Counted from the first letter of the stretch, positions 1-64,000 are shown. The stretch: DNA of 64,000 bases from Ahrensia marina (GCF_001293565.1 NZ_JXMU01000001.1:1-64000); one strand, 5' to 3'. The notes: generated by a model from the letters alone, not told the origin. Program-made: numbers and translations.

Positions 1-265
1 GCGGATAAAGCGCATAGGATTGAAACACCATCGCCAGCCCGCGGTCAGCGGCAGGGATATTATTGACGACCTGCCCGCCGATGGAAATCGTGCCGCTGGT
101 AATCGGTTCCAGCCCTGAGATCATACGCAGCAATGTCGATTTACCGCAGCCTGACGGGCCGACAAATACACAAAACTCGCCCTGCTCTATGCTCAGATCG
201 ACGCCCTTGATCACATCCGCAGCGCCATACGATTTACGCACATTGCTCAGTACCAAATGAGACAT
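1..265 (-). CDS. Sugar ABC transporter ATP-binding protein (UgpC/MalK type), cut by window edge
   Basis: This is the N-terminal 88 residues of an ABC ATPase; the rest lies beyond the left edge. It starts [14 protein letters not shown], has a Walker A motif GPSGCGKST and the Q-loop FQSYALYP typical of MalK/UgpC/MsmK ATPases of CUT1 carbohydrate importers. Its ATG directly follows the stop codon of the upstream permease (TAAATG), so translation is coupled. It should energise the importer formed by the two permeases and the solute-binding protein upstream. The regulatory C-terminal OB domain cannot be seen, so substrate and regulation cannot be read from it. Confidence 0.9.
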
Positions 266-1324
266 TTATTTACCCCCGGTGGACGCGATACCCGTCGCGA
301 TATATTTTTGTAGAAATGCGAACACAATCGCGATCGGCAACAACACCAGCATCGTCATAGCAAGCAGATTACTCCACTGCGTATTCAAATCGCCCTGGAA
401 TGCATTCAGTGCCAGTTGCAGCGTAAAGTTGTCGCTGTCTGAAAGAACAATCAGCGGCCATAAGAAATCATTCCAGCGCCACATGATCGCAAGGATAGCC
501 AGAACAGCAATTGCCGGTGCGCTGAGCGGTAAAATGATACGCCAGAAAATCTTCCACTCACTGGCTTTATCCATGCGCGCCGCGTCCAGAATCTCGTCCG
601 GTATTGTGAGCATATATTGGCGCAGCAAAAACACACCGGTTGGCGTTGCCGCACCCGGAATAATCACACCCCAAAGACTGTCTGTGAGGTAGAGTTCTCT
701 GGAAATCATAAAGAGCGGCACAAGAACCACTGTTTGCGGAATCATCAATGTGCCGATCACAAGGGCGAGAACCACAGTCCTGCCTTTGAACTGATATTTG
801 GAAAGCGCGAATGCGGCCATTGAGTTGACGATCAACATAATGATTGTTGCGGTCGCGGTAATGAAAACGCTGTTCCACAAATAGCGGCCAAAATTAAACT
901 TCTCGAAAAGCTCGGTATAATTTTCAGTCGCCAGACGGAAGCTTTCGATTGGTTCGCGCTCTTTGATATTGACTTTCAAACGCTCGTCAGGCGCATCCGG
1001 ATCAACCATTTGCGCGATAATGCCAACGCGGCGTATCTGAGCCAGCGTTTTGCCTTCGTGCTCACCGCCTTTGATGCGATAGAGCGGCAATGGTTCGTCA
1101 TACCCGTCCACCATGACGGTTTCCTGAGCCATTGGCAGCAGTCTTGGCGGAAAGCGCAACAGATCAGCCTCGGTTTTGAACGATGAAAAACCCAGCCAAA
1201 TGACCGGTAGAAACATCAACAGTACGCCGCAGAATAAATAGAAATATGACAACCAGTCAGTCCAGTGTAAACCGCCCGAACCATTACCGCGTGTACGTGT
1301 CAGAAATTTTACAGGATTAGCCAT
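266..1324 (-). CDS. Carbohydrate ABC transporter permease, MalG-type inner membrane subunit
   Basis: 352 residues. It has an N-terminal membrane segment at about residues 26-46, then a large periplasmic insertion (about residues 50-150), then five further membrane segments. The EAA loop (EILDAARMDKASEWKIFWRIILPLSAPAI) is typical of MalG-type CUT1 permeases. The periplasmic stretch between the first two helices is longer than in E. coli MalG and seems to be a subfamily trait. It overlaps the upstream permease by 8 bases and abuts the ATPase start, so it belongs to one operon. The imported substrate is not evident; the neighbouring oxidoreductases suggest a sugar, polyol or sugar acid. Confidence 0.9.
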   Translation of the reverse strand: MANPVKFLTRTRGNGSGGLHWTDWLSYFYLFCGVLLMFLPVIWLGFSSFKTEADLLRFPPRLLPMAQETVMVDGYDEPLPLYRIKGGEHEGKTLAQIRRVGIIAQMVDPDAPDERLKVNIKEREPIESFRLATENYTELFEKFNFGRYLWNSVFITATATIIMLIVNSMAAFALSKYQFKGRTVVLALVIGTLMIPQTVVLVPLFMISRELYLTDSLWGVIIPGAATPTGVFLLRQYMLTIPDEILDAARMDKASEWKIFWRIILPLSAPAIAVLAILAIMWRWNDFLWPLIVLSDSDNFTLQLALNAFQGDLNTQWSNLLAMTMLVLLPIAIVFAFLQKYIATGIASTGGK

Positions 1325-2285
1325 CGACGTTCTTCCTGTTTGCCCAGAGTTGCAGGAATGTGAGAATGACTAGAACAACGGCCAGCATGATTGATGCGGC
1401 AGACGCGAGACCAAACAAGCGTGGCGTTCCGGCAAACCCTGTATTGTAGATATACTGGATAATAAATGTGGTTGCAGAACCCGGACCACCGCCGGTAAAT
1501 GCAAAAATCTCGTCAAATGTCTGAACGCCTTTGATCAGCGCAAGCACCAGAACAACAAGCATTGTCGGCATCAGCAGCGGCAGCGTGATACGCCTGAAAA
1601 CACGCCAAGGCGAAGCCCTGTCCATCATCGCAGCTTCATATACATCTCGTGGAATTGCCTGCAATCCTGCAAGTAATATCAAGGTATAAAATCCCATATG
1701 CGCCCATATCGACAAAAACACCGACCAGCCGAAAGCCCAACTCGGATCCAGTAGCCAGTTAAAACTTTCAAGCCCGATTGCTTCCAGCCAAGCGTTCAAT
1801 ACGCCCTCGCGCTGCAAAATCCATTTCCAGATAAGCGCGACAACAACAGGGGAAAGGAGAACAGGAAAAAAGAATACACTGCGAAAAAAGCCCCGCGCAC
1901 GAATTTTACGGTTCAGAATAAGCGCTGTCAGAAGCGAGAAGCCAACCATCAAGCCAACCTGCAGGATCACAAACAAAATTGTATTGTGAACCGCGCGCCA
2001 GAAGAAATCATCCCGGCAGGAATTAGGATCAACATAACTGCCGCAATCCAGAAGATAGTCGAAATTGCTTGCCCCGACATAGGGCCGGTTGGCAAGCAGA
2101 ATACCGTCACTGCCCGTCAACGAGTACACGAAATTGATGATGACCGGCAAAAATGCAAACAGGCCGAAAAGTATGAGATTTGGTAGAAGGAACAACCATG
2201 CCGGGTTTTTAAGACCCAATGTATCCTGCATCCACTTCATCGGAACTTCGATCAAGCGCATGAGTGGATTGAGCACTGCAAGCAT
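1317..2285 (-). CDS. Carbohydrate ABC transporter permease, MalF-type inner membrane subunit
   Basis: 322 residues from the ATG at 2285, chosen because GGGAGG lies about 8 nt upstream; an upstream in-frame start at 2315 has no such site. There are about six membrane helices, a short periplasmic stretch between helices 1 and 2, and the EAA motif DVYEAAMMDRASPWRVFRRITLPLL near residue 205. It pairs with the MalG-type permease to form the transport channel. It lies between the binding protein gene (78 nt upstream) and the second permease (8-nt overlap). The same SD-spacer pattern (GGGAGG..ACCAG-ATG) occurs before the binding protein, which supports this start. Confidence 0.9.
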   Translation of the reverse strand: MLAVLNPLMRLIEVPMKWMQDTLGLKNPAWLFLLPNLILFGLFAFLPVIINFVYSLTGSDGILLANRPYVGASNFDYLLDCGSYVDPNSCRDDFFWRAVHNTILFVILQVGLMVGFSLLTALILNRKIRARGFFRSVFFFPVLLSPVVVALIWKWILQREGVLNAWLEAIGLESFNWLLDPSWAFGWSVFLSIWAHMGFYTLILLAGLQAIPRDVYEAAMMDRASPWRVFRRITLPLLMPTMLVVLVLALIKGVQTFDEIFAFTGGGPGSATTFIIQYIYNTGFAGTPRLFGLASAASIMLAVVLVILTFLQLWANRKNVDG

Positions 2286-2362
2286 CTGGTTCCCTCCCCG
2301 TCGAACTGATTGCAATTAGGTTTAGTGCCGCCGATACGATAAATACCGGCGGCATTATTTTA

Positions 2363-3643
2363 TTATTGTACTTCAGAAAGAGCTTTTTTCAGGTCTTCTT
2401 TCGCGCGTTCCATTGCTTCGTCAACAGTCAGTTCACCGACAATGGCCTGCGTAATACGCTCAACAGAGATGTTGAACATAGCGCGGTTGTTTTTATAGCC
2501 CTGATAAGCATAGGCGATCGGTGAAATTTTGGACACTTGAGCAGCCCAAGCATTCAGCGCCTCAGCAGCGGCAGGTGATGTATCAGGATACTCAACACCT
2601 TTTTGGGCAACAGCTGCATGTGCAGGAATATTTTTCGTTTTCGCAGTCATTTCTGCGTAGTTTTCTTCCTGTGCGAGATAGTCAATTGCTTTTGCCACCA
2701 GTTCAGGATGTTCAGTGGAAGCAAAGCCTACAATGCCCGCACCGCCCGGCATACCGCTACAGCCGCCTTCACCACATGGTGTGCCGACAACTTCCCAGTC
2801 GAAAGCATCGCCAATCTGTTCGTCCAGCTTGGCAACCTGCCAACTGCCTGAGTAGTAATACACGAGTTGGCCGTTGATGAATTCCTTGTCGGCAGCCTGA
2901 TAGCTTGAGCCGCCTGTACCGGCCCATACATCACGCGCCATCGTGCCGTCATTGTGCCATTCAACGAACTTCTTCACATAATTGGTAAAGCCCTCGTCAA
3001 CGAGCATTCCCGTGCCGTCTTCGTTAAACAGCTTGGCACCGGCAGAAATTGCCGGTCCAGCGATTCGGTGGCCGGAACGGTCCATTGCCATCGGGAATTG
3101 TGTTTCGGTTTTCTCTGCAACTTCTTTGGTTGCCGCAGCCCAGTCATCCCACGTAGCATCAGGGCCAGGCACTTCAACTTCAGCCTGCTCGAATAGCGTT
3201 TTATTGATATATGCGCCAGTAATGGTCAGCTGCGAATGAAGACCATAGATACCGTTGTCGTCCGGTCCTTTACGGTACCAGTCGAGTGTTCCACCAAAAC
3301 TTTTTTCCCAATAGTCCGCATCAACATACGGTGTCAGATCAAGATAATATTGAGCAAGACCGCCAAGGTCGGTCAGCTTTGCCATATCCGGCGCATCACC
3401 GGCAGCAAGCTGTACAGGCAGGCTTTCAAGAATAGCTTTATACGGCACTTCATCAATCTTGACCGTTACGCCCGGATTCTCCTCCTCGAAGCGGTCAAAG
3501 ATTTCGCGCGCAGTGGCACATTCCGTGCCGTCACTGGAACACATATAGGTAATTTCCTGAGCAAATGACATTCCCGTGCCAACTGCCATACCGGTAATAG
3601 CTGTCGCCGAAGCGAGCAGAATCTTCATTGAGTTTATAGACAT
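2363..3643 (-). CDS. Extracellular solute-binding protein of a sugar ABC transporter (family 1)
   Basis: 426 residues with a Sec signal peptide ending near residue 28 (GMSFAQ). The mature protein has the family 1 binding-protein layout (FEEENPGVTVKIDEVPYKAILESLPVQLAAGDAPDMA). Two cysteine pairs are visible (CSSDGTEC near the start; CGEGGC near residue 290), and the second lies in an unusually Gly-rich loop. An SD GGGAGG lies 7-8 nt before the ATG. It captures the substrate in the periplasm for the permease pair downstream. It is the fourth gene of a seven-gene operon that starts with three Gfo/Idh/MocA oxidoreductases. The ligand is unknown; the oxidoreductases suggest a sugar, cyclitol or sugar-acid derivative. 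Confidence 0.9.
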   Translation of the reverse strand: MSINSMKILLASATAITGMAVGTGMSFAQEITYMCSSDGTECATAREIFDRFEEENPGVTVKIDEVPYKAILESLPVQLAAGDAPDMAKLTDLGGLAQYYLDLTPYVDADYWEKSFGGTLDWYRKGPDDNGIYGLHSQLTITGAYINKTLFEQAEVEVPGPDATWDDWAAATKEVAEKTETQFPMAMDRSGHRIAGPAISAGAKLFNEDGTGMLVDEGFTNYVKKFVEWHNDGTMARDVWAGTGGSSYQAADKEFINGQLVYYYSGSWQVAKLDEQIGDAFDWEVVGTPCGEGGCSGMPGGAGIVGFASTEHPELVAKAIDYLAQEENYAEMTAKTKNIPAHAAVAQKGVEYPDTSPAAAEALNAWAAQVSKISPIAYAYQGYKNNRAMFNISVERITQAIVGELTVDEAMERAKEDLKKALSEVQ

Positions 3644-3685
3644 CTGGTTCCTCCCTGTGTGTCTATTTCGAACCCCGAAACGGGT

Positions 3686-4756
3686 TTAATCCGCTGGTGC
3701 CCATCCATTATAAAAGGCATCGCCTTCCTTAATCGGTGCCTGCACAGGCGTGCAGCTTCGTGCAGATTGATACATCATTGATACAATTTCAAGTGATCTT
3801 CTTCCATCCTCAATTAATACAGCATTTTTACCCTGATTTTGAAGGCAATCGGCCAGCGCTTCAAAAAATCCGGCAAAGCCCGCATGTGCAAAGTCTACCT
3901 TTGAAACCACCGCGTCAACATCCGCTTGGGTTACATTGCCGCGCGCTTCAAAAGTCCATTCGTCTTCAGCAGGCCGGTAAGGCGAAGTTCCGCTTGTCGC
4001 GGTTAGATTCTCAAACACAAACCGTAGCCTTGAAGTATCGGTTGCAGCACCCAGCGTAATAGAGCTGGTGGCCAAAGCGCCGCTTTCCATAACAAATGAA
4101 ATGGATGCGCAGTCTTCAACCTCAATGTCATTGACCCGTGTATCGACAAACGCATTGAGTTTCGCCACGCCGCCAAAAATAGCACACAATAGATCATGAT
4201 TGTGGATTGCATGACCGAGGATCGCGCCGCCCTGCTCGCCCTTCCAAGTGCCCCGCCATGGATTGGCATAATAGTCAGCCTCACGGTTCCAATGCGTCTC
4301 GATACTCGCAACCAGCGGCTTTCCCGCAAGCCCTGCATCAATTAACGCTTTTAATTTTGAAAGCGCCGGACCAAAGCGGTATTGAAAAACCGGAAAGAGC
4401 ATTTTTCCATATTTTTTGGCCTGCTCCGCAAGCAGGTCTGCTTCTCTCAGCGAGTTTACAAGCGGTTTTTCACAAACAACATGTTTTCCCGCAGCTAGCG
4501 CTTTCATCGACATGTCAAAGTGTAGATGCGGCGGCAGGCAAATATCAATTATATCAATATCTTCATTCGCCAAAACGGAATCAAATTCTGAAGTGAGTGA
4601 AATGGTTTTATCACCGCCGCAAATTTCCTCCGCTCGCGCTGTATCGATATCGCAAATAGTCACAACCTGAAAACGGTCCGGCAAAGCCTTGTAACCGGCC
4701 AGATGTTCGCGCCCGATACCGGCACCGATAATCGCTACTTTAATAATCTCACTCAT
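3686..4756 (-). CDS. Gfo/Idh/MocA family NAD(P)-dependent oxidoreductase
   Basis: 356 residues. The N-terminal Rossmann fold shows VAIIGAGIGREHL, and the family lysine motif CEKPL lies near residue 96 (HVVCEKPLVNSLREA). A C-terminal alpha/beta domain contains GGAILGHAIHNHDLL, with the His-x3-Asp pattern usual at the active site. Members oxidise or reduce sugars, cyclitols or glycosides with NAD(P). Its ATG overlaps the stop of the upstream paralogue by 4 bases (ATGA), so the two are co-translated. This is one of three paralogues in a row, which argues for a multistep oxidation or isomerisation of one sugar brought in by the ABC importer. The exact reaction cannot be read from sequence. Confidence 0.88.
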   Translation of the reverse strand: MSEIIKVAIIGAGIGREHLAGYKALPDRFQVVTICDIDTARAEEICGGDKTISLTSEFDSVLANEDIDIIDICLPPHLHFDMSMKALAAGKHVVCEKPLVNSLREADLLAEQAKKYGKMLFPVFQYRFGPALSKLKALIDAGLAGKPLVASIETHWNREADYYANPWRGTWKGEQGGAILGHAIHNHDLLCAIFGGVAKLNAFVDTRVNDIEVEDCASISFVMESGALATSSITLGAATDTSRLRFVFENLTATSGTSPYRPAEDEWTFEARGNVTQADVDAVVSKVDFAHAGFAGFFEALADCLQNQGKNAVLIEDGRRSLEIVSMMYQSARSCTPVQAPIKEGDAFYNGWAPAD

Positions 4757-5766
4757 GATGCTGCATCAGCCATTGCCTGTGCCTTCAAACCAAGCTCCAT
4801 CACCTTAAAGCAATGCGCCTGGCTCATCGCGGTCTCTGTACGGTTTTCTATATCGGCCGCCAGATTGGTAAAATACGGATAGCCTGCATCCGATGCATCG
4901 ATATATTCACAACGCTCCTTATTGACGAGGTAAACATGGTCCGTGCCGTCATTGCGCGCCACATCGACATATTTACGCAGCTCAATATAGCCTTCGGTTC
5001 CAAGAATGGTCAGTCGCCCGTCCCCCCAAGTTGGCAGGGCATCAGGATTGTACCAGTCCACACGAATATAGCCGTGGCCCTGATCACTGCGCAGCGCAAG
5101 TTCACCGAAATCTTGCAGACCTTTATCGTCAGGATTTGCATAATTCGCAGCAGCTGCCATCGTGACTTTTGCATCAGACGAACCGGTAAAGAATAAAAAC
5201 TGGTCAATCTGATGCGAAGCAATATCGCATATGATGCCACCATATTTATCTTTCTGGAAGAACCAGTCAGGCCGGATATCACGGTTCAGGCGATGCGGCC
5301 CCATACCGATAGTCTGTACAACTTTGCCAATGGCACCTTCTGCCACCAGTTCCGCGGCTTTCGTCACACAGGCAACCTCAAAGCGCTCGGAAAAGTTGAC
5401 CGACCAGATGCGGCCCGTGCGCGCGACACATTCCTTGATCGCTTCTAATTGCTCAAGTGTGGTGCAGCCCGGCTTGTCAACCATCACATCTTTACCGGCT
5501 TCCATCGCCTCAATGGCAAGAGCCGCGCGCTCCGATGGAACAGCAGCGATCAGCACGAGATCAACATCCGGATTTTCAAGAATTGCGCGGCGGTGTTCAA
5601 TACGTTTGACATCGGGAAACCGCTTTTCAAAACCATGTAAAGTATCCGGATTGCCATCTGTCCACCAACCGGTGAATTCAGAACCAATATCGATCATGTT
5701 CTGCGACATGCCATATATATGCCGGTGGTCGAGTCCAATTGCGGCAAATTTAATAGTTTTAGCCAA
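4753..5766 (-). CDS. Gfo/Idh/MocA family oxidoreductase (second paralogue, TTG start)
   Basis: 337 residues. The start is a TTG at 5766 with AGGAG about 9 nt upstream; no ATG fits the Rossmann N-terminus. The nucleotide-binding segment is a variant (FAAIGLDHRHIYGM) that lacks the classical GxGxxG. The catalytic lysine motif is VDKPG (DVMVDKPGCTTLEQL), and GGIICDIASHQIDQFLF carries the conserved His and Asp. The variant nucleotide loop and VDKPG place it in a different subfamily from its two neighbours. It is co-transcribed with them and overlaps the next gene by 4 bases. The substrate is unknown; a sugar or cyclitol oxidation in this pathway is the likeliest role. Confidence 0.85.
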   Translation of the reverse strand: MAKTIKFAAIGLDHRHIYGMSQNMIDIGSEFTGWWTDGNPDTLHGFEKRFPDVKRIEHRRAILENPDVDLVLIAAVPSERAALAIEAMEAGKDVMVDKPGCTTLEQLEAIKECVARTGRIWSVNFSERFEVACVTKAAELVAEGAIGKVVQTIGMGPHRLNRDIRPDWFFQKDKYGGIICDIASHQIDQFLFFTGSSDAKVTMAAAANYANPDDKGLQDFGELALRSDQGHGYIRVDWYNPDALPTWGDGRLTILGTEGYIELRKYVDVARNDGTDHVYLVNKERCEYIDASDAGYPYFTNLAADIENRTETAMSQAHCFKVMELGLKAQAMADAAS

Positions 5767-5792
5767 CTGAGCGGCTCCTCTTGATAAGATGA

Positions 5793-6851
5793 TTAATTAC
5801 TTTGCACATCGACAGCACATTTTTCAGCAGACGATTGAACAATGGCATCAATGAGATAATGGACTTTAAGCGCTTCGCGTCCGGAACAAACCGGCGCGTG
5901 ATCACCATTTAACGCATCAACAAAGTCCTCGATAATGCCGCGATGCCAGTCATGGGTGAATGCCATCGGGTCTGCGCCGCCGCCGGTACCGCCAGCCTCA
6001 CCGATCGATTCTTCGCGGCCATCCCGCCATTTGATCGTCAGCATACCCGATTGCAGGGTAACTGCGGCCTTTTCAAACTGGAAAGACAAAGATTCAGCCT
6101 CTCCCGGATAAATAGCCGTGCTGGCAACAATTGAGCCGATAGCGCCGCTTTTATAATCAACACCGGCAGACACGTAATCTTCGGATTCCATTTTATGAAG
6201 CGCACTTGTGCGTGCCATGGCCTGCACTTTGTCTGCTGCACCCGTCAGGCTTAACAAAAGATCCAGCGTATGAATGGCCTGACTGATCAAAACCCCGCCG
6301 CCGTCACGTGCATATGTACCCCGTCCCGGCTCATCATAATATGCCTGTTCACGCCACCAAGGTATACGCGCTTCAGCAATATGAAGTTTACCGAACGTGT
6401 CATTATTCATGAGCGACTTGAGTTTGACCGAAGATTCACGCACACGGTGCTGAAAGACAATGCCAAGCTTCACATTTTGCGCTTCGCACAAATCGACCAA
6501 TTCGCCGGCAGCAGCGCTTTTACGTTCGACCGGCTTTTCCATCAAAATATGTTTGCCCGCCTCAGCAAGCTCTTTGACAATTTCCTTTCGCGCATTGGGC
6601 GGCGTTAAGACAATCGCAAAGTCGATTGAAGCATCAGAAGCCACCTGCGCGACAGCATCAAAGGTTTGAACGCCATATCCGAGCAACTCACGCGCCTCAT
6701 CGGCAAATTTTCGTGCAGAATTCTGACTGCGTGTTAAAACACCGGCAAGCTCCACTTTTTCTGATAGATCAGCCAGTGCCAAAAGATGCGTCTTGGCTAC
6801 CATCCCGGCGCCAATGATAACAACGCGTTTGCGGTCCGTTGTATTTGTAAT
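5793..6851 (-). CDS. Gfo/Idh/MocA family oxidoreductase, first gene of operon, apparent ATT start codon
   Basis: The first in-frame ATG (6803) would cut off the cofactor-binding strand. Upstream of it the frame encodes RVVIIGAGMVAKTH, the expected Rossmann motif, and runs back to a TGA at 6865-6863. Between that stop and the motif there is no ATG, GTG or TTG, but an ATT at 6851-6849 lies 8 nt behind a perfect AGGAG (6864-6860). This gives 352 residues beginning (M)TNTTDRKR. The rest has EKPVERKSAAAGELV (catalytic Lys) and GGGVLISQAIHTLDLLL. It leads the importer operon and is divergent from the aldehyde dehydrogenase. A sequencing error turning ATG into ATT cannot be excluded. Confidence 0.82.
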   Translation of the reverse strand: MTNTTDRKRVVIIGAGMVAKTHLLALADLSEKVELAGVLTRSQNSARKFADEARELLGYGVQTFDAVAQVASDASIDFAIVLTPPNARKEIVKELAEAGKHILMEKPVERKSAAAGELVDLCEAQNVKLGIVFQHRVRESSVKLKSLMNNDTFGKLHIAEARIPWWREQAYYDEPGRGTYARDGGGVLISQAIHTLDLLLSLTGAADKVQAMARTSALHKMESEDYVSAGVDYKSGAIGSIVASTAIYPGEAESLSFQFEKAAVTLQSGMLTIKWRDGREESIGEAGGTGGGADPMAFTHDWHRGIIEDFVDALNGDHAPVCSGREALKVHYLIDAIVQSSAEKCAVDVQSN

Positions 6852-6865
6852 GGCTACAACTCCTC

Positions 6866-6876
6866 ATGTATACAAG
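6866..6876. promoter_or_regulatory. GntR-type operator candidate in the divergent promoter region
   Basis: The sequence ATGTATACAAG contains TATAC-AA-GTATA, a near-perfect palindrome that matches nine of ten bases of the TTGTATACAA core reported for several FadR-subfamily GntR regulators. It lies 1-2 nt upstream of the SD of the leftward oxidoreductase operon and about 145 nt upstream of the rightward aldehyde dehydrogenase gene, so one bound repressor could control at least the leftward operon. No GntR gene of the FadR type lies in the window, so the regulator would have to be encoded elsewhere. Confidence 0.4.
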
Positions 6877-7019
6877 TATATTTCATCTTATTAGCATCAA
6901 AAAACAGGCAATGACAAACAAGTTTTGATGACATGTGAGATATTTTTCGGCATGCAGGTTCCAAACCAAGTTTGTGCGGCAGTTCGGCATGAATAGAAAA
7001 ACCTGAAACGGAGAAACAG

Positions 7020-8474
7020 ATGCACCATCCCGACATTTGGTTTGAGACCGATAAGTGTTTTATTGGCGGCACATGGTGCCAATCTCAGGGCGAAAAAACG
7101 ATAGAACTTATCAATCCGTCGGACGGTTCGCCGATATGTCCAATCGCACAAGGTTCAAAGGCAGACATTGATGATGCTGTAGCAGCAGCACATTCAGCGC
7201 TTGATGGCGACTGGGGAAAACTGACCGCGCCCGAGCGCGGACGGTTTCTTTTCAAGCTTGGCGCAATCGTCCTTGAGAACACGGAAAAGCTGGCCAGACT
7301 GGAAGCGCTTGACGTCGGAAAACCGCTCAGTCAGGCGCGCGCAGATGTAGTTGCACTTTCGCGATATCTGGAATTTTACGGCGGCGCGGTTGATAAAATT
7401 CATGGCGCAACGATCCCCTATCTTGATGGCTACACAGTCTACACATTGCGCGAACCGCATGGCGTAACCGGACATATTATTCCGTGGAATTACCCCATGC
7501 AGATTATTGGCCGGTCTGTGGGCGCGGCTTTGGCAATGGGCAATGCCTGTGTCCTAAAACCGGCGGAAGAAGCCTGTTTGACCGCGCTTGCTTTTGCTGA
7601 TCTTGCAAAACAGATTGGTCTTCCCGGAGGCGCACTCAATGTTGTGACCGGTCGCGGCGACGAGGCTGGCGCAGCCCTCAGCAGCAACAAAGGTGTCCAT
7701 CATATTTCCTTTACCGGATCGGTTGCGACCGGCAGGTTGATACAATCAGCAGCAGCACAAAATGTCGTACCTGTTACACTTGAGCTCGGCGGAAAATCGC
7801 CACAGCTTGTCTTTGAAGATGCAGACCTGGATGCGGCACTGCCATTCCTTGTTAATGCAGGCATTCAGAATGCGGGACAAACATGTTCGGCTTCATCACG
7901 CATTCTGGTGCATCAAAGCCGTTATGATGAAGTCGTATCAAAAATGGCAAAGCGCTATAAAAGCCTGAACGTCGGTCCGGCTATGGATGATCTGGATCTT
8001 GGCCCCCTGATTTCGCAGCGGCAGAAATCTATCGTTGAGGAATTTCTTCAAAAAGCAGATGACCTTGAGACAATAGCAAGCGGATCCATCGTTGAAGGCG
8101 CCCCCGAGGGAGGTTCCTATGTAGCGCCGAAACTATTCGCCAGCACATCACCCGACCATGAATTGGCACAGAAAGAAATATTCGGCCCTGTTCAGATCAT
8201 CATCCCTTTTAAGGATGAAGAGGAAGCGGTGTTGATTGCCAACGGTACGGACTATGGCCTCGTATCATCGGTGTGGAGCGAAAACGGGGCGCGGCAGATG
8301 CGTCTTGCCAAACGCTTGCGCAGCGGACAGGTTTTCCTGAATAATTATGGCGCCGGCGGCGGCGTGGAATTGCCCTTTGGCGGGACCGGACTTTCAGGCC
8401 ATGGCCGCGAAAAAGGTTTTGAAGCCTTATACGGGTTTTCAACTTTAAAAACAGTTGCAGCGCGTCACGGTTAG
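7020..8474 (+). CDS. NAD(P)-dependent aldehyde dehydrogenase (betaine-aldehyde/gamma-aminobutyraldehyde dehydrogenase-like)
   Basis: 484 residues, the normal length for the class. It carries IIPWNYPM (NAD site), VTLELGGKSPQ with the general-base Glu near residue 255, and NAGQTCSASSRI with the nucleophilic Cys near residue 289. GGAG lies 6 nt before the ATG. It is soluble, with no targeting signal. It is divergent from the importer and Gfo/Idh/MocA operon and followed 9 nt later by an SDR, so it probably oxidises an aldehyde produced in the same catabolic route to its acid. The sequence does not separate betaine aldehyde from other aldehydes, and the name should not be taken as a substrate assignment. 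Confidence 0.88.
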   Translation: MHHPDIWFETDKCFIGGTWCQSQGEKTIELINPSDGSPICPIAQGSKADIDDAVAAAHSALDGDWGKLTAPERGRFLFKLGAIVLENTEKLARLEALDVGKPLSQARADVVALSRYLEFYGGAVDKIHGATIPYLDGYTVYTLREPHGVTGHIIPWNYPMQIIGRSVGAALAMGNACVLKPAEEACLTALAFADLAKQIGLPGGALNVVTGRGDEAGAALSSNKGVHHISFTGSVATGRLIQSAAAQNVVPVTLELGGKSPQLVFEDADLDAALPFLVNAGIQNAGQTCSASSRILVHQSRYDEVVSKMAKRYKSLNVGPAMDDLDLGPLISQRQKSIVEEFLQKADDLETIASGSIVEGAPEGGSYVAPKLFASTSPDHELAQKEIFGPVQIIIPFKDEEEAVLIANGTDYGLVSSVWSENGARQMRLAKRLRSGQVFLNNYGAGGGVELPFGGTGLSGHGREKGFEALYGFSTLKTVAARHG

Positions 8475-8483
8475 GAATTGCTC

Positions 8484-9230
8484 ATGCGTATGAATAAAAA
8501 AGTTGCCATTGTGACCGGCGGTGCATCGGGTTTCGGTGCAGGCATTGTACGCAAGTTTGCCGCCGAAGGGGCGCAAACTATAATTGGCGATCTGAACATT
8601 GATCTGGCAAAAGAGCTGGCGGGCGAACTTGGCGATAATGTTAGCGCAGTCGAGACCAACGTTGCCGATGATCAAAGTGTTGCCTCAATGGTCGAAGCAA
8701 CGCTTAAAACGTTCGGGCAAATCGACATATTGGTGAACAATGCCGGCACAACACACCTGCCCGCTCCTCTGGATGAAATTAGCGAGCAGGATTTCGACAA
8801 AGTCTTTGCTGTAAACTGCAAGTCCGTTTTTCTCACGGCAAAACATATTGTCCCTCACATGAAGAAACAGTCCGCAGGCGCAATTTTAAATGTTGCGTCC
8901 ACAGCTGCTGTCAGCCCGCGTCCGCGCCTTAGCTGGTATAATGCGTCCAAAGGCTGGATGAACAATGCAACCAAAGGCATGGCCATTGAACTGGCACCAA
9001 ACGGCATAAGAGTAAATGCGATCAATCCGGTCGCAGGGGAAACACCGCTTTTGAAAACATTTATGGGCGAAGACACACCCGAAGTGCGCGCCAAGTTTCT
9101 TTCCACTATCCCGCTCGGGCGTTTCTCGACCCCGGAAGACATGGCAAATGCCGCCGTTTATCTTTGCTCGGATGAGGCCAGCATGGTGACAGGCGTCTGT
9201 ATGGAAATCGACGGCGGTCGGTGCATCTAG
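8484..9230 (+). CDS. Short-chain dehydrogenase/reductase (SDR)
   Basis: 248 residues from the ATG at 8484 (AGGA 7 nt upstream); an ATG two codons later is also possible. Classical SDR features: VAIVTGGASGFGAGI (TGxxxGxG cofactor motif), NNAGTT near residue 87, and catalytic Ser-Tyr-Lys with Tyr and Lys in WYNASKGW. An aspartate after the second strand (GDLNIDL) favours NAD(H) over NADP(H). The C-terminal MVTGVCMEIDGGRCI is typical of glucose/3-oxoacyl reductase-like SDRs. It follows the aldehyde dehydrogenase in the same operon and converges with gloB, the two stops being 3 bases apart. The substrate is unassigned. Confidence 0.88.
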   Translation: MRMNKKVAIVTGGASGFGAGIVRKFAAEGAQTIIGDLNIDLAKELAGELGDNVSAVETNVADDQSVASMVEATLKTFGQIDILVNNAGTTHLPAPLDEISEQDFDKVFAVNCKSVFLTAKHIVPHMKKQSAGAILNVASTAAVSPRPRLSWYNASKGWMNNATKGMAIELAPNGIRVNAINPVAGETPLLKTFMGEDTPEVRAKFLSTIPLGRFSTPEDMANAAVYLCSDEASMVTGVCMEIDGGRCI

Positions 9231-9233
9231 AAG

Positions 9234-10004
9234 CTAGAAATTATCTTTACGCTTCCGAATTTCGGTAAACACATCTTCGTCGCTATGCTGCTCCATGTTC
9301 AGTTGCGACCGGATATTTTCATCATGAGGACGTAAAAACGGATTTGTTGCCAACTCCATTTCCAATGTAAAAGGCACAGTCGGCTCGCCGCGTTCCCGCA
9401 GCGCATGGATTTGCTTTGCCCGCCCCTGAAGCGCTTCATTTTCCGGATCAACACTCAGCGCAAATTTCGCATTTGCGGCGGTATATTCATGACTGCAATA
9501 GACAGTCGTTTCTGCCGGTAGTTTTGAAAGCTTGAGCAAGCTACTCCACATCATGGGCGCAGTGCTTTCAAAAATACGCCCGCACCCCAAGGCAAAAAGC
9601 GTATCGCCGGAAAACAATATCTGATCATCGGCGAGATAGAAATTGATCATATCCAGCGTATGGCCGGGTGTCTCGAGGATTGTTACTTTCCGTCCGGCAA
9701 AATCAACCGCATCACCTTCGCTCAAATGAACATCCAGCCCTGCAATTGGCTTGCTCTTTTGCGTCGGTCCATAAACCGTTGCACCGCTTTTTTCTTTAAG
9801 CTCTGCAAGACCATCGGTGTGATCCCAATGATGGTGCGTTATCCATATCTGGCTAAGCTCCCAACCTTTGGCATTAGCAGCTGAAAGGTAGGCCTCAGCA
9901 TCGCCGGCATCAACCGCAGCGGTTTCACCGCTTTTCGGATCGTGTACCAACACGCCGTAATTATCGTCATTATAGGCGAACTGATGAATCTGAAGAGCGG
10001 TCAT
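9234..10004 (-). CDS. gloB: Hydroxyacylglutathione hydrolase (glyoxalase II)
   Basis: 256 residues from the ATG at 10004 (GGAA upstream; the TTG at 10016 is less likely). It has the beta-lactamase fold metal motif THHHWDHTDG near residue 54, the second metal His in ETPGHTLD, the bridging Asp in FSGDTLFALGCGR, and the C-terminal HEYTAANAKFA glutathione-binding region. Glyoxalase II hydrolyses S-lactoylglutathione to D-lactate and glutathione in the cytoplasm. The family length is about 255, so it is complete. It ends 3 bases from the convergent SDR and is probably monocistronic; nothing ties it to the sulfonate genes. Confidence 0.93.
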   Translation of the reverse strand: MTALQIHQFAYNDDNYGVLVHDPKSGETAAVDAGDAEAYLSAANAKGWELSQIWITHHHWDHTDGLAELKEKSGATVYGPTQKSKPIAGLDVHLSEGDAVDFAGRKVTILETPGHTLDMINFYLADDQILFSGDTLFALGCGRIFESTAPMMWSSLLKLSKLPAETTVYCSHEYTAANAKFALSVDPENEALQGRAKQIHALRERGEPTVPFTLEMELATNPFLRPHDENIRSQLNMEQHSDEDVFTEIRKRKDNF

Positions 10005-10016
10005 GGCATTTTCCAA

Positions 10017-10403
10017 AATGAAAGTTGTTACTAAGTCCGAATCTAGAAAAAATCTGCCGTTTTCAACGGGTAATTCTTACAAATGTCACAAATTAGGACC
10101 ATCCGGTTTGCGTCATGGCCGTAACTGGTCCTATACGACTCATCATTACGGGTAAATAAGGCCACCAGTTACGTGTGCATCTTATGCCCGTATTAATATT
10201 ATTCTTGAGCTTTGGCTCGTACTGACAAGTTTTGCCAATTGGTGGGTCGCGCTTTCAAGCGCAGGCAAACAGACTGTACTAGTCAAGTAAACTAATTGGT
10301 AGTGGGATGAACAGGTTCCGATCACACAGCATGTGGCTCATACGCCATGATGCTGCTGCGGACGCTGAACTTGCTCATTCTTTCACTCGGTCAGGACATT
10401 AAA
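10017..10403. other. Intergenic region upstream of the SulP gene with an inverted repeat
   Basis: A 387-nt gene-free stretch between gloB and the SulP gene, divergent promoters expected. A perfect 9-bp inverted repeat CGTAACTGG (10120-10128) / CCAGTTACG (10165-10173) could form a hairpin with a 36-nt loop or bind a dimeric regulator. The left arm overlaps AACTGGTCC, a 9-mer that recurs upstream of xsc. A GGACCA half-site occurs at 10097-10102. I see no tRNA-like fold, no convincing small protein gene and no clear sigma-70 promoter. Confidence 0.5.
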
Positions 10404-12296
10404 ATGAGCGAAGAAGCCCATCCGTGGCGAGAGCGTGGCCGTCAGTTTCAGGGCTATTTGAACGAGCTGTTCTATTTCCCGACATGGGTCAAATCGATTA
10501 ACATGCACACGATGCGCAATGATATGATTGCGGGTCTTACAGGTGCGACGCTCGTTTTGCCGCAGGGTGTTGCTTTTGCCGCCATTGCCGGTCTGCCGCC
10601 TGAGTACGGTTTTTATACTGCCATCGTGACGGCCATTGTCGCCGCGTTATGCGGATCGAGTTTGCATGCCGTTTCAGGACCGACAACAGCTATTTCCGCG
10701 CTCGTCTTTGTTTCACTCGTTGGAAGCTTTGAGCCTGGAACAGACAGCTATATCAGTGCCGCGATAACCTTGGCGTTTCTGGTTGGAATTTATCAGCTTG
10801 TGCTTGGTATTGCGCGTCTTGGCGGCATGGTGGATTTTGTTTCACACTCCGTTATGACCGGCTTTATGACCGGCGCAGCCCTTCTGATTGCGCTCAGTCA
10901 GGTCCGCCATGCGCTGGGCGTTGAAATTCCGCGTCCTGACGAATTGGTCGAGTTTACCGTCGGACTTTATGAAAAGTTTCCGCAGGTAAACCCCTACTCC
11001 GTTGGCATTGCCGCGTTTGCCTTTTTTGTCGGTATCGGCATTAAGAAATGGCGTCCATTATGGCCTAACTACCTTATCGCTCTGGCAGCAGCCACCGGCA
11101 TCAGCATCTGGCTTTCAGGTCAGGCAACCGAGGTTGCGACAGTGGGCGCGATCGAAAGCGTAACACCCAAATTTGTCCTTCCGGATTTTACACTGGGTTC
11201 ATTGCGTGACCTGTCGTCGGCAGCGTTCGCGATCGCGATGGTCGGATTGTTGGAAGCTATGTCCGTCGCCCGTGCAATCGGTTTGAAATCAGGTCAAATG
11301 GTCGACAATAACCGTGAGTTTCTTGGCCAAGGCGCATCAAATGTCGTCGGCAGTTTTTTCCAGTGCTACCCCGGATCGGCATCATTTACCCGTTCCGGCG
11401 TCAACTATGAAGCGGGAGCGCAAACACCATTGTCCGCTGTATTTGCAGCTTTCTTCCTGTTTCTCATACTCTTGCTCGTTGCACCTTGGTTTGCTTATGT
11501 TCCCATTCCGGCGATGGCTGGAGTTATTATTCTGGTCGCCTGGCGTCTGGTCGATCTGCAAGAGATCAAACACATTTTCACGACCTCTGCATCTGAAACA
11601 ATTATCGCATGTGTAACGTTCTTCTCAGCACTGCTTATCAATCTTGAATTTGCCATTTACGCCGGTGTTCTTCTGTCACTTGGTTTGTTCTTGAACTCAA
11701 CGTCAAAACCATCAATCGGCATCGGTGTCCCGGACCCAAACTCCAAGCGACGCACCTTCTCCGGCTCCGGCATTGGCAGTGGCAATGAGACCCTCCCCGA
11801 ATGTCCGCAGCTTATGATTGCCCGTCTGGACGGCCCGCTTTATTTCGGATCGGTTGAATATCTGCGCAAGCAATTCAGACGCTTTGAAATTGAGCGTAAA
11901 AACCAGACCAATATGATTTTCATCGTGAAAGGCATTGGCGAGATCGATATGCCCGGTGCGGACCTTCTCATTGAAGAAGCAAACCGGCGGCGCAGACGCG
12001 GCGGCTCGTTCCACTTGCAGACAAAAACGCCCAAAACCATTTCCAAGCTTGCGCGTTTCAAAGTGATCAAAGAGCTCGGCCGCGAGTATATTCACCTGTC
12101 AAAGGGCGACGCGATTGCCGAGGCCGTGCCCACTCTGGATAAATCGATTTGTGCGACATGCACAAAGCGCATTTTCTTCGAATGTGAAGCACAGCCAAAA
12201 CCTGTTCCGGAAGAGATAAAAGAACAAATGCACGAAGCCAAATCCGAAGCATCGCCAACTAATGTGCAGCCTGCACCAAAACTATCGGCAGAATAG
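10404..12296 (+). CDS. SulP-family anion permease with STAS domain; possible sulfate/sulfite exporter
   Basis: 630 residues from the ATG at 10404, preceded by AGGA; an earlier in-frame ATG at 10347 has no SD. There are 10-12 membrane segments (about residues 45-430) with SulP landmarks such as LPQGVAFAAIAGLPPEYGFYTAI and SFFQCYPGSASFTRSGVNYEAGAQTPLSA, then a cytoplasmic STAS domain (about 470-575). SulP proteins move sulfate or related anions. Here it precedes the slcD-comDE operon, and SulP members have been proposed as sulfur-anion exporters in sulfolactate degraders, so export of sulfite or sulfate is inferred. Odd feature: after STAS it has CATC near residues 583-586 and a further Cys about nine residues on, a possible metal or redox site. 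Confidence 0.85.
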   Translation: MSEEAHPWRERGRQFQGYLNELFYFPTWVKSINMHTMRNDMIAGLTGATLVLPQGVAFAAIAGLPPEYGFYTAIVTAIVAALCGSSLHAVSGPTTAISALVFVSLVGSFEPGTDSYISAAITLAFLVGIYQLVLGIARLGGMVDFVSHSVMTGFMTGAALLIALSQVRHALGVEIPRPDELVEFTVGLYEKFPQVNPYSVGIAAFAFFVGIGIKKWRPLWPNYLIALAAATGISIWLSGQATEVATVGAIESVTPKFVLPDFTLGSLRDLSSAAFAIAMVGLLEAMSVARAIGLKSGQMVDNNREFLGQGASNVVGSFFQCYPGSASFTRSGVNYEAGAQTPLSAVFAAFFLFLILLLVAPWFAYVPIPAMAGVIILVAWRLVDLQEIKHIFTTSASETIIACVTFFSALLINLEFAIYAGVLLSLGLFLNSTSKPSIGIGVPDPNSKRRTFSGSGIGSGNETLPECPQLMIARLDGPLYFGSVEYLRKQFRRFEIERKNQTNMIFIVKGIGEIDMPGADLLIEEANRRRRRGGSFHLQTKTPKTISKLARFKVIKELGREYIHLSKGDAIAEAVPTLDKSICATCTKRIFFECEAQPKPVPEEIKEQMHEAKSEASPTNVQPAPKLSAE

Positions 12297-12399
12297 TTTG
12301 AAAAACAATTGTCGCTAGCTTTCAAGGCTGCATGTCTCGGATGAAGACGGCACGGAAGTTCTGAGCGATCCGTCAGTCGCACTTAGGCTCGTCAAAAAC

Positions 12400-13518
12400 T
12401 CAAGGCTCAACAATCATACTGCTGGTGACCTGATCTATAGAGTTGATCCCCAACATAGCCAGAGTTTGACTTATTTCCTCGCCGAGCAAGGTGCCAAGCT
12501 TTTGCGCCCCGCCAGCGCCATACCCTGCGATCGCCATTTGAAAAGGTCTGCCTAGAAAAACAAAATCGGCACCCATCGCATAAGCTTTTACGATATCCTC
12601 GCCTGTGCGGATGCCGCTATCGTAAAACAGCGTAAATCCCTCGCCCAATGCTTCGCGAATAGCTTTAAGCGCCAATATGGGCGGTATGGCGCTGTCGAGT
12701 TGCCGCCCGCCATGACTTGAAACCTGAATGGCATCAACGCCTTCATCTTTAAGGCGCAATGCATCTTCAACATCCAGCACGCCTTTAATGACCAGCTTGC
12801 CTTTCCAGCGTTGACGCAACTGCTTTAAATAAATCCAGTCAGCACCGGCGCGGCTCGCACTGCGGTCAAAGCTGGCTTGAGATCCGTCGAAATTCGCAAG
12901 CGATGGCGCACCGTGTAACAGCGTGGAAACCGACCATTTGGGATGCATAGCGAAGTCGATAAACTGCCGCGGCCCAATCTTGAACGGCATCTTGAAGCCA
13001 TGGCGCAATTCACGCGGACGTTTGCCTACCTCCGGCACATCAACCGTCAAAACCAGAACATCATAGCCGGCGGTTTCCGCCCGTGACAGCAGATGCTCTG
13101 CGGCGCTCTGGTCAGCGGTATAATAAAGTTGAAACCACGCGTTGCCTTCCGCCATCTCAATCATCTTTTCGAGAGGCGTGGACGCAGCGGTGGACACAGC
13201 AACGGGAACATGATTTTGCGCGGCAAATTTCGCCAAGTGAATATCTGTTCGCGGCCCCGATAAATTGCACATCCCCATCGGGGCAATGCCGAATGGTAGT
13301 TTGGTTGGCGCGCCAAATAGCTTGCCCGCCACGCTGCGCTTTTCGACATTTTGTAAAACACGGCTGCGCAGCATTAAATGAGCAAGTTCGCGGCGGTTGC
13401 GTTCTTCAGCTAGCCCTTCACCTGCCGCACCATCAATATAGTCAAACACCATCGCCGGAAGGCGGCGCTTGGCAGCGCGCCGCGCATCCTCAACTGTAAC
13501 GAATGGCTGTTTAAACAT
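12400..13518 (-). CDS. slcD: FMN-dependent alpha-hydroxy acid dehydrogenase, probable sulfolactate dehydrogenase (SlcD-like)
   Basis: 372 residues with the lactate/glycolate oxidase FMN fold. Landmarks: VFDYIDGAAGEG, PFGIAPMGM, FQLYYTADQ, LVLTVDVPEVGKR, the substrate-binding SSHGGRQLDSAI (catalytic His) and DSGIRTGEDIVKA. These flavoproteins oxidise 2-hydroxy acids to 2-keto acids and pass electrons to the respiratory chain. It follows comE by 8 nt in the same operon as sulfopyruvate decarboxylase, so 3-sulfolactate, giving sulfopyruvate, is the natural substrate, matching the NAD-independent SlcD type described for roseobacter sulfolactate degraders. Plain L-lactate dehydrogenase is the alternative; context favours SlcD. 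Confidence 0.68.
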   Translation of the reverse strand: MFKQPFVTVEDARRAAKRRLPAMVFDYIDGAAGEGLAEERNRRELAHLMLRSRVLQNVEKRSVAGKLFGAPTKLPFGIAPMGMCNLSGPRTDIHLAKFAAQNHVPVAVSTAASTPLEKMIEMAEGNAWFQLYYTADQSAAEHLLSRAETAGYDVLVLTVDVPEVGKRPRELRHGFKMPFKIGPRQFIDFAMHPKWSVSTLLHGAPSLANFDGSQASFDRSASRAGADWIYLKQLRQRWKGKLVIKGVLDVEDALRLKDEGVDAIQVSSHGGRQLDSAIPPILALKAIREALGEGFTLFYDSGIRTGEDIVKAYAMGADFVFLGRPFQMAIAGYGAGGAQKLGTLLGEEISQTLAMLGINSIDQVTSSMIVEP

Positions 13519-13526
13519 GGATGAAA

Positions 13527-14090
13527 CTAAGCGTTTTTGCGCTTAACTTCTTCCATAAAGCGGTGACGTATAACCGGCCCGTCAAGCTCGATAACCGGCA
13601 CAGGAATATTGCCGCTCTCACATTTGCAGACAATGATTGTCATCTTGTCGCCTGCGATTGCTGTCTTCATCACATTGACCGCTTCTTCGGCCTGACACTC
13701 GATAACATTATCGCAGCCGCACGCTTCAGCGACCTTGGCAAGCGAGGTTTTCATGCCTGTATAAGTCGGCTGGTCGCCGGTTGAACCATAGGAACCATTA
13801 TCAATGATAAGCAGGATAAAATTATGCGCGACATTGTTTGCAATTGTCGGCAAGGTTCCAAGATTGGTCAGGATAGAACCATCGCCATCAATAGAGATGA
13901 CTTTTGCCTTCTGGGTTAAAGCCAGACCAAGCCCGATAGAAGAGCAAAGACCCATCGTACCAAGCATGTAGAAATTAGACGGCTGGTCACCCATCATATG
14001 CAATTCCTGGCTTGGCAGACCGATATTGCAGACCACCAACTGGTCTTTCAAAACAGGAACAAGATTCTTAATAATTTCGCTGCGGATCAT
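13527..14090 (-). CDS. comE: Sulfopyruvate decarboxylase, beta subunit (ComE)
   Basis: 187 residues, the usual size of the separate beta subunit. It has the thiamine-diphosphate/Mg motif starting GDGSILTNLG near residue 80 and ending in DN of LLIIDNGSYGSTGDQ, plus GTMGLCSSIGLGLAL. With ComD it decarboxylates 3-sulfopyruvate to sulfoacetaldehyde. Its ATG is 1 nt after the comD stop (TGATATG), so expression is tightly coupled, and slcD follows 8 nt downstream. The neighbouring xsc, which uses sulfoacetaldehyde, supports a catabolic rather than a coenzyme M biosynthetic role. Confidence 0.88.
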   Translation of the reverse strand: MIRSEIIKNLVPVLKDQLVVCNIGLPSQELHMMGDQPSNFYMLGTMGLCSSIGLGLALTQKAKVISIDGDGSILTNLGTLPTIANNVAHNFILLIIDNGSYGSTGDQPTYTGMKTSLAKVAEACGCDNVIECQAEEAVNVMKTAIAGDKMTIIVCKCESGNIPVPVIELDGPVIRHRFMEEVKRKNA

Positions 14091-14091
14091 A

Positions 14092-14589
14092 TCAGTATCC
14101 TCCCCAGAAGTTTGAATCGGTCAAAATAGCGGTCGGCTTACGTGTCATGAAAGTGTGGTGCAATATCGCATCAAGCTCTGTCACGTCTTCCGGCTTGTGG
14201 AAGTGATATGTCTGGATGTTGAGCTGCGCCAAAAGCGCCTTGGTGTGCACTGCCATTTCAGCCTGAATAGCGACCCGCTCGCCCAGTTCGCCGCGATAGG
14301 AAATAAGCATCGGCAGCGGCATATTGTAAAACTGCGTCAGGGAAGCAAGTGTGTTCACCGTGACGCCAACGGCTGTGTTCTGCATAATGATGCAAGGGCG
14401 CTTCCCCCCCATAAAAGCACCGGCGCACAAGCCCATGCCCTCGTCTTCCTTGTTGGAAGGCACATGCATAAAGCGCTTATCATTTTCGACTTTTTCAATG
14501 ACACCGGCAAGTTGTTTGCACGGCACAGTGGTGACAAACTCCACATTGTTTTTAGCCAAACTGTCCAGAATTGCTTGATTGATATCCAC
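14092..14589 (-). CDS. comD: Sulfopyruvate decarboxylase, alpha subunit (ComD)
   Basis: 165 residues from a GTG at 14589 with GGAG 9 nt upstream; a GTG at 14604 would add five residues and overlaps that SD, so the start is uncertain. The PYR-domain features of ThDP enzymes are present: VTTVPCKQLAGVI, the conserved Glu in SNKEDEGMGLCAGAFMGG, and MQNTAVGVTVNTLASL. It forms the ThDP active site with ComE and converts sulfopyruvate to sulfoacetaldehyde and CO2. It lies 117 nt downstream of the lysR gene on the same strand, so it may be transcribed with iclR-lysR from the promoter near 16430. Confidence 0.87.
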   Translation of the reverse strand: MDINQAILDSLAKNNVEFVTTVPCKQLAGVIEKVENDKRFMHVPSNKEDEGMGLCAGAFMGGKRPCIIMQNTAVGVTVNTLASLTQFYNMPLPMLISYRGELGERVAIQAEMAVHTKALLAQLNIQTYHFHKPEDVTELDAILHHTFMTRKPTAILTDSNFWGGY

Positions 14590-14706
14590 GCCAAAGCACT
14601 CCACTTGTTTCGATGCCGTTTAATGCGCCGAAATGCGCATGATTTCTAACCAAAAACACTTAAGCTAACTAAAGAATTACTTTACCAAAATTCCATTCGT
14701 AATTTT

Positions 14707-15588
14707 TTAGCCAAATTTATCTTTATCAAAAACCGCGCCGAGTGCGCTCTGAAATGCATCGATTAACGGGAAAACCTGGCTGTCTTTGCGCGAAAGAACA
14801 CCAATATTTCTGGTGCGCGGCACTTTACCAATCGGGATAAACCGGATTTGTCTGCTGAGGTAATTGTCAAAACACGGCTTTGGAATAATCGCGACTCCAA
14901 GATCATGAACAATCATGTTATAGATGGTCTCCAGCGAATCCAGCTCCATTGCATCCACAAGTGACAGGCCAAGTTCCTCTAAAATATCATCGGCCAGACT
15001 GCTGACCCATGCCGTACGTGCCATGCGTAGATAAGGCCGGTTCGTCAAAATCATACGCACATCTTTGTCGGTGACATGCTGGTGCGTGGCCAGCATGAGC
15101 GTTTCATCCGCCAATGGGTGCCAACGAAACGAGGCCCCTATTCTTTGCGGCTTGCTCATAATGGCCGCATCCACAACGCCGCGCTCAACATGTGCAAAAA
15201 GCTGGTCGGAAAGACTTGGAATAATGCGGATATGCACACCCGGAAAATCATTCTTGAGATTTTTAAGGGACAAAGGCACCAGATTTTGCATAAGAGAAGG
15301 AACAGCGCCAATCCGCATCTCGCCCGCAAGCAAGCTTTTCGAGCGCGCCGATGCCACCATCTGTTCGCAGCGCTGGATAATGTCGCGTGCTTGAGGCACG
15401 AGCGACAATGCCGCATGGGTCATTTCCGGCGAGCGTCCCGCTCTGGAAAATAGAATGATTTGGAGTTCGTCCTCCAGCCGTTTCATTTGCTGGCTGACTG
15501 CGGCAGGTGTCACGAAAACCTTATCGGCAGCACCGACAAAGCTTCCCGTTTCTGCTATCGCAACAAATGTCTTTAACAGTCTAATCAA
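14707..15588 (-). CDS. LysR-family transcriptional regulator in the sulfolactate operon (TTG start)
   Basis: 293 residues from a TTG at 15588 with AGG 7-8 nt upstream. The N-terminal winged helix reads TFVAIAETGSFVGAADKVFVTPAAVSQQMKRLEDEL, followed by an effector domain with VVDAAIMS and YNMIVHDLGVAIIPKP. LysR proteins usually activate nearby genes when bound to a pathway metabolite. It is 18 nt downstream of iclR and upstream of comDE-slcD on the same strand, so it is probably a pathway-specific regulator responding to a sulfonate intermediate. The effector cannot be deduced. Having two regulators in tandem suggests two input signals. Confidence 0.87.
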   Translation of the reverse strand: MIRLLKTFVAIAETGSFVGAADKVFVTPAAVSQQMKRLEDELQIILFSRAGRSPEMTHAALSLVPQARDIIQRCEQMVASARSKSLLAGEMRIGAVPSLMQNLVPLSLKNLKNDFPGVHIRIIPSLSDQLFAHVERGVVDAAIMSKPQRIGASFRWHPLADETLMLATHQHVTDKDVRMILTNRPYLRMARTAWVSSLADDILEELGLSLVDAMELDSLETIYNMIVHDLGVAIIPKPCFDNYLSRQIRFIPIGKVPRTRNIGVLSRKDSQVFPLIDAFQSALGAVFDKDKFG

Positions 15589-15605
15589 TTTGAGACCTGA
15601 CAGAT

Positions 15606-16370
15606 TTATTCATCAACGAGCACATTTGCCAATTGCGAGGCCGCATCAGACAAAAGTGCCTTGTGTTGAACGAGAATTTCTGAATCAACGCGGACCGTAG
15701 GGCCGTGAGCCGCCAGAGCAGCAATAAAGCGCTTCTTGTCATCAAATATAGGCACAGCGATCGCGACCATACCATCCATGAATTCCTGATCATCAATCGC
15801 ATACCCCTGATTGGCGATATCTTCTAAATTTGCGAGCAGTGCATCGACATTATCAAACGTATTATCTGTGTAGGGCTTCAATTGAAGAGAACGGGCAAGC
15901 TTTTCGCGCAAAACCGGAGCGAGTGAAGCCAGAAAAACCTTACCACTAGCAGTGCAATGGAATGGCACATGTGTTCCCACTGGAAGCTGGACCCTAAATG
16001 GCCAATCGGTCTCAACGCGATCAATATAGTTCATGCCGTCATCGGTCGGCACGACAAAGTTGACAGTCTCTCCAACCGTTTGTGCAACCTGTTCCAATAT
16101 CTGCCTGCGGGCAATATGAACATGCGATGCATAGAGCATACCGATGCCCATAGAGCGCAGCCGACGGGCCGGACGCAAGCGCTTCCCGCTTGGCTCGTAA
16201 GTCAGAAACCCCTCCTCCACAAGCGTTGCACATAGCCGGTGTACCGTCTGCTTGGGCAAGCCTATATGCTGGTTTATTTCAGTCGGCGATAATGCCCTGT
16301 CTGATTTACCCAACACTTCCAGAATCAATAAGGTTCTTAAATTTGTTGGTATTCGGCTTTCATCGCCCAT
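15606..16370 (-). CDS. IclR-family transcriptional regulator, candidate master regulator of the sulfonate genes
   Basis: 254 residues from the ATG at 16370 with AGGAG 8 nt upstream. The N-terminal IclR winged helix (LLILEVLGKSDRALSPTEINQHIGLPKQTVHRLCATL) is followed by a GAF-like effector domain with HCTASGKVFLA and YAIDDQEFMDGMVAIAVPIFD. It is divergent from hpsN, and a perfect GAGAC-N5-GTCTC palindrome lies 51-65 nt upstream of its start, consistent with autoregulation. The same palindrome is present at three other sulfonate promoters in the window, which makes this the best candidate to bind it. The effector is probably a C2-C3 sulfonate. Confidence 0.87.
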   Translation of the reverse strand: MGDESRIPTNLRTLLILEVLGKSDRALSPTEINQHIGLPKQTVHRLCATLVEEGFLTYEPSGKRLRPARRLRSMGIGMLYASHVHIARRQILEQVAQTVGETVNFVVPTDDGMNYIDRVETDWPFRVQLPVGTHVPFHCTASGKVFLASLAPVLREKLARSLQLKPYTDNTFDNVDALLANLEDIANQGYAIDDQEFMDGMVAIAVPIFDDKKRFIAALAAHGPTVRVDSEILVQHKALLSDAASQLANVLVDE

Positions 16371-16738
16371 GCAGAAACTCCTCTTTAGCGGGAGTATAAG
16401 CATGTTTAAAAAGTCAAATCGAGACAGCAAGTCTCATTTTTATCATCTCGGCCAGTTTTAATTTCCGTTGTCATGATAGAGCGCAAAATCGGCTTGCCTC
16501 ATATTATGCGGCGCGTGGCAACACTGGATCGAAAGCTTCCCGTAACCGCTTCGATGCCAGCCTGACAATTTTTACAATAATATAGTACCACAGGCTGCAA
16601 ACGGTGAAACCGCTTTCTTTTTTGTAAATCTGCCTTTTATGCTTACGCAAAATACTGACCTTCAGAGGAATTTGTCTTCCGGAAGATGCAATTTTTGCTC
16701 GCCCTGTCAGCTTGGCGGCAACACGAAAGGACATACGC
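16371..16738. other. Divergent iclR-hpsN control region
   Basis: 368 nt without a credible gene. It holds operator site A (16421-16435) and a second perfect 12-bp palindrome TCTTCCGGAAGA (16675-16686), 52 nt before the hpsN start, which could bind a dimeric regulator. An open frame on the minus strand (16504-16734) has no SD and no recognisable features. I see no stable RNA. Confidence 0.5.
16421..16435. promoter_or_regulatory. Operator site A, GAGAC-N5-GTCTC, between iclR and hpsN
   Basis: Perfect 5+5 palindrome GAGAC-AGCAA-GTCTC followed by ATTTTT, 51 nt upstream of the iclR ATG and about 300 nt upstream of hpsN. It is one of four matches to TGAGAC-N5-GTCTCA in the window, all in promoter regions of sulfonate-linked operons (others at 22641, 31469 and 36559). 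The position suits autoregulation of iclR and possibly control of the whole iclR-lysR-comDE-slcD unit. Binding is inferred. Confidence 0.62.
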
Positions 16739-18049
16739 TTGACCCGTGAATACTTAAAAAAGGCGGCAAAAACCGCATCAACTGATGCAGGTGATGTTCG
16801 AAATAAAGTTCAAACTATTCTTGATGAGATCGAGACCGGCCGCGAAGACGCAGCTCTGCGGTACGCAAAAGAGTTTGACCGCTACGACGGTGAGATCATT
16901 TTGAGCCCAGCGGCAATTGAAGCAGCGGCGGCGCAGATATCTCAAAAACTAAAAGACGACATTCATTTTGCGCATGACAATGTGAAGCGCTTTGCCGAGC
17001 AGCAGAAAAAAAGCCTAACTGACTTTGAGTACGAAATGGCGCCGGGCTTTATCGCAGGGCAAAAATCCATACCGGTTCAGGCGGCAGGATGCTATGTACC
17101 GGGCGGCCGTTACAGCCACATCGCGTCAGCAATTATGACTGTCACAACAGCAAAAGTAGCAGGATGCAAGAACATTGCTGTGTGCTCCCCGCCCCGCCCC
17201 GGCATTGGCATTAATCCGGCTATAATTTATACGGCACATGTCTGCGGTGCCGATAGAATTCTGGCTCTGGGCGGAGTACAGGGTGTTGCCGTAATGGCGT
17301 TCGGCTTGTTTGACCTTCCGCCTTCGGACATCATTGTTGGGCCCGGTAATCAGTTTGTTGCAGAAGCAAAACGTATTTTGTTTGGCCGTGTCGGTATCGA
17401 CATGTTTGCCGGACCAACCGACAGCCTTATTATTGCAGACAAAACAGCCGATGCTGAAATCGTGGCTGCTGATTTGGTGGGACAAGCCGAACACGGCTAC
17501 AATTCCCCTGTATGGCTGGTAACCGACGACGCAAACCTTGCTGCACAGGTCATGGAGCGCGTGCCTAGCCTCATTGCCGCATTGCCGGAAACAAACAGAG
17601 AAAATGCCGAAGCGGCGTGGCGCGATTATGCTGAAATTGTTCTGTGCCCGGACCGCGAGGAAATGGCGCGCTGCTCGGATGACTACGCACCGGAACACTT
17701 AACTGTACAGGCCGCAGATCTTGATTGGTGGTTGGATAACCTCAATTGTTATGGCTCGCTTTTCCTTGGTGAAGAAACGACCGTTGCCTACGGCGACAAG
17801 GCTTCAGGCACAAACCATGTACTGCCTACATCAGGAGCGGCAAAATATACCGGCGGCCTTTCCGTCCATAAGTTTTTGAAAATTGTCACTTGGCAACGGG
17901 CAACACGCGCCGCCTCCAAACAAACAGCTATTGCTACCGCGCGCATTTCGCGCCTTGAGGGTATGGAAGGTCACGCGCGTACTGCCGACATACGTCTGGC
18001 CAAGTACTTTCCCAAGGAGAATTTTGACCTCTCCTCCAGTGACGAGTGA
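16739..18049 (+). CDS. hpsN: Sulfopropanediol 3-dehydrogenase (HpsN), histidinol-dehydrogenase homologue
   Basis: 436 residues from a TTG at 16739 with AAGGA 7 nt upstream (first residues MTREYLKKAA). It is a HisD-fold enzyme: YVPGGRYSHIASAIMT, GPGNQFVAEAKR, GPTDSLIIADKTA, the zinc/catalytic region QAEHGYNSPVWLV, ASGTNHVLPTSGAAKYTGGLSV and a terminal GMEGHARTADIR. HpsN oxidises (R)-DHPS to (R)-sulfolactate with two NAD+. The Asn-rich loops, and its place beside iclR, comDE and TRAP genes rather than his genes, support HpsN over histidinol dehydrogenase. It is divergent from the regulator and convergent with the TRAP genes, its stop 15 nt from that of dctM. Confidence 0.85.
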   Translation: MTREYLKKAAKTASTDAGDVRNKVQTILDEIETGREDAALRYAKEFDRYDGEIILSPAAIEAAAAQISQKLKDDIHFAHDNVKRFAEQQKKSLTDFEYEMAPGFIAGQKSIPVQAAGCYVPGGRYSHIASAIMTVTTAKVAGCKNIAVCSPPRPGIGINPAIIYTAHVCGADRILALGGVQGVAVMAFGLFDLPPSDIIVGPGNQFVAEAKRILFGRVGIDMFAGPTDSLIIADKTADAEIVAADLVGQAEHGYNSPVWLVTDDANLAAQVMERVPSLIAALPETNRENAEAAWRDYAEIVLCPDREEMARCSDDYAPEHLTVQAADLDWWLDNLNCYGSLFLGEETTVAYGDKASGTNHVLPTSGAAKYTGGLSVHKFLKIVTWQRATRAASKQTAIATARISRLEGMEGHARTADIRLAKYFPKENFDLSSSDE

Positions 18050-18064
18050 ACTATCCGGTTAGCC

Positions 18065-19387
18065 TCAATAGAAAAGCCGCACGAGATAAAGCGTTAGTCC
18101 CGGGAAAATCACAAGAATAATCGTGCGGACGATATCTGAAGCAATAAACGGCATAATTGCTTTATAGGTAGCACCCAGGCGCGTGTCCTTATCCATCGAA
18201 TTGATGATAAAAAGATTCATGCCCACCGGTGGTGTGATCAGCCCGACCTCGACAACAATTAGAACGAGAATACCGAACCAAAGCGCTGTTTCTTCTGCCG
18301 ACAATCCAAAATCAAGACCGGAGATAATCGGGAAGAAAATCGGAATAGTCAGCAAGATCATCGAAAGGCTGTCCATGATGCAGCCAAAAACAAGATAAAC
18401 GGTGAGGATCACAACCAGCACGACCCAAGGACTCAACCCCATCGCCACGACATATTCCGACATTTCCTGTGGCACCTGTGTGAGCGCAAGAAACCCGTTA
18501 TAATAACTTGCGCCAAGCACGATCAAAAATATCATCGCCGTGTTTGAAGCCGTTGAAAGCAGCGCATCAACAAAATTATCCCATTTTAGCGCACGGCTGA
18601 ACAATGCGATCAGACCGGTTCCGGCAGCACCGATTGCCGCTGCTTCTGTTGGCGTAAACCAGCCGAAATAAATACCGCCAACAACCAGAAAGAATACAAG
18701 CAAGACCGGCCAGACCGCCAGTAATGCGGTAAGCCGCTCGCTATAGGGCATGCGGTCCTTAATCTTTTCGCTGCCGGGGAACATTCGCACATAAATCGCG
18801 ATGGTCAGCATATAACCGATTGCCGCCAGCAGACCGGGTATAAACGCCGCCATGAACAGTTTCGCGATATTCTGCTCGGTCAAAATGGCATAAATGACAA
18901 GAACAACAGATGGCGGTATTAAAATACCGAGTGTACCACCGGCAGCCAGTGTTGCCGTTGCAAATCCGCCCTCATATCCGGCCTTACGCAATTCGGGCAA
19001 AGCGACCTGCCCCATTGTAGCAGCGGTGGCCAGTGAAGAACCGCAAATCGCGCCAAAACCTGCCGAAGCGCCAACCGAGGCCATCGCCACACCGCCCCGA
19101 CGGTGTCCCAGAAATGCTTCGGCTGCTTTAAACAAGGACTGGGACATGCCGCCCAGTGAAGCAAACTGCCCCATCAACAAAAACAGCGGCACAATCGACA
19201 GTGAGTGGCTTGAAAATGTTGAGTAGGTTTCGGACTTCATCTTTGCCAGAACAACAGTCCAATCTCCGAATATGAGCGCAGTGCCGCCCAGTCCGCAAAC
19301 AATCATCGCAACACCGATTGGCATGCGAATGAAAATAAGAAGAATGAGTACCGGTAGCGAAATCAACCCGATATCAAAATTACTCAT
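18065..19387 (-). CDS. TRAP transporter large permease subunit (DctM type), likely organosulfonate uptake
   Basis: 440 residues and about 12 membrane helices. DctM signatures: PLFLLMGQFASLGGMSQSLF, GFGAICGSSLATAATMGQVALPELRKAGYEGGFATATLAAGGTLGILIPPS, and VEVGLITPPVGMNLFII. DctM is the sodium-coupled transport subunit of TRAP importers for carboxylates and sulfonates. It overlaps dctQ by 4 bases (ATGA) and converges with hpsN. DHPS degraders carry a TRAP system (HpsKLM) next to hpsN, so DHPS or sulfolactate is the inferred substrate. The periplasmic receptor gene (dctP/hpsK) is absent from the window. Confidence 0.88.
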   Translation of the reverse strand: MSNFDIGLISLPVLILLIFIRMPIGVAMIVCGLGGTALIFGDWTVVLAKMKSETYSTFSSHSLSIVPLFLLMGQFASLGGMSQSLFKAAEAFLGHRRGGVAMASVGASAGFGAICGSSLATAATMGQVALPELRKAGYEGGFATATLAAGGTLGILIPPSVVLVIYAILTEQNIAKLFMAAFIPGLLAAIGYMLTIAIYVRMFPGSEKIKDRMPYSERLTALLAVWPVLLVFFLVVGGIYFGWFTPTEAAAIGAAGTGLIALFSRALKWDNFVDALLSTASNTAMIFLIVLGASYYNGFLALTQVPQEMSEYVVAMGLSPWVVLVVILTVYLVFGCIMDSLSMILLTIPIFFPIISGLDFGLSAEETALWFGILVLIVVEVGLITPPVGMNLFIINSMDKDTRLGATYKAIMPFIASDIVRTIILVIFPGLTLYLVRLFY

Positions 19388-19965
19388 GGGCCAACCTGCT
19401 CAGAAGAATGCTCGGCATCGCCGCGTTCGTTCCAATGAATGAGAACGCTCATCACGCCAACAACCACAGCAAATAATGCCGCGATAAAACAGGCTGCGTA
19501 TCCCCACCAAACGGGCCATGTTAAAAGAAATGTTGTTTCGCCATAAAGCATCTTGTCGCGCATACCGGCGTAAAGACGCCAGGTGATGACCACCATAATG
19601 ATAACAAGTAAAACTTCCCAGATAAGCGCAAGGAACTCGTTACCGCGCCCGCTCAAAAGACGCTGAGTGAAAAGATCAACCGATGCGTGACCACGGTTAA
19701 GCTGGCACCAAGGAAGAAAAAGAAAAATTGCCAGCGCCATTGAAATTTCAACAAGCTCGAAATCGCCCGTTATCGGTGCGAATTGCTGCAGCAGACCCGC
19801 TATAGCTGCCAGATTATCTTTGACGAACGGCATATTGCCAATCGTGTTCAGCCCCCGTCCGGTAATGCTAATACACGTCATCACAATAAGAAAGATAAGC
19901 AATGCGCCGCCAAGAACAGCCATAAGCTTGGCAAGACTATTGGCGATAGCACGCATTTTTTTCAA
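19384..19965 (-). CDS. TRAP transporter small permease subunit (DctQ type), TTG start
   Basis: 193 residues from a TTG at 19965, chosen because GGAG lies 7 nt upstream; the ATG three codons later is 16 nt from that site. Four membrane helices are visible, with the DctQ features FELVEISMALAIFLFLPWCQLNRGHASVDLF and LLTWPVWWGYAACFIAALF. DctQ is the membrane scaffold partner of DctM. It follows scoB by 64 nt on the same strand, so the CoA-transferase genes and TRAP genes may share a transcript. TRAP operons normally begin with the receptor gene, which is missing here. Confidence 0.86.
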   Translation of the reverse strand: MKKMRAIANSLAKLMAVLGGALLIFLIVMTCISITGRGLNTIGNMPFVKDNLAAIAGLLQQFAPITGDFELVEISMALAIFLFLPWCQLNRGHASVDLFTQRLLSGRGNEFLALIWEVLLVIIMVVITWRLYAGMRDKMLYGETTFLLTWPVWWGYAACFIAALFAVVVGVMSVLIHWNERGDAEHSSEQVGP

Positions 19966-20029
19966 ATTATTGCTCCACGTCTGTGCGCTAAAATTAACAA
20001 ATAAGTTCAGCGCACAAACAGAATTACCT

Positions 20030-20659
20030 TTAGTTGACGATATTCGCCTGCGTTGCTGCACGAAGTTCATCTTCGCTCACACCATCAGCAGTTTCAACGA
20101 TTTTCAGACCGCCATCAACAACATCAAGCACACCAAGATTAGTGATGATGCGATCGACAACGCCCGTTCCGGTAAGCGGAAGCGTGCATTCTTTGAGCAA
20201 TTTTGAATCGCCATGCTTGTTGGTGTGGTCCATCACGACAACAACCCGTCCGACACCGGCAACAAGGTCCATCGCGCCGCCCATGCCTTTGACCAGCTTG
20301 CCCGGAATCATCCAATTGGCCAAATCACCGTTCTCGGCCACCTCCATGGCCCCAAGAATAGCCATAGCGATTTTGCCGCCGCGGATCATGCCGAAAGATG
20401 TCGCACTGTCAAAATAGGCGGTATGCGGTAGTTCGGTAATTGTCTGCTTGCCGGCATTGATCAGATCGGGATCAATGTTTTCTTCCGTCGGAAACGGTCC
20501 CATGCCAAGCATGCCGTTCTCTGACTGAAGCGTGACTTCAACGCCTTCAGGAATATAATTGGCAACCATGGTCGGAATACCAATACCGAGATTGACGTAT
20601 GTACCGTCTTCAAGTTCCTGTGCTGCACGGGCAGCCATTTGATTTCTGTCCCAAGCCAT
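20030..20659 (-). CDS. scoB: 3-oxoacid CoA-transferase, subunit B
   Basis: 209 residues, full length for the B subunit. It has [17 protein letters not shown] and the catalytic glutamate in [14 protein letters not shown], plus [20 protein letters not shown] and [20 protein letters not shown]. With subunit A it transfers CoA from succinyl-CoA to acetoacetate or a related short-chain acid. It starts 3 nt after the scoA stop. The location between xsc-pta and the TRAP genes is suggestive, but no published sulfonate route needs this enzyme, so it may serve acetoacetate use or convert a carboxylate brought in by the TRAP system. Confidence 0.9.
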
Positions 20660-20662
20660 TGA

Positions 20663-21358
20663 TCAAGCCTCCCGTACTGTGCGTTGTTCTATGCGTTTTT
20701 CATGCTCACCTTGAATAAGGCGGTGAACATAAATGCCCGGCAGATGAATGTGGTCAGGATCAAGTGAGCCCACAGGCACAATCTCTTCCACTTCCAGCAC
20801 GCAGGTTTTGCCGCACATCGCGGCAGGTGGATTAAAGTTTCGCGCGGTCTTGCGGAAAATTGCATTTCCAGTTTCATCCGCCTTCCAAGCTTTGACTATT
20901 GAAAGGTCGGCAAAAATGCCTTCTTCCATGATGTAAGTTTCGCCGCCAAAATCCTTGTGTTCTTTACCTTCGGCGATCACTGTGCCCACACCTGTTTTGG
21001 TATAAAAGCCAGGGATACCTGCGCCGCCGGCACGCATACGCTCTGCCAAAGTTCCCTGAGGATTGAATTCCAGCTCAAGCTCGCCGGAAAGATATTGGCG
21101 CATAAACTCCGCGTTTTCGCCAACATAGGACGAAATCATTTTCTTCACCTGTTTGGTTTGAAGAAGGATGCCGATACCAAATTGATCAACGCCAGCATTG
21201 TTTGATGCAAAAGTAAGATCTTTGGTACCCGCTTCCTTAATGGCCTGTAGCAGCAATTCGGGAATACCACACAAGCCAAAGCCGCCAGCAGCAATGAACA
21301 TTCCATCATGCAACAGGCCTTCCAAGGCAGATGCTGCATTCGGATAAATCTTCTTCAT
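20663..21358 (-). CDS. scoA: 3-oxoacid CoA-transferase, subunit A
   Basis: 231 residues from the ATG at 21358 (GGAGG-TTCTG-ATG); the ATG at 21370 lies upstream of that SD. Subunit A landmarks: [19 protein letters not shown] (CoA-binding GGFG), [51 protein letters not shown] and [25 protein letters not shown]. It forms the heteromeric SCOT-type enzyme with scoB. It begins a leftward unit scoA-scoB-dctQ-dctM. The upstream 490 nt are gene-free on both strands apart from the Gly-rich gene promoter. Confidence 0.9.
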
Positions 21359-21850
21359 CAGAACCTCCACACTTGCCGCACTCTCAGGGCGGCTTCTGCT
21401 AGTGTTTGACTTTGCACTGCAGCATTTGTCAAGCGTAGCAAGATGCCGACCTGAGTTGTCCGCAAAAAGCTGAATTTCAATTCTGGGAAGTCGTGAGCAG
21501 AAAACCTACCCGCGTAGCGGGCGCGCGCTTGCCTATTTTGCAACCAAACACAAGGCCTAAGATGCATCAATCAGGAGGTCCAAGGCACAAAAAGCGCAAA
21601 TTGGTACATTTTTTGAGGAAATGGATTCTCAAAATGAAACGGATTCAGAGGCATTTTAATTAAATGCCGCCGTTACGGATAAAGCTGCGTAATCATAGGG
21701 TTAACGGAAAACGACTGGAAAATACGGCATTACAACCGACGACACGTAAAATTTGACCCTTTAGGTTGCCTTTTATTATCTACGCAACCTAGGGTTTTAT
21801 AAATATGTCTTTCTTACAGTTCAATCTCCTACGCAACAGAGGAGAGTATT
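21359..21850. other. Intergenic region between scoA and the Gly-rich protein gene
   Basis: 492 nt. Nearest the right end is a likely promoter for the Gly-rich gene with repeated GCAAC motifs (annotated separately). A loose inverted repeat TTGAG-N10-CTCAA at 21613-21632 resembles the sulfonate operator but has the wrong spacing. The rest shows no credible gene; short minus-strand frames near 21570 lack SDs. No structured RNA is recognised. Confidence 0.45.
21753..21837 (+). promoter_or_regulatory. Predicted promoter and repeat-type operator of the Gly-rich protein gene
   Basis: TTGACC (21753-21758) and TTATCT (21776-21781) are spaced 17 nt, giving a plausible sigma-70 promoter. A 7-bp inverted repeat AGGTTGC (21763-21769) / GCAACCT (21784-21790) overlaps the spacer, the -10 element and the start region. 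CTACGCAAC occurs twice as a direct repeat at 21780-21788 and 21829-21837. The second copy lies just before the GGAG SD. The arrangement resembles a multi-site operator, but the regulator is unknown. Confidence 0.45.
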
Positions 21851-22492
21851 ATGTTTGAATTGAGTAATTTTACGAAACGATCACTTGGGCTGATTTGCGG
21901 AACTTTTATGGCAACGGCTCTTATAAGCAGCCCCGTTAACGCCGGTAGCCTCTTGGGAGGCGGAGACGGAAAAGGCGTATCAATTGGCGGATCAAACGGT
22001 ATTTCAGTTGGCACAAATAATAATGGCGGTGGCGGCCTTGGTGTCGGCGTAAGTGTTGGCGGCAGCAGCGGCGTAAACGCCGGTGCGAGCGTCGGCGGCA
22101 GTAGCGGCGTCAATGCCGGCGCAAGCGTCGGCGGCAGCAGCGGTGTCAACGCCAGTGCAAGTGTCGGCGGCAGTAGCGGTGGCATCAATGCAGGCGCCAA
22201 TGTTGGCGGCGGTAGTGGCCTTAATGCCAATGTAGGTATCGGCGGCAACAAAGGAATTGATGTCGACGTTAGCTTGGGCCATCCAACAACGAAAACTCCT
22301 ACAACAAAAAACCCTACGGATCCATCAGGAAAAATCCCGGGGAACTGGAGCAAAAAAACACGCGACATGTTTGCAAACATGAGTTCACGCGACATGAATC
22401 AATTGTTGAAAGACTGCCGTACTATTTTGAACTCACCACGAAACCATCCAGCCAAGGCTGTGCGTCTGTGCAGACTTGCCATTCAACTCTAA
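21851..22492 (+). CDS. Secreted glycine-rich repeat protein of unknown function
   Basis: 213 residues with GGAG upstream of the ATG. A Sec signal peptide spans about residues 1-31 (ends SSPVNAG). Residues 32-130 are Gly/Ser/Asn/Val-rich and contain five tandem copies of a 12-13 residue unit (GGSSGVNAGASV and variants; GGSSGGINAGANV and GGGSGLNANVGI at the end). Then come a Thr/Pro/Lys linker (PTTKTPTTKNPTDPSGKIPG) and a compact basic C-terminal domain of about 55 residues with two cysteines (LKDC, VRLC). The alternating Gly/Val/Asn pattern suits a beta-rich, possibly fibrous or solenoid surface protein. I do not recognise a family. It is followed by a terminator, so it is monocistronic. Confidence 0.8.
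   Translation: MFELSNFTKRSLGLICGTFMATALISSPVNAGSLLGGGDGKGVSIGGSNGISVGTNNNGGGGLGVGVSVGGSSGVNAGASVGGSSGVNAGASVGGSSGVNASASVGGSSGGINAGANVGGGSGLNANVGIGGNKGIDVDVSLGHPTTKTPTTKNPTDPSGKIPGNWSKKTRDMFANMSSRDMNQLLKDCRTILNSPRNHPAKAVRLCRLAIQL
22058..22240 (+). repeat. Tandem 36-39 bp coding repeats, five copies
   Basis: In-frame repeats at about 22058, 22094, 22130, 22166 (39 nt) and 22205 encode GGSSGVNAGASV-type units. Third-position differences between copies show the repeats are not very recent. Such arrays can expand or contract by slippage, so copy number may vary between strains. Confidence 0.85.
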
Positions 22493-22546
22493 TAAAATAC
22501 ACAGGTAGATCATAAGTCACCACCTACTCGCTCTTTCTACCTGCGT

Positions 22547-22584
22547 GGCCTTGCTTCTTTAATCGGAGGCAAGGCCTTATTTAT
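22547..22584 (+). terminator. Intrinsic terminator after the Gly-rich gene
   Basis: GGCCTTGC (22547-22554) and GCAAGGCC (22569-22576) form an 8-bp stem with a 14-nt loop, followed by TTATTTAT. A second inverted repeat CAGGTAGA / TCTACCTG (22502-22509, 22536-22543) lies just upstream. Confidence 0.7.
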
Positions 22585-22639
22585 GTCTGACGGTGTATTG
22601 AAGAATTGAGCGCACCTTGCACATCATCAAAAAGGTTTT

Positions 22640-22668
22640 TTGATACAAAAAGTCTCATTTTTTAATAT
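22640..22668 (+). promoter_or_regulatory. Predicted sigma-70 promoter of xsc
   Basis: TTGATA (22640-22645) and TAATAT (22663-22668) are spaced exactly 17 nt. Transcription would start near 22675, giving a leader of about 170 nt before the xsc ATG at 22844. The leader contains short inverted repeats (GCTGG..CCAGC at 22774-22795 and GCAC..GTGC near 22735) and, at 22708-22716, AACTGGTCC, also found upstream of the SulP gene. Confidence 0.6.
22641..22657. promoter_or_regulatory. Operator site B, TGATAC-N5-GTCTCA, over the xsc promoter
   Basis: The site TGATAC-AAAAA-GTCTCA matches TGAGAC-N5-GTCTCA with one mismatch and, like site C, has an A5 spacer and a T-rich tail. It overlaps the -35 hexamer and spacer of the predicted xsc promoter, a position typical of a repressor. 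The regulator is inferred (IclR first choice). Confidence 0.6.
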
Positions 22669-22843
22669 TAAACACTCTCCTGCAGCGTTTTTCTGGCTAC
22701 AATCACAACTGGTCCAATGAACCGTTATATCTGGCACTGAAGGTGCTGGGAGCCACTATACTACTCAGCAGGAACAATGCAGAGCTGGTATATAACATCC
22801 CAGCAGCAGAAATTATCTATGACCACTGTGGAGGGTACGCAAT

Positions 22844-24625
22844 ATGAAGATGACAACGGAAGAGGCTTTTGTAAAAGTATTGCAAATGCATGGCATCGAC
22901 AATGCATTTGGCATCATCGGCTCTGCCATGATGGCTATCTCTGATCTTTTTCCGAAAGCTGGAATTAAGTTTTGGGATTGTGCCCATGAAACCAACGCCG
23001 GCATGACGGCAGATGGTTACACGCGCTCATCCGGCAAAATGTCTATGATGATTGCCCAGAACGGCCCAGGCATCACAAACTTTGTCACGCCTGTAAAAAC
23101 GGCATATTGGAACCATACTCCCCTTCTATTGGTGACTCCTCAAGCTGCTAACAAAACAATTGGTCAGGGCGGTTTTCAGGAAATCGAGCAAATGAAACTG
23201 TTCGAAGACATGGTTTGCTATCAGGAAGAAGTACGTGACCCTTCCCGCATGGCGGAAGTGCTTAACCGTGTGATTGAAAAAGCATGGCGCGGCTCAGCTC
23301 CGGCACAAATCAACGTGCCGCGCGATTACTGGACACAAGTTATTGACATTGAATTGCCGCAGATTGTTCGCCTAGAACGTCCCCGCGGCGGCGAGCAGGC
23401 AATTACCGAAGCAGCTAAATTGCTTTCAGACGCTAAATTTCCCGTCATTTTAAATGGTGCCGGCGTTATTCTGGCTGGCGGCATTCCGGCATCTGTAGAC
23501 TTGGCTGAAAAATTGTCAGCACCTGTTTGTTGCGGCTACCAGCACAATGACGCTTTCCCGGGCTCACACCCCCTATCTGTTGGCCCGCTTGGCTATAACG
23601 GCTCCAAAGCCGCTATGGAGCTGATTTCAAAAGCCGATGTCGTCTTGTGTCTTGGCACGCGCCTCAACCCATTTTCGACCCTGCCGGGCTACGGCATCGA
23701 TTATTGGCCAAAAGACGCAAAAATTATTCAGGTGGATATGAATTCCGACCGTATCGGCCTTACCAAGAAAGTGACCGTTGGTATTCAGGGCGACGCAAAA
23801 CTGGTTGCAGAGCAAATTCTGGAAAAACTGTCACCAAGTGCAGGCGACGAAGGCCGCAAGGACCGCGAAGCAACCATTGCACAGACTAAATCAGCATGGT
23901 TGCAACAATTGTCTTCAATGGATCATGAAGACGATGATCCGGGCACAACTTGGAACGAGCGCGCACGCAACCGCGAACCGGAACGCATGTCACCGCGCAT
24001 GGCATGGCGGGCTATTCAGGCGGCAATGCCAAAAGATGCAATTATCTCCTCTGATATCGGCAACAATTGTGCGATCGGTAACGCCTATCCGACGTTCGAA
24101 AAAGGCCGCAAATATCTGGCTCCTGGTCTGTTTGGACCATGCGGTTATGGCTTCCCTGCCATTCTTGGTGCGAAAATCGCCAATCCGGATACGCCGGTCA
24201 TCGGCTTTGCCGGCGATGGCGCTTTCGGTATCTCCATGAACGAGATGACCGCATGCGGCCGTAATGACTGGAAACCGATCACCATGGTCATTTTCCGCAA
24301 CTACCAATGGGGCGCTGAAAAGCGCAATACAACCCTTTGGTTCGACGACAATTTCGTCGGAACAGAGCTGAACCTTGGCGTGGAGTATGCAAAAATTGCC
24401 GAAGGTTGCGGTGTTAAGGGTGTGCAGGTCACAACGATGGAAGATTTAACCAAAGCACTGGACGACGCGATTGAAGGCCAGATGAAGCGCAACGAAACAA
24501 CATTCATTGAAGTTGTGCTTAATCAGGAGCTTGGCGAACCATTCCGCCGCGATGCCATGAAAAAACCGGTCTCCGTCGCAGGTATCAATCCAAACGACAT
24601 GCGCCCTCAACAAGCCGCTGAGTAA
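22844..24625 (+). CDS. xsc: Sulfoacetaldehyde acetyltransferase
   Basis: 593 residues, full length, with GGAGG 9 nt before the ATG. It is a ThDP enzyme with the Xsc signature N-terminus (ALQ-type PYR domain with CAHETNAGMTADGYTRSSGK and QNGPGITNFVTPVKTAYWNHTPLL), a central Rossmann domain, and the cofactor motif GDGAFGISMNEM near residue 455 followed by FRNYQWGAEKRN. Xsc converts sulfoacetaldehyde and phosphate to acetyl phosphate and sulfite in the cytoplasm. It is where the DHPS/sulfolactate, taurine and isethionate routes meet. The gene is preceded by a strong predicted promoter with operator site B and followed by pta. Confidence 0.95.
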   Translation: MKMTTEEAFVKVLQMHGIDNAFGIIGSAMMAISDLFPKAGIKFWDCAHETNAGMTADGYTRSSGKMSMMIAQNGPGITNFVTPVKTAYWNHTPLLLVTPQAANKTIGQGGFQEIEQMKLFEDMVCYQEEVRDPSRMAEVLNRVIEKAWRGSAPAQINVPRDYWTQVIDIELPQIVRLERPRGGEQAITEAAKLLSDAKFPVILNGAGVILAGGIPASVDLAEKLSAPVCCGYQHNDAFPGSHPLSVGPLGYNGSKAAMELISKADVVLCLGTRLNPFSTLPGYGIDYWPKDAKIIQVDMNSDRIGLTKKVTVGIQGDAKLVAEQILEKLSPSAGDEGRKDREATIAQTKSAWLQQLSSMDHEDDDPGTTWNERARNREPERMSPRMAWRAIQAAMPKDAIISSDIGNNCAIGNAYPTFEKGRKYLAPGLFGPCGYGFPAILGAKIANPDTPVIGFAGDGAFGISMNEMTACGRNDWKPITMVIFRNYQWGAEKRNTTLWFDDNFVGTELNLGVEYAKIAEGCGVKGVQVTTMEDLTKALDDAIEGQMKRNETTFIEVVLNQELGEPFRRDAMKKPVSVAGINPNDMRPQQAAE

Positions 24626-24676
24626 GGTTACAATCCGTCCGGACTGTCAAAAATGAAGATGGAAGATTAAAGTTAG

Positions 24677-24714
24677 GCTCTGCCGGTGATTCCACATTGG
24701 CAGAGCGTTTTATT
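24677..24714 (+). terminator. Hairpin terminator or attenuator between xsc and pta
   Basis: GCTCTGCC (24677-24684) and GGCAGAGC (24699-24706) form an 8-bp stem with a 14-nt loop, followed by GTTTTATT. It lies between two genes of one pathway on the same strand, so partial termination would keep Xsc more abundant than Pta. Confidence 0.65.
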
Positions 24715-24734
24715 ATGTGAACTGTGAGAAATAC

Positions 24735-25730
24735 ATGCATGATCCGCTAAAGCCTATCTATGCCGCTGCAAAATCTGTACGCCGACATATTGTGCTCAGC
24801 GAAGGTCTTGACCCGCGCATCATTGATGGCGCGGCAGCGGCAATCAAACAGGAACTTGCCGCCATAACTCTCCTCGGCAACAAGGAGATCGTCGCCACGG
24901 CGATTGAAGCGCGCGGGCACAATGCATCGGATTTCAACCTGATTGATCCGGCAGATACACAGCACCACGAAGCTTATGCCAGCGGTTATTATGAACTGCG
25001 AAAAAACAAAGGCATATCCAAAGAATTTGCCCATGAAGGCATGAAAGTCCCGCTTAACTTTGCGGCCATGATGGTACGTCTTGGCGATGCGGACGGTACT
25101 GTCTCGGGCGCAGTTGCCACAACTGCGGATACGGTGCGTGCTGCACTGCAAATCATCAGAAAAGCGCCCGATGCCGCATTGGTTTCCAGCTTTTTTCTTA
25201 TGGTGCTGAATCAGGACCATCACACAAAAAAGGGCGTTTTCGTCTTTGCGGATTGCGGGCTGACAATTGATCCCGATGCGGTTCAGCTTGCAGAAATCGC
25301 GATTGCTTCAGCAGGTTCATATATTGCGCTAACCGGCAATGAACCTAAAATCGGCATGCTATCTTTTTCAACAATGGGCAGCGCCCGCCATGACAAGGTA
25401 AGCAAAGTTCAAAATGCAACAAAGCTGATACGCGAAAGATTGCCCGATCTGACTGTTTCCGGTGAGTTGCAATTTGATGCCGCTTTCCTGCCTGCTGTGG
25501 CACAGTCCAAAGCGCCGGATGATGATGTGAAAGGCGATGCCAACATCTTTGTTTTTCCGAATTTGGATGCGGGAAATATCGGCTATAAAATTGCCCAGCG
25601 CATCGGCGGCGCACAGGCGATAGGCCCCATTCTTCAAGGCCTTTCAAAACCGGCCAATGATTTGTCACGCGGCTGTTCTGCTCAAGATGTAACCAATATG
25701 ATCGCGATCACCGCCGCGCAGGTAAAATGA
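24735..25730 (+). CDS. pta: Phosphate acetyltransferase
   Basis: 331 residues from the ATG at 24735 (MHDPLKPIYAAAKS); a GTG at 24717 would add six residues, and the SD is weak for both. It is the short class with only the PTA_PTB domain: RHIVLSEGLDPRIIDGA, DADGTVSGAVATTADTVRAAL, KIGMLSFSTMGSARHDKVSKV and GELQFDAAFLPAVA, ending VFPNLDAGNIGYKIAQRIGGAQAIGPILQGL. It converts the acetyl phosphate from Xsc to acetyl-CoA. This pairing with xsc is standard in sulfonate degraders. The stop codon lies inside the left arm of a bidirectional terminator hairpin. Confidence 0.93.
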   Translation: MHDPLKPIYAAAKSVRRHIVLSEGLDPRIIDGAAAAIKQELAAITLLGNKEIVATAIEARGHNASDFNLIDPADTQHHEAYASGYYELRKNKGISKEFAHEGMKVPLNFAAMMVRLGDADGTVSGAVATTADTVRAALQIIRKAPDAALVSSFFLMVLNQDHHTKKGVFVFADCGLTIDPDAVQLAEIAIASAGSYIALTGNEPKIGMLSFSTMGSARHDKVSKVQNATKLIRERLPDLTVSGELQFDAAFLPAVAQSKAPDDDVKGDANIFVFPNLDAGNIGYKIAQRIGGAQAIGPILQGLSKPANDLSRGCSAQDVTNMIAITAAQVK

Positions 25731-25770
25731 TTCAAAGCCAGCAGCTTATCTACGGCACTTGAATCATTTT
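25724..25770. terminator. Bidirectional terminator between pta and the FAD oxidoreductase
   Basis: AAAATGATTCAA (25724-25735) and TTGAATCATTTT (25759-25770) form a perfect 12-bp stem with a 23-nt loop. A-rich and T-rich flanks serve both strands. The pta stop codon is in the left arm and the stop of the convergent gene is two bases beyond the right arm. Confidence 0.7.
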
Positions 25771-25771
25771 C

Positions 25772-28231
25772 TTACACCTTCACACGCTCGGATTTAGGAT
25801 CATACATAGGCTTCATCGAAGCCTCGGCTTCAAACCGCTGGCCTGCAATTTCAATCTCGAATTTTGAAGCCAGCATATCTGCCATAGACTGGCCCTTACA
25901 CGGCACATAACCAAGTCCGACAGCCGCCCCTAATGTATGTCCGTAATTAGCCGAAGTGATATAGGATACGATTTTCCCGTCCTGTACAATCGGTTCATGA
26001 TGATACATGAGCGGCAACGGGTCTTTGAGCGCGAACTGCACAAGACGCATATCCAGTCCTTGTTCTTTTTTACGCAGAACCGCATCGCGGCCAACGAAGC
26101 TTTCCTTTGCTGTTTTGACTGCGAAACCAAGACCCGCTTCCAACACATGGTCCTCACCAGTTATATCGTGTCCAAAATGGCGAAACGCTTTTTCGATGCG
26201 CAATGAATCCATCATGTGCATACCGCAAAGCTTCAGATTCATATCCTGGCCAGCCTCAAACAGTGTCTCGAAAACATGCGCTGCCATATCGGTTGAAACA
26301 TAAAGCTCCCACCCTAGTTCGCCGACATAGGTGACACGGTGTGCACGCGCCAGCCCCATACCAATCTCAACATCCCTCGCCTGACCGAAAGGATGATTGT
26401 CATTCGTCCAGTCATGGTTTGATACAAGCTCCAGAAGACGGCGTGAATTCGGCCCCATAACGGCAAGCACCGCTTCAGCGGATGTCGCGTCAAAAATGAG
26501 CGCTTGAAAGTTGCCCAAATGACGGCGCATCCAATGCATTTCGCGCTGAACCGTTGCGGCCGGTGTCACGACAATATAGCTGTTTTCAGCCAGTCGCGTA
26601 ACAGTAACATCTGCCTCGATACCGCCGCGCTTATTGAGAAACTGTGTATAGGTGATTTTGCCGACCGGCACATCAACATCATTGCCGCAAACATAATTGA
26701 GAAAGGCGCAGGCATCGCGTCCCTCAACACGTATTTTACCGAACGACGTCATATCGTACATGCCGACATTTTCGCGCACGGCACGGTGCTCTTCGGCAGC
26801 GTTTTGAAACCAGTTCTGACGCTTCCATGAATATTTATATTCAGGTTCCTGATCAGCATTGGCAAACCAGTTTGCCCGCTCCCATCCGGCAACCTCACCG
26901 AACACAGCACCCCGTTCCTTTAAATGGGCATGAAACGGAGAACGGCGCACACCCCGCGCGGTTGCCATCTGGCGATAGGGAAAATGATCAGCATAAAGCA
27001 AACCCAAACTTTCCTTGGCCCGCTCAAACAAATATGTCTTATTGTTCTGGAACGGCTGCATACGCCGTATATCAACGTCGCCCAAATCAAAAGGCGGCAA
27101 GCCTTTATCCATCCATTCTGCGAGCGCCCAACCTGCACCGCCGGAGGATTGAATGCCAATCGAATTAAAGCCCGCCATAATAAAGAAGTTTTTCAAATTG
27201 GGCGCTTCACCAAGATGATAAGCGTCATCTGGTGTAAAACTCTCCGGCCCATTGAAGAAAGTATGAATACCGGCATCGGCAAGCACGGGTACGCGTTCAA
27301 CCGCCATTTCCAAAATTGGTTCAAAATGGTCAAAATCTTCCGGTAATTGATCGAACTCAAAATCCTGACTGATGCCGTTCATCCCCCAAGGCTTGGATTC
27401 TGGCTCGAACGCACCGAGCAAAATCTTGCCTGCATCTTCTTTGTAATAGGCGCATTCATCCGGTACCCGCAGAACAGGCATCTGCTTAAGATCAGGGATA
27501 TTTTCCGTAACGATATAGAAATGCTCGCAGGCATGAAGCGGAACGCTGACATCCGCCATTTCGCCAATATCACGCGCCCACATACCGCCGCAGTTGACCA
27601 CAAAATCAGCGTCGATCATGCCGCTTTCTTCTGAACCGTCGCGCTGCCATGACACACCGCTAACACGGTCGCCATCGACGTGGATTTCGGTCACTTTCAT
27701 ACGCTCGAATATGTGCGCGCCGTTCATTTTAGCACCTTTAGCCAGCGCCAGTGCGATATTTGCCGGATCGCCCTGCCCGTCTTTTGGCAAATAAACACCA
27801 CCTTTAACGCCGTCGAGATTGATGTGCGGATAACGCTCTTTGACTTGCGCCGGTGTGATTTCTTCGACATCAACACCAAAAGCCCGCGCCATGGACGCCT
27901 GACGGGTAATTTCCTCCAGTCGTTCATCGGTTAAAGCCACTGTTATCGAGCCGCAGCGTCTGAAGCCGGTAGCGACACCGGTTTCCTCTTCCAGCTTGCC
28001 ATAGAGTTCCTGACTGTACTTGGCGAGGCGGGTCATGTTTTTCGAAGAGCGGAGTTGTGCAATCAAACCGGCTGCGTGCCACGTCGTCCCCGATGTTAAT
28101 TGCTTGCGCTCAAGCAAAACAACATCCTTCCATCCAAGCTTGGCAAGATGATAGGCAACAGAACATCCTGCAACACCGCCTCCAATAATGACGGCCCGTG
28201 CTTTCGACGGTGGAGTTTTCATGTCAGTCAT
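25772..28231 (-). CDS. FAD-dependent N-methyl dehydrogenase with GcvT domain (dimethylglycine/sarcosine dehydrogenase-like), paralogue 1
   Basis: 819 residues. The N-terminal DAO-type FAD domain has AVIIGGGVAGCSVAYHL and SGTTWHAAGLIAQL; the His in TWHAAG corresponds to the covalent FAD attachment site of mammalian dimethylglycine dehydrogenase. A middle FAO_M domain (about 385-445) is followed by a GcvT/aminomethyltransferase domain (about 450-810: MYDMTSFGKIRVEGRDA, YTQFLNKRGGIEADVTV, GELGWELYV). Such enzymes oxidise an N-methyl group and pass the C1 unit to tetrahydrofolate. It is the last gene of an XRE-led unit lying between xsc-pta and tauABC, so an N-methylated sulfonate substrate is possible. 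A glycine-betaine catabolic role is the conventional alternative. Confidence 0.85.
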   Translation of the reverse strand: MTDMKTPPSKARAVIIGGGVAGCSVAYHLAKLGWKDVVLLERKQLTSGTTWHAAGLIAQLRSSKNMTRLAKYSQELYGKLEEETGVATGFRRCGSITVALTDERLEEITRQASMARAFGVDVEEITPAQVKERYPHINLDGVKGGVYLPKDGQGDPANIALALAKGAKMNGAHIFERMKVTEIHVDGDRVSGVSWQRDGSEESGMIDADFVVNCGGMWARDIGEMADVSVPLHACEHFYIVTENIPDLKQMPVLRVPDECAYYKEDAGKILLGAFEPESKPWGMNGISQDFEFDQLPEDFDHFEPILEMAVERVPVLADAGIHTFFNGPESFTPDDAYHLGEAPNLKNFFIMAGFNSIGIQSSGGAGWALAEWMDKGLPPFDLGDVDIRRMQPFQNNKTYLFERAKESLGLLYADHFPYRQMATARGVRRSPFHAHLKERGAVFGEVAGWERANWFANADQEPEYKYSWKRQNWFQNAAEEHRAVRENVGMYDMTSFGKIRVEGRDACAFLNYVCGNDVDVPVGKITYTQFLNKRGGIEADVTVTRLAENSYIVVTPAATVQREMHWMRRHLGNFQALIFDATSAEAVLAVMGPNSRRLLELVSNHDWTNDNHPFGQARDVEIGMGLARAHRVTYVGELGWELYVSTDMAAHVFETLFEAGQDMNLKLCGMHMMDSLRIEKAFRHFGHDITGEDHVLEAGLGFAVKTAKESFVGRDAVLRKKEQGLDMRLVQFALKDPLPLMYHHEPIVQDGKIVSYITSANYGHTLGAAVGLGYVPCKGQSMADMLASKFEIEIAGQRFEAEASMKPMYDPKSERVKV

Positions 28232-28282
28232 GGGTTTATTCCCGCACTAGAGGCATTGATCAAGGCGTAAGGGCGCGCGCTT

Positions 28283-30730
28283 TTAAGCGCGAAGCCGTTC
28301 GTTTTTCGGGTCCCATAGCGGCCAGTCAGGCTGCACCTCGGCTTTGTATTTCTTCCCGAATATCCCGATTTGAAGTTTCGTACCGGGCTCGGCCAAGTCT
28401 GCCCGCACAACACCCAATGCGATCGACGTATTGGTGCGGTATCCGAACCCGCCCGATGTCACTTCACCGACAATTTTGCCATTATGGAATATGCTCGACA
28501 TGTACGGCGCATCGCAATCACCGGCGTTTACAGACATGGTCACGAAGCGCTTGGCAGGGCCGTTTTCCAACTCCGCCTTTAACTGGGCCTTGCCCGGAAA
28601 ATCCTGCGGCTTGTCAATGCGGATGAAGCGCTCCAACCCACCTTCCACCAGCGAGTAATCAGTCGATAAATCACCTTTCCAGGCACGGTAGCCTTTTTCC
28701 AGCCTCATCGAACCAAGTGCATACATGCCGAATGGCTGTGCGCCCGCTTTAATCACCGCGTCATAAAGAGCGGGAATATTCGCCATACGGGCGTGTATTT
28801 CCCACCCAAGCTCTCCAGCAAAAGACACACGGGCCAATTTGCATTCCACACCTGCCACTGTGGCCGTTTGATGCGTCAGCCAGCCAAGTGACAGATCCGC
28901 ATCTGTACCCATTTCTTCAAACAATGCGCGTGACTTCGGACCCGTCACGATCAGGGTCGAAAATGCATCCGTCAAATCAGTGAGCGTTAAGTTTTCAGGC
29001 AGATTTTTATTCAGCACATCAAAATCATGCCATTGTGCCGGTGCTGCGGTGATGAGCGTGAAATCGTCTTCCTCATGACGAATGATCGACATTTCCGTTA
29101 AAATGCGCCCGCGGCTATCAGGAAAATATCCAAGCGTCATGCGCCCTGCTTTTGGCAAAGCGCCAGCGATCATCCCGCGCAAATATTCCGCCGCGCCTTC
29201 TCCGGCAAGGTGATAGCGCGAAAAGCCCGGCAAATCCAAAACACCGACATTGTCGCGAACCGCTTCAACTTCTTGCCTGATACGCTTTTCCCAAGGGCCG
29301 CCGCGCGACCAGGTTTGTGTCGCTTCTTCGCTGGTATCATCGCCTTCTTGCGCAAACCAATTGGCGCGCTCCCAGCCATTATAGGCGCCCATCTGACCGC
29401 CTGCCGCGACGATTTTATCGTGGACTGGCGATAGCTTTTTATTGCGTCCGGCAGGCCATTCATGGTGCGGAAAGTGCATTGCATATTCATGGCCATATGT
29501 TTCCAGCGCCTTTTGCAGGCAGAAGTCATGATCGGCATGTGCAGTATAGCGACGCGGATCAACCGACCACATATCGCTTTCGGTTTCGCCGTAAATAATC
29601 CACTCGGCCATCACTTTGCCCGCACCGCCGCCCTGCGCGATGCCGAAGGTAAATGAATGGGCTTCAAAGGCGTTTTTAACGCCGGGCATAGGACCAATCA
29701 TTGGTAATCCGTCCGGCGCATAGGGAATAGGTCCGTTGATAACACGCTCGACGCCTGCTGTACCCAGAGTCGGCACACGGCCCATCGCATCTTCGATATA
29801 CCATTCAAGACGCTCTAAATCGTCCGGATAAAGCTGGAATGAAAAATCATCCGGCATCGGATCTTCCGGCGTAATCCAGTGAGCCCTGCAATTGCGCTCA
29901 TAGGGACCAAGATTGAGACCGTTCTTGTCCTGACGCAGATAATAAGATGAATCCACATCGCGGATCATAGGCGTTTTGCGCCGGTTTTCCTTTGTCCAGG
30001 CTTCAATCTCCGGAATTTCTCCGGTAAGAAAATATTGGTGGCTCATCACAATTTGCGGAACAGTGCGTCCGCCAAACGGTTTGAACCATTCGCCGATACG
30101 CTGGGCATAATAGCCGCCAGCGTTCACAACATATTCGCACCGAATATCGCCTTTTTCTGTGTGGACGATCCACTCATCGCCATCGCGCGAAACGCCTGTT
30201 GCCGGACAAAAGCGCTGAATATTGCCGCCCATCTGGCGCGCACCTTTCGCAAGCGCCTGAGTAAGCTGTGCAGGATCGATATCACCGTCAAGCGGATCCC
30301 AAAGGCCACCGGCAAGATCATGTGTTTCCATAAAGGGATTATGTGACTGCAACTCCTGCGGTGTGCAGATATCCATTTCCAACCCCTGATGACGGGCCTG
30401 CGCGGCCACCTTCTCAAATTCCATCATCCGCTCTTTTGTATGCGCAAGCCGCAGAGCGCCGGTCACATGGTAATTCATTGGATAGTCGACATCATCGGCA
30501 AGCGTCCGATACATCGCCAGACCATAGCGCTGCATGTTCATCACCGCCCAATTAGGAGCGAAATTCGGGCAATTGCCGGCTGCATGCCATGTTGAGCCTG
30601 CGGTCAGCTCGTTCTTTTCAAGAAGCACACAGTCTTTCCATCCCACTTTGCCCAGATGAAAAAGCGTGGACACGCCAACGACACCGCCACCAATAATGAC
30701 CACACGCGCGGTTGAGGGAAGCTTGCTCAT
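28283..30730 (-). CDS. FAD-dependent N-methyl dehydrogenase with GcvT domain, paralogue 2
   Basis: 815 residues from the ATG at 30730 (GGAGAGAATT-ATG). It has the same architecture as the gene after it: VVIIGGGVVGVSTLFHL, the covalent-flavin type AGSTWHAAGNCPNF, an FAO_M domain, and a C-terminal GcvT domain (VLDLPGFSRYHLAGEGA, GELGWEIHARM, GMYALGSMRLEKGYRAWKGD). The two are clearly diverged (different loops around residues 90-130 and in the GcvT part), which suggests successive demethylations or two substrates rather than a recent duplication. It starts 31 nt after the XRE-cupin gene, and 51 nt separate it from the second paralogue, so all three appear co-transcribed. Confidence 0.85.
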   Translation of the reverse strand: MSKLPSTARVVIIGGGVVGVSTLFHLGKVGWKDCVLLEKNELTAGSTWHAAGNCPNFAPNWAVMNMQRYGLAMYRTLADDVDYPMNYHVTGALRLAHTKERMMEFEKVAAQARHQGLEMDICTPQELQSHNPFMETHDLAGGLWDPLDGDIDPAQLTQALAKGARQMGGNIQRFCPATGVSRDGDEWIVHTEKGDIRCEYVVNAGGYYAQRIGEWFKPFGGRTVPQIVMSHQYFLTGEIPEIEAWTKENRRKTPMIRDVDSSYYLRQDKNGLNLGPYERNCRAHWITPEDPMPDDFSFQLYPDDLERLEWYIEDAMGRVPTLGTAGVERVINGPIPYAPDGLPMIGPMPGVKNAFEAHSFTFGIAQGGGAGKVMAEWIIYGETESDMWSVDPRRYTAHADHDFCLQKALETYGHEYAMHFPHHEWPAGRNKKLSPVHDKIVAAGGQMGAYNGWERANWFAQEGDDTSEEATQTWSRGGPWEKRIRQEVEAVRDNVGVLDLPGFSRYHLAGEGAAEYLRGMIAGALPKAGRMTLGYFPDSRGRILTEMSIIRHEEDDFTLITAAPAQWHDFDVLNKNLPENLTLTDLTDAFSTLIVTGPKSRALFEEMGTDADLSLGWLTHQTATVAGVECKLARVSFAGELGWEIHARMANIPALYDAVIKAGAQPFGMYALGSMRLEKGYRAWKGDLSTDYSLVEGGLERFIRIDKPQDFPGKAQLKAELENGPAKRFVTMSVNAGDCDAPYMSSIFHNGKIVGEVTSGGFGYRTNTSIALGVVRADLAEPGTKLQIGIFGKKYKAEVQPDWPLWDPKNERLRA

Positions 30731-30761
30731 AATTCTCTCCAAAATTTTCGCTAAGGTGACT

Positions 30762-31355
30762 TCAGTAAACGGGCGGAGAAATCACCCACACTGCTACCGC
30801 TGGCTCATCGCCGTCATTGGACCATTGGTATTTTTCATTCTGAAATTGAAAACTGTCACCGGCGTTGAGCACGAATCTGCGGTCACGAAACGCCAAGGTA
30901 AGCTTGCCGGATATTAAATAACCGGCCTCTTGCGTAGGCCGCGCCTTGATCCATGCGCTCTGGCTATGTGGCTCAAATGTTGAGTGAATGATCTCGAAAT
31001 CACCTGATAAATCAGGCGAAAGAAGCTGCTCTACCAACCCGTCCTGCCGGTTGCCAAAGGATGCACGTGCACCTTTGCGAACAACAAAACCACGCTCGGC
31101 TTCATCGGCCAACTCGTTCCTGAACAGGAATGAGACCGGTATTTCAAAAATTTCTGCGAGCGATCGGATATCGGGAATACTCGGATCGGTCTGACCGCGT
31201 TCGACCTGACTGAGCCAGCCAATCGACCGGCTTAGTTTTTCAGCCAATTCCATGATTGTCATGTTTCGCGCTTTTCGCAAAGCCCGCACATCATCGCCAA
31301 TATGGTGCCGGACTTCAGCGGCCTTCTCTATGGACAGTTTGGAATCATCAACCAT
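30762..31355 (-). CDS. XRE-family regulator with C-terminal cupin domain
   Basis: 197 residues from the ATG at 31355 with AAGG 8 nt upstream. The helix-turn-helix (about residues 15-75) reads VRALRKARNMTIMELAEKLSRSIGWLSQVERGQTDPSIPDIRSLAEIF. The cupin domain (about 115-195) includes SAWIKARPTQEAGYLISGKLTLAFRDRRFVLNAGDSFQF. XRE-cupin proteins sense small metabolites, often amines or amino acids, and control adjacent catabolic genes. It heads the unit with the two FAD/GcvT dehydrogenases and is divergent from tauR. A perfect 9-bp inverted repeat abuts its SD, suggesting autorepression. Confidence 0.88.
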   Translation of the reverse strand: MVDDSKLSIEKAAEVRHHIGDDVRALRKARNMTIMELAEKLSRSIGWLSQVERGQTDPSIPDIRSLAEIFEIPVSFLFRNELADEAERGFVVRKGARASFGNRQDGLVEQLLSPDLSGDFEIIHSTFEPHSQSAWIKARPTQEAGYLISGKLTLAFRDRRFVLNAGDSFQFQNEKYQWSNDGDEPAVAVWVISPPVY

Positions 31356-31367
31356 GTCTATTGCCTT

Positions 31368-31396
31368 AAATGAAATTTTTCTCCATAATTTCATTT
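31368..31396. promoter_or_regulatory. Inverted repeat AAATGAAAT-N11-ATTTCATTT before the XRE-cupin gene
   Basis: A perfect 9-bp inverted repeat (31368-31376 and 31388-31396) touches the SD of the XRE-cupin gene (31364-31367), so a bound protein would block leader transcription or translation initiation. Likely an autoregulatory operator of the XRE-cupin protein. The related ATTTCATTT element appears again within operator site C at 31480. Confidence 0.5.
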
Positions 31397-31468
31397 ATTC
31401 GAAAAATTGCAACAAATATTTCAACACGGTTACAGATAGCGAAAGCATCGCTTACTTCAATCGATAAA

Positions 31469-31485
31469 TGAGACAAAAAGTTTCA
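31469..31485. promoter_or_regulatory. Operator site C, TGAGAC-N5-GTTTCA, between XRE-cupin and tauR
   Basis: TGAGAC-AAAAA-GTTTCA, one mismatch from the palindrome; counting flanks, the arms are AAATGAGAC and GTTTCATTT (8 of 9 paired). It lies 6 nt upstream of a possible tauR -35 TTGCGA (31492-31497), spaced 17 nt from TGATAA (31515-31520), so it could serve an activator or control the divergent XRE unit. Together with sites A and B it shares the T-rich tail after GTYTCA. Confidence 0.55.
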
Positions 31486-31567
31486 TTTATTTTGCGAATG
31501 GGGCCAGTATCACTTGATAACTAGACCAGATGGACGCATAATAAAGCACTAGGAAAGGTGCCGAAAA

Positions 31568-33097
31568 ATGAGATACAGCCTGTTTCATGTTGAACGCCAA
31601 GACACGATGTCTTTGCAGTCGCAAATACGTGAGATGCTTGTATCCGCAATGATTGCCGGCCAGCTGCCGGCCAACTCTCCCGTCCCTTCGACACGCGCTA
31701 TGGCCAAGCGGCTGAAAGTATCGCGCAATACTGTTATGCTCGCCTATCAGGCACTGGCGGCAGACGGTTTTCTTGTCGCGCGGGAACGATCCGGCTTTTA
31801 CGTGGCGCCGGATGTTCAGGCTGCCCCGAAACCGAAATTGCAAAATACGTCAAGCCGCCCCGTAGAAGCCACGACACCCGTAAATTGGGATGAAAAACTG
31901 CGTCTGCGTCCGGCTTCGCAGATCAACATTTCAAAGCCTGAAAACTGGCACGATTATAAATATCCATTTATTTATGGACAGGTAGACCCGAAGCTTTTCC
32001 CGATAAGCGCCTGGCGTGACTGCATGCGCCAGACCATGAGTTTAAAATGGCTGGACGCATGGACAGACGACAGGTTTAGCGCCGATGATCCGATGCTTGT
32101 CGAACAGATTCAGCAACGTGTTTTAACCCGCCGCGGTGTTATGGCGCGTTCGAACGAAATATTGATCACGATGGGCGCTCAGAATGCGCTTTTCCTTCTC
32201 GCGCATTTGTTTGTGCGTGAGGACACACCGGTCGCGGTTGAAGATCCCGGCTATCCGGATATTCGCAATATGTTTGAACTGCGTTCCAATGATGTGCGGC
32301 GGATTCCGGTCGATGACGAGGGTATTTGCGTCGATCAGCTAGGCGATGCAAAGCTTGTTTTCGTTACACCAAGCCACCAGTTTCCAACAAATGTGACCAT
32401 GAGCATGAAGCGCCGCCGTCAATTGCTCGCGTGGGCCAATGAGAACGATGCCCTCATCATCGAAGATGATTATGAGTACGAGACCAATTATCGGGGAGAG
32501 CCAACACCGGCGCTCAAATCCCTTGATACCAGTGGCCGCGTGTTGCATGTCGGCAGTCTTTCAAAATCAATGATGCCGGGGCTGCGCATGGGCTTTGTCG
32601 TTGCCTCTGCAGATGTGATTGCTGAAATCAGGGCATTGCGCCGGTTAATGCTGCGCCATCCACCGGGCAATAACCAGCGCGTTGTTGCGCTTTTCCTTTC
32701 GCTTGGCGGCCACGATGCGCTCATTAACCGCCTGCACCGCACTTATTTGAAGCGATGGGAAATAATAAATCTAGCGCTTGCCGACTATTTTCCGGGATGG
32801 TCACACACACCTGCATTTGGCGGGACGTCATTTTGGGTTGAAGGACCACGCGGTTTCGACGCTGTGCAACTGGCAACAGAAGCGATCAAAGACGGCATTT
32901 TGATCGAACCGGGCGATATATTTTTCGCTGATAGCGAGAACCATAAAAATTATTTCCGTCTCGGCTTCTCATCTATTCCCGACGAGCGAATCGAAGAAGG
33001 CATAAGGCTGTTGGCAAAACGGGCGACACTATTACTCGGCACCACACCTGCCGAAGCAACACGCAGTGCATCGATCACAACATTTGCTGCCGAATAA
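31568..33097 (+). CDS. tauR: MocR-type (GntR plus aminotransferase fold) regulator, probable TauR
   Basis: 509 residues with AAGG 9 nt before the ATG. A GntR winged helix (about 15-80: LPANSPVPSTRAMAKRLKVSRNTVMLAYQAL) is linked to a class I aminotransferase-like domain with AYQ..GDP-type PLP site elements: EDPGYPDIRN, VTPSHQFPTN, EDDYEYE and SLSKSMMPGLRMGF, with the PLP-binding Lys near residue 331. MocR proteins of this type (TauR) activate taurine genes. It is directly followed by tauABC on the same strand after its own terminator, which supports the assignment. PdxR and GabR are family alternatives, but no matching target genes are present. Confidence 0.82.
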   Translation: MRYSLFHVERQDTMSLQSQIREMLVSAMIAGQLPANSPVPSTRAMAKRLKVSRNTVMLAYQALAADGFLVARERSGFYVAPDVQAAPKPKLQNTSSRPVEATTPVNWDEKLRLRPASQINISKPENWHDYKYPFIYGQVDPKLFPISAWRDCMRQTMSLKWLDAWTDDRFSADDPMLVEQIQQRVLTRRGVMARSNEILITMGAQNALFLLAHLFVREDTPVAVEDPGYPDIRNMFELRSNDVRRIPVDDEGICVDQLGDAKLVFVTPSHQFPTNVTMSMKRRRQLLAWANENDALIIEDDYEYETNYRGEPTPALKSLDTSGRVLHVGSLSKSMMPGLRMGFVVASADVIAEIRALRRLMLRHPPGNNQRVVALFLSLGGHDALINRLHRTYLKRWEIINLALADYFPGWSHTPAFGGTSFWVEGPRGFDAVQLATEAIKDGILIEPGDIFFADSENHKNYFRLGFSSIPDERIEEGIRLLAKRATLLLGTTPAEATRSASITTFAAE

Positions 33098-33101
33098 ACC
33101 A

Positions 33102-33133
33102 GCACAAATTCTAAAATTTGTGCAACAGTTTTT
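33102..33133 (+). terminator. Intrinsic terminator after tauR
   Basis: GCACAAATT (33102-33110), loop CTAA, AATTTGTGC (33115-33123), then AACAGTTTTT. It separates tauR from tauA, so tauABC needs its own promoter. Confidence 0.72.
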
Positions 33134-33221
33134 AAAAGCGTCCGGCCATGTGAAAATTCATGGTCTCTAATGACCGCTGGACTCATGCTGCTGTAAATTT
33201 TGGCGCTAGGCCCATACCGTA

Positions 33222-33353
33222 AAGCAGAGTCTGCTTGCCAAAGTCTCTCGGCCTCTTGGCCGGGCAGTGGGAACGGCGATAAATCTTCGCTATTTATCGT
33301 GGGACAAAAATTGTCGTTACTTCACTAAACGACATTCAGAACGGGTAAACCCG
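33222..33353 (+). promoter_or_regulatory. Structured leader or multi-operator region upstream of tauA
   Basis: Five inverted repeats in 132 nt just before the tauA SD: AAGCAGA-G-TCTGCTT (33222-33236), CGGCC-TCTT-GGCCG (33249-33262), CGATAAAT-N7-ATTTATCG (33277-33299), TGTCGTT-N9-AACGACA (33312-33334) and CGGG-TAAA-CCCG (33342-33353). The SD GGAGGA follows at 33361-33366. It could be a folded 5' leader (riboswitch-like) or, for the first palindrome, a TauR operator. No known riboswitch consensus is recognised. Confidence 0.5.
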
Positions 33354-33372
33354 GCAATTTGGAGGACTATAA

Positions 33373-34371
33373 ATGACTTTAAGAAAACTCATCACTGGTC
33401 TAGCGGCAAGCGCTGCCGTTATCGTAACTGCGACAACTGCAGCAAACGCTCAAGACATTACAGTCGCCTATTTCGAGCAATGGCCGTTGCCGATGCTGGC
33501 TGCTAAAGCACAGGGCAAATATGAAGAAGCACTGGGCACAAATATCAACTTCCGCGCCTTTGAAACCGGTACAGCAATGTCAGCGGCAATGGCGTCTGGC
33601 GATGTACAATTCTCTGTCAGCCAGGGCGTTCCACCGTTTGTTGTTGCGGCCTCCGGCGGTCAGGACATTCAGGTTCTGGATGTTGCGGTAAGCTATTCAG
33701 ACAACGATAACTGTGTCGTATCTTCCTCGCTTGAAATCGATAAAAATTCGGCCTCGGAACTGGCAGGTAAAAAAGTTGCTGTTCCTCTCGGCACGGCCGC
33801 CCATTACGGCTTCCTGCGCCAGATGGACCATTTTGGTGTCGACCTAGCCTCTCTTGAAATTGTCGACATGGCACCACCGGAAGGCGCGGTTGCACTCAGC
33901 CAAGGCGATGTTGATTTCGCCTGCGGTTATGGCGGCGGCCTGACAAGCATGAAAGAACACGGCAATGTGCTTTTGACAGGCGCGGAAAAAGAAGAGCTTG
34001 GTATTCTTGTGTTCGACGTAACATCAGCGCCAGCCGCTTTTGTTGCTGAAAATGGCGACCTTGTTGCAAAATTCCTCGCCGTTACCGCCGAAGCGAACGC
34101 CGAATGGAATGCCAACCAGAGCGATGAAATGCTTCAGCTGATTGCAGAGCAATCCGGTATGGATGTGGATGCCACGAAAGCATCCATCTCAACCATGACA
34201 TTCCCAAGCGTTGAAGACCAGCTTTCTGACAAATGGCTCGGCGGCAATGCTGCGACCTTCATGAAGGGCGTAGCGGATGTGTTTGTTGAAGCAGGAAGCA
34301 TCGACAGTGCGCTCGACAGCTACGAAGGCGCTGTCAACGCTGGACCATTGGAAGCCGCAAGCAAAATGTAA
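33373..34371 (+). CDS. tauA: Taurine-type ABC transporter substrate-binding protein
   Basis: 332 residues with GGAGGA 6 nt before the ATG. The signal peptide ends near residue 26 (ANAQ). The mature protein follows the TauA/SsuA layout: ITVAYFEQWPLPML, FRAFETGTAMSAAMASGDVQFSVSQGVPPFVVAASGG, GKKVAVPLGTAAHYGFLRQM and ALSQGDVDFACGYGGGL. It captures an aliphatic sulfonate in the periplasm. The preceding tauR and following tauBC and soeABC support taurine or a close relative, but binding-site residues differ from E. coli TauA (for instance EQWPLP in place of TSAEPA near the N-terminus), so an N-methylated taurine or another sulfonate is possible. Confidence 0.85.
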   Translation: MTLRKLITGLAASAAVIVTATTAANAQDITVAYFEQWPLPMLAAKAQGKYEEALGTNINFRAFETGTAMSAAMASGDVQFSVSQGVPPFVVAASGGQDIQVLDVAVSYSDNDNCVVSSSLEIDKNSASELAGKKVAVPLGTAAHYGFLRQMDHFGVDLASLEIVDMAPPEGAVALSQGDVDFACGYGGGLTSMKEHGNVLLTGAEKEELGILVFDVTSAPAAFVAENGDLVAKFLAVTAEANAEWNANQSDEMLQLIAEQSGMDVDATKASISTMTFPSVEDQLSDKWLGGNAATFMKGVADVFVEAGSIDSALDSYEGAVNAGPLEAASKM

Positions 34372-34387
34372 AACCCAATATACGAAG

Positions 34388-34414
34388 GCCCGGCGTCTCA
34401 GCCGGGCTTTTTTT
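34388..34414 (+). terminator. Intrinsic terminator/attenuator between tauA and tauB
   Basis: GCCCGGC (34388-34394), loop GTCTCA, GCCGGGC (34401-34407), then seven Ts. It sits inside a same-strand transporter operon, so it would trim most transcripts after tauA, giving the periplasmic receptor in excess over the membrane complex. Confidence 0.8.
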
Positions 34415-34470
34415 ACGGCAGTTGGGATTGATACATAAGTTTGCGATAGAGCAAACAGAAAGAGGGGGAA

Positions 34471-35277
34471 ATGTCAGAACTTTCTATTGATAACATTTCG
34501 ATGCGCTTTGACCTGCCCGACGGGGGAGCGGTTCAGGCACTCAAAAATGTTTCGCTCGATCTAAAAAGCGGTGAATTGCTGAGTATTCTGGGGCCTTCAG
34601 GATGCGGCAAGACCACGCTCCTTAATATTGTGGCGGGCTTTCTTGCCCCAACCGATGGCGTCATGACGCTGAACGGTCACAAGATCGAAGGACCCGGCGC
34701 CGAACGCGGCATGGTGTTTCAGCAAGGTGCATTGTTTGAATGGATGAGCGTTCGCGAAAATGTGGGCTTTGGGCCATCCATGAAAGGGATGCCAAAGGGG
34801 GAAAAACAAAAGATTGTCGACCATCTGCTGGATGTTGTCGGCCTGAGAGATTTTAAAGAAAAAGCAGTTTATGAATTATCCGGCGGCATGCAGCAGCGCG
34901 TAGCGCTTGCGCGTTGCCTTGCCAATGATCCCGATGTCATTTTGATGGATGAACCATTAGGAGCGCTCGACGCTCTAACGCGCGAGAAAATGCAAAGTCT
35001 GGTTCTCAAACTCTGGAAAGAAACCGGCAAGACAATCATTCTAATCACACACTCCGTTGAGGAGGCCTTGCTGCTTGGCGAACGCTTGATTGTCATGGCA
35101 CCCCGTCCCGGCCGTATCCATAAAGAGTACAAATTACCATTTGCGGAACTTGGTGTTGATGCCGATTTACGCGAAGTAAAAAAGCATCCTGACTTCGGCC
35201 CTAAACGCGAAGAAATCCTCTCAATGATTTGGGACATGGAAGAAGAAATTATGGGACGCACGGAGGAAAACGCATGA
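34471..35277 (+). CDS. tauB: Taurine-type ABC transporter ATP-binding protein
   Basis: 268 residues with GAGGGGGA directly before the ATG. Walker A GPSGCGKTT near residue 41, Q-loop FQQGALFEWMSVREN, signature LSGGMQQRVALARCLA, Walker B VILMDEPLGALD and H-loop ILITHSVEEAL. Members of the TauB/SsuB group power uptake of sulfonates and related compounds. It is slightly longer than E. coli TauB (255) because of a C-terminal tail with KKHPDFGPKREEILSMIWDMEEEI. The permease gene overlaps its stop by 4 bases (ATGA). Confidence 0.92.
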   Translation: MSELSIDNISMRFDLPDGGAVQALKNVSLDLKSGELLSILGPSGCGKTTLLNIVAGFLAPTDGVMTLNGHKIEGPGAERGMVFQQGALFEWMSVRENVGFGPSMKGMPKGEKQKIVDHLLDVVGLRDFKEKAVYELSGGMQQRVALARCLANDPDVILMDEPLGALDALTREKMQSLVLKLWKETGKTIILITHSVEEALLLGERLIVMAPRPGRIHKEYKLPFAELGVDADLREVKKHPDFGPKREEILSMIWDMEEEIMGRTEENA

Positions 35278-36545
35278 GTGGTTTAATAGTTTTAGCAATT
35301 TATGTCGGGATTTTCGTTGCCGCTTATTTTGTCATCTCCAAAGTCGCAGCACAAACGACAAGTGACTACACGTCACTGAAAACCGTCACCTTTGGCGACG
35401 AAAGTGCGGTTCGTCCCAACCGGCTCGCCGGTATCATCTCCATTTTAACAATCTTCCTACTCTGGGGCATGTTTACCGGCTCATCATTGTTGCCGGGTTT
35501 CTTACACGCTCCCGCTCCCTTTAGCGGCGAAACATCTTTTGAATATACAGCCGAGGCAAACGGCCAAAGCGATACAGCAACAGTGACAGTTGTTGTTCAC
35601 CCGCGTGAGGAAAATCCAAGCTTGGAAGAACCGGCTGGCGGTGATGGCTTTGCCAAGAACGACATCATTTCAGTCGCTCAATGGCGCAGCAAGCTCGTCC
35701 AATGGGACAAAAATGACGACATTAAAAAGTCTGACGGCTCCACAATTACAGCCATCAATGGACAAAGCGTCGGCCCGGGTGACACAGTCGAAATAACCGG
35801 CGGCTCGGTCACCATCTCCGACAAAGGGACCCCCAATTTCAGGCCTTACAATGGCTGGCAGATGGAGCCGCTCTATTTGCCTGCACCTGAAACCGTGGTG
35901 GAAAGGACCTTCAAAGTGGCAAGCGAAGGCTTCCGCGGTACGTCCCTGCTTGGCCATTTGGGCTGGTCGTTGTTCAGGGTTGTTGCAGGCTTCCTTCTTG
36001 GTGCCCTCGTCGGTATTCCGCTCGGCTATGCGATGGGTCTTTCAAATTGGTTCCGTGGTTGGTTCGACCCGATTGTTGAGTTCATGCGACCGGTTCCGCC
36101 GCTTGCACTTATCCCGCTTGTCATCATTTGGGCCGGTATCGGTGAAGCTGGTAAGGTGATCCTGCTGTTCTTGGCTGCACTTTGGATCATGGCAATTGCT
36201 GCACGTGCCGGAGTATCCGGTGTGAACATTTCCAAAGTTCATGCGGCTTATTCGCTGGGTGCATCAAAATGGCAGATCATGCGATATGTCATCATTCCGA
36301 ACTCTCTGCCTGAAATTTTTACCGGTGCGCGCGTAGCAATGGGTGTCTGTTGGGGAACCGTCGTTGCTGCCGAACTGGTTGCAGCGGAAAAAGGTGCGGG
36401 CATGATGATTATGGTCGCCTCAAAGTTCCAGAATACCGATATTGTTCTTCTGGGCATTATTTTGATTGGTATTATCGGCTTTGGTATCGATATGCTGATG
36501 CGTGGCGCAGAAAGATATCTCGTTCCATGGAAAGGCCGGGGCTGA
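35274..36545 (+). CDS. tauC: Taurine-type ABC transporter permease with an extra Ig-like periplasmic domain
   Basis: 423 residues from the ATG at 35274 (GGAGG-N7-ATG, overlapping the tauB stop). Typical TauC/SsuC permeases have about 250-280 residues; the extra length is an N-terminal helix pair (about 2-22 and 51-70) and a soluble segment (about 75-200). Its SFEYTAEANGQSDTATVTVVV stretch resembles a cadherin/bacterial Ig-like beta strand pair. The conserved permease core starts at LPAPETVVERTF and includes the EAA loop (AHAAYSLGASKWQIMRYVIIPNSLPEIF region) and GTVVAAELVAAEKGAG. The extra domain may dock the receptor or sense ligand; that is inference. Confidence 0.85.
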   Translation: MSGLIVLAIYVGIFVAAYFVISKVAAQTTSDYTSLKTVTFGDESAVRPNRLAGIISILTIFLLWGMFTGSSLLPGFLHAPAPFSGETSFEYTAEANGQSDTATVTVVVHPREENPSLEEPAGGDGFAKNDIISVAQWRSKLVQWDKNDDIKKSDGSTITAINGQSVGPGDTVEITGGSVTISDKGTPNFRPYNGWQMEPLYLPAPETVVERTFKVASEGFRGTSLLGHLGWSLFRVVAGFLLGALVGIPLGYAMGLSNWFRGWFDPIVEFMRPVPPLALIPLVIIWAGIGEAGKVILLFLAALWIMAIAARAGVSGVNISKVHAAYSLGASKWQIMRYVIIPNSLPEIFTGARVAMGVCWGTVVAAELVAAEKGAGMMIMVASKFQNTDIVLLGIILIGIIGFGIDMLMRGAERYLVPWKGRG

Positions 36546-36558
36546 CAAACCCGCAGTT

Positions 36559-36577
36559 TTGAGACGTTCTGTCTCAA
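36559..36577. promoter_or_regulatory. Operator site D, perfect TTGAGAC-N5-GTCTCAA before soeA
   Basis: A perfect 7+7 palindrome TTGAGAC-GTTCT-GTCTCAA in the 112-nt gap between tauC and soeA. It is the best match of the four sites sharing TGAGAC-N5-GTCTCA. It suggests that soeABC can be controlled separately from tauABC and together with xsc and the iclR/hpsN region. Confidence 0.65.
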
Positions 36578-36612
36578 GATCACAGGAAACTGGCACTATC
36601 ATGCTTTTCATG

Positions 36613-36641
36613 CCCACCCTAAAAAGGGGTGGGTATTTTAT
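36613..36641 (+). terminator. Hairpin (terminator/attenuator) in the soeA leader
   Basis: CCCACCC (36613-36619), loop TAAAAAG, GGGTGGG (36627-36633), then TATTTTATT. It ends two nt before the AGGAGG SD of soeA. It may end tauC transcripts, attenuate soeA, or partly hide the SD. Confidence 0.6.
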
Positions 36642-36657
36642 TAGGAGGATTCTGTCT

Positions 36658-39513
36658 TTGGCTACCGACAGCGCACGCGTAAACACATCGCCGCATGTCT
36701 CTGACGAGATTCGCAAGACCACTTGCTATATGTGTGCATGTCGTTGTGGCATTAACGTTCATCTGCGCAAGGATGAGAACGGCAAGCCTAAGGTACGCTA
36801 TATTGAAGGCAACCGTGACCATCCGATCAATAAGGGTGTTTTGTGCGCAAAAGGCTCTGCCGGCATTATGCAGCATTATTCCCCTGCCCGCCTGAAAGCA
36901 CCAATGAAGCGGGTCGGAGAGCGCGGCGAAGGAAAGTTCGAAGAGATAAGCTGGGATGAAGCGCTTGAGCTAGCAACCAGCTGGTTAAAACCCGTACGCG
37001 AAAAAGATCCCAAAAAACTGGCTTTCTTTACTGGCCGCGATCAAAGCCAGTCACTCACCGGCTGGTGGGCACAGAATTTTGGCACACCCAATTTTGCAGC
37101 GCATGGCGGTTTTTGTTCGGTCAATATGGCTGCAGGCGGCATTTACACATTTGGCGGGGCATTTTGGGAGTTCGGCGCACCGGACTGGGGTAAATCCGAA
37201 CTCTTTATGATTTTCGGTGTCGCGGAAGATCACGATTCCAACCCGATCAAGCTTGGCCTGTCAAAGCTGAAAGCACGGGGCAAAAAAATTATCGGAGTCA
37301 ATCCGGTTCGAACCGGTTACAATGCGATTGCTGATGAATGGGTTGGCATAACGCCCGGCACCGACGGACTATTTGTGTTGTCTATCGTGCATGAACTGCT
37401 CAAAGCCGGCCGCATCGATATCGACTATCTTATTCGCTACACCAATGCACCTTGGCTCGTCATTGATGATCCGAAAGCAAAAGATCATGGCCTGTTCCTG
37501 CGCGACAAAGACGGCAATGCGCAGGTCATTGACCGCAAGACCGGAAAAATCGCCGCTTACAACAGCAAGGATGTAAAACCTGACCTTAAAGGCGAGATTG
37601 ATCTTAAAAACGGCCGCAAAGCTGTACCGTCGTTCACCTTGCTGGCTCAAAAATATCTTGATGACCGGTATGCCCCTGAAAACGTTGCGGAAGAAACCGG
37701 CGTTCCGGCATCGCAAACACGTCGTATTGCAGCGGAAATCGCACACGCCGCTTTTGAAAAAGAAGTCGTGATCGATCAGCCATGGACAGATATGAAGGGC
37801 GAAAAGCATGAAAAGATGATCGGCCGTCCGGTCGCCTTTCATGCCATGCGCGGTATTTCCGCCCACTCGAACGGCTTCCAGACCTGCCGCTCTATTCATC
37901 TTTTACAAATCCTGATCGGTTCGATTGACAGCCCCGGCGGTTTCCGCTTCAAACCGCCCTATCCACGTCCGGTCTCCGCACAGCCCGCACCGCATGGCGG
38001 CAACATTCCGAACACACCGCTAAAAGGCCCGCAGCTTGGCTTTATGCGCGGTCCTGAAGGGCTGCTGCTTGAAGAGGACGGTGTAACGCCGCAACGCATC
38101 GACAAGGCCTACTCATGGGATGCGCCGATGTCCTCCCACGGTTTGATGCACATGGTTATCGCCAACGCCCATGCGCGTGATCCATACGGCATTGATGTCT
38201 TGTTTATGTATATGGCCAACATGTCATGGAACTCATCCATGAACTCATCCGGTGTCATGAAAATGCTGACCAACAAGGATGAGAACGGCGAATATATCAT
38301 TCCAAAGCTGATTTATTCAGACGCTTATTCATCTGAAATGGTGGCCTTTGCCGACCTGATTTTGCCGGACACGACCTATCTTGAGCGTCATGATGCGATT
38401 TCGGCGCTTGATCGCCCGATTTCAGAGCCGGAAGCGTTGTGCGATGCAATCCGCTGGCCTGTTATTGAGCCGGACAGAGAAGTTCGTGGCTTCCAGTCCG
38501 TATTGCTGGACTTAGGCGCACGCCTTGGCCTACCCGCCATGACCAATGAAGACGGTACGCCAAAGTTTAAGGACTATGCCGACTACATTCAAAACCACGA
38601 ACGTAAGCCGGGTGTAGGCCCGCTTCTTGGATGGCGTGGCAAGGACGGCTCAAAAACCGGCCGCGGCGAACCGAACCCGAACCAGATTGATGCCTACATC
38701 AAAAATGGCGGCTTTTCGGAAACTCATGTACCTGCTGAAGCGCTTTACTTCAAACATGCCAATGCCGCGTGGCAGAACTGGGCCGTTGAAATGGGCCTTC
38801 AGGATGCCCCCGTTGAAAATGTGTTCCAGTTATATCTGGAGCCGATGCGCAAGTTTCAATTATGTGCGGAAGGCAAGGCCGAACCACAACCGCCCGAAAC
38901 ACACCGCCAGCGTATTTTAAACTGCTTTGACCCGTTACCGGATTGGTATCCGCCTTTTGAAGGCGCCAGTATTAATCTGGCTGATTTTCCATACCACGCG
39001 CTGACGCAGCGCCCAGCCGCTATGTACCATTCATGGGGCTCGCAAAATGCCTGGCTTCGTCAGATACACGGGCACAACCCGATGTATATTCCAGGCGAAA
39101 TTTGCGATGAAGTTGGCCTTAAGGACGGTGACTGGGCCTATATCATTTCCCATCATGGAAAAATTAAAGTGCCGGTCAAACGCATGAACGCGGTCAATGG
39201 AAAAACCATGTGGACGTGGAACGCGATTGGAAAACGCAAAGGTGCATGGGCATTGTCTGCCAAAGCGCCGGAAACGGAAAAAGGCTTCCTTTTGAACCAC
39301 ATCATCAATGAACTTCTACCGCCCAAAGGGGATGGCCACCGCTGGTCAAACTCGGACCCGATAACCGGTCAGGCGGCATGGTTTGACTTGCGTGTTCGTG
39401 TGGAAAAAGCCCCTGCGGAAGATGAAGTCAGCCAGCCGCAGATGGATGCGCAAAACAATCCGGTCGGATCACCTGACCAAACTGTCGAATATGGTAAGGA
39501 GTGGACGAAATGA
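36658..39513 (+). CDS. soeA: Membrane-bound sulfite dehydrogenase, molybdopterin catalytic subunit (SoeA)
   Basis: 951 residues from a TTG at 36658 with AGGAGG 9 nt upstream; the open frame extends back into tauC but without an SD. It is a DMSO-reductase-family protein: the N-terminal [4Fe-4S] motif CYMCACRCG with a fourth Cys in GVLCAKG, ISWDEALELATSWL, the molybdenum-ligand region HGGFCSVNMAAGG, and C-terminal MGD-binding segments. There is no Tat signal, so it acts in the cytoplasm, as SoeA does. With SoeB and SoeC it oxidises sulfite to sulfate and feeds electrons to quinone. The match in size, soluble N-terminus and link to xsc favour SoeA over DmsA-like reductases. Confidence 0.85.
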   Translation: MATDSARVNTSPHVSDEIRKTTCYMCACRCGINVHLRKDENGKPKVRYIEGNRDHPINKGVLCAKGSAGIMQHYSPARLKAPMKRVGERGEGKFEEISWDEALELATSWLKPVREKDPKKLAFFTGRDQSQSLTGWWAQNFGTPNFAAHGGFCSVNMAAGGIYTFGGAFWEFGAPDWGKSELFMIFGVAEDHDSNPIKLGLSKLKARGKKIIGVNPVRTGYNAIADEWVGITPGTDGLFVLSIVHELLKAGRIDIDYLIRYTNAPWLVIDDPKAKDHGLFLRDKDGNAQVIDRKTGKIAAYNSKDVKPDLKGEIDLKNGRKAVPSFTLLAQKYLDDRYAPENVAEETGVPASQTRRIAAEIAHAAFEKEVVIDQPWTDMKGEKHEKMIGRPVAFHAMRGISAHSNGFQTCRSIHLLQILIGSIDSPGGFRFKPPYPRPVSAQPAPHGGNIPNTPLKGPQLGFMRGPEGLLLEEDGVTPQRIDKAYSWDAPMSSHGLMHMVIANAHARDPYGIDVLFMYMANMSWNSSMNSSGVMKMLTNKDENGEYIIPKLIYSDAYSSEMVAFADLILPDTTYLERHDAISALDRPISEPEALCDAIRWPVIEPDREVRGFQSVLLDLGARLGLPAMTNEDGTPKFKDYADYIQNHERKPGVGPLLGWRGKDGSKTGRGEPNPNQIDAYIKNGGFSETHVPAEALYFKHANAAWQNWAVEMGLQDAPVENVFQLYLEPMRKFQLCAEGKAEPQPPETHRQRILNCFDPLPDWYPPFEGASINLADFPYHALTQRPAAMYHSWGSQNAWLRQIHGHNPMYIPGEICDEVGLKDGDWAYIISHHGKIKVPVKRMNAVNGKTMWTWNAIGKRKGAWALSAKAPETEKGFLLNHIINELLPPKGDGHRWSNSDPITGQAAWFDLRVRVEKAPAEDEVSQPQMDAQNNPVGSPDQTVEYGKEWTK

Positions 39514-40253
39514 CCCTGCTTCCCGCTCAAACTGATAAAAAGCTTGGCCTTGTTATAGACCTCGACATTTGCGTGGGTTGCCATGCCTGCGTCGTCAACT
39601 GCAAGGAATGGAATACCGGCGGCTATGGCGCGCCGCTTGGTGATATTGAAGCCTATGGCGACAATCCGTCAGGCGCATGGCTAAACCGCATTCATACCTT
39701 TGAGGTAACGCCTGAAGATGCACCGGCGCAAATCGTCCATTTTCCAAAATCCTGCCTGCATTGCGATGATGCGCCTTGTGTGACCGTCTGCCCGACCGGC
39801 GCGTCCTATAAACGCGGCGAAGACGGCATTGTGCTTGTCGATGAAAGCATGTGCATCGGTTGCGGCTTGTGCGCCTGGGCATGTCCATATGGCGCACGCG
39901 AAATGGACCCCGTCGAAAATGTCATGAAAAAATGCACATTGTGCGTCGACCGGATTTACAATGACAATTTACCGGAAATTGACCGCACGCCGGCTTGTGT
40001 GAGGACCTGCCCTGCCAATGCACGTCATTTTGGCGACTTTGCTGATCCAAACTCCAATGTCTCGAAAATGACCCGCGAACGCGGCGGATTTGACCTGATG
40101 CCTGAAATGGGCACCAAGCCTGTCAACCAATATCTGCCGCCACGGCCGAAATCACGCCCTGAAGAAACAATCGAAATCGCACCTGCATTTGTACCGAAAG
40201 CCGACGAAGGTCTACTCGGCTGGCTCGACCGTGCGCTTGAGAAATTAGGGTAA
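39510..40253 (+). CDS. soeB: Sulfite dehydrogenase iron-sulfur subunit (SoeB)
   Basis: 247 residues from the ATG at 39510 (AAGGAG upstream), overlapping the soeA stop by 4 bases. It has four ferredoxin-type Cys groups: CVGCHACVVNCKEW, CLHCDDAPCVTVCPTGA, CIGCGLCAWACPYG and CTLCVDRI with a late CVRTCP, as in DmsB/SoeB electron-transfer subunits. It carries electrons from SoeA to the membrane subunit SoeC. It is cytoplasmic, with no signal peptide. The C-terminal tail (PPRPKSRPEETIEIAPAF) is family-specific. Confidence 0.88.
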   Translation: MTLLPAQTDKKLGLVIDLDICVGCHACVVNCKEWNTGGYGAPLGDIEAYGDNPSGAWLNRIHTFEVTPEDAPAQIVHFPKSCLHCDDAPCVTVCPTGASYKRGEDGIVLVDESMCIGCGLCAWACPYGAREMDPVENVMKKCTLCVDRIYNDNLPEIDRTPACVRTCPANARHFGDFADPNSNVSKMTRERGGFDLMPEMGTKPVNQYLPPRPKSRPEETIEIAPAFVPKADEGLLGWLDRALEKLG

Positions 40254-40264
40254 GGACAAACAAA

Positions 40265-41179
40265 ATGCATCCAGCAATATCTGTTATTTTCTTTACCGTT
40301 ACATCAGGTGCAGGATTTGGCCTTATGACCATGATCGGCCTTGGCTTCCCCATGCATGAGGGGCTCGTCGCGGCGTTTCTCTCCTGCCTGCTTGGCGGCG
40401 GTTTGGCAGTTGCAGGCCTCCTGTCCTCAACCTTTCATTTGGGACATCCTGAACGTGCCTGGCGTGCATTGTCGCAATGGCGTTCATCATGGTTGTCACG
40501 TGAGGGTGTCATCGCGATTGTCACACTATTGATCTTTGCAGCCTATGCGCTGATCTGGATGTTTACTGGAGAGCGCATTGCGCCTTTGGGCTGGGCAGTC
40601 GCGGCAGGCTCGTTGTTGACTGTTTATGCCACCTCGATGATTTACGCCCAGCTTAAAACAGTGCCCAACTGGCACTCGAAACTCACACCGCTTTGTTACC
40701 TGTTCTTCTCTGTCACTTCCGGCCTTTTGCTGGCCGGCATGATCGGCAAGGCAGCGTTTATTCTTGGCCTACCGACACCGACTATCATTGTTGTTGCACT
40801 TGGTATTGCCTGGGTTATCAAGTCTGTCTGGTGGCGCCGCGCAGATACAATCGGCTTTTCAGATACCGGCTCTGATACCGGAACGGCTACCGGTCTGGGG
40901 CATTTGGGGAAAGTCAAACTGCTGGAAAAACCGCATACCGGTGAAAACTATCTTACCCGCGAAATGGTGCATCAGATTGGGCGCAAACACGCGCTCAAAC
41001 TACGCGCGATTGCGTATATTCTGGGCGGGATCGTGCCGGTGATCATGTGTACAATTGCCTTGTTTGCGGCACCGGTGTTCTTTTTGGCTATTGCGGCAGT
41101 GAGCATGCTTATCGGCCTTTTTGCAGAGCGTTGGCTCTTCTTTGCAGAAGCCAAACATGCGGTAAGCCTCTATTACTGA
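40265..41179 (+). CDS. soeC: Sulfite dehydrogenase membrane anchor (SoeC, DmsC/NrfD-like)
   Basis: 304 residues with AAGGA 8 nt before the ATG. Eight membrane segments are predicted, starting PAISVIFFTVTSGAGFGLMTMIG, with HLGHPERAWRALSQWRSSWLSREG in the first loops, a motif shared by DmsC-like quinone-reacting anchors. It anchors SoeAB to the inner face of the membrane and passes electrons to the quinone pool. It ends in a strong terminator shared with the convergent DUF1989 gene region, closing the tau-soe block. Confidence 0.88.
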   Translation: MHPAISVIFFTVTSGAGFGLMTMIGLGFPMHEGLVAAFLSCLLGGGLAVAGLLSSTFHLGHPERAWRALSQWRSSWLSREGVIAIVTLLIFAAYALIWMFTGERIAPLGWAVAAGSLLTVYATSMIYAQLKTVPNWHSKLTPLCYLFFSVTSGLLLAGMIGKAAFILGLPTPTIIVVALGIAWVIKSVWWRRADTIGFSDTGSDTGTATGLGHLGKVKLLEKPHTGENYLTREMVHQIGRKHALKLRAIAYILGGIVPVIMCTIALFAAPVFFLAIAAVSMLIGLFAERWLFFAEAKHAVSLYY

Positions 41180-41187
41180 CATCAATT

Positions 41188-41213
41188 TGCCCTGCACTTG
41201 CGGGGCATTTTTT
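41188..41213 (+). terminator. Intrinsic terminator after soeC
   Basis: TGCCCTGC (41188-41195), loop ACTT, GCGGGGCA (41200-41207), then six Ts. Stem of 8 bp with one G-T pair. Confidence 0.8.
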
Positions 41214-41223
41214 CAGGTAGAAT

Positions 41224-42084
41224 TTAAAGACCGTGCGTTCGGCTATAGGGTGATAATTCCGACGATTTCCAACGGGACAATGTGCCATCGGCGGGCTTGT
41301 AAATTTCCACTTTCAAAGGCGCACATTGTGCTTCTTCGCTGGAATGTTTGGAACCGCAATCACCGCCCGGACACGCTGACAACCCGCCTTTTAAATCAAT
41401 ATGCGCGAACATTTCCAGATAATCGCCGGAACGCACCGGGCTGGCCTTCATGAAATATTGCTTTGTATCGTGCGTGAAACCGGTACACATGAAGACATTC
41501 AAAACATCATGAACATAGGGTTCGGCTTGTTCAAGCGACATATCCATCTCAGCAGCGAGTGCACGTGTCAGATTGGAATGGCAGCAATAATGATAGTCAC
41601 CGCCGGACAATAGCCTGTTCGTGTAAGGGTCGCAGCGCGTGCCAATGACATCATGTACACCGCCGCCAAAGTCATCCCAGCCATACCAGTCAAGCGTATC
41701 CCATGTGACGGTGGCAAGCGGCCTGAAATAAGGAAGATTGCTCCATAAATGATCGCCGGTCGATACATGCGTTCCATGCAGCGCGCGGGTTTTACCGGAA
41801 TAAAACCGCTCATTGAGATCATGTGCATTCCAGAGATTCAAATCGCCAACCTGCGACCCCTCAGGACAAACAATCCGGAAGAAATGCCCTTTAGGCACAT
41901 CAAACATGGATGCGTCACGCGGTTGAACAATCACTTCATCAATAAGCTGCATGCTCTCCCGCGCCTGTGCGAACACACTGGCATCATAAGCAGGCAGGCT
42001 ATCAACCGGATAGCAAATTACCGGTTCAACCGATTTGCGTTTCAGAGCATCGGACGGGGTAGGATTTTGCGGCGTATATTTCAT
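41224..42084 (-). CDS. DUF1989 (urea carboxylase-associated) family protein, linked to urate oxidation
   Basis: 286 residues. Landmarks are VPKGHFFRIVCPEGSQVGDLNLWNAHDLNERF, a YHYCCHSNLTRAL motif and VLNVFMCTGF, with clustered Cys and His (CPGGDCGSKHSSEEAQC near the end) that suggest a metal site. DUF1989 includes the carboxyguanidine deiminase subunits found with urea carboxylase, but no urea carboxylase is present here. Its ATG overlaps the puuD stop by 4 bases, so it is co-translated with the urate-oxidising enzyme and probably acts on a purine-derived ureide. The reaction is unknown; the window lacks an allantoate hydrolase. Confidence 0.8.
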   Translation of the reverse strand: MKYTPQNPTPSDALKRKSVEPVICYPVDSLPAYDASVFAQARESMQLIDEVIVQPRDASMFDVPKGHFFRIVCPEGSQVGDLNLWNAHDLNERFYSGKTRALHGTHVSTGDHLWSNLPYFRPLATVTWDTLDWYGWDDFGGGVHDVIGTRCDPYTNRLLSGGDYHYCCHSNLTRALAAEMDMSLEQAEPYVHDVLNVFMCTGFTHDTKQYFMKASPVRSGDYLEMFAHIDLKGGLSACPGGDCGSKHSSEEAQCAPLKVEIYKPADGTLSRWKSSELSPYSRTHGL

Positions 42085-43301
42085 CTGTTCTCACGGTACC
42101 AGGCAATCAGTCGGGCGCGTTCTTCATCCGTAATCTGCGAAACATTCGCCGGCGGCATGGCATGGGTTACACCAGATTGAATAAAGATAGCCTCTGCATG
42201 TTGCGCGATTTGCTGGTGCGTCTCAAGCCGTACCCCTTTAGGCGGCCAGACAATGCCTTCCCAGCTTGGTTCATCAGCGTGACACATCGCGCAGCGTCCT
42301 TGGACAATTGTCGCGACCTCTTCAAAGCCTTCTGACTGCATCAAAGATTGCTGTACCGGCGTGACCTTGTTTGCCGTTTCGTTCTTCTCATTCATGTAAA
42401 GCGGCGCCGTAGAGAGCCAGGCCACAATCAGGAATAAAATTGCCGTCGCCAGCCACGTCCAGGTCGGGTTGCCGTTTCGTGCATGTTTCGAGTTGAAATA
42501 ATGACGAATGGTAACGCCCATCAGGAAAATCAGGCTGGCAATGATCCAATTATATTCGGTCGCAAAGGCAAGCGGATAATGGTTCGACAACATGAAGAAT
42601 ATGACGGGCAATGTCAGATAGTTGTTATGCGTCGAGCGCAGCTTGGCAATCTTGCCATATTTCGCATCCGGCGTGCGCCCTGCCTTCAAATCCGCCACCA
42701 CAATCCGCTGGTTTGGCATGATGATGAAGAACACATTCGCACTCATGATAGTCGCGGTAAAAGCGCCCAAATGCAGCAAAGCAGCACGGCCGGAAAACGC
42801 CTGTGTGTAACCATAGGCCATACAGACTAGCAGCGCATAAAGCAGCAGCATAAGAATTGTCGGGCTTTCACCGAGCTTTGATTTGCACAGGAAATCATAG
42901 GCAATCCAGCCAAAGGCAATGGAAGCAACCGAGATGGCAATGGCTGACAATGTGGAAATATCCGCAACATTGGGATCAACCAGATAAAGATCAGCGCCAA
43001 GATAATAGACAAGGAAAAGCAGGAAAAAGCCTGACAGCCAGGTTGAATAGCTTTCCCATTTAAACCAGGTCAGATGTTCCGGCATAGCCTCAGGGGCAAT
43101 CAGATATTTCTGGATATGATAGAAACCGCCCCCGTGAACCTGCCATTCTTCGCCGTCAGCCGGACCGGCAATATTGCGGTTGAGGCCAAGATCCAACGCA
43201 ATAAAATAGAAGGAGGAACCAATCCACGCCATTGCTGTAATGACATGCGTCCAGCGGACGGCAAACTCCAGCCAGTCCATGGCAACAGTTAGATCATACA
43301 T
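42081..43301 (-). CDS. puuD: Membrane urate hydroxylase with C-terminal cytochrome c domain (PuuD)
   Basis: 406 residues. The N-terminal urate oxidase domain has eight or so membrane helices (MDWLEFAVRWTHVITAMAWIGSSFYFIALD at the start, TLPVIFFMLSNHYP near residue 240), followed by a periplasmic cytochrome c domain with CAMCH near residue 335 and an axial Met region (MPPANVSQITDEER). PuuD converts urate to 5-hydroxyisourate and passes electrons to the respiratory chain, replacing uricase. It is divergent from a LysR gene with 109 nt between the starts and is followed by the DUF1989 gene. Confidence 0.9.
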   Translation of the reverse strand: MYDLTVAMDWLEFAVRWTHVITAMAWIGSSFYFIALDLGLNRNIAGPADGEEWQVHGGGFYHIQKYLIAPEAMPEHLTWFKWESYSTWLSGFFLLFLVYYLGADLYLVDPNVADISTLSAIAISVASIAFGWIAYDFLCKSKLGESPTILMLLLYALLVCMAYGYTQAFSGRAALLHLGAFTATIMSANVFFIIMPNQRIVVADLKAGRTPDAKYGKIAKLRSTHNNYLTLPVIFFMLSNHYPLAFATEYNWIIASLIFLMGVTIRHYFNSKHARNGNPTWTWLATAILFLIVAWLSTAPLYMNEKNETANKVTPVQQSLMQSEGFEEVATIVQGRCAMCHADEPSWEGIVWPPKGVRLETHQQIAQHAEAIFIQSGVTHAMPPANVSQITDEERARLIAWYRENR

Positions 43302-43410
43302 GCGAATCCCCTCCTTGGTTGCACTAAGGTTAGCCTCAATAATTATTTTGCAAAAGCATCGCTACAAGCAAACACTTTCAAACAAACCAAAATAATCATA
43401 GAGTCATTTT

Positions 43411-44322
43411 ATGAGCTATGTAGATAATATCCGCATGTTTGTGCGCGTTTTTGAATTAGGGTCCATGTCAGCGGCAGCGCGCGATCAGCGCGTTTCGCCT
43501 GCGGTATCCTCGAGCCGTATTGCCGAGCTTGAACGCCACTTAAACGTCAGACTGTTCAACAGGACAACGCGGCGGCTTCAACCAACAGAACATGGCAAAG
43601 TTTTTTACGACGGCGCAACGCAGATATTGGAAACAATCGAGCGTTCAGAGGCTGCTATCGCAGAAATTTCAAACAATCCGCGCGGCTCAATTTTCGTCGG
43701 CGCTCCCCTTGGCGTCGGACGCAGATTTATTGCGCCCTATGTGCCCTATTTTAAAGAAAAATACCCTTTGATTGACGTCAGGCTTCGTCTGTCAGATCGT
43801 TTCATCGACATAACTGCCGAGGGTATCGATGTCGCTTTTTCGATGCACAAACTTCCCGACTCCAATTTAAAGCGGCGCGTTATTGCCGATTGCGAGCGGG
43901 TTTTGTGCGGCTCACCTGATTATCTAGCGATCAAAGGCACGCCGAAAAACGGCGTTGAACTGGTGAAAAACAACCATCATTGCCTGCTTTTGCGTTTTCC
44001 CGGTACAGCCGAATTTCGATGGACACTTAAAACTGACAATTCTTATAAGGAATATGATGTCAAAGGCCCGTTTGAATCCGATGACGGCGACGTGCTGACC
44101 CAATGGGCACTTGATGGCCGCGGCATCATCAACAAACCGCGCTTTGAAGTCGCCGAGCACTTAAACACCGGCGCTTTGGTGGAGGTGTGTGCCGAGACAC
44201 CGCCCTCACCGGTACAGTTAAGCTGCCTTTATCCGCACCGGCGTTATCAGGATCCTAAAATACGCTTGTTTATCGACTATATGGCTCAAAAATGCAGTCA
44301 GGAGTTGAAAAAACGCGCCTGA
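43411..44322 (+). CDS. LysR-family regulator, probable control of purine degradation genes
   Basis: 303 residues. The helix-turn-helix reads FVRVFELGSMSAAARDQRVSPAVSSSRIAELERHLNVRLFNRTTRRLQPTEHG, of the CrgA/DsdC-like subgroup, followed by an effector domain (VDVAFSMHKLPDSNL). It is divergent from puuD, and the shared 109-nt region contains AATAATTATT, a 10-bp palindrome near 43340, as a possible binding site. Its TGA is directly followed by the stop codon of uraH on the other strand. The position inside the urate cluster points to a purine intermediate as effector. Confidence 0.85.
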   Translation: MSYVDNIRMFVRVFELGSMSAAARDQRVSPAVSSSRIAELERHLNVRLFNRTTRRLQPTEHGKVFYDGATQILETIERSEAAIAEISNNPRGSIFVGAPLGVGRRFIAPYVPYFKEKYPLIDVRLRLSDRFIDITAEGIDVAFSMHKLPDSNLKRRVIADCERVLCGSPDYLAIKGTPKNGVELVKNNHHCLLLRFPGTAEFRWTLKTDNSYKEYDVKGPFESDDGDVLTQWALDGRGIINKPRFEVAEHLNTGALVEVCAETPPSPVQLSCLYPHRRYQDPKIRLFIDYMAQKCSQELKKRA

Positions 44323-44688
44323 CTAGCTGCCCCGATACGTTGAATATCCATAGGGCGAAATCAACAAAGGCACATGATAATGCGATGTGTCATCATTTAC
44401 GCCGAAACGAATTGGCACCTCGTCCAGAAAGAGATTTTCCGCATCTTTTTCAACCAAACCGTGCGCGCGAAGATAATCACCGACTTTGAAAATCAGCTCA
44501 TACTGTCCAGCTTTAAACTTGTCTTTCGGTAATATGGGCGAATCTGTACGGCCATCATCATTTGTGGTCATTGACGCAATTTTCTTATGGCTGTTGCCCG
44601 AAACCTTATAGAGCAAGATTTCTATACCCGCAGCAGGCAAGCCCCGCGCAGTGTCCAGGACGTGTGTCGTCAAAAATCCATCAGCCAT
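44323..44688 (-). CDS. uraH: 5-hydroxyisourate hydrolase
   Basis: 121 residues from the ATG at 44688 (GGAG 6 nt upstream). It is a transthyretin-like protein with TTHVLDTARGLPAAGIEILLY at the start (catalytic His), RTDSPIL near the middle and the diagnostic C-terminal YRGS. It hydrolyses 5-hydroxyisourate from PuuD to OHCU. There is no signal peptide, so it is cytoplasmic. It is transcribed away from the allantoinase gene and shares its promoter region. Confidence 0.93.
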   Translation of the reverse strand: MADGFLTTHVLDTARGLPAAGIEILLYKVSGNSHKKIASMTTNDDGRTDSPILPKDKFKAGQYELIFKVGDYLRAHGLVEKDAENLFLDEVPIRFGVNDDTSHYHVPLLISPYGYSTYRGS

Positions 44689-44831
44689 AAAACTCTCCAC
44701 TTTGTCGAAGCTATATAGTGTTCTACCCAATAAATGGGAAATACTATGCAGGACAATTGCAAATAGTCTTTATGGATTTATTTGATAATCCAATCGATTG
44801 TTTTGAGTTAAAAACGAATACGGAGGCAAAA

Positions 44832-46250
44832 ATGAATCGTTACCCGCGCGACATGGCCGGATATGGCGCCAACCCACCAGATCCGAAATGGCCTGGCGGG
44901 GCGAAGATTGCTGTGCAATTCGTTATTAATTACGAAGAAGGCGGCGAAAACAACATTTTGCACGGCGATAAAGCCTCCGAAGCATTTCTGTCAGAAATTG
45001 TCGGCGCAGCACCGTGGGAAGGCCAGCGCCATTGGAACATGGAATCCATCTATGAATATGGTGCCCGTGCCGGTTTTTGGCGATTGCATCGCCTTTTCAC
45101 GGAAATGAACATTCCTGCGACCGTTTACGGTGTCGCCACCGCACTTGCACGCGCTCCCGAACAGGTAGAAGCCATGCAGTCAGCCGGATGGGAGATCGCT
45201 TCCCACGGCTTGAAGTGGATCGAATATAAAGATTACGCCATTGAAGATGAACGCGCCGATATGCTCAAAGCCATCGCTTTGCATAAAGAAGTTACCGGCA
45301 AACGGCCAACAGGCTGGTACACGGGGCGTTGCTCGGTCAACACCATGGACATTGTCTCCGAAGAAGGCGGTTTTGCCTATATTTCCGATAGCTATGCCGA
45401 TGATCTGCCCTATTGGTATGAGCATGACAGCGGTCACCAGTTGGTTATACCTTATACGCTGGATGCAAACGATATGCGTTTTGCCACGCCGCAGGGGTTT
45501 AACTCCGGCGATCAGTTCTACAGCTATTTGAAAGACACTTTCGACGCGCTCTATGCAGAAGGTGAAGCCGGTCAGGCCAAAATGATGTCCATTGGCATTC
45601 ATTGCCGCCTGCTTGGTCGTCCGGGCCGTATTCAGGCATTGCGCCGCTTTATGGAATACACAAGGGGACAGTCCGGCGTGTGGTTCGCAAAACGTATTGA
45701 GATCGCCGACCACTGGCACAACCACCATGCACCGGAGCATCATATGTCGCGGCCGACACATATGTCCCGCGCAGAGTTCGTCGACCATTACGGATCAATT
45801 TTCGAACACTCGCCTTGGATTGCAGAACGCGCATTTGATAATGAATTGGGACCGGCCCACAATTCGGCGATCGGGCTACACAGTGCCCTCACGCGCAAAT
45901 TCAGATCAGCAACCAAGGACGAGCGTCTGAATGTATTGACAGCACACCCTGACCTTGCAGGCAAGCTTGCCGCCGCCAAGCGTTTAACGGCTGAGTCCAC
46001 TGCCGAGCAGGCAAGTGCTGGCCTGGACGCGCTGACAGAAGATGAACACGAAACCTTTACCCGCCTGAACGCGGCTTATACGGAGAAATTCGGCTTTCCG
46101 TTCATTATTGCCGTCAAAGGACTGGATAAGAATCAAATTCTGAGCAGCTTCCGGCAACGTGTTGAAAATAAACGCGATCAGGAATTTGAAACTGCATGCA
46201 AGCAGGTTGAGCGCATTGCGTTCTTACGTTTGAAGGATATTCTGCCATGA
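44832..46250 (+). CDS. puuE: Bifunctional allantoinase (PuuE) / OHCU decarboxylase (UraD)
   Basis: 472 residues from the ATG at 44832 (GGAGG-N5-ATG). Residues 1-305 are a polysaccharide-deacetylase-type allantoinase (VQFVINYEEGGENNILHGD, ARAGFWRLHRLF, ASHGLKWIEY, GIHCRLLGRPGRI). Residues 310-472 are an OHCU decarboxylase domain (FVDHYGSIFEHSPWIAERAF, LTAHPDLAGKLAA, FPFIIAVKGLDKNQIL). The fusion carries the step before and the step after S-allantoin. It is followed by allE with a 4-base overlap. The fused form is known in Rhizobiales and other proteobacteria. Confidence 0.93.
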   Translation: MNRYPRDMAGYGANPPDPKWPGGAKIAVQFVINYEEGGENNILHGDKASEAFLSEIVGAAPWEGQRHWNMESIYEYGARAGFWRLHRLFTEMNIPATVYGVATALARAPEQVEAMQSAGWEIASHGLKWIEYKDYAIEDERADMLKAIALHKEVTGKRPTGWYTGRCSVNTMDIVSEEGGFAYISDSYADDLPYWYEHDSGHQLVIPYTLDANDMRFATPQGFNSGDQFYSYLKDTFDALYAEGEAGQAKMMSIGIHCRLLGRPGRIQALRRFMEYTRGQSGVWFAKRIEIADHWHNHHAPEHHMSRPTHMSRAEFVDHYGSIFEHSPWIAERAFDNELGPAHNSAIGLHSALTRKFRSATKDERLNVLTAHPDLAGKLAAAKRLTAESTAEQASAGLDALTEDEHETFTRLNAAYTEKFGFPFIIAVKGLDKNQILSSFRQRVENKRDQEFETACKQVERIAFLRLKDILP

Positions 46251-47065
46251 GTTTTGCAACACCGGTCGCAGGTCTGCCTGCACAGTCGGAATTGATGACC
46301 GGACGTGCGGTCTTCACCGAAGCTTATGCTTTCATTCCCAAAGGGGTCATGCGCGATATTGTAACCAGCGCATTGCCGCATTTTACAGCGACACGCGCAT
46401 GGATCATTGCCCGTCCAATGACAGGATTCGCCGAAACATTCGCTCAATATATCGTAGAAATGGAACCTGATGGCGGCAGCGATTTTCCCGAACCGGACAA
46501 GGATGCACAAGCGGTCTTGTTCGTTGTCAAAGGAACATTGCAAGTCACAATTGATGGCAAAGCGCACAGCTTAGAAGAAGGTGGTTACGCCTATATTCCC
46601 CCGCACATAAAATGGACAGTGAAAAATAATTCATCCGCAGCCACCACATTTCATTGGGTCCGCAAAGCCTATGAAACTGTTGACGGCATTGATGCACCGG
46701 AAGCGTTCGTCATCAATGAAAAAAATATCGAGCCGTCGGTCATGCCCGACACCAATGGCGCATGGTCGACAACCCGTTTTGTTTCGTCCGATGATCTGCG
46801 CCATGACATGCATGTCAACATTGTGAACTTTGAACCGGGCGGCTCCATTCCATTTGAAGAAACGCATATAATGGAACATGGCCTCTATGTGCTGGAAGGA
46901 AAAGCGGTCTATAAACTCAATCAGGACTGGGTTGAGGTGGAGGCCGGTGATTTCATGTGGTTACGCGCATTTTGTCCGCAAGCCTGCTATGCCGGTGGTC
47001 CGGGACGCTTCCGCTACCTGCTGTATAAAGACGTGAACCGCCACCCGTCGCTAAGGCTCAAGTGA
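46247..47065 (+). CDS. allE: (S)-ureidoglycine aminohydrolase (bicupin)
   Basis: 272 residues, two cupin domains (about 60-130 and 190-265). Metal-site elements are visible in the second domain: PGGSIPFEETHIMEHGLYVLEGKAVYKLNQDWVEV and GDFMWLRAFCPQACYAGGPG. It converts (S)-ureidoglycine to (S)-ureidoglycolate and ammonia. It overlaps both neighbours (4 bases with puuE, 1 base with allA), so the three are translated as a block. The enzyme that makes ureidoglycine from allantoate is not in the window. Confidence 0.92.
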   Translation: MSFATPVAGLPAQSELMTGRAVFTEAYAFIPKGVMRDIVTSALPHFTATRAWIIARPMTGFAETFAQYIVEMEPDGGSDFPEPDKDAQAVLFVVKGTLQVTIDGKAHSLEEGGYAYIPPHIKWTVKNNSSAATTFHWVRKAYETVDGIDAPEAFVINEKNIEPSVMPDTNGAWSTTRFVSSDDLRHDMHVNIVNFEPGGSIPFEETHIMEHGLYVLEGKAVYKLNQDWVEVEAGDFMWLRAFCPQACYAGGPGRFRYLLYKDVNRHPSLRLK

Positions 47066-47562
47066 TGAGCAACACGGTGATCACACAGGATATTTCCCAT
47101 GATGCTTTTGCACCATTTGGAGACCTTGTGGATATATCCGGTGAGCCGGACAAAATTATAAATCAGGGCTTGTGCGGGCGCTACCATGACCGTGCCCACT
47201 TCGATTTCGGCCCGAACTGCAAGGGTGGCTTGAGTCTGTTTAACGCCGAGCCGCGCTCCCTGCCCTACCGTCTGGAAATGGTTGAGCGTCATCCTTTATG
47301 TAGCCAGGCTTTTATTCCCCTGCATCAAAATCCGTTTCTGGTCATTGTTGCGGAAGGACAGGACGATACGCCCTGCAAGGTTCATGCCTTTATCACCAAG
47401 CCCGGACAAGCCATCAATTTTCATCGCAACATTTGGCATGGTGTGCTGACGCCTTTGTCCGCGCCCGGCCAGTTTGCAGTGATCGACCGTGTTTCAGAGG
47501 GCGACAATTTACAGGAACACTGGTTCGCTGAACCAAAGATTATTGCCGGTCAAACGGCATAG
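47065..47562 (+). CDS. allA: Ureidoglycolate lyase
   Basis: 165 residues from the ATG at 47065, sharing one base with the allE stop (TGATG) and preceded by AAGG. Family landmarks are FAPFGDLVDI, SLFNAEPRSLPYRLEMVERHPLCSQAFIPL and the metal/active-site region NFHRNIWHGVLTPL. It cleaves (S)-ureidoglycolate to glyoxylate and urea, the last step of the pathway in this operon. Confidence 0.93.
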   Translation: MSNTVITQDISHDAFAPFGDLVDISGEPDKIINQGLCGRYHDRAHFDFGPNCKGGLSLFNAEPRSLPYRLEMVERHPLCSQAFIPLHQNPFLVIVAEGQDDTPCKVHAFITKPGQAINFHRNIWHGVLTPLSAPGQFAVIDRVSEGDNLQEHWFAEPKIIAGQTA

Positions 47563-47598
47563 GACGATATTATCAGTGTCATTACTGGGGAGGATAAA

Positions 47599-49017
47599 AT
47601 GACAGAAAGCTCAATTGCAACGCAACAACAATTGCGGGATCCGAATTACACACCACCGCTTGCCAAAGCGGTGCCGCTGGGGATCCAGCATGTTTTGGCT
47701 ATGTTTGTGTCTAACGTCACACCGGCCATTATCGTGTGCGGCGCTGCCGGTTTCGGCTTCGGATCGAACTCGCCTGACTTTCCGCAGATGATTTATATGA
47801 TCCAGATGTCGATGTTCTTTGCAGGTATTGCAACGCTCATCCAGACAATTGGCTTCGGGCCGGTCGGTGCAAAACTGCCGATTGTCCAAGGCACGTCATT
47901 TGCATTCATTCCCATTATGATCCCGCTCGTTGCCGGTAAGGGCGTTGATGCTATTGCGGTCCTCATGGGCGGCATTGTCGTTGGCGGCCTTTTCCATGCA
48001 ATTCTCGGATTGTTTATCGGTAAAATCCGCTTTGCGTTACCGCCTCTCGTCACAGGCCTAGTTGTCACAATGATCGGTCTGGCACTTGTCAAAGTCGGCA
48101 TTCAATATGCCGCTGGCGGGGTCCCGGCTATCGGCACACCGGAATACGGCTCAGGCCTTAACTGGTTTGTCGCGGGCGTTGTGATCGTTGTCACGCTCGG
48201 TTTGAAGTTTTTCACAAAAGGCATGCTGTCGATCTCGGCCGTTCTTTTGGGACTTATCGCCGGTTACATCGTCGCCTTCGCACTTGGCATGGTAAACTTT
48301 GGTAATGTTGCCAATGCGGCACCGTTTGCGCTGCCGAACCCGTTCCATTTCGGTATTGAATTTACCGTCGCCGCCATTATCGGCTTTTGCCTTATGTCAT
48401 TCGTTTCAGCGGTTGAAACTGTCGGCGATGTATCCGGTATTACCAAAGGCGGTGCCGGACGCGAAGCAACAGACAAGGAAATTCAAGGTGCAACCTATGC
48501 AGATGGTCTGGGTACAGCCGTATCCGGCGTGTTCGGCGCGCTGCCAAACACATCCTTCTCGCAAAATGTCGGCCTGATTGCGATGACCGGCGTGATGAGC
48601 CGCCATGTTGTCACCATAGGTGCCATCTTCCTGATCCTTTGCGGCCTTGTACCTAAAATCGGTGCCATCATCGCAACTGTTCCTATTGAGGTTCTGGGCG
48701 GCGGTGTGATCGTCATGTTCGGCATGGTTGTTGCTGCCGGTATGTCCATGCTGTCGGATGTTAACTGGAACCGGCGCAATATGGTGATTTTCGCGATTTC
48801 CATTTCACTAGGCCTTGGCCTTCAACTTGAACCGGGTGCGCTCCAATATCTGCCTGCAACCTTAAAAGTATTGGCGACATCTGGCATTCTGCCTGCCGCC
48901 CTGATTGCCATTGTTCTAAACCTTCTATTGCCTGACGAATTGGCAGATGAATCAACCGAGGAGGTCTCCGGCGGCATGTCCGGAAAAGGCAGCGGGTCGT
49001 TCCCGAAAAAAGCCTGA
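47599..49017 (+). CDS. NCS2-family purine permease (xanthine/urate type)
   Basis: 472 residues with GGGGAGG 7 nt before the ATG. About 12-14 membrane helices. NCS2 signatures: QHVLAMFVSNVTPAIIVCGAAG, GTSFAFIPIMIPL and the transport core FVSAVETVGDVSGITKGGAGREATDKEIQGATYADGLGTAVSGVFGALPNTSFSQNVGLIAMTGV. The glutamate of ETVGD is retained. Its place at the end of the purine operon suggests urate or xanthine, though uracil cannot be excluded. It ends in a strong terminator. Confidence 0.9.
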   Translation: MTESSIATQQQLRDPNYTPPLAKAVPLGIQHVLAMFVSNVTPAIIVCGAAGFGFGSNSPDFPQMIYMIQMSMFFAGIATLIQTIGFGPVGAKLPIVQGTSFAFIPIMIPLVAGKGVDAIAVLMGGIVVGGLFHAILGLFIGKIRFALPPLVTGLVVTMIGLALVKVGIQYAAGGVPAIGTPEYGSGLNWFVAGVVIVVTLGLKFFTKGMLSISAVLLGLIAGYIVAFALGMVNFGNVANAAPFALPNPFHFGIEFTVAAIIGFCLMSFVSAVETVGDVSGITKGGAGREATDKEIQGATYADGLGTAVSGVFGALPNTSFSQNVGLIAMTGVMSRHVVTIGAIFLILCGLVPKIGAIIATVPIEVLGGGVIVMFGMVVAAGMSMLSDVNWNRRNMVIFAISISLGLGLQLEPGALQYLPATLKVLATSGILPAALIAIVLNLLLPDELADESTEEVSGGMSGKGSGSFPKKA

Positions 49018-49038
49018 AACGCCAACCAACACTTCGAG

Positions 49039-49068
49039 AAACCCGCCTTATCAGGCGGGTTTTTATTT
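49039..49068 (+). terminator. Intrinsic terminator after the NCS2 permease
   Basis: AAACCCGCC (49039-49047), loop TTATCA, GGCGGGTTT (49054-49062), then TTATTT. Nine-bp stem. Confidence 0.82.
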
Positions 49069-49219
49069 GGCTGTCTCATTGCAATTGTTTATGCTTCAAA
49101 CCGGTTCATAATGACGCGCATAATTTTATTTTTACCGTGCGGTCAAAAAATATAGCGTTGTATATCAAAAACGATTAGCCTTGATTCAACAAATCAGAAT
49201 GCACGCGAAAAGGGACACC

Positions 49220-50710
49220 ATGTACACCATCCAAAACGCAATCAACGGTGAACTAAAACAATCAAATTCATCGCGCAGCCAGAATATATTTAATCCTGCA
49301 ACCGGAGAAGCGATTGGCACTTTGCCGCTTTCCAGTCGCGAGGAGCTTGATAGCGCTGTTGCAGCGGCAAAAGCTGCCGCTACCGATTGGGGCAATACGC
49401 CGCCGCTCAAGCGTGCAAAATTCATGTTCAAGTTCAAACAGCTTTTGGATGAACATGCCGATGATATTGCGCGGGAAATTTCGCGCGAGCATGGCAAAAC
49501 CCATGATGATGCGCTCGGTGAAGTTGCCCGCGGTATCGAAGTCGTCGACTTTGCCTGCGGCATGCCTTCAATGCTGAAAGGCGAATTTTCACGCAATGTC
49601 GGCCCGAGCATCGACACGATTGCAGATCGCCAGCCGCTTGGCGTTGTTGCCGGTATCACGCCGTTTAACTTCCCTGCCATGGTACCATTATGGATGTATC
49701 CGGTAGCAATTGCCTGCGGAAACACCTTCGTTTTGAAACCGTCCGAGCGTGATCCGTCCGCTGTGATGTTTATCTATGAACTGTTTAAAAAAGCAGGCTT
49801 TCCGGATGGCGTTTTAAATGTCGTTCATGGCGACAAAGAATGTGTTGATGCGATTTTGGAACATCCGGATATCAAAGCTGTTTCATTTGTCGGCTCGACA
49901 CCAATTGCCGAATATGTCTATTCAACAGGCACAAAACACGGCAAGCGCGTGCAGGCGCTCGGCGGCGCAAAAAACCATATGGTTGTCATGCCGGACGCCG
50001 ACATTAAGAAAGCCGCTGATGCTTTGATGGGCGCCGGTTACGGCTCAGCCGGTGAGCGCTGTATGGCGATTTCAGTTGCTGTGCCTGTAGGCGATAAAAC
50101 AGCCGACGCGCTCGTCGCAGAGTTAAAGCCACGCATTGAAAGCCTTAAAATTGGACCTTCAACTGACTCCGATGCGGATATGGGACCGGTCGTCACCAAA
50201 GATGCCCAGCAGCGCATATTGGGCTATATGGACAAAGGCGTTGAAGAAGGCGCAGAACTCGTCGTTGATGGACGCGGCTTCTCTCTGCAAGGCTATGAAG
50301 ACGGATACTTCGTTGGCGGTGCTTTGTTCGACAAAGTGACAACCGACATGAGCATCTATAAAGATGAGATTTTCGGCCCTGTTCTGTCGGTGGTGCGCGC
50401 GCAAAGCTATCATGAGGCTGTCGATATGATTAATGTTCACGAATATGGAAACGGCACGGCAATCTTCACCCGTGATGGCGATACAGCACGCGATTTCTGC
50501 GACCGTATCGAAGTTGGCATGGTCGGCGTCAATGTGCCTATTCCGGTGCCTGTGGCCTATCATTCATTCGGCGGCTGGAAGCGCTCGCTCTTTGGTGACC
50601 ACGATATTTACGGCGCCGAAGGTGTACGGTTCTACACACGTCTTAAAACTATCACTCAGCGCTGGCCTGATGGTATCAAAGACGGTGCGGTTTTCACCTT
50701 CCCGAGCTAG
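49220..50710 (+). CDS. mmsA: Methylmalonate-semialdehyde dehydrogenase (CoA-acylating)
   Basis: 496 residues from the ATG at 49220 (AAGGGA upstream). Family features: [51 protein letters not shown], and the catalytic Cys in [14 protein letters not shown]; the general-base Glu of ordinary ALDHs is replaced ([12 protein letters not shown]), as expected for the CoA-acylating group. It converts methylmalonate or malonate semialdehyde to propionyl- or acetyl-CoA, in valine, inositol or beta-alanine catabolism. No partner gene is adjacent and it ends in a terminator, so it is probably monocistronic. Confidence 0.92.
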
Positions 50711-50734
50711 GTTGAAGCGAACAATTTTCATGAA

Positions 50735-50762
50735 AAAACGCGCCATGTGAGTGGCGCGTTTT
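50735..50762. terminator. Bidirectional terminator between mmsA and the cytochrome c gene
   Basis: AAAACGCGCCA (50735-50745), loop TGTGAG, TGGCGCGTTTT (50752-50762): an 11-bp stem with A and T tracts serving both convergent genes. Confidence 0.82.
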
Positions 50763-50777
50763 GCATTTCATGAGTTC

Positions 50778-51167
50778 TTATTCGGCAGGAAACGACTTCA
50801 GATAGGCAATGATGTTGTCCACATCTTCTTGTCTTTTCAAACCGGCAAACGCCATTCGGGTGCCTCTTACAATAGCGCGGGGATTTGCAAGAAACTCCCG
50901 CAAGGATGCCTCGTCCCAAATCTTTCCGCTTTCGCCCAGAGCCCTCATAGCTTTTGAATATTTATAGCCCTCAACAAAGGCCGCTTCCCGATCAACAATG
51001 CCGAGCAGATGCGGGCCGACCTTGTTTTTTGCCTCATCCACCTTGTGGCAGGCAGCGCACTTTTTAAACACCTTTGCTCCAGCTTCCGCGTCGCCTTCTG
51101 CCGCCGAAACTGTTCCCGTCACAAGGCACAGCATGACAACGCTGATAAGCAGCTTTAATCTATACAT
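50778..51167 (-). CDS. Class I cytochrome c (c2/c556-like soluble type)
   Basis: 129 residues from the ATG at 51167 (MYRLKLLISVV). The signal peptide ends near residue 21 (VSAAEG). One heme c motif CAACH lies near residue 37 and the axial Met is in the GTRMAF segment near residue 105, with the usual C-terminal DVDNIIAYLKSF helix. It is exported and acts as a periplasmic electron carrier. It stands alone between mmsA and a hydrolase; whether it accepts electrons from PuuD or other dehydrogenases cannot be told. Confidence 0.9.
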   Translation of the reverse strand: MYRLKLLISVVMLCLVTGTVSAAEGDAEAGAKVFKKCAACHKVDEAKNKVGPHLLGIVDREAAFVEGYKYSKAMRALGESGKIWDEASLREFLANPRAIVRGTRMAFAGLKRQEDVDNIIAYLKSFPAE

Positions 51168-51328
51168 AATTCGGGCTCCGCAGGTTGCACACACCTATAG
51201 GTTCGGTCCAACCAATGTCACTCAAAAACAAGCCGTACAATCAGACCAATGGCCGCACCAAAATGAGCCAAAGCCACTGATTTTTATTCAAGAACAAATG
51301 ACTGGCGCAAGCTCAAATCAACAATCGA

Positions 51329-52162
51329 TCAGTGCACAGAAACGCCATCAGGTGCTGAAGTGTCTGCACCACCGGAAAGATTTTTCAAAAAGTCTTTGAG
51401 CAGTGTGGAAAAGTCATGAGGCTTTTCAATACAAGGCAAATGTCCCGCGCCTGAAATTTCTTCATAGCGGCTGCCCTCAATATACATCGACAATTCGTAG
51501 ACATGTTCCGGTGTGGTCACAACATCATTGAGACCGACAATACACATTGTCGGCGCGCCAATAACCTTCGCGTCTGCCGTGTAATCCGCATCGCGAATGG
51601 CCATACAGGTACTCAAATATCCTTCTTGCGGCTGACGTGACAACATATTGCGGTAACCGGCCACATCGTCACGGTTTTTCTGCCGGTATGCAGATGTAAA
51701 CCAGCGCAACATCGTGTTTTCAGCCAATTCCACCATGCCTTTTTCTTCGATGGAATCGATGCGCTCCTGCCACATCTCGGGCGTGCCGATTTTTGCCGCT
51801 GTATCGCACAACACCAACGCCTGAACGAGGTCCGGTCTTGCCTTGTAAACAGCCTGTGCAATCAGGCCGCCCACCGACAAACCCACCAGAACAACATCCT
51901 TTTTGCCAAGATGGTCGAGCAATGCGATCAGATCTTCGGCATGGTCCTCAATTGTATAGGGCGTAACACCAATATTACTCAGACCGTGGCCGCGTTTGTC
52001 ATATGTCATGACCGAAACTTCACCGACAAAACGAACAATCACGTCACGCCAGATACGGAAATCAGTTCCAAGTGAATTGATAAACACAAGGGTTGGTTTA
52101 CCTTCCGGCCCACCGATTTCCTGATAGTGCAGCGTCAAATCGTTTACAGTGGCAAATTGCAT
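51329..52162 (-). CDS. Alpha/beta hydrolase, 3-oxoadipate enol-lactonase (PcaD)-like
   Basis: 277 residues from the ATG at 52162 (AGGA 7 nt upstream). The catalytic triad is visible: nucleophile in VGLSVGGLIAQAV (Ser near residue 97), Asp in VGLNDVVTTPEHV and His in GAGHLPCIEKP; the oxyanion region is FINSLGTDFRIW. The closest group by motif is PcaD of the beta-ketoadipate pathway, but no other pca gene is nearby, so it may be a general lactonase or esterase. It is soluble. The intergenic spaces on both sides are short and without marked features. Confidence 0.8.
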   Translation of the reverse strand: MQFATVNDLTLHYQEIGGPEGKPTLVFINSLGTDFRIWRDVIVRFVGEVSVMTYDKRGHGLSNIGVTPYTIEDHAEDLIALLDHLGKKDVVLVGLSVGGLIAQAVYKARPDLVQALVLCDTAAKIGTPEMWQERIDSIEEKGMVELAENTMLRWFTSAYRQKNRDDVAGYRNMLSRQPQEGYLSTCMAIRDADYTADAKVIGAPTMCIVGLNDVVTTPEHVYELSMYIEGSRYEEISGAGHLPCIEKPHDFSTLLKDFLKNLSGGADTSAPDGVSVH

Positions 52163-52234
52163 GATCATCCTTTCAGCGCGGATGCGCTATATTTCGTCTT
52201 CTATAAAATTTCAGCCGCCAAACAGAGCCGGAAA

Positions 52235-53236
52235 CTATGCTTTGCCCATATCAAGCAAACCTGCTGTGCCATTTTCGCGAATAAAACCGGCCATGCGGCC
52301 ATCCGGCGAAAAGAGCACATCAATCACAGGCGAACCATCAGCATCTGCAATGTAGCCAAAACCATCATCCTTGCGGTTAAACAAGGCGACACCCCCAGCG
52401 GCATACCCTATTAAAACCTGACGCGAACGGGGCCGTCCGCGCACGGAACGCACAATGCCGACGCCGCCCTCATATATCGCGGCATTCTGGCCTATTGGCC
52501 CGTCACTGCCAGTGAATGGCCACATAACGAGAACGTCCGCACCAGCTGTTAGCATGGCGCGGCCATCGGCAGTCCAGTCAAAGGAAACCGGCTTAGCCGG
52601 ATAGCCGCCCATATTACCATGTTTTTCAGGTGTTGCGATTTTCCAGATATGGAGCGAGTTTTCAAGCATTGCCGTGACGCAGAAACGGCCATCCGTCGAA
52701 AAACCAATTGCGATATGTGAACCCTTCCACTCCAGAAACTTGGTTGTTTCGGGCTGGTTGGGCGAGACAAGCAACGCGCCGCCATACACCGCCGCGCCGA
52801 GCCATTTGCCGTCCGGCGAAAACGATAATGCACTGACAGAAGAAGGCGCTGTAATTTCAACAGCTTCGTGGCCCTCTTTGGCAAGAAAAATGCTTTTCCC
52901 GCAGGACCATGCAACATGCCCGCGCTGTGAACAGGCAACACAATCCACCCATTTGCGGCCATCATGCACAACACTGATTTCGCCGTCTGCGGCGAGCCGC
53001 TTTAGCTTTCCATCATCGCCTGCCGTGTAAAGCGCATCGCCCTTGGCATTGGCTGCCATCGCTAAAATTGCGCCATCGTGAAGGTCGAGCTTGTTCGAGC
53101 TGCCATCCACCGCACAGAGCCGAACCGCACCGTCACCGCCTGCAACCGCCAGCACAGAGCCGATGAATGCGGCTGCTGTTGCTTGCGCTTCAAATCTGTA
53201 ATGAAGAACTGCACCTGCAGCGTCGAACGGATCCAT
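52235..53236 (-). CDS. WD40-repeat protein paired with the CobW GTPase
   Basis: 333 residues forming about seven WD40-type blades (for example GKWLGAAVYGGALLV, GDALYTAGDDGKLKRLAAD and VSFDWTADGRAMLTAGADVLVMWPF). There is no signal peptide or membrane segment, so a cytoplasmic beta-propeller scaffold is expected. Its ATG shares one base with the stop of the CobW gene (TAATG), which suggests tight stoichiometric coupling. This gene pair is familiar in alphaproteobacteria, but the role of the propeller is not known to me; a client or adaptor function for the zinc chaperone is inferred. Confidence 0.82.
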   Translation of the reverse strand: MDPFDAAGAVLHYRFEAQATAAAFIGSVLAVAGGDGAVRLCAVDGSSNKLDLHDGAILAMAANAKGDALYTAGDDGKLKRLAADGEISVVHDGRKWVDCVACSQRGHVAWSCGKSIFLAKEGHEAVEITAPSSVSALSFSPDGKWLGAAVYGGALLVSPNQPETTKFLEWKGSHIAIGFSTDGRFCVTAMLENSLHIWKIATPEKHGNMGGYPAKPVSFDWTADGRAMLTAGADVLVMWPFTGSDGPIGQNAAIYEGGVGIVRSVRGRPRSRQVLIGYAAGGVALFNRKDDGFGYIADADGSPVIDVLFSPDGRMAGFIRENGTAGLLDMGKA

Positions 53237-54333
53237 TAAGCAGTCACTCTCGTCTTCATAAAGCCGTCTTCGATAATATCGCGCGGCAAATTGCGTCCGA
53301 TAAACACGATACGGCTATAGCGGTCTTCATCTTTGCGCCATTCGCGCTGGAAATCACCTTCCAGCATCATATGCACGCCCTGCGCGACATAACGGCGATC
53401 ATCGTCTTTCATATCGAGAATGCCCTTCATACGCAGCATATCAATGCCAAATTCCTGCCCGATCATTTGTATCCAAGGGAAGAATTTTTCCGGGTCGATC
53501 TTATCGCGCGTCATAAATGAGAAGCTGGACACATGCTCGTCATGTCGGCTGGCATCGAGGTGACCATGCTCATGGTGGTGGCCATGGTCGTGGTCGTGGT
53601 CGTGGTCGTGATCGTGATTACAGTGGCCATGATCATGATCACAATGCGAATGATCGTGGCCGTCATGCTCGTCAAAATCTTTTTTCAGAAAATCCGCATC
53701 GTCTTCCAAGATTCGATCAAGGGCAAAAGCGTCTTGGCCAAGCAGATTATCCAGTGGCACATTGCAGCGCTCGGCGCGCTCTATCCGGCAAGTCGGATTG
53801 ATACGGCGAATACGTGCTTCCACCGCCTGCAATTCCGTATCCGACACAGTATCGGTTTTATTAAGGACAACAATATCGGCAAAAGCGATCTGTTCCTGTG
53901 CTTCAGGCGCGCGGTCAATTTCCAATGACAAATGCTTGGCATCAACAACCGTGATAATCGCATCAAGCTTGGTTTTAGCCGCAATATCCTCATCAACGAA
54001 AAAAGTTTGCGCGACAGGCCCCGGATCAGCCAAGCCCGTGGTCTCGACAAGAATGCCGTCAAAATCACCGGCGCGTTTCATAAGACCGGCTAGAATACGG
54101 ATGAGGTCGCCGCGCACCGTGCAGCAAATACAGCCATTATTCATCTCGAAGATTTCTTCATCGGCATCAACGACCAAATCATTGTCGATACCGATCTCGC
54201 CAAATTCATTGACAACCACAGCATATTTCTTGCCATGGTTTTCCGTCAAAATACGATTGAGGAGTGTTGTCTTCCCAGCGCCCAGATAGCCGGTCAGAAC
54301 TGTGACGGGTATTTTTTCGTTCGATGTTGTCAT
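53236..54333 (-). CDS. CobW/COG0523 GTPase, probable zinc metallochaperone
   Basis: 365 residues. G3E GTPase motifs: Walker [15 protein letters not shown] (15-28), the metal motif GCICC (CxCC, Cys 68, 70, 71), [13 protein letters not shown] and NKTDTV. A His/Asp-rich stretch of about 45 residues (about 224-270) separates it from a CobW C-terminal domain. These proteins use GTP to deliver zinc or cobalt to client enzymes. The following WD40 gene overlaps by one base. No zinc-uptake operator is obvious; the client cannot be named. Confidence 0.9.
53549..53670 (-). repeat. Low-complexity His/Asp codon repeat in the CobW gene
   Basis: Near-tandem GAC/CAT hexamers encoding (HD)n blocks with a few Gly, Cys and Glu interruptions. 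On the + strand it reads as GTGGTC repeats and creates a long spurious hydrophobic frame. The length of this tract is likely to vary between strains. Confidence 0.75.
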
Positions 54334-54450
54334 GGCAGCATTCCATTCAAAATTTGAAACCGTGATGTGCGCTTTATCGCTCCAAAATTCAAGCCTGCGG
54401 CTTGGCTAATCGGCCTACCCGTGACACAAAGCTTGAAAATAGGATTTGTC

Positions 54451-55248
54451 ATGACACGCAAAATTTGGTGGAGCGATTTTTCGCCGGAGGAATTCTCGAA
54501 GCTTGATGCTGATAAAGTCATCGCGATCCTGCCGCTGGCAGCCACCGAGCAGCACGGCCCTCACCTGCCCGCGACAACTGATGCGGACATTATGGATGGC
54601 ATGTTGACGCGTGTCGAAGAACAGCTTCCATCAAGTATAGACGTCCGTATTTTTCCAGTGATTAGAATTGGGGCCTCCGACGAGCATATTCGTTTCGCTG
54701 CAACACAATCCATCTCATCACAGAATATGATCGACATCATTGTCGAGCACGGCAAACAGGCAAAAAATTGCGGCATAAAAAAATTCGTACTCGTCAATTC
54801 GCATGGCGGCAATGAGCCGGCCATGGCAATCGCGGCCTTGGAACTGCGCAAGCAATACGACATGCTTGTCGTCAAGACTTCATGGGGGCGCTTTGGTGTA
54901 CCTGATGGTTTGTATAGTGAAGACGAGTTAAAATACGGCATCCACGGCGGCGATTATGAAACCTCGCTTATGCTTGCCTTCAAGCCGCAAACTGTTGATC
55001 TGGAAAAGGCGGAAAATTTTCAATCCCGCACCAAGGCTGCGCGTGAAACGTTCATACATCTTGCGCCCCAAAGCCCGAATGGCTTTGCCTGGCTGGCAGG
55101 CGATTTGAACGAAAAAGGTGTGGCAGGCAATGCAACCCTTGCGACCGCGGAAAAAGGAAACGCCACGGCGACGCATCAAGTATCGGGCTTTATTGAATTG
55201 CTGGAAGATGTTCGCAAAGCCCATTTGAAAGACTGGATTAAATCCTAG
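54451..55248 (+). CDS. Creatininase-family amidohydrolase
   Basis: 265 residues from the ATG at 54451 (AGGA 6-7 nt upstream). Family metal motifs: LPLAATEQHGPHLPATTDAD near residue 30, NSHGGNEPAM near residue 115 and GIHGGDYETSLML near residue 170. Members include creatininase, the mycofactocin peptidase MftE and riboflavin-pathway formamide hydrolases. Context (CobW on one side, a periplasmic LprI-like protein on the other) gives no substrate. A zinc-dependent amide hydrolase is as far as the sequence goes. If zinc-dependent, it could be a client of the CobW chaperone upstream. Confidence 0.85.
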   Translation: MTRKIWWSDFSPEEFSKLDADKVIAILPLAATEQHGPHLPATTDADIMDGMLTRVEEQLPSSIDVRIFPVIRIGASDEHIRFAATQSISSQNMIDIIVEHGKQAKNCGIKKFVLVNSHGGNEPAMAIAALELRKQYDMLVVKTSWGRFGVPDGLYSEDELKYGIHGGDYETSLMLAFKPQTVDLEKAENFQSRTKAARETFIHLAPQSPNGFAWLAGDLNEKGVAGNATLATAEKGNATATHQVSGFIELLEDVRKAHLKDWIKS

Positions 55249-55290
55249 TCCGGCACGCTTTGACCGAAACATAGGAAGATTGGAATTCTC

Positions 55291-55710
55291 ATGAATAACA
55301 CCATCATTGTCACTGCCGCTCTGAGCTTCGCTACACTCTGCACAATGGCTCAAGCATCCGATCAGGAGGTTGATTGCGACAACGCCGAAACGCAATTCGA
55401 GATGAACCATTGTTCAGGCTTGGAGTTTGATGCAGCCGATAAAGCGCTCAACAAGACCTGGTCTAAGATTCGCGCTGCTGTAAAAACGATTGATGAAAAC
55501 AACAAGGAATACGCACCTTATGAGCCAAGTGCGGCGGACAATCTGTTAAAAGCTCAACGTGCGTGGATCGATTATCGTGACGGTCAATGTGCTGCAGAAG
55601 CTGCACAATATGCAGGCGGCACGATCCAGCCGCTCATCCGCAGTACTTGCCTGACAGATATGACAAAAAAACGCACGAAAGAACTACAGGAAATGATTGT
55701 CGACCGGTGA
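55291..55710 (+). CDS. LprI/DUF1311 family periplasmic protein
   Basis: 139 residues with a signal peptide ending near residue 22 (AQAS). The mature part has the DUF1311 pattern: CDNAETQFEMNHCSGLEFDAADKALNKTWSKI and LLKAQRAWIDYRDGQCAAEAAQYAGGTIQPLIRSTCLTDMTKKRTKEL, with four Cys probably forming two disulfides. Lysozyme-inhibitor activity is reported for LprI of Mycobacterium, but most members are uncharacterised. The stop is 1 base from that of the convergent hypothetical gene. Confidence 0.82.
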   Translation: MNNTIIVTAALSFATLCTMAQASDQEVDCDNAETQFEMNHCSGLEFDAADKALNKTWSKIRAAVKTIDENNKEYAPYEPSAADNLLKAQRAWIDYRDGQCAAEAAQYAGGTIQPLIRSTCLTDMTKKRTKELQEMIVDR

Positions 55711-55711
55711 T

Positions 55712-56152
55712 TTAACCGTCGTGCGCGGCAAAGGCATAGATCTCGATTTTCTTGTCATCGATAAATTTCGCGCCGATGACTTCCGGAATTCCGATTGTTT
55801 CCGTTTCGAGGATGTCCATAAGTATCGCATTGATCTGGATTGCACTGCGCAATTCTTCGATGTTTTCACGCTCTTCGCGCATCGCTGCTTCGATCTTTTC
55901 ATCGCCGACAACGCGCCGTTCGCCTAGCTTCACAATTTGAACTTCCTCGGGCGCAGTCAGCACGCGAATTTCATTGGCTGTTTCTTTAGAATTTCGGGTA
56001 AACTCGGTTAGGTTTTCAGCCGCCACATCGCGGTCAACCATTTTCACGCTCATCTGTTTTCCGACAACAGAGGTTTCAGAAATACCCTGCGACAAAGCCG
56101 AAATGGGCATAAGAAAAGCGCACACAAAAATGATCGTTTTTAAATTCATCAT
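55712..56152 (-). CDS. Exported hypothetical protein
   Basis: 146 residues with a signal peptide ending near residue 22 (SALSQG) and GGGGA upstream of two successive ATGs. The mature part is acidic and helical (EIRVLTAPEEVQIVKLGERRVVGDEKIEAAMREERENIEELRSAI) with no cysteine and no recognised family. It has its own promoter region of about 200 nt shared with the divergent small gene at 56352. Function unknown. Confidence 0.7.
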   Translation of the reverse strand: MMNLKTIIFVCAFLMPISALSQGISETSVVGKQMSVKMVDRDVAAENLTEFTRNSKETANEIRVLTAPEEVQIVKLGERRVVGDEKIEAAMREERENIEELRSAIQINAILMDILETETIGIPEVIGAKFIDDKKIEIYAFAAHDG

Positions 56153-56351
56153 AACAGTCCCCGTTTAACGTAGTGCACGTAAAATGCCTTAGTGCGCAGT
56201 TCGTTCCTTCACAAAAGTTTACTGCGATGAAAACCAGCGTTGTAAAATAGAATCCAGCAAGCTACCCATTTTTGCATAGCTATTATCTCGCAATGGCATT
56301 TGTGCAGCGCAATAAAAGGGCATAAATTCTCCTCAAATCAAGGAGAAGAAA

Positions 56352-56522
56352 ATGTCTTCAAACCCATCCCGTTTTAACCGCATCAGCAATTACTTCCTCG
56401 GCGCTGCAGAGAGCTTTGGCCGCGCGCGCTTGGCAAAGGAAGTCGCAAACATGCCTGAGCATCACTTCGCGAGCAAAGGCACAACACGTGACAGTGAATT
56501 GCGCAGAATTTTCGATCTCTAA
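56352..56522 (+). CDS. Small conserved-looking protein of 56 residues
   Basis: A short frame with an excellent SD (AGGAG 6 nt before the ATG). The product is basic at both ends and has a central YFLGAAESFGRARLAKEVANM helix and a C-terminal RDSELRRIFDL. There is no signal peptide or membrane segment. It is followed by a very strong terminator (56551-56585), which supports an expressed unit. It shares size and a terminal Arg-rich segment with DUF1127-like small proteins, but lacks their consensus core, so I leave it unnamed. Confidence 0.72.
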   Translation: MSSNPSRFNRISNYFLGAAESFGRARLAKEVANMPEHHFASKGTTRDSELRRIFDL

Positions 56523-56550
56523 TCTGCTGTTGTGATGGTTAATTTACCGG

Positions 56551-56585
56551 TCCGGCGTTGAACGAAAGTTCGGCGCCGGATTTTT
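56551..56585 (+). terminator. Strong intrinsic terminator with GAAA tetraloop
   Basis: CCGGCGTTGAAC pairs with GTTCGGCGCCGG (12-14 bp including two G-T pairs) closed by GAAA, followed by TTTTT. Together with the upstream SD it marks the 56-residue gene as a complete small transcription unit. Confidence 0.85.
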
Positions 56586-56711
56586 CATTTTAACAGTCCG
56601 ATATTGCGACTATCTCAAAATGGATGAGGCAATATGGCAAATGGATTTACACAATAGCCTACGCTCAAATGATTGCATCCAACGCAGCAATGCAGTCATT
56701 GAGGTATTCAA

Positions 56712-57146
56712 ATGGCCACTTTCTTTGCCGTTTTCATTTTTGCCACCCTATCTCTCACCGCCTTCATTCATATTTATTGGGCTTTAGGCGGCCTTTGGCC
56801 GGGCACAGATGAGCAAACACTCTCCAAAACAGTTATCGGCTCCAATGGAATAAACGCCATGCCACCGCGTTGGATTACCGGTTTGGTGTCCATAGGTATT
56901 ATGGGTGCAGCAATCTGGCCGATTCTCTGGCTCGGCTGGCTGCCACATCCACTGCCAGAGTGGATAGTAACTGCCGGCATGCTCGTTCTCGTAGCAATTT
57001 TCATACTGCGCGGTCTTGGCGGTTTCCTGCCGGTCGCACGGCGCATGAATTCTGAGGAACCATTCGCCACCTTAAATTTGCGCTATTTCTCGCCGCTCAT
57101 AACAATACTGGGCGTAATGATGCTGTATTTGCTGCTTTCAAAATGA
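56712..57146 (+). CDS. DUF3995 family membrane protein
   Basis: 144 residues with four membrane segments (about 2-24, 50-70, 80-100, 118-140). The family pattern is visible: HIYWALGGLWPGTDEQTL and a conserved RWITGLV before helix 2, GLGGFLPVARRMNSEEPFATLNLRYFSPLI before helix 4. The function of DUF3995 is unknown. It sits between the small 56-residue gene and the convergent MFS gene, with stops 10 nt apart. Confidence 0.8.
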   Translation: MATFFAVFIFATLSLTAFIHIYWALGGLWPGTDEQTLSKTVIGSNGINAMPPRWITGLVSIGIMGAAIWPILWLGWLPHPLPEWIVTAGMLVLVAIFILRGLGGFLPVARRMNSEEPFATLNLRYFSPLITILGVMMLYLLLSK

Positions 57147-57156
57147 CCACACCGGC

Positions 57157-58347
57157 TTATTCAGCCGGTGTCATCGCAATATCGGTTTTGTTCAGCACAA
57201 GACGCGTAAGAATGAACGCAAGAACCGCACAAAACGCAATCGCAGCAACCATAGGCAGTGCTGTGTTATCAAAAAACGGCGATGCAATCACAACCATGAG
57301 ACCACCGGCAACCATTTGCAGCGTACCGCCAAGTGACGAGGCCAATCCGGCCATGTCGCCATGATCATCAAGCGCCATCACCATTGTGGACGGCACCACA
57401 AGACCAAGACAGGCATTGGCAAGAAACAGGACGCCTATAATCACAGGCAATGTGCCAAATCCGGCAAGTATCAGACCCAACAATAGAACGGTAAACACCA
57501 GAAATCCGGTCGTCGCGGTTGCAACCACCTTTTCCATGCCGAACTTTTCACCAAGGCTGGCGGCAAGCTGTGAACTGCTGAAAAAACCAAGCGCATTGAC
57601 TGCGAAAGCCAAACTGAACTGCACAGGCGTCAAGCCAAATTCAGCGGTGTAGACAAATGAAGCATTGGCAAGGAAGACAAAGAAGCTGGCCATGCCAAAG
57701 CCGCCAATAAATGTGAGCCCCATAAACTTTTTATCGCGCAAAAGAATACCGCAACCACGCATAAGTGATGCAACATTTACCGGCACTTTATTATCTTCAG
57801 CCAATGTTTCGGGCAGCGCAAACAAGGTCAGTGACAGGCTGGAAACAGTGAGTATCGCAAGCGCCCAGAACACGCCGCGCCATGAAGCGACCTCCATAAT
57901 CGCACTGCCAACCAGCGGCGCGAGCATCGGCGACACGCTGATCACCATCATGATCAGAGCCATAAGGCGGGTGGCTTGCGTACCGGTATATTTGTCACGG
58001 ATAATCGCACGCGGCACAACCATGACCACCGCACCGCCAAGCCCTTGAACAAATCGTCCGGCCAGCAGCCAGCCAATTGTCGGCGCTAGGGCGCAAGCTA
58101 TTGATCCAATGGCGAAAATAATCAAACCGATAAAAAGAGGTTTCTTACGTCCGACCTGATCCGAATATGGCCCGAAGAACAATTGAGCCACACCAAATGC
58201 AATAAAATAAATAATGAGTGACGCTTGAACAGAGCTCACATCGGCATCAAGCCCCTTTTCAATCAAAGGCAATGCAGGCAGGTACATGTCAATTGCCAGC
58301 GGACCAACAGTCGACAACAAGCCAAGAATGACGGCAAAACGAAACAT
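57157..58347 (-). CDS. MFS efflux transporter, Bcr/CflA family
   Basis: 396 residues from the ATG at 58347 (GGATACAAGAT-ATG); an earlier ATG at 58404 lacks an SD. Twelve helices. Bcr/CflA features: GPLAIDMYLPALPLIEKGL after helix 1, FGPYSDQVGRKKPLFIGL (MFS loop 2-3 motif) and VQGLGGAVVMVVPRAIIRDKYTG (motif C region). Members expel drugs or small metabolites with proton exchange. It is monocistronic or grouped with nothing obvious; no MarR/TetR regulator is adjacent. Confidence 0.88.
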   Translation of the reverse strand: MFRFAVILGLLSTVGPLAIDMYLPALPLIEKGLDADVSSVQASLIIYFIAFGVAQLFFGPYSDQVGRKKPLFIGLIIFAIGSIACALAPTIGWLLAGRFVQGLGGAVVMVVPRAIIRDKYTGTQATRLMALIMMVISVSPMLAPLVGSAIMEVASWRGVFWALAILTVSSLSLTLFALPETLAEDNKVPVNVASLMRGCGILLRDKKFMGLTFIGGFGMASFFVFLANASFVYTAEFGLTPVQFSLAFAVNALGFFSSSQLAASLGEKFGMEKVVATATTGFLVFTVLLLGLILAGFGTLPVIIGVLFLANACLGLVVPSTMVMALDDHGDMAGLASSLGGTLQMVAGGLMVVIASPFFDNTALPMVAAIAFCAVLAFILTRLVLNKTDIAMTPAE

Positions 58348-58473
58348 ATCTTGTATCCAAAAAAAAGACGCGACTCGTGACGCAAAGACTGAACTATATT
58401 TCAAAGCCGGTCAGGACAACCTGCAAACCTGATGAAAGCAGAACCTCATGACACAAGGTGACAGGAGCATCGC

Positions 58474-59328
58474 CTAAAATTCGATAACCTGCCCATCGCG
58501 GCCAACATACAGATCGCCGTCAAAGCCGGACGATCTTACTGTTTCAGCCCATGTTTCCTCGGTAATAAGAGGGTCATCGACCGGCACGAGGTGATTAAGC
58601 GCAAGAACAGGAACCTGGCAATCTTTCGCCAGCTTGCCGACATCCAAAGCATCAGTATGGCTGGCAAATAAATGTTCCTTCAAACGTGCGCCATTGCCAA
58701 TGCGCGCTGCAAGGCGTTCGACACCTTCGCTCATCATTGCCTCATGTACCAGCACATCAGCGCCTCTGACAAATTCTTTGAATCGCTCGAACGGTGCTGT
58801 ATCCCCTGATAATACAATTGATTTTTCACCGTCGGAAAAGCGCAATGCGTAGCTTTCTTCGATCGGCGGGTGACAGTTCAAAATACTGCGCATGGAAAGA
58901 TCGCCGAGCATCGTCTCGCCTTCTTCGAGCGCGTTGATCGTTACAAGTGAGGCCAAATCCACCCGGCCCTCATCATCGATACGAAGCTCGATATCAAATG
59001 CCATCGACGCCAGAAAAGCCTGCCAATAAACATCAAGCCCTTTTGGCCCCCAAATGGTGACAGGTGTTTGGAGACCGGCAGTCCATGCCGTGTGAAGCAA
59101 CGGGCCTAGCTCAAGATAATGATCAGAATGCAAATGCGTAATGACAATCGTGTTTAGCGATTTTAATGAGTGGCCAGCGTTCACGATGCCGCGCGTAACC
59201 CCTAATCCGCAATCAACAACGATGGAGCGCCCTGCCATCTCCAGTAAACACGAGGTTGGCAAACGAAGGTTCTCGGTTGGATATATTGCAGGGCCGCCTT
59301 TTGTGCCCAATAGTGTCACACGTGCCAT
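58474..59328 (-). CDS. MBL-fold metallohydrolase (arylsulfatase/RNase Z-like)
   Basis: 284 residues from the ATG at 59328, which shares one base with the glpK stop (TAATG). The metal motif THLHSDHYLE lies near residue 72, with LSGDTAPFERF and a late LFASHTDALDVG (His). MBL proteins of this size include AtsA-type arylsulfatases, ribonuclease Z relatives and lactonases. There is no signal peptide. It is translationally coupled to glycerol kinase, so it may hydrolyse a glycerol ester or phospho/sulfo-ester, but that is only inferred. Confidence 0.82.
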   Translation of the reverse strand: MARVTLLGTKGGPAIYPTENLRLPTSCLLEMAGRSIVVDCGLGVTRGIVNAGHSLKSLNTIVITHLHSDHYLELGPLLHTAWTAGLQTPVTIWGPKGLDVYWQAFLASMAFDIELRIDDEGRVDLASLVTINALEEGETMLGDLSMRSILNCHPPIEESYALRFSDGEKSIVLSGDTAPFERFKEFVRGADVLVHEAMMSEGVERLAARIGNGARLKEHLFASHTDALDVGKLAKDCQVPVLALNHLVPVDDPLITEETWAETVRSSGFDGDLYVGRDGQVIEF

Positions 59329-60824
59329 TATCGTACTGTCAGGGTGCGGGATACCGCATCCTTCCACCCTGCCAATTTACGTGTACGATCGGCTTCTTTC
59401 ATTTTTGGCTTGAAGCGTTGATCACGTTTCCACGTTTTTGCAAAACCCTTTTGTGTCGGCCATATCCCTGCTTGAGAACCGGCAAGCCAGGCAACGCCCA
59501 GCGCTGTCGTTTCAAGCACCATCGGGCGGTCAACCGGCGCATTCAACAAATCCGACAGGCGCTGCATTGTCCAGTCAGACATTGCCATTCCGCCGTCGAC
59601 ACGCAACGTTGTCTTGGCATCCTTGGCGCCTTTCCAGTCTTTCTGCATCGCATTCAAAAGATCGGCAGTCTGATAACAGACAGCTTCCAGCGTCGCTTTT
59701 GATATTTCTTTAGCAGTCGTCGCACGGGTCAGACCAAACATGGCACCACGCGCATCTGCGTCCCAGTGCGGCGCGCCAAGTCCCACAAAGGCCGGCACAA
59801 GATAAACTTCTTGCTCGGGATCGGCATCGGCGGCAAGTTTCCCGCTGGCATTGGCTTCATCGATGATCTGCAAGCCATCACGCAGCCATTGCACTGACGC
59901 GCCGGCCATAAAGATGGACCCTTCAAGCGCATAGGTTGTTTTGCCATCGAGACGGTAAGCAATTGTCGTTAGCAACCGGTTCTTGGAGGTCACCGCATCT
60001 TCGCCTGTATTAAGCAGCGCAAAACAACCTGTGCCGTAAGTGGATTTTACCATACCCGGCTCAAAACAGGCTTGTCCGATTGTGGCCGCCTGCTGATCAC
60101 CCGCAACACCATAAATCGGAATATCAGCGCCCAGAATGTCAGCATGCGCTGTACCAAAATCAGCTTTACAATCCAGCACTTCCGGCAAAATTGCTGCGGG
60201 AATGTTTAGAATTTCAAGAAGCTGGGAATCCCACTTATGCGTGCGGATATTAAACATCATCGTGCGCGCTGCATTGGTCGCATCCGTTACATGACGATCA
60301 CCGCCCGTCAGCCGCCAGATCAGAAAGCTGTCAATCGTTCCAAACAGAACAGAACCGTTCTCGGCTTTCTTGCGCAACCCGCGCACATTATCCAGCATCC
60401 AGGCCACTTTTGTGGCCGAGAAATAAGGATCAAGCAGCAGGCCGGTTTTCTTCGTGAATGTTTGCTCATGCCCTGCCTTCTGCAATTCTTCACACATATC
60501 GGCAGTTCTGCGGTCCTGCCACACAATCGCTTTATGAACAGGTTTACCAGTCTTTTTGTCCCACATCGCAACGGTTTCACGCTGGTTGGTAATACCGATG
60601 GCAGCAATATCCGAGGCGTCAATCTTCGCGTTCTTCATGGCGGTATGGCAAACTTCGACGACACCCTCCCAGATGTCTTCGAGATCGTGCTCGACCCAGC
60701 CGGACTTTGGAAAATGTTGCGTAAATTCTTTCTGGCCGACACCAGCAATGCTTTGATCTTTATTGAAAACAATTGCGCGCGACGATGTCGTGCCCTGATC
60801 AATGGCTAGAATATATTCACCCAT
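59328..60824 (-). CDS. glpK: Glycerol kinase
   Basis: 498 residues from the ATG at 60824 (GGAG 7 nt upstream). FGGY kinase with [14 protein letters not shown] at the N-terminus, [33 protein letters not shown], the FGGY signature region around [15 protein letters not shown] and [20 protein letters not shown]. It phosphorylates glycerol to glycerol 3-phosphate. Neither glpF nor glpD is in the window. The MBL-fold gene follows with a one-base overlap. It stands 176 nt from the rirA stop. Confidence 0.94.
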
Positions 60825-61000
60825 ACTTTTCTCCCCGACTACAAACAACGCAACAATATGGGCCCATATCTAACAAGCGAATTTATTGTCCCGTTAAAAA
60901 CGGCCTTTTGAATCTGCATTAACAATCATGCGTACATACAAACGCGATGCAATGCTACAAGTCAGAAAATAAATCGTTTGAATTTTTGTGGGAAAAACCG

Positions 61001-61465
61001 TCAATGTTGGCGGTTTGCTTCCGGTTTTTCATCAACCATTGCAAGCAAGGTGATAACGGCCGCACTCGGTTTGGCCAGATCATCGACCGAATATTTGTCC
61101 AAAACAGCCATAAAGGCATCCATGGCTTCGCGTAATGCAGATGTTAAACGGCAATTATCTATGAGCGGACAGTTTGCATCCTCACGCTGGAAACATTCGG
61201 CAATCGTGAAATTATCCTCAGTAAGGCGCGCAATTTCGCCCAACTTGATCTCTGAAGCCGGACGCGCAAGACGAATGCCGCCATTACGGCCGCGCACAGT
61301 CTCAACGATACCGGCTGTCACAAGCGGCTGCAGAATCTTGAACAAAAAAGGCTCGGACGCACCATAAGTGCGACTGATGTCAGCAATCCGGCTCAACCGG
61401 CCGCCGCCTGCTGCGCAAAACATTAATATGCGAAAAGCGTAATCTGTCTGTTTCGTAAGCTTCAT
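61001..61465 (-). CDS. rirA: Iron-responsive Rrf2-family repressor RirA
   Basis: 154 residues. The N-terminal winged helix is MKLTKQTDYAFRILMFCAAG..LSRIADISRTYGASEPFLFKILQPLV, and the three cluster ligands are Cys91, Cys99 and Cys105 (AECFQREDANCPLIDNCRL), the same numbering as rhizobial RirA. RirA with a [4Fe-4S] cluster represses iron uptake genes in iron-replete cells. It is divergent from a ferric importer whose promoter carries a TGA-N9-TCA box. NsrR and IscR are the family alternatives; sequence and target favour RirA. Confidence 0.9.
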   Translation of the reverse strand: MKLTKQTDYAFRILMFCAAGGGRLSRIADISRTYGASEPFLFKILQPLVTAGIVETVRGRNGGIRLARPASEIKLGEIARLTEDNFTIAECFQREDANCPLIDNCRLTSALREAMDAFMAVLDKYSVDDLAKPSAAVITLLAMVDEKPEANRQH

Positions 61466-61554
61466 ATAAATGCCCTCCGACCTTTAGATAGCAACCCGTT
61501 CGTTATGTTTCCAGAAAAACTTACTTCTTTCGTCAAGTTTTCTTGTGCGCCTCA

Positions 61555-61583
61555 TTGACAGGCAAATACGTCAACAATAAAAC
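61555..61583 (+). promoter_or_regulatory. Predicted promoter of the ferric ABC importer gene
   Basis: TTGACA (61555-61560) and TAAAAC (61578-61583) are spaced 17 nt. Transcription would start near 61590, inside the RirA box, giving a leader of about 33 nt. Confidence 0.65.
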
Positions 61584-61584
61584 A

Positions 61585-61599
61585 TGACGAAATAAATCA
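61585..61599. promoter_or_regulatory. Iron-responsive (IRO, RirA) box TGA-N9-TCA
   Basis: TGACGAAATAAATCA fits the TGA-N9-TCA consensus reported for RirA targets. It begins one base after the -10 element and covers the likely transcription start, a classic repression position. Confidence 0.72.
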
Positions 61600-61622
61600 A
61601 CTTAACGGGAAAAGGAACAAAT

Positions 61623-62651
61623 ATGACTTTGGCAAAAGCCGCAATGGTTGCACTTGCTGCTGCAACTGCACTTACAGGCACAGTCTCTATGGCGATGGCT
61701 GATGGCGAACTGAACCTATATTCATCACGCCACTATGATACCGACGAGAAGCTCTACAGCGACTTCGAAGAACAGACTGGCATCAAGATCAACCGTATTG
61801 AAGGCAATGCCGACGAGCTGATCGAACGCCTTAAAAGCGAAGGCGCAAACAGCCCTGCCGATGTTCTTTTGACTGTTGATGCGGGCCGTATCTGGCGTGC
61901 AGAGTCAGCTGATCTTTTGGCACCTGTCGAAAGCGAAGAGTTGGAAAACAAAATTCCGGCAGCGCTTCAACACCCTGACAATAAGTGGTTTGGTTTTTCA
62001 ACACGCGCACGCATGGTTTTCTACTCGAAAGACCGCGTTTCAGAGCCGCCGCAGACTTATGCTGACTTGGCTGACCCGAAATATAAAGGCCAGATTTGCG
62101 CACGCTCATCTTCCAACATCTACATGTTGTCTCTTTTGGCTTCACAGATTGCCCACAATGGCGAAGAAGCAGCAACTGAATTTGCACAGGGCCTAAAAGA
62201 CAATCTGGCACGTGACCCTCAAGGCGGCGACACAGACCAGTTGCGTGGTATCGTATCAGGCGAATGTGACATTGCCGTCGCTAACTCCTACTACTTTGCC
62301 CGCGCAATCCGCACTGACGTGGAAAATCTCTCCGCTGATATCGATCAGATCGGTTGGGTTTTCCCTGATCAGGACGGCAACGGCACACATGTTAACGTTT
62401 CTGCAGCTGGCCTTTTGAAAAATGCGCCTAACAAGGAAAATGCAGTTAAGTTCTTGGAATATCTCGCATCTGATTCTGCACAGCAGTATTTTGCAGCGGG
62501 CAATGACGAGTTCCCGGTTGTTGAAGGTGCAGAGCGTTCCGCTTCAGTTACCGAACTAGGTGAATTTAAAGCTGACGAGCTAAACCTGTCCAAACTTGGT
62601 GAGAACCAAGCCAAAGCACAGGAAATCTACAACGCTGTTGGTTACAAATAA
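61623..62651 (+). CDS. Fe(3+) ABC transporter substrate-binding protein (FutA/AfuA type)
   Basis: 342 residues with AAGGA upstream. The signal peptide ends near residue 27 (MAMADG). It has the ferric-binding fold: LNLYSSRHYDTDEKLYSDFEEQTGIKINRIEG, a DVLLTVDAGRIWRAE hinge, and the tyrosine iron ligands in VANSYYFAR near residue 220. It binds ferric iron in the periplasm. Its promoter has a near-consensus -35/-10 and an IRO box. The permease gene is encoded convergently rather than downstream, an unusual split. Confidence 0.9.
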   Translation: MTLAKAAMVALAAATALTGTVSMAMADGELNLYSSRHYDTDEKLYSDFEEQTGIKINRIEGNADELIERLKSEGANSPADVLLTVDAGRIWRAESADLLAPVESEELENKIPAALQHPDNKWFGFSTRARMVFYSKDRVSEPPQTYADLADPKYKGQICARSSSNIYMLSLLASQIAHNGEEAATEFAQGLKDNLARDPQGGDTDQLRGIVSGECDIAVANSYYFARAIRTDVENLSADIDQIGWVFPDQDGNGTHVNVSAAGLLKNAPNKENAVKFLEYLASDSAQQYFAAGNDEFPVVEGAERSASVTELGEFKADELNLSKLGENQAKAQEIYNAVGYK

Positions 62652-62689
62652 GCTCGCTAAAATCGAAGGTTGTATCCTTCGGTTGAGCT
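62651..62689. repeat. Hairpin after the ferric binding protein gene
   Basis: CGAAGG (62664-62669) / CCTTCG (62676-62681) inside AGCTC (62651-62655) / GAGCT (62685-62689). There is no following T-run, so it is more likely an RNA-stabilising 3' structure than a terminator on its own. Confidence 0.5.
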
Positions 62690-62696
62690 AGATTTA

Positions 62697-64000
62697 TCAG
62701 CCCGCGACTTCGGTTGCGGGCTTTTTGTTTGCCTTGCCGACAATCGGCAATGAAATCTCGCTATGATGGCGCGGGCGTGAGCCTGCAATTGTGAAGCACA
62801 AGATGATCACCGGCAGCAGACCGAATGCAACAATGATAAGTGAAGGCACCGCCGCCTGCGCCAGACGTTCATCCGATGCCAGCCGATAAGCCTGCACAGC
62901 AAGTGTATCAAAGTTAAAAGGCCGCAAAATAAGCGTCGCAGGTAATTCCTTCATTGTATCAACAAAAACAATAAGCAAGCCTGTCAGCAAGCTGGCCCGC
63001 ATAAGCGGCAAATGCACTTTTAAAAACATGCGCATACCGTTCGCACCAAGCGAGCGTGACACGGCATCAACATTTGGTTTGATGGCACTCATTCCAGTAT
63101 CAAATGCAGAGAGCGCCGCTGCCATAAAACGTACCGCATAGGCGAAAATCAGGATGATAATCGAGCCTGAAAGCAACAACCCGCTGGAAACATCGAAATT
63201 CTCACGCAAATATGCGTCAAGCGCGTTGTCGAATGCAGCCATCGGCACAAGCAAACCGACCGCAATCACGCCGCCCGGAATGGCATATCCAAGCCCTGCC
63301 AGCATCTTTGCTTTTTCAGCCCGGCGACTTGGATAAAGCCGCGCCCAGTAACCAACCAGAACGGCACCCAAAACCGTAAACACGGCTGCAATGGACGAAA
63401 CGATGAGCGAATTTGAAATGAAGTGGACATAGCGGGATGTAAACGGGTTTTGTCCTGATTCCACAGCCATCTGAGCTAGCACAATGACCGGAATAAGGAA
63501 CCCGAAAAGTATCGGCGTCAAACAAATAAGAAAAGCTACGCCGGAGCGCCAACCGTTCAACTTGTGAGGCGCCATGGCCTCAACACGTTTGCCTGCCTCA
63601 TGATGTTTGGCTGCGCCGCGTTGAGCCTTTTCCAGAAAAACCAGGAACAAAGCCACGAGCAAAAGACAAAAAGCCAATTGCGCCGCTGCAGCACGGTCTC
63701 CCATTGAAAACCACGCTTGGTAAATACCGGTCGCAAAAGTTTGCACACCGAAATGGGCAACCGTACCAAAATCAGCCACTGTCTCCATCAAAACCAGAAT
63801 AACGCCGCCGGCAATCGCAGGACGCGCGACAGGCAGACTGACACGCAAAAATGCCGACCACGGTTTATGTCCGAGCGTTCGCGCCGCGAAATAGGCTGTT
63901 GGTGACTGGCGTAAAAACGCGGCACGCGCCAGCAAATACACATACGGATACAATACAAAGATCAGCATTAATGCCGCGCCGCCCAATGACCGTACTTCCG
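62697..64000 (-). CDS. Fe(3+) ABC transporter permease (FutB/AfuB/FbpB type), start beyond window
   Basis: 434 codons are visible, including the stop, and the frame is open at the right edge (EVRSLGGAALMLIFVLYPYVYLLARAAF), so the true start lies outside. It is a double-domain permease with two EAA loops: AARTLGHKPWSAFLRVSLPVARPAIAGG and VSRSLGANGMRMFLKVHLPLMRAS. Such proteins form the channel of ferric importers with both halves in one chain. It converges with the binding protein gene, and the tail of this gene doubles as that gene's terminator. Confidence 0.9.
   Translation of the reverse strand, partial: EVRSLGGAALMLIFVLYPYVYLLARAAFLRQSPTAYFAARTLGHKPWSAFLRVSLPVARPAIAGGVILVLMETVADFGTVAHFGVQTFATGIYQAWFSMGDRAAAAQLAFCLLLVALFLVFLEKAQRGAAKHHEAGKRVEAMAPHKLNGWRSGVAFLICLTPILFGFLIPVIVLAQMAVESGQNPFTSRYVHFISNSLIVSSIAAVFTVLGAVLVGYWARLYPSRRAEKAKMLAGLGYAIPGGVIAVGLLVPMAAFDNALDAYLRENFDVSSGLLLSGSIIILIFAYAVRFMAAALSAFDTGMSAIKPNVDAVSRSLGANGMRMFLKVHLPLMRASLLTGLLIVFVDTMKELPATLILRPFNFDTLAVQAYRLASDERLAQAAVPSLIIVAFGLLPVIILCFTIAGSRPRHHSEISLPIVGKANKKPATEVAG
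62700..62730 (+). terminator. Intrinsic terminator of the binding protein gene, inside the permease coding end
   Basis: GCCCGC (62700-62705), 10-nt loop, GCGGGC (62716-62721), then TTTTTGTTT, on the + strand. It coincides with the last codons of the convergent permease gene (C-terminal NKKPATEVAG). Confidence 0.72.

Follow-up and report, generated by a model that had tools for sequence, protein, structure and literature searches.

Two flavin- and folate-domain dehydrogenases in a sulfonate gene block of Ahrensia marina are candidate demethylases of N-methylated taurines

Results

Organisation of the locus

The window analysed here is a whole stretch of 64,000 nucleotides of Ahrensia marina DNA (GCF_001293565.1, NZ_JXMU01000001.1:1-64000). 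It carries a block of three minus-strand genes, XRE-A-B, flanked by xsc-pta on one side and tauR-tauABC-soeABC on the other. The genes are the following.

22844-24625, plus strand: xsc, sulfoacetaldehyde acetyltransferase (TIGR03457, 952 bits against a cut-off of 676)
24717-25730, plus strand: pta, phosphate acetyltransferase
25772-28231, minus strand: B, 819 aa, putative N-methyltaurine demethylase of FAD + FAO_M + GcvT layout, resembling sarcosine dehydrogenase
28283-30727, minus strand: A, putative N,N-dimethyltaurine demethylase of FAD + FAO_M + GcvT layout, most like mammalian DMGDH
30762-31355, minus strand: XRE-cupin regulator, leading the operon with A and B; ORF readable from 31394
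31568-33097, plus strand: probable TauR, a regulator of MocR type read divergently from XRE-A-B; in relatives it adjoins tpa, tauABC and xsc
33373-34371, plus strand: TauA-like substrate-binding protein (TIGR01729, 152 bits, under the cut-off of 304)
34471-35277, plus strand: TauB-like ATPase
35274-36545, plus strand: TauC-like permease with a long N-terminal extension
36502-41179, plus strand: SoeABC-like sulfite dehydrogenase (36502-39513, 39501-40253, 40265-41179), molybdopterin oxidoreductase family

The ORF of A extends over 28283-30742 when read from a TTG (819 aa). The ATG at 30727, which gives 814 aa, is the likely start, since it is preceded by a Shine-Dalgarno sequence, GGAGAG. In the XRE-cupin ORF, the second Met, at 31355, looks like the real start. 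Gaps of about 35 bases (XRE/A) and 51 bases (A/B) separate the three genes, which we therefore read as a single operon. SoeABC was named on homology and context, and taurine is the putative substrate of the transporter, the TauA-like protein scoring under the equivalog cut-off.

Architecture and catalytic residues of A and B

Each of the two proteins is a single chain of about 820 aa in which DAO, FAO_M, GCV_T and GCV_T_C all score far over the Pfam gathering cut-offs, and carries the TWHAAG covalent-flavin motif, invariant among ten orthologues of each. The initial annotation had described two FAD/GcvT enzymes with TWHAAG, FAO_M and a GcvT domain between xsc-pta and tauABC; the Pfam domains and the motif bear this out, and both ORFs are full-length. 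A and B are about 32% identical, and are therefore old paralogues and not products of a recent duplication.

Mammalian DMGDH (PDB 4P9S/5L46) and Arthrobacter N,N-dimethylglycine oxidase (DMGO; PDB 1PJ5) are their closest solved relatives. A scores 539 bits to DMGDH and 256 bits to DMGO, and B is nearly as close to one as to the other (474 and 430 bits). With mammalian DMGDH and sarcosine dehydrogenase the pair has in common the DAO + FAO_M + GcvT layout, TWHAAG, the His/Tyr residues and the folate-site acid. The fold is also that of DMGO, which has TSHAPG where A and B have TWHAAG; at the DMGO Asp552 position B retains Asp, whereas A has Glu, like mammalian DMGDH. Alignment showed conservation of the catalytic His (SHQY in A, EHFY in B) and Tyr (SSYYLRQ in A, CAYYKED in B), amine-site residues which we take to correspond to DMGO His225 and Tyr259. 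In DMGDH and DMGO, an N-methyl group is oxidised to an iminium, which the folate domain captures as 5,10-methylene-tetrahydrofolate. As enzymes, A and B are thus members of the known DMGDH/SARDH kind; the proposed substrate and pathway would be the new element.

A conserved operator in front of the XRE gene

Two sites matching AATGARA-N-TTTCATT lie in the gap between XRE and tauR (0.01 expected). The pattern occurs nowhere else in the window, and is absent there from the upstream regions of xsc and tauA.

31369-31395, unstranded: operator 1, AATGAAATT-N9-AATTTCATT, immediately upstream of the XRE gene; the same site precedes XRE-A/B in many genera
31467-31487, unstranded: operator 2, AATGAGAC-N5-GTTTCATT, an inverted repeat matching the same pattern
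31521-31539, plus strand: direct repeats CTAGACCAGA and ATGGACGCAT, upstream of tauR; like degenerate TauR boxes, weak match

A shared operator at the XRE-cupin promoter, already noticed from the window, thus proved to be real, double, and kept across many genera. In other genera TGAAA-N13-TTTCA precedes either the XRE gene or A/B, frequently in two copies. It was found at loci with taurine neighbours (L066, L068, L074, L143, L160, L389), at loci with homocysteine-methyltransferase neighbours (L149, L168, L183, L187, L385), and at the loci of Paracoccus denitrificans and P. yeei where B stands by itself (L144, L148). An XRE homologue stands beside A in most loci. Since the operator is common to taurine-linked and other loci, one regulator seems to serve the module in every context. 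The XRE-cupin protein would govern the operon through the AATGAAA...TTTCATT sites, with a putative inducer and a putative direction of control. One further TauR-like box lies at 33177; the published TauR consensus is CTGGACYTAA (PMC5320631).

Recurrent clustering with taurine genes

Orthologues of A and B (≥60% identity) are present in many alphaproteobacteria, in three recurring contexts: XRE-A-homocysteine methyltransferase-B, A-B with a distinct MttB-family gene, and taurine genes. The last kind often includes RoseAT, a class III aminotransferase found next to tauABC and TauR. Examples are tauA / RoseAT (Tpa-type)-TauR-xsc-TauZ-XRE-A-MttB-BHMT-B (L378), RoseAT-TauR-xsc-XRE-A-B (L382), tauABC / RoseAT-TauR-XRE-A-B (L389), tauABC-A-B (L383) and, in Roseibium album, tauABC / RoseAT-TauR-XRE-A-MttB-B-xsc-soeA (L160); L379, L380 and L381 are further taurine contexts. 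Paracoccus seriniphilus has XRE-tauABC-cupin-A-B-ETFbeta-ETFalpha-FolD-PurU-xsc (L143), a cluster with a full complement of C1 and electron-transfer genes. Many orthologues thus adjoin taurine transport, Tpa, Xsc and TauR genes, which distinguishes the pair, for which a substrate is proposed here, from DMGDH and sarcosine dehydrogenase. Counted over 94 A loci, a taurine gene lies within 10 kb at 6, the majority having none.

B also occurs with Tpa where no A is nearby. Two families that lack A carry it in a TauR/Tpa-tauABC operon (TauR / Tpa-tauABC-B; L082, L246) or beside Tpa (TauR / Tpa-B; L083/L254), and a third has A only at a distance. These loci are telling, for here the proposed monomethyl enzyme belongs to a taurine operon and A is not close by.

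The MttB protein linked to A/B belongs to a subfamily of its own, about 27% identical to MtgB of the window's genome, and its nearest solved relative is a glycine betaine methyltransferase. In G001 (L038), which is of the same genus as A. marina, it adjoins B. The window's genome lacks it, and A. marina may therefore use di- and monomethyltaurine only, or rely on another enzyme for a first step. MtgBCD, the cobalamin-dependent system of glycine betaine demethylation, removes the first methyl with an MttB-superfamily protein (PMC12478193) of a different subfamily from the one linked to A/B in many relatives, which would also act on a first methyl.

Co-occurrence of A and B with xsc

Among 159 Rhodobacteraceae, A is present in 96: A and xsc occur together in 82 genomes, A only in 14, xsc only in 17 and neither in 46 (odds ratio 15.8; p = 7e-14, uncorrected for kinship). 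No more than 10 kb separates the two genes in 6 of the 82 genomes, against 0.5 expected. In a set of 61 relatives, with B counted as present at ≥59% identity, 14 genomes had B and xsc, 6 B only, 3 xsc only and 38 neither. MtgB was run as a control because all xsc genomes among these 61 also carry an MttB-family gene. Canonical MtgB was found in 143 of the 159 Rhodobacteraceae, including 50 of the 63 that lack A; A is therefore dispensable beside mtgB. Across the 159 genomes A tracks xsc above mtgB (odds ratio 8), a comparison that is not decisive for the substrate, and among MtgB-positive genomes the odds ratio of A and xsc is 13.

From a case-control sample of 120 genomes, those differing in A were then paired on the tree of the MtgB protein, which stood in for a species tree. 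Here xsc differed in the same way as A in 17 pairs and in the opposite way in 1.5 (sign test, median p = 0.0004); limited to well-supported branches, the test retained 12 pairs (5.7 versus 1.3) and was not significant. The co-occurrence of the pair with xsc, to which the initial annotation had pointed as a check on its proposal, was thus found by genome, by neighbourhood and after tree pairing. Orthologues were not found steadily with betaine genes and apart from xsc, although many still adjoin a homocysteine-methyltransferase or MttB-type gene. The association of A with xsc could also stem from a common osmolyte-using lifestyle or habitat.

On the B tree taurine linkage changes 13 times, at least 9 of these changes being forced by supported branches, and on the A tree at least 12 times. 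Linkage has therefore been repeatedly gained or lost and marks no single clade. The protein trees were searched for a clade of A or B confined to taurine loci, and none was found.

A possible route from taurine to sulfoacetaldehyde in A. marina

Searches of the window's genome found no TauXY orthologues (best TauY match, 31%) and no orthologue of the L082-type Tpa. A class III aminotransferase encoded at C6:116357-117613 is 70% identical to the Roseibium taurine-cluster aminotransferase and 69-78% identical to other taurine-linked copies. We had entertained the notion that the genome was devoid of any Tpa, and dropped it in view of this homologue of a second Tpa-type aminotransferase. The C6 gene adjoins one for a DAO-family oxidase. 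For some Rhodobacterales, the genes described as TauR-regulated include those of a Tpa-related aminotransferase and of a COG665 oxidoreductase (PMC5320631).

Discussion

From the comparison of several hundred genomes we lean, with some reserve, towards reading XRE-A-B as an operon for the use of N-methylated taurines, in which di- and monomethyltaurine would be oxidatively N-demethylated to taurine and the C1 units passed to tetrahydrofolate. N,N-dimethyltaurine would lose one N-methyl by oxidation through A, and B would oxidise the N-methyl of N-methyltaurine; we infer this division between the two enzymes because B occurs alone with Tpa and A resembles DMGDH. The fused GcvT domain would move the iminium methylene to tetrahydrofolate, giving 5,10-methylene-tetrahydrofolate, and the flavin electrons of A and B would presumably go to electron-transfer flavoprotein. 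Taurine would then yield sulfoacetaldehyde, probably through the C6 aminotransferase, Xsc and Pta would convert sulfoacetaldehyde to acetyl-CoA, and SoeABC would oxidise the sulfite. The known TauR-TauABC-Tpa/TauXY-Xsc-Pta pathway, whose xsc, pta, tauR and tauABC are also in the window block, begins with unmethylated taurine, so that A and B would be extra steps upstream. Several results speak against methylated taurines as the substrates: most A loci have no taurine gene within 10 kb, the trees hold no taurine-specific clade, the tree-paired test on supported branches is not significant, and some rhizobia have A/B and lack xsc, Mesorhizobium among them, whose A/B adjoin sarcosine oxidase.

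N,N,N-trimethyltaurine may be the natural substrate in several relatives, where its first methyl would be removed by the product of an MttB-like or homocysteine-methyltransferase gene. More tentatively, the arrangement XRE-A-(MttB or homocysteine methyltransferase)-B, which about 60% of Rhodobacteraceae possess, may as a whole form a tri-, di- and monomethyltaurine pathway feeding Tpa and Xsc. The stepwise demethylation of di- and monomethyltaurine put forward in the initial annotation thus finds partial support and stands as the best-supported single explanation, on the strength of co-occurrence with xsc and of clustering; that annotation had not foreseen a trimethylated starting compound, and a glycine-betaine reading persists beside it.

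This main rival, which we regard as somewhat unlikely, holds that A and B are ordinary dimethylglycine and sarcosine dehydrogenases of glycine betaine breakdown, and that osmolyte-catabolic genes cluster and travel jointly. It agrees with the family annotation, with mammalian DMGDH as the nearest solved relative of A, and with the PF02574, MttB-type or GbcA-like Rieske genes that adjoin the pair in many relatives and would suit a first step on betaine. In Ruegeria pomeroyi, SPO3400 and SPO3396 were named, by homology, DMG and sarcosine dehydrogenase (Lidbury et al. 2015; PMC4744692). The three genes between A and B in Ruegeria halocynthiae (L187) fit this numbering and suggest, by gene spacing and not by sequence, that SPO3400 and SPO3396 are A and B. 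Proteins predicted for the DMG and sarcosine steps rise in R. pomeroyi grown on glycine betaine, the genes being unnamed in the main text of that report (PMC12478193). Against a role confined to betaine, the association of A with xsc is strong and far exceeds that with mtgB, and B is found in a TauR/Tpa-tauABC operon or next to Tpa where A is missing. The window's genome also encodes, elsewhere, an mtgB, a further DMGDH-like gene and an operon for sarcosine oxidase.

It is less probable still that A and B are broad osmolyte N-demethylases for methylated glycines and taurines alike, put to use according to their neighbours. The genes that adjoin nearly identical proteins do range over BHMT-like, MttB, Rieske, sarcosine-oxidase and taurine types, and the trees hold no taurine-only clade. 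However, the family-wide correlation with xsc exceeds what use determined neighbour by neighbour would predict.

An N-methyltaurine dehydrogenase cutting on the ethyl side has reportedly been described for Paracoccus versutus and Alcaligenes faecalis. That B is such an enzyme, releasing methylamine and sulfoacetaldehyde directly, would explain the missing Tpa/TauXY in the window block and the missing TauXY orthologues in the genome, yet we consider it very improbable, as the fused GcvT domain, in which the acid is conserved, and the FolD and PurU genes next to A/B in P. seriniphilus point to C1 transfer to tetrahydrofolate, and the 70% homologue of the taurine-cluster aminotransferase supplies a candidate for the missing step. 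The dissimilation of N-methyltaurine attributed to Weinitschke et al. 2006, in which the ethyl-side C-N bond is said to be cut and methylamine to leave, would have its substrate and sulfoacetaldehyde in common with the demethylation proposed here, whereas the methyl in our proposal would go to tetrahydrofolate.

Methylated taurines, which serve red algae as osmolytes, are reported from these and from marine animals. Galaxaura rugosa, a red alga, is reported to contain mono-, di- and trimethyltaurine side by side (PMC10538540), and the proposed substrates therefore exist in the sea. In searches of open papers we found no catabolic pathway for dimethyl-, methyl- or trimethyltaurine and no genes assigned to bacterial demethylation of methylated taurines.

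If the demethylation of methyltaurines by A and B is correct, a widespread marine enzyme pair bears the wrong substrate name, a second sulfur-containing osmolyte enters the marine sulfonate cycle, and markers of glycine-betaine use based on these dehydrogenases could be counting the wrong process. Should the reading of the whole module as a methyltaurine pathway hold, SPO3400 and SPO3396 of R. pomeroyi would need new names.

Related genes elsewhere in the genome and on rhizobial plasmids

The Ahrensia marina genome encodes a third DMGDH-like protein, of 877 aa (contig C1, 138423-141056; positions 2423-5056 of locus L233), with DAO, FAO_M and GCV_T domains and no match to GCV_T_C. Next after its gene comes an ORF of 554 aa that matches no Pfam family, and mtgB, the glycine-betaine demethylase gene, and a RACo-type activator gene lie within 15 kb. 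At a separate locus (L397; contig C6, 115000-117700), a class III aminotransferase, 70% identical to the Roseibium taurine-cluster enzyme, is adjoined by an oxidase of the DAO family that is 29% identical to TauY.

Genes for the A and B dehydrogenases also occur on Rhizobium and Agrobacterium plasmids (L146, L147), in modules comprising XRE, a Pot-type ABC transporter, ETF beta and alpha, A, B and purU, without sulfonate genes. The L146 module includes a class III aminotransferase gene.

Flanks of the sulfonate block

Three features lie next to xsc:
16712-18049, +, histidinol-dehydrogenase-family gene, HpsN-like by context
18065-20070, -, TRAP transporter
20030-21370, -, two-subunit CoA-transferase

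Together (16712-21370) they possibly form a second sulfonate block near xsc. An ORF at 21851-22492 (+) encodes a secreted-looking, glycine-rich protein built of GASVGGSSGVNA repeats.

Downstream of soeABC, positions 41224-43301 hold a DUF1989-like gene and a membrane protein gene, whose product has a C-terminal cytochrome c motif and resembles urate hydroxylase.

The TauC ORF (35274-36545) specifies 438 residues, versus 275 in Shinella TauC, the ∼160 additional residues being N-terminal to the permease domain. Several A/B-linked relatives share this long form.
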